35,256 nucleotides of DNA from Candidatus Schekmanbacteria bacterium. GTDB taxonomy: Bacteria; CSSED10-310; JACPHN01. The stretch spans positions 1 through 35,256 of the forward strand of contig JACPHN010000103.1 of NCBI GenBank assembly GCA_016188575.1, read 5' to 3'. Within the stretch, counting starts at the first letter, position 1. Each line of letters starts with the position of its first letter. Under the pieces are notes generated by a model that saw only the letters and a list, made by a program, of their open reading frames with translations, had not been told where the DNA came from and searched no databases. Of the stretch, positions 1 to 35,256 are shown in pieces. The position numbers and the translations under genes were made by a program.

Positions 1-55
1 CGGACCGTTGCCAAGGCCCTTTCCCGTCGCTCTTGATTGCCTGATGCTCCCGTGA

Positions 56-229
56 AACCGCGACCCAGTTGAAATTTCGGATTCGCACCCTGGTCGACTT
101 CTGGCCGGCACAGATGGCCTGATTTTCGCCAGCGGCGAAGGCAGGAACAAGGTGAACGAAAACATCGTTTACCCCCCCGTCCCGGCCAAGACCTACCCGA
201 GCTACTGCCAGTTGCCGATGGAGCCGTAG
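56..229 (+). other. Possible 3' remnant of a degraded gene (weak)
   Basis: After a stop at 53-55, an open stretch of 57 codons runs to a TAG at 227-229. It reads like protein (for example NENIVYPPVPAKTYPSYC) but has no start signal and no family I recognise. It contains a 22-bp segment that also occurs in the repeat region near 28004, so it may be part repeat and part gene remnant. Positions 230-509 hold nothing I can support on either strand. Confidence 0.15.
116..137. repeat. 22-bp segment repeated inverted at 28004-28025
   Basis: Bases 116-137 are identical to the reverse complement of 28004-28025, which lies in the partial miniature element at 27950. Exact identity over 22 bases is unlikely by chance, so this is probably an eroded fragment of the same repeat subfamily. 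In both places one frame reads GLIFASG, but neither looks like a functional gene. Confidence 0.5.
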
Positions 230-509
230 AACGGGATCACCGCCACGCTCGCGCCGGTCCCCTGCCTCCTTTGACGGGTAAATCTTTCATCGGGCCGGCG
301 GCGCGCGGCGAGTGCCGCAACCATGCTCGCCTCGGAGACCTGCTCGTGTCCGCGACCCATCTCGCGCCGACCTCCTGCCTTCTGGCCGTGTTGGACTCAC
401 GGAGCTCGTCGCTGAGCAACTCCCAGAGCCTGTTCACGTATACCCCAGCCTTTGCTGCCATCGACAGACTGCTGGGCCGATCGCGCTGTCGATGCCGGCA
501 AGCGGAGGC

Positions 510-917
510 TCACGCGTCGACGACAAGCTCGCCCCGCGCATGGCCAACACAGGTCAGCACGAATCCGCGCCTCGCGTCTTCGACCGAGAGGCAGTTGGGT
601 TGCGCGAGCACCACCTCACCAGTTTCGCGGCGCACCATGCAAAGACCGCAGGCTCCGCGGCCGCAACTATGGGGCAAGTCGAGGCCCGCCCGGAGACCGG
701 CCTGCAGAATGGTTTCGCCGGGCCGCGCCAGCACCTCGACCCCGCTGCGCGCGAAGGTGATGCGGCACGCCTGCCCCGGCTCGGCAGCCGCAACGGCCTC
801 GCTGGACGCGCGCCACGCGCTCAGGAATCGCGCCAAGGTCGTGTCGCCAGCAGGTGCGTCGGGGGCCATCGCAGCCACCAGCGCCAGGGGTCGCGCACCG
901 TTGCGAGACAGGCTCAT
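510..917 (-). CDS. 2Fe-2S ferredoxin-domain protein
   Basis: A protein of 135 residues carrying a plant-type 2Fe-2S ferredoxin fold at about residues 50-135. The cluster ligands are visible: C85, C90 and C93 in SCGRGACGLC, and the fourth at C123 in LTCVGHA. This spacing (C-x4-C-x2-C-x29-C) is typical of the family, which passes single electrons to oxygenases or reductases in the cytoplasm. The first 48 residues are an Ala-rich extension without a recognised domain. The ATG overlaps the stop of the upstream methyltransferase by four bases (ATGA, 914-917), so translation is probably coupled. No redox partner is present in the window, so the substrate pathway is unknown. The family assignment is secure; the role is not. 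Confidence 0.88.
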   Translation of the reverse strand: MSLSRNGARPLALVAAMAPDAPAGDTTLARFLSAWRASSEAVAAAEPGQACRITFARSGVEVLARPGETILQAGLRAGLDLPHSCGRGACGLCMVRRETGEVVLAQPNCLSVEDARRGFVLTCVGHARGELVVDA

Positions 918-1753
918 GGCGGTCGCCTTGCGAAGACACAGTGGAGCACCGAGAGCCCGGGCGCAGGCGCGATCAGGCGAAATCGATCCGCGGCCCTCCC
1001 CAGCTCTGATGCGATCGGCTCGCTCATGACGCCGAGGTTGAGGAGCACCTCGGCGGTCCAGTTGCGGGCGCGAACGCCGTCCAGGATTTCGGCGTGTACG
1101 CCAGCCGGAGCGCGACGCGGGAAGACGGAGACTTTGGGCATCGCCTGGTAGTGAAGGGGAGGACGGTCCGGCGCGTACGTCGTGGATTCGTCGCCCCAGG
1201 GCGGATCGCTGAACACCAGGTCAGGCTGAATGTCCTCCGGCAAGGAGCTGAAGAGGTCGCTCTCGATGAGCTGGACATCGGCGTGGTGGCGGCGAAAATT
1301 CGCCGCGGCAACGGCTGCGGCCGCGGCGTCAATCTCCAGAGCGATGAGACGGCCATGCGGAACCGCCTTCTTCACACACACGGCGAGCGCCCCCGAACCT
1401 GCTCCGACCTCCACGATGATCGGTGCTCGCTCCAGGGCGAGTAAGAGCGCCCGAGCGCGCTCGATGACAAGATCGACGAGGTAGGACAGCTCGGGGTCAG
1501 TCAAGTAGACCCGCCGGTCAACCGCGAACTCGAGCCCTCTGAACACCTGAGCGCCGATGACGTAGGCAAGCGGCTCGCCGGCCAGGCGCAGCTTCAGCAG
1601 GCGCCGGAGCCGGGCATTGTCGCCGGCGCAGCGCGCCTCCAGAACGGCGAGCTCCGCGGCAACGTCGACGTGCTCTGGCGCCGCGGCCGCGAAGTGTGCG
1701 CGCAGGCGGCCGAGCTCGGAGTCTGACCGCGGGGCGATGTCGGGAGACGGCAT
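914..1753 (-). CDS. PrmC/HemK-like SAM-dependent methyltransferase
   Basis: A protein of 279 residues from an ATG at 1753, 32 bases after the kinase stop. Reading further upstream would overlap the kinase gene, so this start is preferred. The N-terminal part has the PrmC-like stretch GEPLAYVIGAQVFRGLEF (59-76). The SAM-binding motif I is VEVGAGSGAL (114-123). The catalytic-loop motif, usually NPPY in PrmC, is DPPW (183-186). PrmC methylates the glutamine of release-factor GGQ motifs, but the altered loop and the unusual tail after it suggest another substrate. The gene sits between a sensor kinase and a ferredoxin and is translationally coupled to the latter. Class I methyltransferase is secure; release-factor methylation is doubtful. 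Confidence 0.82.
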   Translation of the reverse strand: MPSPDIAPRSDSELGRLRAHFAAAAPEHVDVAAELAVLEARCAGDNARLRRLLKLRLAGEPLAYVIGAQVFRGLEFAVDRRVYLTDPELSYLVDLVIERARALLLALERAPIIVEVGAGSGALAVCVKKAVPHGRLIALEIDAAAAAVAAANFRRHHADVQLIESDLFSSLPEDIQPDLVFSDPPWGDESTTYAPDRPPLHYQAMPKVSVFPRRAPAGVHAEILDGVRARNWTAEVLLNLGVMSEPIASELGRAADRFRLIAPAPGLSVLHCVFARRPP

Positions 1754-1785
1754 GGCATAGCTCGCTAGGCCGCGACCGGCGGCGG

Positions 1786-4203
1786 TCAGCTCGGCTTTAC
1801 ACGCCGAGCCTCCTGCGCCACCACGAGTTGGTTCCAGGTCTGGTCGAAAAGGCGACTGATGGCGGAGGGATCCGTGTCGAACTCGCACACCGCCAGCACC
1901 GACATCGGCGGGTAGCTGACAGTATTGGCGAGCGCCTTGTCGCCCAGAAGCTCGCGCGCCGCGGTGTTTGGGCTTGCGTAGCCGAGAGCATCGGCGATTT
2001 CGGCGCCGATGTCACCTCTCAGCACGTGGTTGATGAAGTGGTGTGCCGCTTCGACGTTCGACGAGCCCGCGGGGATCGCCAGGCTGTCGAACCCGAGGTT
2101 CGAGCCCTCTTTCGGGTTGACGAACTGATAGGTTAGCGCGGTTCGCATCAGCGTGGCGGCCAGCCCATTCCACATCAGCACCAGGTCGGCGCCGCCGGTC
2201 ACGCGTTTCTTGACCTCCGCATCACCGTTGACGATTTCCCAGCTCGCGGCCGCGCTTTTGACCACCGCTTCCGCCTCGGCGATTTCGGTGGGATTGATCG
2301 AATTGTAGGAATAGCCCTTGTACTTCAGCGCGAGCCCGAGAATCTCGCGAGGATAGTTGGGGACGACGACGCGCTTCCCCGCGAGCTGCGTCGGTTCGAA
2401 GAGGACGTTCCAGCTATCCGGCGCCGCCGAGAATGACGCGGTATTGTAGAGAATGCCAATGGTCCCGTAGACATAAGGTAGCGAGTGCTCGTTCTTCGGG
2501 TCAAACTTCGTAGCGCGGAGGAATGGCGAGATATTAGTGACGTTGGGGATCTTTTCGTGATCGAGCTTGAGGAGCTTGCCGGCCTGTATGAGCTCTGCGA
2601 GGATCCCTTCAGGGACGATGATCACGTCAAGACCGCCTTTGTCGACGGCAGGGTGGATTTCCTCGAGCTTGGCGTACGGCTGGACGCGCACGGTCAGGTG
2701 CCACTCGCGCGCAAAGGTCAGCGCAGTCAGGCGGCCAATGTAGTCACTCCAGTTCAGAAGCGCCAGCAGGCCCGCGGTGTCCGGAGCCGCCAACTGCTCT
2801 CTCAGCGCAGCGTATTCCGAGAGATTCTTCAGGGCAACTGGATTGAGCGGATCTTTCTTGAAGACTTCCAGGTAGAGACTGGCGGCCTGGTCGAACTCCT
2901 GCTTATCCCAGTGTCGGTTTGCGCGCTCGAGGTCGGATTCCTCAGTAACCACGGTGGTCGGAGCGGCAATGGGCGCAGAGACGCGCCGCGACCGCTCGCG
3001 CAGGAACCCGACGCCGGCGGCGATCGCGGCAAGCAGCATCAGCGCCAGTGCGGCGTGCCGCGCGCGCCTGCGGTTGCTTGTGGCAGGGATGACGATGGCA
3101 GCGGGTTCGGGAGTCGCCCCCTTGCCGGAGGGTGCGGCCGGGACGCGCGGTCGCGGCGCAAAGGTCTCGGCACCGGCCAGGGACTCCCCGGGCAGCGCGG
3201 CCGCCTGGTCCGTGGCGCGAGCTTGCTCCAGGAGCGTGTCTTCGGCGATCCCGGAGCGCGCGGTGGTGGTGGGCGCGGCGGGGGAGGGCGCGGTCCAGTC
3301 CGGCGCGCTCACGGCTTGCAAGGGTTTGCCGAGCGCCGCGGTCAAGGTCTCCATGGTCGCTGGTGAGAGCGCCGTTGTGATCGCGACAGAGCCATCGACG
3401 CTGGCGCGGAGCGCCTGACCGAAGGCCTCGGCGGTGGGATACCGGTCCTCGGGGTTCTTGGCCAGGGATTTCAGGATCACGGCCTCGAGCTCTGCGGGAA
3501 CATCTGCCTTGATTTCCCGGACAGCCGGCACGGGTGTTTGCAACTGATGCAGCAAGATGGTGGCGGGCGTGCCGCCGGAAAACGGCAGTCTTCCTGTCAG
3601 CACGCGATAGAGTGTCATGCCAAGTGCATATTGGTCTGCTGCCGGACCGGCTTTTTCGCCGCGGATCACCTCGGGCGCCAGATACTGCGGGGTGCCCATG
3701 ACGTCGCCCGTTCTGGTCTTCACGGGAGCGGAGGGAATGAGCGCGATGCCGAAATCCATGAGGCGCGCGCGGCCGGCCATGTCGACGAGGATATTTGCGG
3801 GCTTGAGGTCGCGGTGCACGATGTCGCGTGCGTGCACGTACTGCAAGGCGTCGGCGACTTGCGTGCCGATGGCCACGGCTCGCGCCGCGGGCCACGGCTC
3901 GGCATCGCGCAAGAGCGCCTCCAGAGAGAACCCTTCGACGAGCTCCATGACCAGATAATAGGTGCCATCGTCATCCGTCATGACGTCGTAGACTTGCACG
4001 ATGCCGGGGTGAGTGAGCCGGGCGACGGTTTGCGCTTCCAGCATGAATCGCTTCTGCCAGTCGCCGGCCGCGAGGTCCGGTCGGATCACCTTGACGGCCA
4101 CGTCGCGGTCGAGAACGAGCTGGTGAGCGCGGTATACCTTCCCCATGCCGCCCTCGCCGATGACGTCACCGAGCACGACCTTACCGATTTGCTTTTGGGC
4201 CAT
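1786..4203 (-). CDS. Transmembrane Ser/Thr kinase with PotD-like solute-binding sensor domain
   Basis: A protein of 805 residues. Residues 7-268 form a complete Hanks-type kinase: glycine loop GEGGMG, K38 in VAVKVI, catalytic loop HRDLKPAN (130-137), DFG (150-152) and APE (177-179). A Pro/Ala-rich linker leads to one membrane span (about 382-401). Residues 425-470 look like a short TPR-type helical hairpin. Residues 480-790 resemble the periplasmic polyamine-binding protein PotD: NWSDYIGRLTALTF, VIIVPEG, KIPNVTNISPFLR, and YVYGTIGILYN followed by SWNVLFEP. The arrangement puts the kinase inside and the binding domain outside, implying direct sensing of a small solute such as a polyamine (inference). 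The start ATG is preceded by GGAG six bases upstream. A methyltransferase and a ferredoxin follow on the same strand. No permease or ATPase of a transporter is next to it. Confidence 0.9.
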   Translation of the reverse strand: MAQKQIGKVVLGDVIGEGGMGKVYRAHQLVLDRDVAVKVIRPDLAAGDWQKRFMLEAQTVARLTHPGIVQVYDVMTDDDGTYYLVMELVEGFSLEALLRDAEPWPAARAVAIGTQVADALQYVHARDIVHRDLKPANILVDMAGRARLMDFGIALIPSAPVKTRTGDVMGTPQYLAPEVIRGEKAGPAADQYALGMTLYRVLTGRLPFSGGTPATILLHQLQTPVPAVREIKADVPAELEAVILKSLAKNPEDRYPTAEAFGQALRASVDGSVAITTALSPATMETLTAALGKPLQAVSAPDWTAPSPAAPTTTARSGIAEDTLLEQARATDQAAALPGESLAGAETFAPRPRVPAAPSGKGATPEPAAIVIPATSNRRRARHAALALMLLAAIAAGVGFLRERSRRVSAPIAAPTTVVTEESDLERANRHWDKQEFDQAASLYLEVFKKDPLNPVALKNLSEYAALREQLAAPDTAGLLALLNWSDYIGRLTALTFAREWHLTVRVQPYAKLEEIHPAVDKGGLDVIIVPEGILAELIQAGKLLKLDHEKIPNVTNISPFLRATKFDPKNEHSLPYVYGTIGILYNTASFSAAPDSWNVLFEPTQLAGKRVVVPNYPREILGLALKYKGYSYNSINPTEIAEAEAVVKSAAASWEIVNGDAEVKKRVTGGADLVLMWNGLAATLMRTALTYQFVNPKEGSNLGFDSLAIPAGSSNVEAAHHFINHVLRGDIGAEIADALGYASPNTAARELLGDKALANTVSYPPMSVLAVCEFDTDPSAISRLFDQTWNQLVVAQEARRVKPS

Positions 4204-4350
4204 ACGTCACTCCGCGGCGCCTGTGTAACCGAAGTCCGCTGGATCGCACGCACTCCTCAACAGCTCCCGGCGACCCCACTCCGGGGAAACGATCCCGACT
4301 GTCATTCGAAAGCCCAGGCGTGCTAACCTACGTCGTGCGGTGCAGGGATA

Positions 4351-4423
4351 TGGGCGGAACAGGGCTCGAACCTGCGACCCCCAGCTTGTAAGGCTGATGC
4401 TCTTCCGACTGAGCTACCCGCCC
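4351..4423 (-). tRNA. tRNA-Val (anticodon TAC)
   Basis: Folds as a complete cloverleaf of 73 bases including the discriminator A. The acceptor arm GGGCGGG pairs with TCCGCCC (closing with one G-T pair). The D arm is GCTC/GAGC and the anticodon loop is CTTACAA with anticodon TAC. The variable loop has five bases, and the T arm carries TTCGAGC. The 3' CCA is not encoded. It lies between the sensor kinase (downstream on the same strand) and the divergent ThiE/TenI gene. Confidence 0.95.
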
Positions 4424-4436
4424 GGAGCTCGCAGTA

Positions 4437-4465
4437 ACTGTAGCAACATTCGGCGACGGGATCAA
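4437..4465 (-). promoter_or_regulatory. Sigma-70-type promoter of the tRNA-Val gene
   Basis: On the minus strand TTGATC (4465-4460) and TACAGT (4442-4437) are separated by exactly 17 bases. The -10 box ends 13 bases before the mature tRNA start at 4423, the usual distance for a short 5' leader. Each box matches four of six consensus positions. Confidence 0.5.
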
Positions 4466-4470
4466 GCGCC

Positions 4471-5121
4471 ATGAGACGTCTGACCTTGATGTGTGTGTGG
4501 GATCCATTGGCGGCTCCGGGACTGCCGCTGGGAGAAATGGCGCTAGCAGGGCTCGATATCGTCCAGATGCGAAGCCCCGGCGCGCCGGGGAGGGCGGTGT
4601 ATGAGGCGGCGCTGGAGGCGCGGGAGGCGACGGGGGGAACAGGTTGTCGGCTGGTGGTCAACGACCGGCTGGATGTGGCGCTGGCGGTGGGAGCGGACGG
4701 CGCTCATCTGGGGTGGCGATCCCTGCCGCTGGAGCGGGCGCGCGCGGTGGCACAGCGGTACCGGACCGGGCCGGGGACGTTCCTGCTGGGATGCTCGGTG
4801 CATTCGGTAGAGGAAGCCGAAGCAGCGGCGAGCGGTGGTGCCGACTACGTGGTGTACGGACCGGTGTTCGACACGCCGAGCAAGCGCGGGTTACTGGCCC
4901 CGCGCGGGCTGGATGGACTGCAGGCCGCGGCCGAGCGGTGCGGGGTAGCGGTCATCGCGATCGGTGGGGTAGACACCGGACGAGTGCCGGGCCTGGTTGC
5001 CGCCGGAGCGCAGGGGGTGGCAGCCACCAGGGCGCTCGTGATCGCGCCGGCGCCGATAGCGGCGGTGCGCGAGTTTCGCGCTGCTCTGGACGGGAACGCG
5101 GTGCTGACGGGGCGCCGGTGA
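4471..5121 (+). CDS. ThiE/TenI-family TIM-barrel protein (thiamine pathway)
   Basis: A protein of 216 residues, the usual length for thiamine phosphate synthase (ThiE), which joins the pyrimidine and thiazole halves of thiamine, and for its relative TenI, a thiazole tautomerase. Family signatures are VQMR (31-34), VVNDRLDVALAVGADGAHLG (62-81), GCSVHSVEEAEAAASGGADY, GPVFDTPSKRG (130-140) and VIAIGGVD. Two ThiE residues differ: the lysine of the usual REK motif is missing (RSP here), and the acidic residue in GQ-D after HLG is absent (GWRS). TenI's histidine before VF is also not present (GPVF). Family membership is clear, but which reaction it performs is open. No other thiamine gene is nearby. 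The start is the ATG at 4471; the ribosome site is weak. Confidence 0.82.
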   Translation: MRRLTLMCVWDPLAAPGLPLGEMALAGLDIVQMRSPGAPGRAVYEAALEAREATGGTGCRLVVNDRLDVALAVGADGAHLGWRSLPLERARAVAQRYRTGPGTFLLGCSVHSVEEAEAAASGGADYVVYGPVFDTPSKRGLLAPRGLDGLQAAAERCGVAVIAIGGVDTGRVPGLVAAGAQGVAATRALVIAPAPIAAVREFRAALDGNAVLTGRR

Positions 5122-5458
5122 ACGAACGGTTGCAGGGGCTTGCTTATTGCGTCTGTAGTCGCTAATTAGTCGTACACGCGAGGTGGTCGGCGAGGGGGCA
5201 GGCGCCCCCTAGCACGACCGCGATCGGCGCGATTCTCCCCCCAAGAAAATGTCAGTGGGGCCGCCGGCGAGTCTCCTCGCGCGATCGTGGTGTGACTGCG
5301 CACGAGTAGGCAAGCGCGCACTCGGGGTGTGCTGATGGCAACCCGCTTCGCAGGGGGCGTGGCTATTTCTGCCACTGAGGTGCGCAAGCAAATGGCGGGC
5401 GTGGGCGGTATCGATGCCCAGCTCCCGACGGCCGAAAAACTTTTCTCGGACTTATTTC
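5122..5458 (+). other. Long leader region upstream of rho
   Basis: A 337-base gap ahead of rho with no gene I can support. It holds a compact hairpin at 5194-5209 (GGGGGC, AGGC loop, GCCCCC) without a following T run. In many bacteria rho controls its own expression through a long leader, so an untranslated regulatory leader is plausible (inference). A reading frame from 5335 overlaps the rho start in another frame and looks accidental. No convincing promoter boxes were found. Confidence 0.35.
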
Positions 5459-6661
5459 ATGACAAACGCGACCGAAGAAGCAACTTCACCGCAATCCAAA
5501 CCCAAAAACCGCTTCAAGAGCAAGCCGCGGCGCCGGCCCGAAGGTAAACCGCAAACCGCCGATGGCGTGCTCGAGCTCGCGGATAACGGCAACGGCTATC
5601 TGCGCTCCCTGGAGCGCAACTTTGCCAGTCAGCCGGGCGACGCGTTTGTTCCGAGCAACATTATTCAACGGCTCGGCCTGCGCCCCGGAGTCGAAATCAC
5701 CGGCCAGGCGGCGCCGTCGCGCCGCGGACGCTCCAACGTCGTCCGCGATATCCTGACCATCAACGGCAGGACACCCGAGGAATGGCGACGCGTGCCGCCC
5801 TTCGAGGACCTCGTGGTGATCGATCCGCGCGAGGCGATCCACTTCGAGCAGCCGGGAGGGCCGGCGGAAATGCGCGTCGTGGATTTGATGACCCCCATCG
5901 GCAAGGGCCAGAGGGGGCTCATCGTGGCGCCGCCGCGCTCAGGAAAGACCGTGCTGCTCAAACAGCTCGCCGCCGGCGTCGCCGCCAACCATCCCGAGAT
6001 CATGCTCATCGTCCTGCTGGTTGACGAACGCCCTGAAGAAGTAACGGACATGAAACGCAACGTCAACGGCCACGTGTTTCACAGCTCCAACGATTCGAAA
6101 GCCGAAAACCACGCCCGCATCGCCAGGATCGTTTCGAGCTACGCGCGCCGGCATACGGAGTGCGGGAAGGATGTGTTTATCCTGCTCGATTCTTTGACGC
6201 GACTGGGGCGCACGTTCAATACCCTTACCGGAGGCTCCAAGCGCACCATGACCGGTGGACTGGATATCCGCGCCCTGGAAGAGCCGAAGAGAATCTTCGG
6301 CTCCGCGCGCAACATCGAACATGGCGGCTCGCTGACCATTATCGCCACCGCGCTCATCGATACCGGCAGCCGAATGGATGACTTCATCTTCCAGGAATTC
6401 AAGGGCACCGGCAACATGGAGATCGTCCTGGATCGCGAAATGGCCGAGCGGCGCATGTATCCGACCATTGACCTGAGGCTGAGCGGAACCAGAAAGGAAG
6501 AGCTCCTCCTGGGTCGGGACGCAACCGACAAAATCGCAAAAGTCCGCCGCCAGCTTCTGGATCTGCGCAGCAGCAACACAAGTATCATGGAAACACTGCT
6601 GCGGGGGCTGAAGAACGCGTCGAGTAACCAGAAGTTCCTCGAGCTCATTCCTGCGGGCTAG
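5459..6661 (+). CDS. rho: Transcription termination factor Rho
   Basis: About 400 residues, the hexameric RNA-dependent ATPase that ends transcription. Seen are the RNA-binding cold-shock-like region (GYLRSLERNFASQPGDAFVP, IIQRLGLRPG), the Walker A motif APPRSGKT, LLVDERPEEVTDM, LLDSLTRLGR with a Walker B-type aspartate, the NTLTGGSKRTMTGGLD loop, and the conserved block GGSLTIIATALIDTGSRMDD followed by EEFKGTGNME-like residues (QEFKGTGNME). The C-terminus (SGTRKEELL onward) is complete. The N-terminal helical bundle seen in many Rho proteins is replaced by a short basic stretch rich in Lys, Arg and Pro. An in-frame ATG at 5414 would add 15 residues; neither start has a strong ribosome site, and 5459 is chosen by N-terminal composition. 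Confidence 0.97.
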   Translation: MTNATEEATSPQSKPKNRFKSKPRRRPEGKPQTADGVLELADNGNGYLRSLERNFASQPGDAFVPSNIIQRLGLRPGVEITGQAAPSRRGRSNVVRDILTINGRTPEEWRRVPPFEDLVVIDPREAIHFEQPGGPAEMRVVDLMTPIGKGQRGLIVAPPRSGKTVLLKQLAAGVAANHPEIMLIVLLVDERPEEVTDMKRNVNGHVFHSSNDSKAENHARIARIVSSYARRHTECGKDVFILLDSLTRLGRTFNTLTGGSKRTMTGGLDIRALEEPKRIFGSARNIEHGGSLTIIATALIDTGSRMDDFIFQEFKGTGNMEIVLDREMAERRMYPTIDLRLSGTRKEELLLGRDATDKIAKVRRQLLDLRSSNTSIMETLLRGLKNASSNQKFLELIPAG

Positions 6662-6792
6662 AATGTGCAGTTGCATCTGACGATTTCCGGCGACATGATT
6701 TCGCGAACGGGATCCGTCGCAACTGGACCGGCGGCCCGACTGGCAACCGGAGCAGCCAGACGTATCGCTCAATCAGGAACAGGAGAGGTTTC

Positions 6793-7710
6793 ATGAGATC
6801 CACCGCACTGGCGCTGATCGCGCTGCTCGCCTTGGCCACAGGACAAGCTCGGGCTGATGTCGTTCACCTTCGCAGTGGCGGCCTCGTCGAAGGCCGGATC
6901 GTCGAAGAAGATACCGCCACGGTCGTCGTCGAGAAAGCGTCCGGAATGAAGATGACGATCAATCGCCCGGATATCGTTCGCATCGAGAAGAAGGAATCCT
7001 CCCTCGACCAGTACGAAGCGCAGGCGGCGGATGCAGAAACCAAAAAAACCGTGGAGAGCTTTCTCGCATTGGCTGACTGGTGCAAACAGAATCGCATGCG
7101 CACGCAGGAGGTCGCGGCTCTGGAGCGCGCACTCGAAATCGACGCGGACAACATCGCTGCGCTACAGCGCCTGGGCCGCGCCCCCGAACCGTACAAGGTC
7201 GCTCACAACGCGATCCAGAATGCCTCGCTGGAGCTCGATCCGCGAAACTATGGCACGCTCTGGCGGCTGGAGGACAGCGAGTCCGATCTGGTCACCAAGG
7301 TGTCCGCCGATCAGGCGCACAGTGGCAAGAGCTCGCTGAGCCTGACCGCAAGCAAGGCGGGCGCCAAGTGGCCCGGCTGGGCCACGGTAGACAAGTTCCC
7401 GGTAGTTGTCGGCGGCACGTATGAGCTGCACGCGTGGCTCTATACGACGGATGGCGCCGCGGCGTGGCTCGAGGCCATGCTCCTGGATGAGCAAGGCAAA
7501 CCGCTTGTCGGTCAGGCAAGCGGCTGCGTAGAAATCCCCCAGGCGAGCACGTGGACGGAGAAACGCGTGACCTTTACGCCGCAGGATCCGAACACACGGT
7601 TCGTGCGCCTGGCGCTGCGGCAGTGTCTGGATTACTCCCGCGGCAAGAAAACCACGGTCTACGTCGACGATCTTTACTTCGGCCCACCGACAAAAAGCGC
7701 CGGGAACTGA
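6793..7710 (+). CDS. Secreted protein with SH3-like, helical-repeat and carbohydrate-binding-like domains
   Basis: A protein of 305 residues with a clear signal peptide (LALIALLALATGQARA, cleavage likely before D22). Next comes a small beta-barrel-like motif (VVHLRSGGLVEGRIVEEDTA, about 23-60), often seen at the start of secreted repeat proteins. A TPR-like helical stretch follows (about 80-135). The C-terminal region of about 165 residues has the look of a jelly-roll carbohydrate-binding or CenC-like domain (HSGKSSLSL, YELHAWLYT, TVYVDDLYFG). A strong ribosome site (GGAGAGG) precedes the ATG. It lies about 130 bases after rho on the same strand. Function unknown; a cell-envelope or extracellular role is inferred. 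Confidence 0.85.
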   Translation: MRSTALALIALLALATGQARADVVHLRSGGLVEGRIVEEDTATVVVEKASGMKMTINRPDIVRIEKKESSLDQYEAQAADAETKKTVESFLALADWCKQNRMRTQEVAALERALEIDADNIAALQRLGRAPEPYKVAHNAIQNASLELDPRNYGTLWRLEDSESDLVTKVSADQAHSGKSSLSLTASKAGAKWPGWATVDKFPVVVGGTYELHAWLYTTDGAAAWLEAMLLDEQGKPLVGQASGCVEIPQASTWTEKRVTFTPQDPNTRFVRLALRQCLDYSRGKKTTVYVDDLYFGPPTKSAGN

Positions 7711-7847
7711 CCGCTAGTAGGGGCGCCGAATGGTGCCCGCAGCGTCGTTCATCCGCAGCAGCAGCTCACCGTGCAGAGACGCTGAGCGGTGAGGCGGGCC
7801 ACCCCGAGGGCGCCTTTTGGGCGCAGGCGGTAGAGCAGGAGGTAGTG

Positions 7848-8723
7848 ATGTCGACACCAGCAGAGTCCTCTTTTTGGGCGGCGCCCCGGCAGCTCGGAAG
7901 GTCCGCCGTCCGCGTATCGCCGCTCGGGCTTGCGGCCTTGTCGGTGCGTCTGGGCGCGCCGCGAGGGCCGGGGTTAGCGCCGAGCGAAGTCGAACGGGCG
8001 TTTCACGAGCTTGGAATCAACACGTTTCTGGTGACACCGGAGATGCGCAGCCTCGCCCAGGGCGTCCGGCTGCTGGTGCGCTCGGGGCATCGTCAAGAAA
8101 TCACGATCATCTCCATGGCGAGCATCCCTACCGGGTGGACGGTGCGGCGGGCCTGGGAGCATGGCGCCACGGCCCTCGGAGTGGACTACCTCGATGCCTT
8201 CCTGCTCGGTTGGGTGCAGGCGAGGTGGTACGTCACGGGGCGGACCTGGCCCGCGATGCAAGCGCTCAAGGAAGCGGGAAAGGTCAGGGCGCTCGGCTTT
8301 TCTTGCCACCACCGGCCGCTGGCGGTGGAGCTGGGGCGCGAGCTCGGCGTCGATGTGCTCATGATCCGCTACAACGCCGCGCATCGGGGCGCGGAGCAGG
8401 AAATCTTCGCGACGCTCGGCGACAATCGGCCGGGCATCATTAGCTATACGGCGACGCGGTGGGGCAACTTGCTGTCGCCGCTGGTGGACCGCGGGTTTGC
8501 GCAGGGACTGCCGGCGGCCGACTGCTATCGGTTTGCGCTGTCGCATCCGGCGGTGGACGTGGCGCTATGCGCCGCGCACTCCTGGGCAGAGCTGTGCCAG
8601 GACGTCGCCGGGGTCAGCGCGGGTCCGCTGTCCGAGGCGCGGCAAAAAGAGGTGCGAGCTTTTGGTGACGCGGTGCATGCCGCGGCGCGGGGCGGGAACC
8701 GATGGATGTTTCGCCAGGGCTAA
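7848..8723 (+). CDS. Aldo/keto reductase-fold protein, probable pseudoenzyme
   Basis: A protein of 291 residues from an ATG at 7848 with a strong ribosome site (GCAGGAGG). The aldo/keto reductase frame is recognisable: LGRSAVRVSPLGLAAL, VERAFHELGINTF, TALGVDYLDAFLLGW, ALKEAGKVRALGFSCHH, IRYNAAHRGAEQEIF, and IISYTATRWGNLL. The catalytic Asp-Tyr-Lys-His set seems entirely lost: GINTFD is GINTFL, no tyrosine occupies the usual place after it, the lysine strand reads IISM, and the histidine strand reads LLGW. The barrel is intact, so the gene is not decayed but is unlikely to be a normal NADPH-dependent reductase. A binding or scaffold role, or a different chemistry, is inferred. Confidence 0.85.
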   Translation: MSTPAESSFWAAPRQLGRSAVRVSPLGLAALSVRLGAPRGPGLAPSEVERAFHELGINTFLVTPEMRSLAQGVRLLVRSGHRQEITIISMASIPTGWTVRRAWEHGATALGVDYLDAFLLGWVQARWYVTGRTWPAMQALKEAGKVRALGFSCHHRPLAVELGRELGVDVLMIRYNAAHRGAEQEIFATLGDNRPGIISYTATRWGNLLSPLVDRGFAQGLPAADCYRFALSHPAVDVALCAAHSWAELCQDVAGVSAGPLSEARQKEVRAFGDAVHAAARGGNRWMFRQG

Positions 8724-8756
8724 AGCTGCCGCGTGCGCGGCGGGGCGGCGAGCGCG

Positions 8757-8797
8757 ATCTTGGCAACCCCATGGCAAGATGATGCCAAAATCTTGCC
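8757..8797. repeat. Interleaved inverted repeats upstream of the Asp-box protein gene
   Basis: Two overlapping inverted pairs are present: ATCTTGGCA (8757-8765) with TGCCAAAAT (8783-8791), one mismatch, and GGCAAGAT (8773-8780) with ATCTTGCC (8790-8797), perfect. They cannot form together in one RNA, which is the layout of a switch or of paired operators. They lie about 130 bases before the ATG at 8925. Confidence 0.4.
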
Positions 8798-8846
8798 GCC
8801 GCAACTCCCTGCTGCCCGTCAGGTGCGGCTGCTGAGCTTCCGGCTG

Positions 8847-8862
8847 TGGCACGCGTCGTGCA
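8847..8862 (+). promoter_or_regulatory. Possible sigma-54 promoter
   Basis: TGGCAC and GTGCA place GG and GC exactly ten bases apart, as in -24/-12 promoters. The -12 box differs from the usual TTGCA in its first base. It lies about 63 bases before the start at 8925. No activator site was identified, so this is weak. Confidence 0.25.
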
Positions 8863-8924
8863 TGATGCCGACTACGGCTGGTGCCGCACGCGCAACAGCT
8901 CATGGCCGGTGGGGAGAAACACAG

Positions 8925-11582
8925 ATGTATCGGGCACGAATCTTGATAACCAGTATTGTCGCACTCGTAGGGAGCGGTCTTCTTGCCGGAGCTCCGGCGC
9001 ACGCAGTCGCGCCGTGGTCAGTCCAGCGTAACGCGCTGTGGCGAGCAAACCTGCGCTCCGTGTACTATTCCCCGGGCGGCTTGAACGGCTACGCGGTCGG
9101 CGCCAGCTCGCCGCTGTGGCTGTTGACGACAAGCTATAATACCGGCGAGGACGCGCTCATTCTGGCGACCACCGACGGTGGTGAGACGTGGCAGGAGCAG
9201 GTTTCGGGTGTCAGCGGTGACCTGAGGGCGGTAACATGTGTCGCGGGAGGAGCGTGCTGGGCCGTCGGGGATGCGGTGCTGCGCACTACCAATAGCGGCG
9301 TGAGCTGGGAGCAGCAGAGCAGCAGCGCTCCGGGAGCCCTCGATGTTGCCTTCTTCAACGCGACGAGCGGATGCATTGCTGGCGACGAAGCCATTTATTG
9401 CACGGCGGACGGCGGCGCCACCTTTGCGCCCACGCTCGCGGTCGAGGGGACGCAGTTCGAGACGTTGTCCGCGCTGGCGGAGGGCGCGGTGGGCTGGGCT
9501 GCCGGCGTGCATACCGCGCAACTCGGCGCCAACCCGCAGGTCGACATTTATCGCACGGGGGACGCGGGCCAGAGCTGGCAACCCATGGCGACGGTCAGCG
9601 GCGCCGGTGCGACGCCCGCGGGGTGTGCAGATCTGTGGTTTTTCGACGAGCTGGCGGGACTACTCGTCGCGCATGGAGCGGCGGCGCGCACCACGGACGG
9701 CGGTGAGACTTTTTCGGCGATCACCGAGCTCGATCCCATGCCGGTGCTCGCAACGAATCCGGCCTGTGATCTCGCGTTTGCCGATGCCACCACGGGATTC
9801 TTGTCCCTGGGTCGCACCAGCGTGGTCTATCGCACCACGGACGGCGGGGCGCACTGGGGTGCGGCGGCGAAGGTGCAGCCGTCACTGCCCATCGCGGACC
9901 TCTCGGCGACTACGGGGCTCACCGTCACCATGGCCGGTGACGGCGGCGCCCTGGGGCGCAGCAGCGATGGCGGGCAGAGCTGGGAGCTCGGGGATGGCGG
10001 CCCGACCGTGCCCAGACTGCAGCTCCGCATGCGGGACTCCGAGCGGGCGTGGGCGGCCGGGCCGGGGCCGGTCGTGGAACGAACCACGGACGGCGGCGTG
10101 AGCTGGGAGCTCCTGTCTCGCCGGTTGCCACTGCCGCCGACGCCGTTCGACGGTCCCGGTGAAAAAGTTCGGATCGCCACGTTTGGCGAGAGCTACACGT
10201 GGGTGCTGAAAGATGATCCAGGGCGCTTGTGGGCGACTACGGACGGCGGTGAGACCTGGGAGCTGCGCAGCGCAGGGGCGTGCGCGGAAAGCATCGCCTT
10301 TGGATCCGAGCTCACGGGTTGGTGTCTTGGACCGGGCCTTGTGTATGGGACCACGGACGGCGGGTTCTCGTGGAGCTCGCAGGCCATTGGCGCGGCCGGC
10401 GGTGGGGCGCTGGCGGCCATCGACGAAACGCACGCCTGGGCCGTCTTCGAGGTAGGGCGCGTGCTGAAAACGGCGAATGGCACGACCTGGCAGCCGGTGT
10501 TCGCCACCGGCAGCGGCGTGCGGCGCGGTGTGTCCTTCTTCGACTCGCTTTCGGGCTGGATCGCCGGAACGCCGGCGCTGCGGACCACAGACGGCGGCGC
10601 GACCTGGCAAGACATGGCTGCGGAAGCGAGCCTGCGGGCCGGGTTCTGGAGCGGTACGAGCGGATTTCTCATGAGCGACGAGCGCCTCTACTGGTCCAGT
10701 GACGGCGGGGCTTCGGCGCAGGAGATGACGCGCTTCAGCGCGGCGCTGCCGCTGCTTGACCTGGCGGTGCGGGGCAACGAGACGGGACTGGCATCGTCTG
10801 ATGGCGGCAGGATCGAGGCGTCAAGAGCGGTGATGCCTCCGGACGGTCTACAGGTGCAGTCGGTCGGGGCCGATGGAGCGCGGCTGGTGTGGGCCCCGGG
10901 AATGGGAACGATTCCCGAGGGCTACCACGTCTATCGGTCGCTCGCTTCGACACAGCGGTTGGCGCGCCTGACCGCGGTGCCGGTCACGGCGACGAGCTAC
11001 CTCGACAAGACCATTGCCGGCGACACCTCGTACGTGTACGCCGTCACCGCCGTGCAGGCAGAGGTGGAGAGCGGCCTCGGGCAGCGCCTGGGGCTGTATA
11101 TGGGGACTCCGCAGAGCGAGACGACAGGCGGTGGTGGGGAGCGCGCCTCCGGGGCGCTGGCGGTGATCTATCGCCCGGACGGCCAGGCGATCACGCCCGG
11201 CTCGGCGAACCCGGAGGCTGGTGTGGAGTGCGGCGGCGAGGGCTTTGCCGAGTGGTGCTTCATCGCGCAGCCCGCGGCGGGGACGTGGACGGTGAGGGCA
11301 CAAGCGGGCGCCGGAGACGTGGCGATTCAGATGCGGCCGGCGACAGCACCGCCATCCGGACGGGTGGCGCCAAGGGGGAAAGCGAACGGGGACGAGGCAA
11401 GTCGCGGTCCGGGATATGCGTTCGGCCTGGCGTTATCGCGGCCCGAGAAGTCGGACGGCATGCTCGTGCAGGTTCTCCAGTTCCTGCCCGCGAGCCCGAC
11501 GCCGCTGTCGCCGGCGGCGGTCGCCGCTGGCGCGCTGGTACTGGCGCGCCTGGTAGGGGGCCGGCGCCGGCGCCAGAAATAG
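8925..11582 (+). CDS. Secreted Asp-box (BNR/Ycf48-like) beta-propeller protein with FN3 domain and membrane tail
   Basis: A protein of 885 residues. The ATG at 8925 is preceded by GGTGGGGAG and starts a signal peptide (ILITSIVALVGSGLLAGAPAHA). About 13 Asp-box motifs follow (TTDGGETW, TADGGATF, SSDGGQSW, TTDGGVSW and so on), spaced roughly 40-70 residues, as in seven-bladed propellers of the sialidase/Ycf48/VPS10 type; the number suggests two propellers. Next is a fibronectin type III-like domain (PPDGLQVQSVGADGARLVW to TSYVYAVTAV), then a beta-rich domain ending TWTVRAQAGAGDVAIQM. The end is a Pro-rich segment, a hydrophobic stretch (LSPAAVAAGALVLARLVGG) and RRRRQK, resembling a C-terminal sorting or anchoring signal. 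It is probably on the cell surface. Ligand unknown. Confidence 0.88.
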   Translation: MYRARILITSIVALVGSGLLAGAPAHAVAPWSVQRNALWRANLRSVYYSPGGLNGYAVGASSPLWLLTTSYNTGEDALILATTDGGETWQEQVSGVSGDLRAVTCVAGGACWAVGDAVLRTTNSGVSWEQQSSSAPGALDVAFFNATSGCIAGDEAIYCTADGGATFAPTLAVEGTQFETLSALAEGAVGWAAGVHTAQLGANPQVDIYRTGDAGQSWQPMATVSGAGATPAGCADLWFFDELAGLLVAHGAAARTTDGGETFSAITELDPMPVLATNPACDLAFADATTGFLSLGRTSVVYRTTDGGAHWGAAAKVQPSLPIADLSATTGLTVTMAGDGGALGRSSDGGQSWELGDGGPTVPRLQLRMRDSERAWAAGPGPVVERTTDGGVSWELLSRRLPLPPTPFDGPGEKVRIATFGESYTWVLKDDPGRLWATTDGGETWELRSAGACAESIAFGSELTGWCLGPGLVYGTTDGGFSWSSQAIGAAGGGALAAIDETHAWAVFEVGRVLKTANGTTWQPVFATGSGVRRGVSFFDSLSGWIAGTPALRTTDGGATWQDMAAEASLRAGFWSGTSGFLMSDERLYWSSDGGASAQEMTRFSAALPLLDLAVRGNETGLASSDGGRIEASRAVMPPDGLQVQSVGADGARLVWAPGMGTIPEGYHVYRSLASTQRLARLTAVPVTATSYLDKTIAGDTSYVYAVTAVQAEVESGLGQRLGLYMGTPQSETTGGGGERASGALAVIYRPDGQAITPGSANPEAGVECGGEGFAEWCFIAQPAAGTWTVRAQAGAGDVAIQMRPATAPPSGRVAPRGKANGDEASRGPGYAFGLALSRPEKSDGMLVQVLQFLPASPTPLSPAAVAAGALVLARLVGGRRRRQK

Positions 11583-11642
11583 CGTTTCCGCCCTCCAGCG
11601 AAACCCTCCCCCCGCGCGCGGGAGGAGGGGACAGAGGGGCAC

Positions 11643-11671
11643 TTGACACGGGTGACGCGGTGCGTTATATT
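11643..11671 (+). promoter_or_regulatory. Near-consensus sigma-70 promoter, antisense to the kinase gene
   Basis: A perfect TTGACA (11643-11648) and TATATT (11666-11671) are separated by 17 bases, the best promoter match in the window. It lies in the gap between two convergent genes and points into the 3' end of the minus-strand kinase gene. No credible protein follows; an antisense or small RNA is the likely product (inference). Confidence 0.55.
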
Positions 11672-11692
11672 GTGAGTCATTGACGCGGTGCG
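11653..11692. repeat. 12-bp direct repeat overlapping the promoter (operator-like)
   Basis: TGACGCGGTGCG occurs at 11653-11664, inside the promoter spacer, and again at 11681-11692, about ten bases after the -10 box. The copies start 28 bases apart, close to whole helical turns. The position suggests repressor sites. Confidence 0.45.
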
Positions 11693-11709
11693 GCATGAGG
11701 GCATGCCGC
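11690..11709 (+). repeat. Perfect hairpin just after the predicted transcript start
   Basis: GCGGCATG, loop AGGG, CATGCCGC: an 8-bp perfect stem starting about 12 bases after the predicted start of the 11643 promoter. It could be a 5' stem of a small RNA or another operator. It is not followed by T residues. Confidence 0.4.
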
Positions 11710-11870
11710 CACTTCGGGAGAAACCACATGACGCGAACTCGCCTAATCTGACGCGGCTGCGGACGCTCCGCTCTTTCGCGCGCGACGGCATCTCGGTGTT
11801 CACATCCCATCGGCCTCTCACCTCCCCTCACTCGAGATGCTGTTGCGCCCGGAAGAGCGGCGCTGTCTTT

Positions 11871-14800
11871 TCATCCCCCGGAGGGGACAGCGGCCTCGGC
11901 GGCGTGTTGCAGCCAGGGCAGCGTGCCGCCGGGAATGCTGCCGCCCCGCTCGCCCCGAAAGAGAATCTCACCGCACGAGCGCGCATGTTCAGCTCGCCGG
12001 AGCTCGGCGAGATTCTCGGTATCTGCCCCAGGCACCATTTCTTCCGTACGACGCGCGGTCAGCGCCTGGGCGTAGTCAATGGCCGAGCTGGCGGATTCGC
12101 CCCGCGCGAGGGCGGCGTGGCCGCGCTCCACGGCGCATTCCAGGAGCACGCCGGCATGCGCCTGCGATTTTCCGAGCTCCTCCGCTTCACGGAGTAGCTG
12201 AAGCTGGCTTGCCGCGGGCATTGCCAGCCTACGCTCCAACGCCGCCAGTGAGATGAGCGTCCGCGCGAGAAACACGGGCTCACCGATCTGCCGGAACGTG
12301 GCGATAGCTTCGCGAAACAGCGCCTCGGCTCGCGAGGGCTGGCCGCACCTCATCTCCAGCTCGCCGAGGTTGCCGAACGTAATGCCGAGGAATCTCCTGT
12401 TGCCAACTTCCCGGTGGGCCACGATGGCCTCCTCGTACAGCCTCCGGGCATGCTCGACGTCACCCTGCCGTTCGACCAGCACGGCCAGGTTTGAGGCCGT
12501 TTCTCCCCAGTTCGCGCGGTTTCCGATCTGATCGTGGATCGCCAGCGCCTGCTCCCAAAGCCAGCGCGCGGCCGCCACGTCGCTCTCGCTCGCGGCGATC
12601 ACTCCGAGGTTGAGCAGTGCCAGACCCTCGATGCGCCGATCCTTGATCTTCCGCGCCGTGCGCAGAATCCCCTCGAGGATGCTGCGCGCCTGTCCACTCT
12701 CGCCACGCCCTCCGTACATGCTCGCGAGGTTGGTCGCGATGGGCATCATCGCCTTCCATTCGCCAGCGTCTTTCAGCCAGGTCAGCGCCTGGCTGGCGGC
12801 GGCGATTCCTTCGTCGACGCGACCTTGAAGCCAGTAGACCGCGCCCAAGTAGCCCAGGCTGATCGCCTCGCCGAGGTGATCGCGACAGTGCCGAAGCTGC
12901 TCGACCGCGGCCAGGTAGAGCGGTTCGGCCTCCGCAAGGCGTCCCAGAGCCAGCAGCGATTCCGCGCGCCCGGCCGTGCAGCGAATCCGCTCGCGTTCGA
13001 GCCCAAGCTCCTGGGCCAGGGCGCCGGCGGCGGCGAAGGCGGCTTCCGCCTTTGCGGTCTGCCCGCCCGCGAGCAACACGCTCTTGGCCAACTCGCAGCG
13101 AAGCTCGAGCACTTCCAGGTCGCGCGCGGGCAGCAAGCGCAAACACGCCTCATAAAGGGACTCGGCGTCGCTCAGCGCGAATCGATCGCGCGCGCTGCGC
13201 GCCGCGGCGAGGTAGCATTCGGCCGCGCGGCGCGTGTTGCCCGCGCGCTCCCAGTGATAGGCGAGGTCCGCAAGGTGCTCGTCCAGCACCTTCGCGAACA
13301 GCTCTTGCATGGCCTTTGCGACGAGCCGGTGCAGCTCGCGTTCGCTGTCCCCGGCCAGCTCCGCCATGGCCAGGCCGCGGAAGTGGTCCGAAGTGAAGCG
13401 AAGAACGCCGGGCCGGTCCTCGATCAGAATCTCGTGGCGCATGAGCGCGGACACACCGTCGTGGAACGCATCCGCTTCGAGCTGGGCAACTCTGGCCACC
13501 AGGCGGGAGTCGCAGCGCCTGCCAATCACCGCGGCCACCGACAGCACCGCCCGCGCCGCATCGTCCAGACGCTCCAGGCGCGTGTGCAACAGCGCCGTCA
13601 CCGATGTAGGGCGGGGCAGAGCCGCCAGGGCCGCGTCGGCCTCGTCGTCGTTCGCGGCCGCCAGGCGCCAACCGCCGGCCGCGTTCCTCTCCAGCAACCC
13701 TTCAGACACCGCCATGCGCAAGTATTCCGTGGTGAAATACGGGTTGCCGCCGGACTCGGCGAGCACGTGTCGGTCGAGCGCAGTGGGCAAGGTGTCAACC
13801 GCCAGCATTTCGCGCATCATGTTGCGGAGGGGTTCCTCCTCCAGCGCACCGAGACCTACCGCGCGCACCCTGGGATGTTCGGCCAACTCGAGCAGTGCCA
13901 CGGACGCGTTTTCCGTGCGATAGGCGCCGAGGATCAGCAGTTGCGCTTGCGTCGCGCTGCCGGCGCGCGCCACGAAGCTCAGGAAGCCAATGGTCATGTC
14001 GTCCGCCCACTGCAAGTCGTCGATGGCCACCACGAGACCCTTGTCGTGGGCGATAACGCTGAGCGCAAAAAGCAGACTGCGATAGACGCGGATGACCGCC
14101 TGGCTCGGGGGAAGCTCCTCGACCAGCGGATCGGAGTCCATGCCGAGCGCAGCCCGCAGCGGTGGATGATACGGAGCGAGAAACGGCCACACCGGGCCGA
14201 GAGCATCCATGGCGGTCACGCTGTCGCGCTCGCGACACCAGTCGGTAAGCAACTCGAAGAACCGCTGGAACCCGGCAAGCGCCCCGACCCCGAGGCGCCG
14301 GGACGATTCCGCCGAATCACGGCCTCCAAGGCCGTTTTCCGCCACCACGGCAAGCTCTCGGCGCGCCAGTTTCTTGCCTACCTCGCCCATGAACCGAGTC
14401 TTGCCGATGCCGGCAGGCCCATGAACCAGTAGGATGGCGACACCTACGGAGCCGCTGAGGAGCTCGCGCAGGCGGGTAAGCTCTTTCTCGCGCCCCAGCA
14501 GCGGCGACGAATACATGTAGGGACAGCGCGGCTTCGGGCGCGGGAAGTGCCTGGTCCCCGCAGGAGCCCTGGCGTCTTCAAGGACCGCGCTCACCTCGTC
14601 GGCGTAGCCGACGCGATGCCGGGCTTCCTTGGCGAGCATGCGGGCGAGCAGCTCCTCCACCTTGGTGGGAAGCTCGGGCACCACGACAGAGAGCGGCCGC
14701 GGCTTTCTGCTCAGGTGACCGCGGAGCACTTCGCTCGGCGACCGGCCCAGGAACGGAGGGTATCCGGTGAGCATTTCATAGAGAATGCAGCCCAGCGCGT

Positions 14801-15593
14801 AGAGGTCGGCTCTGGCATCGACAGTTTCGCCGCGGATTTGCTCGGGTGCCATATACGAGACGGTGCCTGCGGCCCCGACGTCGACGTCCAGCGACGCTCG
14901 CCCGACGCCCGCCCGCGACTGCAGCGCCAGGCCGAAGTCAACGATGACGGGGGTTCCGTCGGTGCGCACGATGATGTTGTCGGGCTTGAGATCGCGATGA
15001 ACGATGCCTTCGGCGTGTAACACGGTGAGGGCATCGCAGAGCGGAATGATGACGGATGACGCCGCGGCGAGACGCCGTTCCGGAAGCGATTTGCTCGCAT
15101 CAGCGCTGCCGGCGAAGAAGAGAAGTGCGTCCGCGGAGACAGGCAGGCTCTCCGCTGGGGGGGGCGCCACAACGTCGTCCGCCAGGCCAATCACCGTATT
15201 GGCCAGCGACGCGGTCCACCACTCCTGTTGCGAGGTCGGCGTGAACGTGAAGCCCGGCGATGGCGCGTCAGACGGCGCAGGGCGGGTCACCTGCGTTTCC
15301 GTCCAGGCGTTGGCGATGAGACGCCGGAGTGTCGTTCCGGTGACGAGCTCCATGGCGTACCAGGGCATGCCCGCCTCGTCGCCGCTCTGCAGAATACGAA
15401 CGATGCTGGAGTGGCTCACGCGGCTCAGAGCGCGAACTTCGCGCCGCAGCGAGCCCGCATAGATGCGGCTCGGAGCGGTCATGGCCTTGACGGCAACCAT
15501 CTCCCCGCTCAGCCAGTGCTCGGCGCGATAGACAACGCCCATGGCGCCCTGGCCGAGAAGTCCGAGGAGGCGATACGGTCCGAGTCTTTCCAT
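11871..15593 (-). CDS. PknK-like Ser/Thr kinase with AAA ATPase and TPR domains
   Basis: A protein of 1240 residues from the ATG at 15593; an upstream start at 15644 would add 17 residues that do not look like kinase. Residues about 3-345 are a Hanks kinase (glycine loop GQGAMG, lysine in VAVKAM, HRDLKPDN at 199-206, DFG at 219-221, YMAPEQIRGE). An unusual insert of about 80 residues (94-176) separates the lobes before LCDALTVLH. Next is a STAND/AAA-type ATPase with Walker A GPAGIGKT (392-399) and Walker B VVAIDDLQWADD. The C-terminal part is a series of TPR repeats (for example NLAVLVERQGDVEHARRLYEEA). This order matches large signalling kinases of the PknK group. There is no membrane span, so it is cytoplasmic. 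It converges with the Asp-box gene. Confidence 0.92.
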   Translation of the reverse strand: MERLGPYRLLGLLGQGAMGVVYRAEHWLSGEMVAVKAMTAPSRIYAGSLRREVRALSRVSHSSIVRILQSGDEAGMPWYAMELVTGTTLRRLIANAWTETQVTRPAPSDAPSPGFTFTPTSQQEWWTASLANTVIGLADDVVAPPPAESLPVSADALLFFAGSADASKSLPERRLAAASSVIIPLCDALTVLHAEGIVHRDLKPDNIIVRTDGTPVIVDFGLALQSRAGVGRASLDVDVGAAGTVSYMAPEQIRGETVDARADLYALGCILYEMLTGYPPFLGRSPSEVLRGHLSRKPRPLSVVVPELPTKVEELLARMLAKEARHRVGYADEVSAVLEDARAPAGTRHFPRPKPRCPYMYSSPLLGREKELTRLRELLSGSVGVAILLVHGPAGIGKTRFMGEVGKKLARRELAVVAENGLGGRDSAESSRRLGVGALAGFQRFFELLTDWCRERDSVTAMDALGPVWPFLAPYHPPLRAALGMDSDPLVEELPPSQAVIRVYRSLLFALSVIAHDKGLVVAIDDLQWADDMTIGFLSFVARAGSATQAQLLILGAYRTENASVALLELAEHPRVRAVGLGALEEEPLRNMMREMLAVDTLPTALDRHVLAESGGNPYFTTEYLRMAVSEGLLERNAAGGWRLAAANDDEADAALAALPRPTSVTALLHTRLERLDDAARAVLSVAAVIGRRCDSRLVARVAQLEADAFHDGVSALMRHEILIEDRPGVLRFTSDHFRGLAMAELAGDSERELHRLVAKAMQELFAKVLDEHLADLAYHWERAGNTRRAAECYLAAARSARDRFALSDAESLYEACLRLLPARDLEVLELRCELAKSVLLAGGQTAKAEAAFAAAGALAQELGLERERIRCTAGRAESLLALGRLAEAEPLYLAAVEQLRHCRDHLGEAISLGYLGAVYWLQGRVDEGIAAASQALTWLKDAGEWKAMMPIATNLASMYGGRGESGQARSILEGILRTARKIKDRRIEGLALLNLGVIAASESDVAAARWLWEQALAIHDQIGNRANWGETASNLAVLVERQGDVEHARRLYEEAIVAHREVGNRRFLGITFGNLGELEMRCGQPSRAEALFREAIATFRQIGEPVFLARTLISLAALERRLAMPAASQLQLLREAEELGKSQAHAGVLLECAVERGHAALARGESASSAIDYAQALTARRTEEMVPGADTENLAELRRAEHARSCGEILFRGERGGSIPGGTLPWLQHAAEAAVPSGG

Positions 15594-15847
15594 GGGACAG
15601 TGCGCGGCTGGTCGGAGAACAGTACGGTGGGCTTCTCTGATCACTGTACATCGGAGTGCTCACCCGCGCCAATGGCGGAGCAAGGCCTGGATCCACCGCC
15701 CGTTCGCCGCCCGGCGTGACCGTGCCCCCTCCGTCCCTCCCCCCGCACGCGGCGTGAGGTACCGCCAGATCGCACCGTTCGGGTTCGCCCGACCCACCTC
15801 CCCAGCACAGCAGCAGGTTGTTGAGGGCCTGGTTTCGGAGAAACTAC

Positions 15848-16057
15848 GGCGTCGGCCGAATGTCCGGTTTCGTCCTTTACACTTCTTCTCGCCGCCGGCT
15901 GCGGTGAGCAGGGGCGCGCGATTCATCGCGCCCCAATGCCGGGCCGGGGATCATCGGACCCAGAATGATCCGCCCCGATCACCGGCCGCGATGACCGGGC
16001 GCGATAGCTCGCGCCCCTGCGTGGCGCCTCAGGCGTAAACCATAGTCCACCGACGCC
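15848..16057 (+). mobile_element. Miniature inverted-repeat element, copy A
   Basis: A 210-bp non-coding element with inverted ends GGCGTCGG (15848-15855) and CCGACGCC (16050-16057). Inside are hairpins such as GGGGCGCG/CGCGCCCC (15911-15934) and GGATCAT/ATGATCC-type arms, plus the family head GAATGTCCGGTTTCGTCC and TTTACACTTCTTC. The flanks GAAACTAC (15840-15847) and GAAGATAC (16058-16065) match at six of eight positions, consistent with an aged 8-bp target duplication. The rest of the gap, 15594-15839 and 16066-16254, shows nothing else I can support. Confidence 0.75.
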
Positions 16058-16254
16058 GAAGATACGACCGGGGGAGCTCGCCACGACACGAGCTGCTGGG
16101 CTGTGTCCATCAGCCACAGTGTGTCCGTGCGAGGGGTCCGGCTAGCGAGCGCGCCGCATGTCATCGCGACCGATGACTGGTACGATTCGTGCTTGACCAA
16201 CAGGTGAAGCCGCCACGAGTTGCGCGGCGTCCCCAGCCCAAGAGAGCGTAGCCG

Positions 16255-17586
16255 ATGTCCAGCCCAGAGACCATGTCGACGACTCCGAACCCACCAGCAT
16301 CCCAAACACCATTCCGCGAGTACCTCGCGCGCGCCACCATCGCCCTCGGTAATAGCGCTGGTGCACACCTGCGCCGACTATTCGGGTGGCGCGGTCTGGC
16401 GCTGCTAGTCGTGCTCGGCCTCGGCATTCGGCTCGTCTCCGCGCCGCCCGTTGGCACCGTAGGCCCGGGTGAAGTGGGCCTCCGGGCGAACCGCCTGACC
16501 GGCGAGCTCGTCGAGTTTCCACAGGGCGCCGTCGTCGTGCTGCCCTACGTCCACGAGCTGCGCCGCTTCCCGTTGCGCGACCAGATCTACCGCCCGCGGG
16601 ACAGCTCGAGCGCGACGGCTTCGGCGCCGTTCCAATCCCTTGAGGGACTCTCAGTGGGATGTGACCTCACGGTGCGCTATGCGCTGGACCCGGCTCAGAT
16701 CAAGACGGTGGCGCGGACGCTGCCCAAAAACATTGACGGCGAGCTCATCGAGCCGCTCGTGTCCGGCGTCATCTACAAGATCTTCTCGCAACATACGGTG
16801 CGGCAGATTTTCTCGTCCGACCGCAAGCAGATTCAGCAGGCGATCGAGGACGAGCTGCGCCCGCTGCTTTCGCAGAATGGTGTGCTGCTGCGCGCGGTTT
16901 TCATGGGTAATGTGGACTTGCCCAGGGAGTACCGTGCGGGCCTCGAAAAACTGCTGGCCGAGGAGCTGAACGCAGAGCGCATGAAGTTCACCTTGGACCT
17001 CAAGGGGCAGGAGGTGAAGCAGCGGGAGCTCGAAGCTGAGGCGGACAAGGTCCGCCGCGAGAAAGCCGCCGAAGCCGCAGGCAACGAGCAGATCATCGCC
17101 GCGAAAGCCCAAGAGGAAGCGATGCGGCATGTGCTGCCGTTCAAGGAAAAGCAGATCAAGCAGCGCGAGCTCGAAGCCGAGGCCGAAAAAGGCGCCACGG
17201 TCAAGCGGGCGGAGGCACAAGCCCAGGCCCGTCGGATCGAGGCGTCGGGTGAGGCGGATTCACGCCGCCAGCTCGCCGAGGCCGAGGCATACCGCGTCGA
17301 GGTGATCGGCAAGGCGCAGACGGAGCAACTGGCGCGGGACAGCGAGCTGCTCGCGCGCAACCCGCTCCTGATCCAGAAAACGCTCGCCGACAAGCTGTCT
17401 GACAAGATCTCGGTCATCATCGCGCCGCCTGCTGAAAGCGGTGGCTTCATCGCCCAGGGCATTCTTGGCGGCCCGGCGCGAACCGCGGCAGCGTCCACCG
17501 CGGCGCACGGCTACGCACCTCGCTCCGAGGCGCTGTCGGCTGACGAGACCGCCGAGGATGGCGCAGACGACGCTCAGGTTCACTGA
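16255..17586 (+). CDS. SPFH/band-7 (prohibitin-like) membrane protein
   Basis: A protein of 443 residues. One membrane span at about 47-63 (WRGLALLVVLGLGIRLVSA) is followed by an SPFH/band-7 domain (GTVGPGEVGLRANRLTGELVEFPQGAVVVLPYVHELRRFPLRDQ onward, seen in pieces) and a long charged coiled coil (about 245-390, Ala/Glu/Lys/Arg repeats such as KQRELEAEADKVRREKAAEAAG). The tail is acidic. Such proteins form membrane-bound oligomeric rings or cages that organise microdomains or regulate membrane proteases. The start at 16255 is chosen over an in-frame ATG at 16273; neither ribosome site is strong. The next gene begins two bases after the stop, so the two are almost certainly cotranscribed. Confidence 0.9.
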   Translation: MSSPETMSTTPNPPASQTPFREYLARATIALGNSAGAHLRRLFGWRGLALLVVLGLGIRLVSAPPVGTVGPGEVGLRANRLTGELVEFPQGAVVVLPYVHELRRFPLRDQIYRPRDSSSATASAPFQSLEGLSVGCDLTVRYALDPAQIKTVARTLPKNIDGELIEPLVSGVIYKIFSQHTVRQIFSSDRKQIQQAIEDELRPLLSQNGVLLRAVFMGNVDLPREYRAGLEKLLAEELNAERMKFTLDLKGQEVKQRELEAEADKVRREKAAEAAGNEQIIAAKAQEEAMRHVLPFKEKQIKQRELEAEAEKGATVKRAEAQAQARRIEASGEADSRRQLAEAEAYRVEVIGKAQTEQLARDSELLARNPLLIQKTLADKLSDKISVIIAPPAESGGFIAQGILGGPARTAAASTAAHGYAPRSEALSADETAEDGADDAQVH

Positions 17587-17588
17587 CC

Positions 17589-19061
17589 ATGCCAAGCTGG
17601 ATGCTACTCGCCGTCATGGCCATCGTCGTCCAAGATCAGGTCCCGCTGCGCGCCGCCGCAACCGACCGATCCCCCGCGAGCGCCATGCTGTGGCAGGGGG
17701 ACACGCTCGAGGTGCGGGGCGAACGGCTCGACTTTCTGCAGGTGTACGACCACCGCCGCGAGCGCGGCGGCTACGTCAAGGCGTGGCAGGTGCGCCCCTA
17801 CGCCGTAACCGCGGAGGAGACCGCCGAGCTGCTGGCCATCGTGCGTTTCCTTCGCGAAAAACCGATGGCCGAGGCGTTGGGTATCGGCTACACGGCGCTC
17901 TACATGAAGGCCGCGCCGGCGACAGCAATCGGGCCGGAGATCTTCGATGCGCTGGGAACGTTCGCGGACCGACTCGCCGCGCGTGCCGGATCGGGGCGGA
18001 GGCGAACCGAGGAGGAGAGTGCGGCGATTGCCGCGCACCTCGAGGTCGCCGCGAGCTACGGGTTGCGGTTCGACAGCATCGAAAACGCCTCTGGCAAGGT
18101 GGTCGTGTGTTATGATGGCGACGCCTTCCAGCGCGTGCTGGCGGCGGGCGGAGCGAGCACGGCCCTGCAGCGCGTGCGGGCAGCGCTCGGCCTCACGCGC
18201 CCGGAGTGTGTGCCTCCGGAGCTGAGCCCTGTCCCAAAAACCGCGCTCGATACCCGCCGCGCGGAAGCGCTGGACGCCGTCGACCTGACCGGCGTGCCGG
18301 ATTATCTCCGCAACCGCGTGCACATGCGGCGCGCCGTCGTCTGGTCCGGCCTGGCCTTCGCGCATGCGCGGCGCGGAGATGCCACTGCCGTCGCGGCGGC
18401 CACGCGCTCGATCGAGGAGCTCGCGGCGGTCAACAAGAGTGAGCTGGCCGATAGTGACGGCGGGCTGTACACCGAGGCAGCCGTGCGCGTCGGGGCCTCG
18501 CGCTGGGGCGTAAACGGCCTTCCTTCCAGCCCGAGCACGCTATCGTTCCCGGTCACGGGAGGCGGCGGTTCGCCGGGCGCCCCGGCGCCGGCGCTGGCCC
18601 TGGTCACCGCGGCACGCGCTCCGGGCGAGACCTGCGTGCGCCTCGTGAGCGGCCAGGATCCGCCGCTCGTCGAGCGCTGCACGTATGGCGTGGTCTGGCC
18701 CGCCTCCTCCAGCGTGTCGCCCGCGGGGACTGCCGTGGCGCTGGCCGTGCAGCCGCTGGCGGGCTGGCGGGAGCTTTGGCTCTTGCGCCGCAGCGGCGAG
18801 CAGTGGACTCTCGATGTGGTGCCTCCGGGGATCGACGGTCCGGACACGGGCTACATCGAGTTTGCGGGGTGGCTGCCCGACGACTCGGCCGTGCTCACCG
18901 CGCGCGAAGCTCGGGAGAACGGTCGCTTCTCGCGCTCGTTTGAAATCCTGAACCTCCAGACGCTCGTCGTCGACAGGAAGGCCGAAAGCCCAGAGTTCCT
19001 GACGCCCTTTTACAAGTGGCGCGACGTACGGTGGAGGCAGGCGACGATCGCCGTGCGCTGA
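17589..19061 (+). CDS. Exported protein of unknown function, partner of the SPFH protein
   Basis: A protein of 490 residues that I do not recognise. The N-terminus is a short hydrophobic export signal (MLLAVMAIVVQDQVPLRAAA). Residues about 35-70 (GDTLEVRGERLDFLQVYDHR, GGYVKAWQVRP) look like a small SH3-like barrel. A helical middle follows (about 75-300), then a beta-rich region with conserved-looking pairs (TCVRLVSGQDPPLVERCTYG, ELWLLRRSGEQWTLDVVPPG, FEILNLQTLVVDRK) that could be propeller blades. It starts two bases after the SPFH stop, so a functional link with that membrane protein is likely. Confidence 0.78.
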   Translation: MPSWMLLAVMAIVVQDQVPLRAAATDRSPASAMLWQGDTLEVRGERLDFLQVYDHRRERGGYVKAWQVRPYAVTAEETAELLAIVRFLREKPMAEALGIGYTALYMKAAPATAIGPEIFDALGTFADRLAARAGSGRRRTEEESAAIAAHLEVAASYGLRFDSIENASGKVVVCYDGDAFQRVLAAGGASTALQRVRAALGLTRPECVPPELSPVPKTALDTRRAEALDAVDLTGVPDYLRNRVHMRRAVVWSGLAFAHARRGDATAVAAATRSIEELAAVNKSELADSDGGLYTEAAVRVGASRWGVNGLPSSPSTLSFPVTGGGGSPGAPAPALALVTAARAPGETCVRLVSGQDPPLVERCTYGVVWPASSSVSPAGTAVALAVQPLAGWRELWLLRRSGEQWTLDVVPPGIDGPDTGYIEFAGWLPDDSAVLTAREARENGRFSRSFEILNLQTLVVDRKAESPEFLTPFYKWRDVRWRQATIAVR

Positions 19062-19188
19062 GAGGCGGCGCGGTGCGCGCCGGCCCCGTTGCCGGCGTCG
19101 TTTGACTTTACTTTTGACGGATGGCGCGATAGATAGGAAATGACTGGTGCCGGCCTGAAGGTCGGAGTTTCGGACTGGCTGACGAAGG

Positions 19189-19575
19189 ATGAGAGTCTTA
19201 CACACCATGATTCGAGTCGGCGACCTGCAACGGTCCATCGACTTCTACACCAGCGCATTGGGGATGACTCTGCTGCGGCGCCAGGACTATCCCGGCGGGC
19301 GATTCACGCTGGCCTTCGTGGGCTACGGCCCCGAGAAGGAACAGGCCGTAATCGAGCTGACCCACAACTGGGATACCGACCACTACGACCTCGGAACCGG
19401 CTATGGGCATATCGCTCTTGGCGTGGAGGATATTCATGCCGCGGTCGCTGCGATCCGCGCCGCCGGCGGCCGGATCGTGCGGGAACCAGGCCCCATGAAA
19501 CACGGCACGACGGTGATCGCTTTCGTCGAAGATCCGGACGGGTATCGCATCGAGCTGATCGAAGGTCGCGCCTGA
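19189..19575 (+). CDS. gloA: Lactoylglutathione lyase (glyoxalase I)
   Basis: A protein of 128 residues, close to the 135 of the E. coli enzyme, which converts the methylglyoxal-glutathione adduct to S-lactoylglutathione in the cytoplasm. The four metal ligands fall at the same numbers as in E. coli: H5 (VLHT), E56 (VIELTHNW), H74 (GYGHIAL) and E122 (YRIELIE). Other family signatures are [16 protein letters not shown] and FVEDPDGY. The start agrees with the E. coli N-terminus (MR-LHTM). No detoxification partner is adjacent; a miniature element lies about 190 bases downstream. Confidence 0.96.
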
Positions 19576-19767
19576 GTACAGGCGCCCGGGAAACCCACAG
19601 GCACGCGCCCCCGGGTGCCGCGCGCCGAGGGAGTATCGCGGATTACGTGCGGTGGAACAAGAATGGGGGCGGTATGGCTGCGGGCCGGACGGAGCCACCG
19701 GGGCGCAGCGCACGATCCCGCCGTCTGCCACCGCCACCGGCGCCGGCGAGCGGAAGCTCGGCTTTCT

Positions 19768-19975
19768 GGCGTCGGCCGAATGTGCTTTACTCCTGAGGCC
19801 GCCACGCAGGGGCGCGATTTATCGCGCCCGGTCGTCGCGGCCGGTAATCCGGGCGGATCATTCTCGGCTCGATGATCCCCAGCCCGGCATTGGGGCGCGA
19901 TGAATCGCGCCCCTCCGCGCCGAACCTGCGGCGTGAAGAAGTGTAAAGGACGAAACCGGACATTCGGCCGACGCC
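19768..19975 (-). mobile_element. Miniature inverted-repeat element, copy B, with intact target duplication
   Basis: A 208-bp copy in the opposite orientation to copy A. The ends are GGCGTCGGCC (19768-19777) and GGCCGACGCC (19966-19975), perfect 10-bp inverted repeats. It is flanked by a perfect 8-bp direct repeat, GGCTTTCT at 19760-19767 and 19976-19983, which shows transposition. Internal hairpins include GGGGCGCGAT/ATCGCGCCCC around 19890-19912. It codes for nothing and would need a transposase supplied elsewhere. The remaining gap (19576-19759 and 19984-20042) shows nothing else. Confidence 0.85.
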
Positions 19976-20042
19976 GGCTTTCTTCGGCGGCACCGAACCC
20001 GTCGCAGCGCGAACGTCGACCAGGCCGTGCCCCGCCCACCGC

Positions 20043-20071
20043 GTGACCGAGCGGCTCGCCCGGACTATACT
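20043..20071 (+). promoter_or_regulatory. Sigma-70-type promoter of the cupin gene
   Basis: GTGACC (20043-20048) and TATACT (20066-20071) are 17 bases apart; the -10 box matches five of six positions. The predicted start, near 20078, leaves a leader of about 50 bases to the ATG at 20128, with a good ribosome site (AAAGGA). Confidence 0.45.
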
Positions 20072-20127
20072 GCTCCGCCGGCGGCGCGCCCCGCGCCCAC
20101 CTACCGACTTACCCAAAGGAACGCGGC

Positions 20128-20628
20128 ATGGATCGTCCCATCGTCAACATCGATGACCTCGAGTATTTCCCGTGGGGTCATGGCGACCGATATGAAGCGC
20201 GAATCGGCCGCATCAGCCCGCGGATCGGAGCGCAAAAGCTCGGCTACAACATCACGGTGCTGCCTCCCGGAAAGCGCGCCTACCCATTCCATTCCCACCG
20301 CGTCAACGAGGAGATGTTTTTCATCTTGGAGGGCAGCGGGATGGTGCGTCTCGGGGCGGACGAGCATGCAATTCGGCAGGGCGACGTGATCGCGTGCCCG
20401 CCGTGCGGCCCGGAGATGGCGCACCAGATACTCAATACGTCGGAGACAGCCGAGCTGAGGTATCTCGCCGTCAGCACCAGATTGTCGCCGGAAATTGCGG
20501 AGTATCCCGATTCCGGAAAGGCCGCTATCTATGCGGAGCTACCCGCAGGACCCGACGGTTCGTCGCGATCGCTGCGATTTGTTGCGCGAGACCAGGCTTC
20601 GATGGCGGACTACTGGGAAGGCGAGTGA
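20128..20628 (+). CDS. Cupin-domain protein
   Basis: A protein of 166 residues with one cupin barrel. Motif 1 is PFHSHRVNEEMFFILEGSG, giving metal ligands H55, H57 and E61 or E62. Motif 2 is GDVIACPPCGPEMAHQILN with H99 as the last ligand. Such small cupins are metal-dependent enzymes or sugar-binding proteins. The ATG has a clear AAAGGA ribosome site and a promoter upstream. Both neighbours face it tail-on or from a distance, so it is probably a single-gene unit. Substrate unknown. Confidence 0.9.
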   Translation: MDRPIVNIDDLEYFPWGHGDRYEARIGRISPRIGAQKLGYNITVLPPGKRAYPFHSHRVNEEMFFILEGSGMVRLGADEHAIRQGDVIACPPCGPEMAHQILNTSETAELRYLAVSTRLSPEIAEYPDSGKAAIYAELPAGPDGSSRSLRFVARDQASMADYWEGE

Positions 20629-20746
20629 CGGGCGACCGTCGCGCGCCCCCGAAATGATCGGCCGGCCCGGCGCTACCTGCCCGGGCGTCGCGCGAATGCT
20701 CATGAACCGTATCGCGCCTCGGAGACCGGGGCCGGGAAGCTGCGGG

Positions 20747-21988
20747 TCAATCCTCTTCCCCTGACATCGCTCGCACCTCAACCACGAACGGCTTCCCATT
20801 CTTGCCCTTCCGGAACGTGAATTGGAGGAGGCCGGTTTCGTCGGTGAAGAGCCGAAGTCGCGTTTCGTCACCGCTACGGCTGGCGGCTCTGACGTTGTGC
20901 TGCCCCAGGTGTACTCTCTCGCCGTCGTCGTGGGGGATGACCGCCCTGAGGGCCGCGGTGGTTGCTGGCGACATCTTGTCCGAGACATCGGCGCCGCGTC
21001 CGAGCTCTTGCACCAAAGCGTCGACGACCGCAAGCTCGGGGACGAGCAGCTCATGCCCCAGGTCCTGGACTCCGTCGGCGGTTACTCGCACTCTCCAGAC
21101 GCCTTCTGCGTCGGGGCACGCGCCACAACTGCCGAAGGAGTTGAAAACCTCCTCCTTGGTCGCGACCGCCAACACGTCTCCCGAGATTTGGACCGCAGCC
21201 GGCGTGCCAAAGGAGACGAGGTAGCTGTCGATGAGGAGGGGTATCGCATCAGCTCCATTCCATTCCCAGATGCCGAGCTGTCTCGGGTATGTGCCGCCGG
21301 CGCCCGGATGACTCAACGCGACAACCGCAAAACGCGGATTGGCGTTTCGCGCCGGCGACAGCGCGAGCAGGCTGTCTGCCGCGAGCGGTCCACCAGCGTA
21401 GTGGCGGCCGGGAGGCTCGAACGCCCAGTGGCCGGTCTCGTTATCTAGGGCGTGATTCTCCGCTGCGACGTCCTTGAGGTTCCAGCGCAGGGAGAATGGC
21501 TCGGAATCGTTGCCGGCAACCACGAGGACAGTACCTGTGAAGTCGCAGTTGACGGCGATGACCAGCGCGGTCTCGGCGCCCCTGGCGAGCTCGAGAGCCT
21601 CGACGGATAGCTTGACTTCGCTCTGCTTCGCGCGAGATCCGAGGCCTTCCAGGTCGGTGACCAGATCGGCGGGACCCCACTTCGGGTTGTGCGTTCGCTG
21701 CATGGCGCCGCGGTGGCCGATGAGAGTCCAGAGCTTGCGCAAGGACGGGTAGAGCGTCTTCTCATCGCAGAGCTCAGACGTCCCACACGTCGATCGTTCA
21801 TCGATCTCGGTCAACAGCCCGCTTAGCTCCCGTTCGAGCGCAACGCCGGCGCCAATGGGACGCTCGCGGGCAGGGAGGGACTCTGCGGTGACGGCCGTGA
21901 TCGCGGCGGGCAGTGTAGCGGTGGGCTGAAAGGCGATGAGGGGGAGGGCGAACAAGAGGGCGGCCAATTGGGGCTTGAATGCGGGCAC
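20747..21988 (-). CDS. Secreted protein of unknown function
   Basis: I place the start at GTG 21988: CGGAGA lies upstream at normal spacing, and the GTG immediately opens a signal peptide (LAALLFALPLIAFQPTATLPAA). That gives 413 residues; an open frame continues upstream to 22186 but looks non-coding. The mature part has two close Cys pairs (STCGTSELCDE and GSCGACPDAEG) and alternating beta strands (RFAVVALSHPGAGGTYPRQ, GIWEWNGADAIPLLIDSYLV, ISGDVLAVATKEE). I recognise no family. It is divergent from the histidine kinase gene, sharing a 225-base control region. Confidence 0.75.
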   Translation of the reverse strand: MPAFKPQLAALLFALPLIAFQPTATLPAAITAVTAESLPARERPIGAGVALERELSGLLTEIDERSTCGTSELCDEKTLYPSLRKLWTLIGHRGAMQRTHNPKWGPADLVTDLEGLGSRAKQSEVKLSVEALELARGAETALVIAVNCDFTGTVLVVAGNDSEPFSLRWNLKDVAAENHALDNETGHWAFEPPGRHYAGGPLAADSLLALSPARNANPRFAVVALSHPGAGGTYPRQLGIWEWNGADAIPLLIDSYLVSFGTPAAVQISGDVLAVATKEEVFNSFGSCGACPDAEGVWRVRVTADGVQDLGHELLVPELAVVDALVQELGRGADVSDKMSPATTAALRAVIPHDDGERVHLGQHNVRAASRSGDETRLRLFTDETGLLQFTFRKGKNGKPFVVEVRAMSGEED

Positions 21989-22179
21989 CGAGGGTCTCCG
22001 TGAAACAGGTAGCGCAAAGGGGCTGCATCTCCTGGCGTCGCAAATGGGGTGCCAGCTCCCGGAGCGCATGGCGAGACCGCTCGTCCTCGGTTCGGCGTGC
22101 GTTTCCGACACAGTTGCATGTTCATTAGGCACAACCCGCGCAACTGGCTCGCATGCTGCGGTCGATCCCCCCGCGGACC

Positions 22180-22208
22180 TTGACACGCCGCGGGCAAGAA
22201 ACTAGGCT
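22180..22208 (+). promoter_or_regulatory. Possible promoter of the histidine kinase gene
   Basis: A perfect TTGACA (22180-22185) is followed after 17 bases by TAGGCT (22203-22208), a poor -10 box. Transcription would begin near 22215, at the first possible GTG start, so a real start at ATG 22253 or leaderless translation would follow. Confidence 0.3.
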
Positions 22209-22213
22209 CGGCT

Positions 22214-24457
22214 GTGCTCGCCGGAAGTGGAATCCCCCATTGGTGCTGTTGCATGCGCTCACGTGGCTTGGTGGGGTGGGATGACGGCGGTGCAGCGGCC
22301 GTGGTGCCGTTGCACCGGTTGCCGGCGATCGGCGTGCTCGCGCTGGTCTGTGGCGCGGCGGTGGTAATGAGCTTTGCGCCCGGGCACCTCTGGGGTCGCT
22401 GGTCGTACGTGAACCTCCCGCTCCACTCCGCCGTCGAGGCGTTTGGAGCAGCGGCGGCCATCATCACCGCGATCTTGCTCTTCGAGCGCGCTCCCTCCGA
22501 GCCGATAAGCATGACCCCGGCGTCCATCGGCTTCCTGGCGATGGGTGTTCTCGATTGTTTTCACGCAATCGCGCCACAGGGGCAAGGGTTCGTGTTCCTG
22601 CACAGCGCCGCAAACCTCGCCGGTGGACTCGGTTTCGCGCTCTGCTGGTTACCGCCGGGGGCCTTGCGACCGATCTCCGCGCGGATGCCCATCATTGCCT
22701 GGTCCGTCGTGCTCTGCGGCGCCATCGCTGCGCTGCTCGTCTTTGCCTTCGACGCGGTGCCTCCGATGTTTCAGGACGGTGTGTTCACCACCACGGCGGC
22801 GGTCATCAACTTCACTGCGGGCGTCCTTTTCCTCGCCTCCGCGCTGCGGTTCCTCGCGCAGTTCCACCAAGCTCTGCGGATCGACGCCTTCCTGGTCGGG
22901 TACATGGCCGTCCTGTTTGGCCTCTCCGGATTGATGTTTGCGCGCTCTGCCTTGTGGGACGACATCTGGTGGTCCTGGCACTTCGTTCGGCTTGATGCTT
23001 TCCTGGTGCTCCTTTGGCTCGTGGTGTCGGGACATCGTCTCGTGATTGCGCAGATGCGGTCGGCGCTCGGGGAACGCATGCTCGCCGAATCGAAGCTTCA
23101 GGAGATGAATGCGGGGCTCGAAGAGCGCGTGCGCGAGCGGACCGCGGAGCTGCGGTCGGCCCTGGCGATCGCCGAGCGGGCAACGGCGCGCACCGAGCAC
23201 CTACAATCGCTAACCGCCGCGCTGTCGGAGCCGCTTACCGCGCAGAAAGTGAGGGATGTCATCCTCCGACAAGGTGTGGCCACATTCGGGGCGCAGGCCG
23301 CGGCGATCTACGATCTGGTCGATCGAGGCGAGGCCCTCGAGCTCGTGGCGCACGTCGGCCATCCGCTCGGCCTCATGGCCGAAAGCAGGCGATTCCTGCA
23401 CGACGCTCGCGGGCCGGTGACGGATGCGGTACGCGCTGGTGAGCCACTATTCCTCAACGCGCTTGCTACCCCCTGCGAGTGCAACTGGGAGTCCGCAGGC
23501 AGCGACGGAGGCCAGGGGTGGCTCGCAGCCATCCCGTTCCTGGTCGACGGCAGTCGGGCCGTGGGCGGGATGTGCTTGCACGCGCGGGATCCGCGGGATT
23601 TTGGGCCGGAGGACCGCGAGCTCCTCCTCGCCATGGGGAGACAGTGCGGCCAGGCACTGGAGCGGGCGCGGGTATTCGCGGCCGAGCGGCAGGCAAACGA
23701 GCTCGCGCGAGAAGCGATTCGCGCCCGCGAAGAGCTTCTGGCCGTGGTGTCCCACGATCTCCGCAGCCCGCTGTCATCGATCACGCTCGGAGTATCCTGT
23801 CTGGAAGAGCTGCTCCCCGAGTGCAAAGATGGAGAGATGGTGCCCGTCGTCACCGCACTCCGCCGCTCCGCGGCCGGAATGAGCCGCCTGATCGAGGACC
23901 TTCTCGACGCCGCGCGGATCGAGGCGGGGCGGCTCGCCGTCACCCTGAAGGCGCAGCAGGTCTTTCCGGTGGTTCGCGAGGCTGTCGAGGCAGTGCGGTT
24001 GCTGGCGGAGCAGAAAGCGCTGCGCCTCGAGGAGAGGCTCGCGGGCCACAGCCCGATCGCGCGCTGCGACTATCAGCGGTTGCTGCAGGCGCTCGCGAAT
24101 CTGCTCGGAAACGCGATCAAGTTCACCCCCGCCTCTGGCTCCGTCGCGATTGGCGTCGAGACGGTCGAAGGCGAGGTCCGTTTCACCGTCGCGGATACGG
24201 GACCCGGGATCTCGGAGCAAGCGCTGCCCCATGTATTCGATCGCTACTGGCAGGCCGGCGGCTCGGCTTCCGCCGGAGCGGGCCTGGGGCTTTACATCGT
24301 GAAGGGCATTGTGGAAGCTCACGGCGGCAGGATCTGGGTCGAGAGCCGGCTCGGAGCCGGCAGCGCGTTTCTGTTCACCCTGCCTCCAGCTCTTCCTTCC
24401 GGGGAGGAACGGGCCGCAGCAACTGCGGGGAGCTTTCGTGCATCGGGCCTTTGGTAG
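22214..24457 (+). CDS. Membrane histidine kinase (MASE3-like sensor, GAF, HisKA, HATPase)
   Basis: Up to 747 residues from a GTG at 22214; an ATG at 22253 would remove 13. Residues about 35-275 form a multi-span membrane sensor resembling MASE3 (LPLHSAVEAFGAAAAI, GFLAMGVLDCFHAIA). A coiled linker (EERVRERTAELRSAL) leads to a GAF-like domain (about 330-490). The dimerisation box is VVSHDLRSPLSSI with the phosphorylated histidine at 514. The ATP-binding domain has LLGNAIKF, DTGPGI and GAGLGLYIVKG. There is no receiver domain and no response regulator gene alongside, so the partner is encoded elsewhere. The 3' end overlaps the start of the RNA methyltransferase gene by 20 bases. Confidence 0.93.
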   Translation: MLAGSGIPHWCCCMRSRGLVGWDDGGAAAVVPLHRLPAIGVLALVCGAAVVMSFAPGHLWGRWSYVNLPLHSAVEAFGAAAAIITAILLFERAPSEPISMTPASIGFLAMGVLDCFHAIAPQGQGFVFLHSAANLAGGLGFALCWLPPGALRPISARMPIIAWSVVLCGAIAALLVFAFDAVPPMFQDGVFTTTAAVINFTAGVLFLASALRFLAQFHQALRIDAFLVGYMAVLFGLSGLMFARSALWDDIWWSWHFVRLDAFLVLLWLVVSGHRLVIAQMRSALGERMLAESKLQEMNAGLEERVRERTAELRSALAIAERATARTEHLQSLTAALSEPLTAQKVRDVILRQGVATFGAQAAAIYDLVDRGEALELVAHVGHPLGLMAESRRFLHDARGPVTDAVRAGEPLFLNALATPCECNWESAGSDGGQGWLAAIPFLVDGSRAVGGMCLHARDPRDFGPEDRELLLAMGRQCGQALERARVFAAERQANELAREAIRAREELLAVVSHDLRSPLSSITLGVSCLEELLPECKDGEMVPVVTALRRSAAGMSRLIEDLLDAARIEAGRLAVTLKAQQVFPVVREAVEAVRLLAEQKALRLEERLAGHSPIARCDYQRLLQALANLLGNAIKFTPASGSVAIGVETVEGEVRFTVADTGPGISEQALPHVFDRYWQAGGSASAGAGLGLYIVKGIVEAHGGRIWVESRLGAGSAFLFTLPPALPSGEERAAATAGSFRASGLW

Positions 24458-25226
24458 AGCGAGCCGCGTTGAGATCGTGCTGTGCCGACCCGCCGACGAG
24501 CGCAACGTGGGCAGCGCGATTCGGGCCGCCGCCAATTTCGGGCTCGCCGAGGTCACGATCGTGGGCCTGCCGAGCCAGTGCGAAGAGGACGCCCTCGAGC
24601 GCTTCTCCAGCGGTGCGAGCGCGTGCTTGCGGGTGCGGTTCGCGGCCTCGGTCGCCGCGGCAGTCGAGGGCTGCGAGCTCGTACTGGGCACATCGCGACG
24701 CAGGCGCGGGGCGTATTCGCCCCCCGTGGTGCCCAGCGCGCGCCTCGGCGAGCTGGTCGCACCGGCTTCGCGCGTCGCTGTGCTCTTCGGCAATGAAAGG
24801 TCAGGTTTGAGCAGTGCGGAAGTGAAATGCTGCTCGGCGCTCATTCGCCTGCCCGCGCACCAGCGTTTCGCGTCGGTCAATTTGAGCCACGCGGTCGCCT
24901 GCATTGGCTACGAGCTGGCGCGGGAGAGCGGTGGCGGGCCACCGCATGACCAGGACGGGGCCGATACGAGCCCGCGGGGACCGGAGCCCGGGGTGGCGGA
25001 GCGCGCGAGCGTCTTCGCGCGGGGGCCACGGCCGGCCTCGGTTCACGAGTCCGAGACGTTCTACCAGTGCGTCGAAGCGCTGTGCGCGACGGGCGCGTCC
25101 CCTCCCGGTGCCGGCGGCGAGGTATTCGCGCGGCAGCTCCGCCGAATCCTGGAGCGCGCGGCGCCGAGCGCCAAGGAGCTGTCATTCTTGCTCGGCGTGC
25201 TCAAGCGTGCGATGCGCACCGGTTGA
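24438..25226 (+). CDS. SpoU/TrmH-superfamily (TrmJ-like) RNA 2'-O-methyltransferase
   Basis: A protein of 262 residues from GTG 24438, chosen because GGGGAG lies five bases upstream. It has the knotted methyltransferase motifs: RNVGSAIRAAANFG (22-35), LFGNERSGLS (116-125) and LPAHQRFASVNLSHAV (138-153). LVLGTSRRRRGAYSP fits the TrmJ branch, which methylates residue 32 of tRNAs. The C-terminal region after residue 165 is a short linker and a helical extension (FYQCVEALCATG, FARQLRRILERAAPSAKELSFLLGVLKR), as in TrmJ. It begins within the last codons of the histidine kinase gene, so translation is coupled. An RNA target other than tRNA cannot be excluded. Confidence 0.88.
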   Translation: MHRAFGRASRVEIVLCRPADERNVGSAIRAAANFGLAEVTIVGLPSQCEEDALERFSSGASACLRVRFAASVAAAVEGCELVLGTSRRRRGAYSPPVVPSARLGELVAPASRVAVLFGNERSGLSSAEVKCCSALIRLPAHQRFASVNLSHAVACIGYELARESGGGPPHDQDGADTSPRGPEPGVAERASVFARGPRPASVHESETFYQCVEALCATGASPPGAGGEVFARQLRRILERAAPSAKELSFLLGVLKRAMRTG

Positions 25227-25242
25227 AGCGCGCCGGTGCGCA
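25213..25242 (+). terminator. Hairpin over the end of the RNA methyltransferase gene
   Basis: TGCGCACCGG (25213-25222) and CCGGTGCGCA (25233-25242) form a perfect 10-bp stem with a 10-base loop that contains the stop codon. No T run follows, so it is at best a Rho-type or processing hairpin. Confidence 0.35.
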
Positions 25243-25323
25243 CGGCGAGCTGCTCGCGAGGGGAACCTCCGGCGGCGACGAGGCTGGTCACGACGGCGCG
25301 ATGATAGTAGCGTCAGATGCGGC

Positions 25324-25518
25324 ATGGTCAGCCAGGAGCAGGCTGCGGAAGTTGCAGGCATGAGCCGGGCCGAGCATGTCTTCAGTCTCGCGCGATTTCG
25401 GGTATCACCCTTTCAGGAAACCAGGGACGAGATTCTCCCTAGGTTGAAATATGGTATGGAGAATATCGTCTGCGACGCATTTTTTACGAGCATGCGAGAG
25501 CAAAGCTCGCCGGCGTGA
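25324..25518 (+). CDS. Possible small protein ahead of the ankyrin gene
   Basis: A reading frame of 64 codons from ATG 25324 (alternative ATG 25360) ending 21 bases before the ankyrin gene. Its second half (FRVSPFQETRDEILPRLKYG) looks protein-like and shares the lower GC of the gene that follows. No family is recognised and the ribosome site is weak. It may be a real small gene, a remnant, or chance. Positions 25243-25323 show nothing. Confidence 0.3.
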   Translation: MVSQEQAAEVAGMSRAEHVFSLARFRVSPFQETRDEILPRLKYGMENIVCDAFFTSMREQSSPA

Positions 25519-25539
25519 GAAGGCGGAAGGTAGATCATC

Positions 25540-27483
25540 ATGAGTGCTCGGATGTACTGGGGATGGTTGTTTATCGGCTGTGCGGCCGTGGCTTCTGTTA
25601 TTTTTGGTATGGTACTCCATGATCTGCACAAGGAGAGGATGCCTGCTGTGGCAGGGCACGAACACACTAGACGCGCAGAGATAGCCATCATCCAAGAGCA
25701 GCTTCGTACCGCGCGCAATGTCTCGCTCTCTTTCGCACTGAGCTCCACGTTGCTTGGTGCAGGCCTTCTCGCCTCAGGGTACCGCTCTCCTCGTGTTCGC
25801 ATGCTACGAGCGCTGAGGAAGCATGACTTCAAGAAGGCAGAATTCTGGATGTCCGGCTTGGATGCGAAGGTCCTCGCAAGGAGCTTGTTCGACGCCATTC
25901 GAAGTGGAAACATCGATATCGTGGATTGGCTACTCGCGCACGGTGTCGATGCGAATGCTGCCGTTCCGCTGTCTGCACCTCCGCTACTGGAAGCCGTGGC
26001 ACAAGACAGTCCGGAATTGGTTCGGCGGCTCCTGGCGGCCGGTGCTGATCCGAACGTACAGTATGGCGACGAATCGCTCCTTGGCTGGGTTTGTGCGTGC
26101 GGTGATGACACTCTCCTCCTGGAGTGCATCCAGGCTGGAGCCGATGTGAACCTCCCCACAAAAACCTCTCCACTGCTTTGTGCCATTCGCGATAGTGGCA
26201 AACGAGACGTGGTCTCGAAGTTGCTAGCAGCGGGTGCACACGTGGATGCAGGGGGTAGTCATGACGAGCGCGCCACACCCTTGATGTGGGCGGCAGCCTT
26301 GGGTCAGTTCGAAGTCGTTGAAGAACTGCTGCTCGCGGGCGCCGACCCAAACGCCTTGGACGCGAACGGGAAATCTGTTTTGGATTGGGCGGAGGCTGGT
26401 GTATCGGACTCTGCCCGCGCCGCGCGCCTCAGAAGCTCCTCTGGATACCAACCGGAGCCATCTGCACATCTCAAAGTCATGAAGTGTCTGACAAATGTGC
26501 CGGGGGAGGTTTCAACCTCACAACCCGCACCTGTTCAGGCTCCGCGCACGCACCACGACCTGACCGAACAAGGTGGACAAGACCATGCTGTTCCCGGCAG
26601 CACGACGGATACGATCCAAATTACGGGAAGCTCTTCGATTCCTGCGTCTGCTGGTGTCGCCAGCAAATACGATGAACGATGGGAGTTTCTGGATAAGGTG
26701 AAATCCGCTTACAAGCCAGACCATGTCGATGTTCCGTTGACTCCGCGCGCACGGGCCTTGCTGCGGCTCGGCTCTGCTGCGGCAGGACTCGCCGGGGCTG
26801 TTGTGTATGGATTTCTCTACTATGGTGTAACATTCGCCAGGGCGGAGCTTCACTTTTTCTGGGCATTGGCTGCGACCATCGCTCTGTTCTCCTTTTTCCC
26901 TGCCTTGGCAGGTTCTGCGGCTGGCTGGGTCCTCGCCCAAGCTGCCATCTTGGCTCATTGCGCGAGTCAGCGTGCCATGCGCGTGGCAGCGGTCTTCGCA
27001 GTGGGAGGTGCTGCCATTCTCTTCGCCATGATTCGAATCCAGGTTTTTGGAGATACTGTCTCCGACAGCGAATTCCTCATGCTACCTCTCATCGTGATAG
27101 GGATACCACTAGCCATCATCGTTAGCAAAGAAATCATTAGTAAGACCCCGTTCTGTGGAAAATGCACTCAATTCTATCAACTGAGACGATCTCCGGAACA
27201 CGCAATGAGCCGACTAAAAGAGATACTGCAGGCATGTGAAGTATGTTCCTTTGGCCAAATCAATAGCGTATTCTCTGTTGAAGTGAATGAGGTCGGTAAT
27301 CCGTTTGTCTATCTTGAGCTTCGATATTGTCCGGAGTGCAAGGCCACTGGTCTCCTTGAGACCCGTGTCGCAAAGAGTTATCAAATAACTTCCAAGGCGG
27401 GGTCGTATCAGAGCGTTGACGAGAAGCTGGTCTTCTCCAGGATGTTGAAGGCAGATGAGCTCAAGGCGCTTGGAATTGCGTAG
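25540..27483 (+). CDS. Ankyrin-repeat, multi-span membrane protein with zinc-ribbon-like cysteines
   Basis: A protein of 647 residues. Two membrane spans at about 8-26 and 62-80 are followed by five or so ankyrin repeats (about 112-300: LFDAIRSGNIDIVDWLLAHGVD, LVRRLLAAGADPN, TPLMWAAALGQFEVVEELL, seen in pieces). Next comes a Ser/Thr/Gln-rich linker (about 315-375). Four more spans lie at about 408-432, 437-470, 480-500 and 511-530. The C-terminal soluble domain has three CxxC pairs: C539/C542, C566/C569 and C597/C600, probably metal-binding. Codon use and base composition are clearly more AT-rich than in all neighbours, pointing to recent transfer. GAAGG precedes the ATG. It lies between an RNA methyltransferase gene and a defence operon. 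Function unknown. Confidence 0.85.
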   Translation: MSARMYWGWLFIGCAAVASVIFGMVLHDLHKERMPAVAGHEHTRRAEIAIIQEQLRTARNVSLSFALSSTLLGAGLLASGYRSPRVRMLRALRKHDFKKAEFWMSGLDAKVLARSLFDAIRSGNIDIVDWLLAHGVDANAAVPLSAPPLLEAVAQDSPELVRRLLAAGADPNVQYGDESLLGWVCACGDDTLLLECIQAGADVNLPTKTSPLLCAIRDSGKRDVVSKLLAAGAHVDAGGSHDERATPLMWAAALGQFEVVEELLLAGADPNALDANGKSVLDWAEAGVSDSARAARLRSSSGYQPEPSAHLKVMKCLTNVPGEVSTSQPAPVQAPRTHHDLTEQGGQDHAVPGSTTDTIQITGSSSIPASAGVASKYDERWEFLDKVKSAYKPDHVDVPLTPRARALLRLGSAAAGLAGAVVYGFLYYGVTFARAELHFFWALAATIALFSFFPALAGSAAGWVLAQAAILAHCASQRAMRVAAVFAVGGAAILFAMIRIQVFGDTVSDSEFLMLPLIVIGIPLAIIVSKEIISKTPFCGKCTQFYQLRRSPEHAMSRLKEILQACEVCSFGQINSVFSVEVNEVGNPFVYLELRYCPECKATGLLETRVAKSYQITSKAGSYQSVDEKLVFSRMLKADELKALGIA

Positions 27484-27571
27484 GTCCGGTCCAGTGTCAG
27501 TCCGGAATGTGGGACTTTGCCGATTCGGCCAGATTGGTGACCGAGGGGTTGACGAAGCACGATGGGCTGTC

Positions 27572-27615
27572 AAGGGTGTCTACTGAAGCGCCTAAAACGC
27601 GTTGATGACACCCTT
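27572..27615 (+). terminator. Inverted repeat after the ankyrin gene
   Basis: AAGGGTGTC (27572-27580) and GACACCCTT (27607-27615) form a perfect 9-bp stem with a 26-base loop, about 90 bases after the ankyrin stop. It could end that transcript, but only three T residues are present. Confidence 0.35.
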
Positions 27616-27760
27616 TCAGGAGGGCAGTCTGGTGACATTCTTGCCGAATTCGACCAGCGAGTCTATCGCCGATATCGAGGCCAATGTGAGGGCGCTGCTC
27701 AATCGGTCAGGCAGTATGATTGTTGCGGCCACGCTCGCGCGGCGCGACGTCCGGGCGAAG
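27605..27760 (+). pseudogene. Short coding-like fragment cut off by miniature element C
   Basis: From ATG 27605 a frame reads FQEGSLVTFLPNSTSESIAD and then RALLNRSGSMIVAATLARRD, which looks like genuine protein. It runs directly into the element that begins at 27761 and stops inside it. It is therefore probably the start of a gene interrupted by insertion. No family is recognised. Confidence 0.25.
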
Positions 27761-27941
27761 GCGTCGACCGAATGTCCGGTTTCGTCCTTTACACTTCTTC
27801 CCGTCGCAGGCTGCGGTGAGCAGGGGCGGGGATCATCGGGCCGAGAATGATCCGCCCCGATTGCCGGCCGCGATCACCGGGCGCGATAAATCGCGCCCCT
27901 ATCGTGGCGGCCTCTGGTGTATTGCAGATTAGGCCGACGCC
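27761..27941 (+). mobile_element. Miniature inverted-repeat element, copy C (internally deleted)
   Basis: A 181-bp copy in the same orientation as copy A, with ends GGCGTCGACC (27761-27770) and GGCCGACGCC (27932-27941). It keeps the head GAATGTCCGGTTTCGTCC and the distal hairpin GGGCGCGATAAATCGCGCCC. About 30 bases holding the first hairpin are missing compared with A and B, removed between short GGGGC-type repeats. The two flanks (CGGGCGAA and TAATTTTC) do not match as a target duplication. Confidence 0.75.
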
Positions 27942-27949
27942 TAATTTTC

Positions 27950-28025
27950 GGCGTCGGCCGAATGTCGGGCTTCCTCCTTTACGCTTTTTCTCGGCATAGC
28001 CTCCGCCGCTGGCGAAAATCAGGCC
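27950..28025 (+). mobile_element. Partial element D, divergent subfamily
   Basis: Starts with GGCGTCGGCCGAATGTC exactly eight bases after copy C ends. The next bases (CTTCCTCCTTTACGCTTTTTC) follow the head of the other copies with several changes and then diverge. No matching right-hand end was found, so the true extent is uncertain; repeat-like sequence may continue to about 28110. It contains the 22-bp segment shared with 116-137. Confidence 0.5.
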
Positions 28026-28087
28026 TGTTACGACCCGCCTAGTCTCCGGTCTTTTAGTCGCATTCGTCCTGGCTTTCGCCCGTGAAT

Positions 28088-28314
28088 TCAGGCGAGAGTC
28101 CCCGGGGTGAATTCGAGACGGGGGCGGGTCTTCTCCAACTTCACGACATTCCAGTCGCCGGCCCCGCACCGGCGATCTCGCCCGCGGTCGCGATCGCTCG
28201 CCGCCGCTCGTCATCCAGCGCCGGCACGGCGTCGCGGTGCAGGTAGAGCGCGCCGCGGATTTGCTTGCCGGCGTGCGGAGAGCCCGATTCGCAACCGTGT
28301 CGGCGCGCCGTCAC
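28088..28314 (-). pseudogene. Truncated, frameshifted start of a dnd-associated putative methyltransferase
   Basis: A GTG at 28314 overlaps the stop of the DptH-like gene (GTGA). The frame reads SPHAGKQIRGALYLHRDAVP and on to AGEIAGAG, then stops at 28141. One base out of frame the sequence continues as DWNVVKLEKTRPRLEF and ends at 28088, where repeat-like sequence begins. HAGK-I-GALY-H---LP followed by NVVKL is how I remember the N-terminus of the 'DNA phosphorothioation-associated putative methyltransferase' family, normally several hundred residues long. So the gene seems to carry a 1-nt loss near 28155 and to be cut off after about 75 codons. Family assignment is from memory. Confidence 0.5.
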
Positions 28315-31300
28315 GCTTCGCTCGCCCCGTCCGCTGGCCATGAGGCGACGACTGCGTCCACGAGCACGCCCATTTCCTCCTGGTCCGCAAATGGCACCTG
28401 AGCCAACTTGATGTCGTTTTCCCCCGACAGCTTCGCCGCCAGTTGCCCCTTTCCGAGGAGGCTCGCCGCCACGGGATCGTCGAGGACCAGCTCGGAGTTG
28501 CGGCGGTCGGAAACCTTCAGGACGAGGCGGTTGGCGATGTTCGCGCGGACGAGCGGCGGTACCGCGTCCTTGTCGGGCCGCTGCGTGACCAGGACGATGC
28601 TGATCCCCGCCGCGCGGGCCTTCGCGCTCAGCCTGGTGACGCTGGTCTCGATGGCGCGCCGATAGTCCGCAAGCACCATCCAGTCCGCCATTTCGTCGTG
28701 AAATAGCCAGATGAAGGGCAAGCGCTGATGCGGCCGCACCGCACAGTTGAACTGTTCGAGCTTGCTCACCCTGGCCTCCTGGAAGAGCGCATAGCGACGT
28801 TCCATTTCGTCGACGAGCCACGTGAAGGATTCGACGGCCGCCTCCCGCGCCGTGACCAGACCGCCATCCAGATGCGGCATCCGGCACAACCACTGGTAAT
28901 CCACGCCGGCCTTGGGGTCGATCATGCGGATGCGCGCCGCGGCGGGATCGTTGGTGGAGCAGATGTCCAGCAGCAGGTTCTGGACGAGCACGCCCTTGCC
29001 GCTCCCCGTTTCTCCCGCGATGAGCGTATGGGGGGCGTGCTGCGGCTGCCCGGCGAACGCTGGCCCGACGTTCAGGTAGAGGAGCTCGCCGTCAGTCTCC
29101 TTGGCTCCGAGCAGCAGCGAGGTGTTGAACCGCGGTGCGGTCTCCACCAGCGGTCGCTGCCGCCAGAGCTCCCGCAGGTGCAGGATCGCTCGCTGGGGGC
29201 GGCGAACCATTACCGCCACCTCTCCCGGGGCGCCCGAGATATTGATGACGTCGAGCGCCCGCGAGGTGAGCAGCTCCTGACGGCGCCGCTCCAGCTTCTG
29301 CACCGTCAGCTCGTCGGTGCCGCGAAACCGCACCAGCGCCGCGTTCGGCGTCAGTCGACTGCCAAGCACCTCAGAGGTCATGTGATAACTTCGCAGCGCC
29401 TTTTGCAGCCGCTTGACGGTGTCATCGAGCCATGCTCGATGGCTGTCGTCGAGAGGCTCGGTATTCGCCCGAGCAAGCCAACGTCGCACCGGTTCTGGCC
29501 ACCTGTCGCTCTCCACGCCACCGTGTTCCGCCTCTCCCGTTGCGCGCTCACTGGCAGGCCGGCGGCCTCCTTCCGCGTATTGCCCAGGCGCGCGACGCTG
29601 CTCGTCGCGCTCTGACCGCGGGCCGGGGCCCGGCGACCCCGCGTCGTCTTCGCGTGGCGGTTCGGCCGCGGTCGACCTCGGCTCCGACAATAGTGCTGCC
29701 TCCCATCGCTCGTTCCGCTCCCTGTCGGACAGCGCTACCCGGGTTCCGTTGGCTACGGCCTCGACCAATCGCCTGACCGCGTCGAACGCGAACACCTCCT
29801 GCATGCAGTGGGTAACGTCAGGGCGGATCGACTCGATCCGCGACGCGATGCCGGCATCCGCCTCGTGTACGAAGATGTGTGAGAGCCCGAGCAAGCTCAC
29901 CGACACGTGGTCCTGCCGGATTTCGCGAGACCAGCGGTTGAGGTCCCAGCCGGCGACCGGCACGTCATCGAAAGGCTCCATCCCTTCGAGCATCAGGTCG
30001 GCGAGGCGCTCGAGCCAGACCTTGCGATCGACGCGGTCGCGGCGCGGATCGATCGCTCGCGCAACTCGCTGGACCGTCTCGATAAGCTGAGAGCCGGACT
30101 TGCGCGCGCCTTGTCGATAGGCGTCGGGCCCAACGAATTTGCTCTCCGTTACCACCAAGTTGAGCAGCGGCTGCCCGCGAGGGTCGACCGAGGGGTTGAC
30201 CGCCAGGATATCGGCAATCTGTCCCTCGCGCTGTCCGAACCAGGTGGCGAAGTCATCGAGAAAGAACCATCCGATATGGCGGTCGTTTGCGGCTCGCAGG
30301 AGCGCCCGCACCTGCATCATACTCAGCACGACGCCCATGAGCTCACCGGCAAAGCAACATTGACGCGCCGCTCTCATCACGATCTTCCCGGACAGCTCCG
30401 CCGCCTGGGCACTGAACCGTTCGGCGGCCTGCCTGCAGTCGTCCGGCCGAACATGCAGCAGAATGTTCGCCAGACACTGCTGGAGCACGGCCAACAGCAA
30501 CGGCGATTGTGCCATGGTCGAAACGATGAGGCCGCGATGGGTCGTGCGGTCGTTGACATACCGGATGATCTTGATGCCGCGGTCGCGATAGAGGCGGCGA
30601 TCGGCCAGCGCGTCGTAGCAGGCCACCCAGGTGCCGATTTCGTGTGCTCGGTCGAGAATACGCCCGATTCCAGTATCCTGAAACCTGACTCTGCGGACCG
30701 GCAAACCCGGCCGAGTCTCGGGGCGCCCTCGGGCCATCGTCTCCAGCGCGTTCAAATAGGATTGCCCGGCCTGCGGTTGTAGCGGGCAAGCGAGGTAGAC
30801 CGCTGCCGTCTGGTCACCGCGAGCCACCGGCCTCCGGCGCGACCACTGGGGGGGCGTGTGCGTCGCGAGGTCGGCAGCCTCCTGAAACGGGGACGGCATC
30901 CAGTCCAACTCGGCGCTTCGCGCGACGACATCGTGAAGAAAGACGATGTCCGCCGGGGGGCGGCCATCGCTGCGGCCGAGCTGTCCGAGCTCCGCGAACC
31001 CGACGCGTAGCCGCGAGAGGAAGTTTCGGGAGGATTCGCTCGAGAGCACCGCCTCCGCATCGTCGCCGATCGCCGCGTTTTGCTGCTCGTAGATTCGCCG
31101 GGTTCTTGCCGGGTCATCATGGCTGACGAGCAGGTGGCAACGCAGATCCGCGTCGCCTTCGACTCGGCGGCCTAGCTCTTCGGCGAGCGCCCCTGGCAGC
31201 ACTCCTGCTTCTGGGTTGTACAGCACTACCGAAAAGCCTGCGCGCGCGTGCGGCTGTAGCTCGAGATATTGCTCGCTCACGGTTGCGAACTGCCTGGCGG

Positions 31301-33686
31301 CCGCCACGGCCTCCTCAGCCATGGCCTCCCCCCGAGTATCGCGCTGTCGAGCGCCCTCGCCGGCGCGTGTCGGTGGCTCCATCAGGCAATAGTCGGCGTA
31401 GCAGGAAGTCAGGGCGAGGATGATCGGCCGGTCGCCGCTCCCGTCGAGGCAGACCTCGGGATAGTACGGCGTTGCCATGTTGTCACACGCCTGCTCGAAG
31501 AACAGATCGGCTCCCCGCAGATCGTCCTCGCCACACCGCGCGAGACGCTCCGCCACGGCGGCGGCCTGCCTGACCTTCGCTGCGATCTCCGCGAGCTTGA
31601 GGGGATGCCAGGGAGCGACGATGGCCGCTCTATCACCGGTGCGTACGGAGGCGATGCCGATGGCCAGAAACGGGCGCCACAGCTCGCTGCGGCAGCGGTC
31701 TCGCGAGGCCAAATTTTGCAACGACTCCAAGACCGCCCCGTAGGCCTCTGCCTGCTCGAGGAAGGCGGGTGACGCCACGCCGTCGCCCATCGGGTCGACC
31801 CACGCTTTCAGCGCCCGGGCGTAGGCCGCGCGAAAGTGGGAAAGACCGCCCCGGACTCGCGCGGCGTGGGCGCCATCGAGCACTCCGTCGGCCTCGAGGT
31901 GATCGATTGCGGCAGCCATCACGGGGTACAGATCTCCCCCCGCGTTGGGGTTCACCAGGCGTCCCGCGCTACCGTCGCACATATCTCGAAGGGTGGTGGA
32001 CCGCCGGAGGTCGATCTGCTGGATTTCACCCTTGGCGCCAACCGGCTCGCGGGCGACCTTTGCGCAAGCGAGCGGAACGTCATCTCCGCCCGTCAAGGCC
32101 CGCAGATCCTCCACAAGCGACAAGGCCACGGTATCCGCGGACAGCGTCCAGATAAATTGCGCCGTCGGAGCGCGCCGCTTCGCCGTCAGGTCATCAAGCT
32201 CCCGCCGCGACATCCAGGACATCTCGAGCTTGAGCTCCGTGCAGCGCTTGGTGGATGACGTGCACCGCCCGTCGATATCTGCGAGTGGCTTGGTCTGCAT
32301 GCGCCCGAGTCGAAAGAGTACCGCCTCGCCGAATGCCTTCCAAATGCCATGGTACCGTACGCGGAAGTATTGTCCCAGGCGGGCGTGGTGGTCGTCGCGC
32401 CAAAAGCTCTCTCTTTCGGCTCCCGTGAGCTCGACCACGAAGACGGGTTCGTGTGGGACGCGCTCGGCGCGTTCGACGACGCGCTGCATGGTGGCGAGCA
32501 GGCCGTGCAGGAAATCGTGGCACACCTCCGGCTGGGAAAACAGGAGCTTCTCCCACTTCGGGGCGAGCTGCCGGTGTTGGGGTGTTTCGCGAGTCTGGGA
32601 GATCTCGGTGCGGTGAGCGTGGAAGAAATCGCTGATTTCCGGCGAAACCTTGCTGTTGGCCCGTACCCGACCGAGCAAGCGCCGCTCCTCGTCGTCCAGG
32701 GTATCGGGAAACTCCGCATCGAAGAACGTCATGGTTTCATCCCCGAGGCTGCTCGACCGACTGCGCTCCCACCCGGTGAAGACGGGGGCGATGTGCTGCC
32801 ATTCCAGCTCCGCAAGCGCCGCCTGGCTGTCCGTCCACGTCTCGGAGGTGATCGTGGAGTCACTGAGGAAGCGTGCGACGACGGCCGCGGTCTCCGGCTC
32901 GATGGCGCCATTATCTTGCAGACCTTTGAGCCTGCCAAGCAGCTCGTCTTGCGGGAGCGGCTCTCCACGTTCCGTACATCGGCGCAGGAGCGGTCGAAAC
33001 GCCTCGGCTCTCCCGCGCAGAGCGCGCGCCAGCTCCGCAGCGCCATCCCCGGCCGGCGCAGCGACCGGATCGAAGACGGTCGCCCCCCGAGGAAGTCGCA
33101 GGGCTGGCAGTGCGGCGTTCGCCGCCTCCGCCAGCGAGCAGCAGGTCCCGCTCCGCACCGTTTCGGCCACGCGGGCGATGAAGGCAGCAAATATGACGAC
33201 CGTCTGCGCGAGGCGAGCGCGGTCGATGGCGTCCAACAGGGTTGCGAAATCCTTGCTTTCCTCCGATGACAGATGACCGGACAGTCCGCTGGCATCCCGC
33301 CAGTCGTCGCGAAGCCTGCGCAGCGTGTGGGTGTCGAAGCGCTGCATGCTGGCGATGCTTCCCTGGCTTTTCTGGAGCTCGTCGCCGCCGATTGCCAGAA
33401 GGATGGCTCGCTTGCGCGGGTCGGTGGGCTTGCTGTGCCGCCAGTGCACGGCCGTTTCGGAGGACACGAGCCGGCGATCGAGATCAGCGACCGCCAGCGC
33501 CGCGGGGATCTTGATCTCCAGCGCGTCCAGGTCGTTTGCCGTCGCCGCCGCGCGAGCGATCGCGCTCGTCAGCTCCGGTCCCAGGCCGACGATGCACACG
33601 CGCAGCGTGCCGACGGGCTCTTCCTCCAGCAAGCGCCTGAGGTACCGCACCGCGACCGCGGCGATCAGCTCTTCTGGCGGCATCAT
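28311..33686 (-). CDS. dptH: DptH-like large FtsK/HerA-type ATPase (phosphorothioation-dependent restriction)
   Basis: A protein of 1791 residues. The first 1330 or so residues match no common domain that I can see. A hydrophilic linker (about 1330-1400, rich in Glu, Arg, Pro, Gly) precedes a C-terminal FtsK/HerA-type motor. Motor motifs are Walker A GETGSGKG (1558-1565, Gly where Ser/Thr is usual), MIDPKAGVDY, Walker B-like WLFHDEMADW, and VTQRPDKDAVPPLVRANIANR. Size, motor type and position after a DptG-like gene match DptH, the ATPase of the DptFGH complex that attacks DNA lacking phosphorothioate marks. The start ATG overlaps the upstream stop (ATGA). Large ATPase of a defence module is firm; DptH itself rests on recall and context. 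No dndBCDE modification genes are in the window. Confidence 0.65.
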   Translation of the reverse strand: MMPPEELIAAVAVRYLRRLLEEEPVGTLRVCIVGLGPELTSAIARAAATANDLDALEIKIPAALAVADLDRRLVSSETAVHWRHSKPTDPRKRAILLAIGGDELQKSQGSIASMQRFDTHTLRRLRDDWRDASGLSGHLSSEESKDFATLLDAIDRARLAQTVVIFAAFIARVAETVRSGTCCSLAEAANAALPALRLPRGATVFDPVAAPAGDGAAELARALRGRAEAFRPLLRRCTERGEPLPQDELLGRLKGLQDNGAIEPETAAVVARFLSDSTITSETWTDSQAALAELEWQHIAPVFTGWERSRSSSLGDETMTFFDAEFPDTLDDEERRLLGRVRANSKVSPEISDFFHAHRTEISQTRETPQHRQLAPKWEKLLFSQPEVCHDFLHGLLATMQRVVERAERVPHEPVFVVELTGAERESFWRDDHHARLGQYFRVRYHGIWKAFGEAVLFRLGRMQTKPLADIDGRCTSSTKRCTELKLEMSWMSRRELDDLTAKRRAPTAQFIWTLSADTVALSLVEDLRALTGGDDVPLACAKVAREPVGAKGEIQQIDLRRSTTLRDMCDGSAGRLVNPNAGGDLYPVMAAAIDHLEADGVLDGAHAARVRGGLSHFRAAYARALKAWVDPMGDGVASPAFLEQAEAYGAVLESLQNLASRDRCRSELWRPFLAIGIASVRTGDRAAIVAPWHPLKLAEIAAKVRQAAAVAERLARCGEDDLRGADLFFEQACDNMATPYYPEVCLDGSGDRPIILALTSCYADYCLMEPPTRAGEGARQRDTRGEAMAEEAVAAARQFATVSEQYLELQPHARAGFSVVLYNPEAGVLPGALAEELGRRVEGDADLRCHLLVSHDDPARTRRIYEQQNAAIGDDAEAVLSSESSRNFLSRLRVGFAELGQLGRSDGRPPADIVFLHDVVARSAELDWMPSPFQEAADLATHTPPQWSRRRPVARGDQTAAVYLACPLQPQAGQSYLNALETMARGRPETRPGLPVRRVRFQDTGIGRILDRAHEIGTWVACYDALADRRLYRDRGIKIIRYVNDRTTHRGLIVSTMAQSPLLLAVLQQCLANILLHVRPDDCRQAAERFSAQAAELSGKIVMRAARQCCFAGELMGVVLSMMQVRALLRAANDRHIGWFFLDDFATWFGQREGQIADILAVNPSVDPRGQPLLNLVVTESKFVGPDAYRQGARKSGSQLIETVQRVARAIDPRRDRVDRKVWLERLADLMLEGMEPFDDVPVAGWDLNRWSREIRQDHVSVSLLGLSHIFVHEADAGIASRIESIRPDVTHCMQEVFAFDAVRRLVEAVANGTRVALSDRERNERWEAALLSEPRSTAAEPPREDDAGSPGPGPRSERDEQRRAPGQYAEGGRRPASERATGEAEHGGVESDRWPEPVRRWLARANTEPLDDSHRAWLDDTVKRLQKALRSYHMTSEVLGSRLTPNAALVRFRGTDELTVQKLERRRQELLTSRALDVINISGAPGEVAVMVRRPQRAILHLRELWRQRPLVETAPRFNTSLLLGAKETDGELLYLNVGPAFAGQPQHAPHTLIAGETGSGKGVLVQNLLLDICSTNDPAAARIRMIDPKAGVDYQWLCRMPHLDGGLVTAREAAVESFTWLVDEMERRYALFQEARVSKLEQFNCAVRPHQRLPFIWLFHDEMADWMVLADYRRAIETSVTRLSAKARAAGISIVLVTQRPDKDAVPPLVRANIANRLVLKVSDRRNSELVLDDPVAASLLGKGQLAAKLSGENDIKLAQVPFADQEEMGVLVDAVVASWPADGASEA

Positions 33687-35229
33687 CGCCTGCGGCCTCG
33701 AAAGGGGTTGCGGACATAGGCGCAGTCGTCGGAGAGCCGTTCCAGAAGGCCGAGGGCTCGCAGTCGCATCTCGAGCCGGGTCTGGTTGGCATCGAGCTCC
33801 TGGAAGTCCGTGGGCAGAGACCCAAAAGCCTGCTCCGCCTCGATGGGTCCGATGACAATTCCATAACGGCGGTACAGCTTTTCGAGGAAGATGCGAAGCT
33901 CCTCGTGCTGGCCGACGGTGACGAGGACGATGGCCTTGAGAAATGCGTCGTCAGGTGCATACCAGGTACCGACTCCGCGTCGCGCCATGGCCAGTCCGAT
34001 CTGTCTGCTCCAGGTCGGCAGGATGTTCCGGAAATGCTGATGATGACGCTTTTCCGCATCGGTGCGCATCACCTGGAAAACGCGGTCCGCCGACGAGTCC
34101 GGCATGAAGCCGCGGTCGGGGCGCCAGCAGAAGCGGTGCTTCAGGAAGTCGAGCGCTGCGACTCCGGCGTTGGGTTGCTGCGTCACGTCCGCCCACTCGG
34201 ATGTTCGGCGGGCGCGCCCGAGGTAAGCGGCAAGCGCCAGCGCCGGCGCGTCGCGATTGGCCTCAAAGCTTTGCTGCGCCAAGTCGAGCACGCTGCCGCG
34301 CCTGGGGCCGGCAATCTCGAGCAGCAGCCGAGGTTTGGTAGCCTCTCCCGCCACGGCATGCGCTCGCTCGAGAAGGTAAAGCACGAGGTTGAGCCCGGTG
34401 ACGCGGACGAGCGGGTCGAGCAGTGCCTCACCGGGGACATCGAGCTGCAACACCGCCAGCCAGTCCTCCGCGATCTGCTCGTATTGGGGAAGGTGCCGGT
34501 GCGGAAGGTAGCCGATCTTGATGCCTGTCAGCCGATCGCTCCCCGGCTCGCGAACAGGAGGAATCAGGGCTCGGACGGCGCGATTCCATCGGGTGTCCGG
34601 ATCCATGAGCACTTTCTCGAGGCGCTCGGACAGCTCCGCACCGCGGCTGCTGCGATTCAGCATGAGGTAGAGAAGCTCTCCGCCGCGCGCAAAAAAGCGC
34701 CGGTCATTCGAGCCCAGCCGCGCTGAGCTGCCGTCGAGGTCGGCGTAGAGAAGATCGGGACCGTACGGATAGAGGAAGCGCGATGTCCACCGCCGATTCG
34801 CATGGCGCTCCACCGCGGTTACCTGAAAGAGCTCGACCAACCGGCAGAAATCGTCAAAGGAATCGAAACGTTTCTGCAAGTACGCGTAGCTCCCTTGCGA
34901 GTCGGGCATGTCGCCTGTGCTGTCGAGCCACACTCGCCAGCGCTCGGCGTCACTCGAGGTCATTTCCCGGACCTGCTGAAGATACGGTTCATTGAACACC
35001 AGGCGCCGGACCGCCGATAGCCGGTTCATGTCGTATCGGAAGCTCTCATGGCTTTCGTCGGAGACCGGTTCCCGAAACGCGACACCCTCGCGCAGGCGAT
35101 GCGCCACGACATTCAGGAGATAGTACGTATCCGACCGATCGCCCAGTAATCACGTCGCGGCCCACTGTTGGGCGGCGCACAGGGCAACAGCCAGTCTAGG
35201 CGGTCCTCGGGTAGGCTGTCGAGGGTCAT
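33683..35229 (-). CDS. dptG: DptG-like protein, frameshifted near its start
   Basis: The main frame (from GTG 35107 as usually called) gives 474 residues ending in an ATGA overlap with the DptH-like gene. Evidence for a longer gene: an ATG at 35229, with GGAGGA upstream and an ATGA overlap with the preceding gene, opens MTLDSLPEDRLDWLLPC and continues to RRDYWAIG. One base out of phase, the main frame already reads SDTYYLLNVVAHRLREG above 35107. Joining the two needs one extra base between about 35112 and 35152. The restored protein would be about 515 residues. No common enzyme motif is visible; mid-protein stretches include FLYPYGPDLLYADLDG and LLVRVTGLNLVLYLLERAH-like helices. DptG is inferred from size and position. 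Confidence 0.6.
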
Positions 35230-35256
35230 TCATCGGGTTCTTCCTCCGAGCCACCG
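35226..35256 (-). CDS. 3' end of an upstream gene, possibly dptF (partial)
   Basis: Only the last nine codons lie in the window, reading GGSEEEPDE and a stop at 35228-35226 that overlaps the next ATG (ATGA). By gene order this would be the DptF-like ATPase of the restriction module, but the sequence here is too short to confirm. Confidence 0.35.
   Translation of the reverse strand, partial: GGSEEEPDE

Follow-up and report, generated by a model that had tools for sequence, protein, structure and literature searches.

Does a serine/threonine kinase of Candidatus Schekmanbacteria use a PotD-type polyamine-binding domain as its outer sensor, and could such a protein turn the binding of an external solute directly into phosphorylation? 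The question is raised by one gene in the window, i.e., the whole stretch of 35,256 nucleotides analyzed here, for which a first-pass annotation had proposed an intact Hanks kinase, one membrane span, and an outer domain with PotD-type signatures.

Domain layout of the fusion protein

The gene runs on the minus strand from 4203 to 1786 as a single continuous open reading frame of 805 amino acids with an ATG start, and its parts are as follows.

1786..4203, minus strand: kinase-PotD-like fusion gene, 805 aa (continuous open reading frame; GGAG at 4210-4213, 7 to 10 nt upstream of the ATG)
3424..4170, minus strand: Hanks Ser/Thr kinase domain, residues 12-260 (Pfam Pkinase, 8.3e-53; motifs)
3067..3393, minus strand: Ala/Pro/Thr-rich, putatively cytoplasmic linker, residues 271-379 (without a Pfam match; GC 0.74)
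3001..3057, minus strand: sole predicted membrane span, residues 383-401, with RRRAR just before it (Kyte-Doolittle)
2788..2931, minus strand: weak TPR-like hairpin adjoining the membrane, residues 425-472 (TPR_16, E = 0.014, below the cut-off; helices in the model, mostly of low confidence)
1822..2790, minus strand: PotD-type solute-binding domain, residues 472-794 (NCBIfam PRK09501, 2e-43; PDB relatives; AlphaFold2; fold matches)

The claim of an intact kinase was borne out, as all Hanks motifs are present (GEGGMG at 16, VAVK with K38, E56, HRD at 130-132 within HRDLKPAN, DFG at 150-152, and APE at 176-178) and the Pkinase profile matches at 8e-53. NCBIfam NF033483, a model of PASTA kinases, covers the kinase part with 324 bits (N-terminal part only; cut-off, >450 bits), and no PASTA repeats were matched in the whole protein by Pfam and NCBIfam searches. 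By motifs and profile, the N-terminal domain is thus a Hanks-type Ser/Thr kinase with predicted activity. PknB-type receptor Ser/Thr kinases have the layout predicted for the fusion, i.e., a cytoplasmic Hanks kinase, one span, and an extracellular C-terminal sensor, whereas their outer domains are PASTA, TPR, NHL, or PEGA modules and that of the fusion is a solute-binding protein.

The only clear hydrophobic peak of the protein is at residues 383-401 (Kyte-Doolittle, 19-residue maximum of 2.16), in accordance with the single span proposed earlier. Since Arg-rich stretches flank this span on both sides (RRRAR before it, on the kinase side, and RERSRR after it), the positive-inside rule cannot settle the orientation, and we place the kinase inside because it needs ATP. 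Inspection of the sequence revealed no signal peptide belonging to the PotD half itself.

Fold and ligand pocket of the outer domain

The PotD-type signatures noted in the first-pass annotation lie at residues 484 (NWSDYI), 579 (YGTIGILYN), and 599 (NVLFEP), and the proposed family membership was upheld by profile searches, in which Pfam SBP_bac_8 matched the outer part at 4e-20 and the NCBIfam PotD model matched residues 472-794 at 2e-43. The latter score, about 150 bits, is far from the equivalog cut-off of 582 bits, a cut-off passed by only one of the nine control genomes with a match to that model. The closest solved relatives by sequence were Lmo0810 (4gl0; 2.5e-39) and E. coli PotD (1pot; 2.3e-38).

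An AlphaFold2 model of residues 405-805, for which the input alignment consisted of the fusion and 41 PotD relatives, had a mean pLDDT of 85, with values above 90 across most of the PotD domain. It shows a periplasmic-binding-protein fold, as had been anticipated. Its top matches in the PDB were all polyamine-binding proteins, i.e., 4gl0 (Z 39.5; rmsd 2.2 over 318 residues), pneumococcal PotD (Z 38.8), SpuD (Z 38.0), and PotD (1pot; Z 37.0), followed by remoter opine-, GABA-, and sugar-binding proteins with Z of 27-31. Because the input alignment was made of PotDs, the model supports the fold jointly with the sequence matches and not independently of them. Taken together, a PotD fold of the solute-binding superfamily is strongly supported for the outer domain by profiles and model.

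We mapped the pocket on Klebsiella PotD, in E. coli numbering, using a 43-sequence alignment (the fusion and 42 PotD relatives). The spermidine contacts of PotD, which we take to be W34, E36, Y37, S83, Y85, D168, E171, W229, W255, D257, and Y293, correspond to the following positions in this alignment.

2740..2751, minus strand: W485, S486, D487, and Y488 (PotD W34, T35, E36, and Y37), kept
2605..2613, minus strand: loop P531-E532-G533 (PotD S83 and Y85), lost
2344..2346, minus strand: E620 (PotD E171), kept
2170..2172, minus strand: W678 (PotD W229), kept
2086..2094, minus strand: G704 (PotD W255), lost, and D706 (PotD D257), kept
1978..1980, minus strand: Y742 (PotD Y293), kept

The comparison gave a divided answer. 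Seven contacts are kept or conservatively changed, including the equivalents of W34, Y37, D257, and Y293, which occur in 42/42 relatives, and those of E36 (as D), E171, and W229. On the other hand, S83 and Y85, found in 42/42 and 40/42 relatives, respectively, are replaced by P and G, and even when the loop is shifted by one, placing E and I there, neither the serine nor the aromatic ring remains. The W255 position, W or F in all 42 relatives, is occupied by G. D168, S211, and Q327 also differ in the fusion, although they vary across the PotD family anyway, and the first strand region of the domain deviates at conserved Y, N, and D positions in the same alignment. The replacement of S83, Y85, and W255 by P, G, and G could change ligand binding or abolish it. 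The domain as a whole is not decaying, because it departs from 16 of 67 strongly conserved columns and several divergent, free-standing PotDs of this alignment do so no less often (19/69, 17/71, and 16/71).

As judged from these residues, the pocket has an acidic and aromatic core suited to a cationic ligand, with predicted extra room at the Y85 and W255 sites. We read it as a predicted binding pocket with changed specificity rather than as proof of polyamine binding, and a cationic ligand is plausible for the outer domain. PotD and PotF proteins (1pot, 4gl0, 7xjm, and 1a99) resemble the fusion in fold and in roughly half of the residues that contact the ligand. In contrast to these secreted, free-standing proteins, the domain studied here is the C-terminal part of an 805-aa kinase, lacks a signal peptide as well as S83, Y85, and W255, and was found without potABC.

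Genomic context and occurrence

The absence of transporter genes next to the fusion gene, also part of the earlier description, agrees with the identity of its neighbors, which are a PrmC-like methyltransferase gene, a 2Fe-2S ferredoxin gene, tRNA-Val, thiE, and rho. The two nearest on the downstream side are as follows.

914..1753, minus strand: PrmC/HemK-like methyltransferase, starting 32 nt past the fusion stop (TIGR03534, 7e-29, below the cut-off)
510..917, minus strand: 2Fe-2S ferredoxin-like protein, overlapping the end of the methyltransferase gene (Pfam Fer2, 1.3e-14)

These two genes are possible operon partners of the fusion gene; no link to polyamines is apparent for either product. 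Elsewhere in the window, we observed a second kinase of 1257 aa with Pkinase, an AAA_16 ATPase domain, and TPR repeats (11871-15644, minus strand); a protein of 949 aa rich in BNR/YCF48 photosystem-assembly-type repeats (8733-11582, plus strand), ending in a hydrophobic stretch and then basic residues, like a surface-sorting signal; a 1791-aa protein in which Pfam matched only an FtsK/SpoIIIE domain, close to the C terminus (28311-33686, minus strand); and a 647-aa ankyrin-repeat protein (25540-27483, plus strand).

The source assembly is a metagenome-assembled genome of 9.2 Mb in 275 contigs, 94% complete, from a small phylum. No PotD relative other than the fusion was found in its own genome or among the eight genomes of the phylum that were searched. 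Two further SBP_bac_8 proteins in the genome are one of the maltose type and one without a family and without a match to the PotD model. Among the 32 permease matches of this genome, 20 could be typed, and these were Opp/Dpp (oligopeptide/nickel), sulfate, maltose, phosphate, phosphonate, polar amino acid, and taurine-like permeases and one without a family, with no Pot-type permease among them. The lack of another PotD relative and of a Pot-type permease among the 20 makes a transport role unlikely, and the lack of both a signal peptide and a free-standing form implies that the cell deploys the PotD-type domain solely within the kinase chain. A spermidine-synthase-family protein is encoded, so the host may make polyamines. 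Besides, the genome contains at least 188 Pkinase matches, many of them in single-span proteins with TPR, PEGA, or NHL modules beyond the span. The lineage is thus rich in kinases and often joins different modules to them, and the fusion is but one of its numerous sensor-like kinases.

Other kinase-PotD fusions were sought in about 1,560 genomes (386 domain-wide, about 390 in each of three phyla, and one four-genome phylum, with Myxococcota, Planctomycetota, and Acidobacteriota not covered in depth). More than 350 of these genomes had PotD relatives, and no second fusion was seen. Most of the sampled PotD frames of at least 650 aa were inspected, some low-scoring ones excepted, and none of them contained a kinase domain; in high-GC genomes, such long open frames are often just stop-free upstream sequence. 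A single-sequence scan of GTDB contigs returned no close relatives of the fusion, and an alignment-based scan returned, as its 80 best loci, only free-standing PotDs of at most 459 residues from stop to stop, mostly from Bacillota, and no kinase motif was found at distances up to about 4 kb. In plasmid and phage collections, no match covered 80% of the protein.

Outside this genome, the most similar PotDs share only 35-38% identity, and the closest of them (G1551, 38%) is an ordinary transporter PotD in a complete potABCD operon. Another candidate (G276, locus L141; about 593-598 aa) proved to be a PotC-PotD fusion, not a kinase, in a pot operon with adjoining potA- and potB-like genes. Such proteins (see also NCBIfam MMSYN1_0195) likewise hold a PotD domain and a membrane partner in one chain, whereas their partner is a transporter permease within a pot operon and here it is a kinase. 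A 570-aa PotD at a further locus (L142, 2100-3812) has a long insert including a Glu-rich stretch, a C-terminal transmembrane tail, and adjoining permease genes.

The kinase-PotD fusion is therefore rare and rests here on one genome, and no orthologue demonstrating selection on the fusion or its pocket was found in the other genomes, GTDB, plasmids, or phages. Some actinobacterial proteins carry the product name "bifunctional serine/threonine-protein kinase/ABC transporter substrate-binding protein" in RefSeq, which limits the novelty of kinase-solute-binding fusions in general; that name was absent among the 60 plasmid kinases listed.

A putative single-chain receptor kinase

We consider it probable that the fusion is a single-pass receptor Ser/Thr kinase with a cytoplasmic kinase domain and an outer PotD-type flytrap that binds a small solute and switches autophosphorylation. 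Three other explanations have to be weighed against this one. The outer domain may have lost or remodeled its pocket and no longer sense polyamines, serving instead for another small ligand or as a protein-binding or spacer module. This is suggested by the exchange of S83, Y85, and W255 while the 42 relatives keep them (Y85 with two exceptions; W255 always as an aromatic residue), by the deviating Y, N, and D positions of the first strand, and by a PotD score that reaches about a quarter of the cut-off. We nevertheless regard it as rather unlikely, given that the absolutely conserved W34, Y37, D257, and Y293 equivalents persist together with E36 (as D), E171, and W229, that the number of conserved-column departures is that of free-standing PotDs, and that the predicted fold has high confidence values.

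If the assembly had produced a chimeric contig, this would explain why the fusion was seen in a single genome of 275 contigs and neither in the roughly 1,560 others nor among the best GTDB loci, plasmids, or phages. However, all 805 codons lie in one unbroken frame, the two halves meet at a plausible linker and span, and the third-position GC is equal in both halves (0.785 and 0.797), which makes a chimeric assembly very unlikely; moreover, the PotD half has neither a signal peptide nor a closer free-standing parent in the genome, and the nearest PotDs elsewhere reach only the identities given above. Lastly, the outer domain might still supply an ABC importer, with the kinase as a tethered regulator of that transporter, as the domain belongs to a transporter-type binding protein and PotD-permease fusions exist elsewhere. 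With no ABC genes nearby and no Pot-type permease among the 20 typed of the 32 permease matches, we find this hardly credible.

Returning to the receptor kinase, we envisage that the N-terminal kinase would reside in the cytoplasm, anchored by the span at residues 383-401, and that the C-terminal Venus-flytrap domain would capture a small, probably cationic (amine) solute outside. The ligand would close the two lobes of the flytrap, and this closure may pass along the short juxtamembrane helices and then the span, most likely as a changed dimer geometry, turning kinase autophosphorylation on or off. We infer the membrane orientation, the ligand class, dimerization, and the direction of regulation, and likewise that ligand binding acts directly on kinase activity. 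Thus, of the one-protein receptor proposed in the first-pass annotation, the receptor architecture and the PotD fold (profiles and AlphaFold2 model) are strongly supported, whereas polyamine sensing is less certain, given the loss of three near-invariant pocket positions. The more specific reading, in which a one-component receptor kinase for a polyamine or polyamine-like cation reads external polyamine as Ser/Thr phosphorylation in a lineage without a polyamine importer, is possible, and we propose it only tentatively.

In a literature search for kinases whose outer part binds a solute in this way, we found separate-protein systems only, which agrees with the earlier statement that no characterized example was known. 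In the GlnH-GlnX-PknG system of Actinobacteria, a Ser/Thr kinase in the cytoplasm answers to amino acids by way of a solute-binding protein outside the membrane (PMC6069109, PMC9769921). In the fusion, too, a small nutrient bound by an outer solute-binding part would govern a Ser/Thr kinase in the cytoplasm. That system, however, consists of three proteins (GlnH of the SBP_bac_3 family, the four-span 4HB receptor GlnX, and soluble PknG), whereas the fusion is one chain with an SBP_bac_8/PotD-type sensor and no separate GlnX relay. In NspS-MbaA of Vibrio cholerae, a polyamine-binding periplasmic protein serves signaling and not import (PMC8079147), although two proteins are involved and the output is c-di-GMP turnover, compared with the predicted phosphorylation of the fusion. 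On this analogy, the best reading is that the fusion may work like GlnH-GlnX-PknG or NspS-MbaA in a single chain.

Solute-binding-type domains are known in general as sensor parts of receptors (PMC9602780), and the control of Ser/Thr kinases by solute-binding proteins was presented as a new role of these proteins in 2018, in a study that also named the activators of bacterial Ser/Thr kinases as an outstanding question (PMC6069109). Since the family of this sensor has known ligands and pocket chemistry, a short list of ligands is testable on one purified protein. If our reading is true, a transporter binding protein has been captured by a Hanks kinase, giving a direct polyamine-to-phosphorylation readout, and the fusion would be the shortest version of a route from solute-binding protein to kinase for which the papers found here describe only systems of separate proteins. 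It would also offer a ready scaffold for ligand-controlled kinases.
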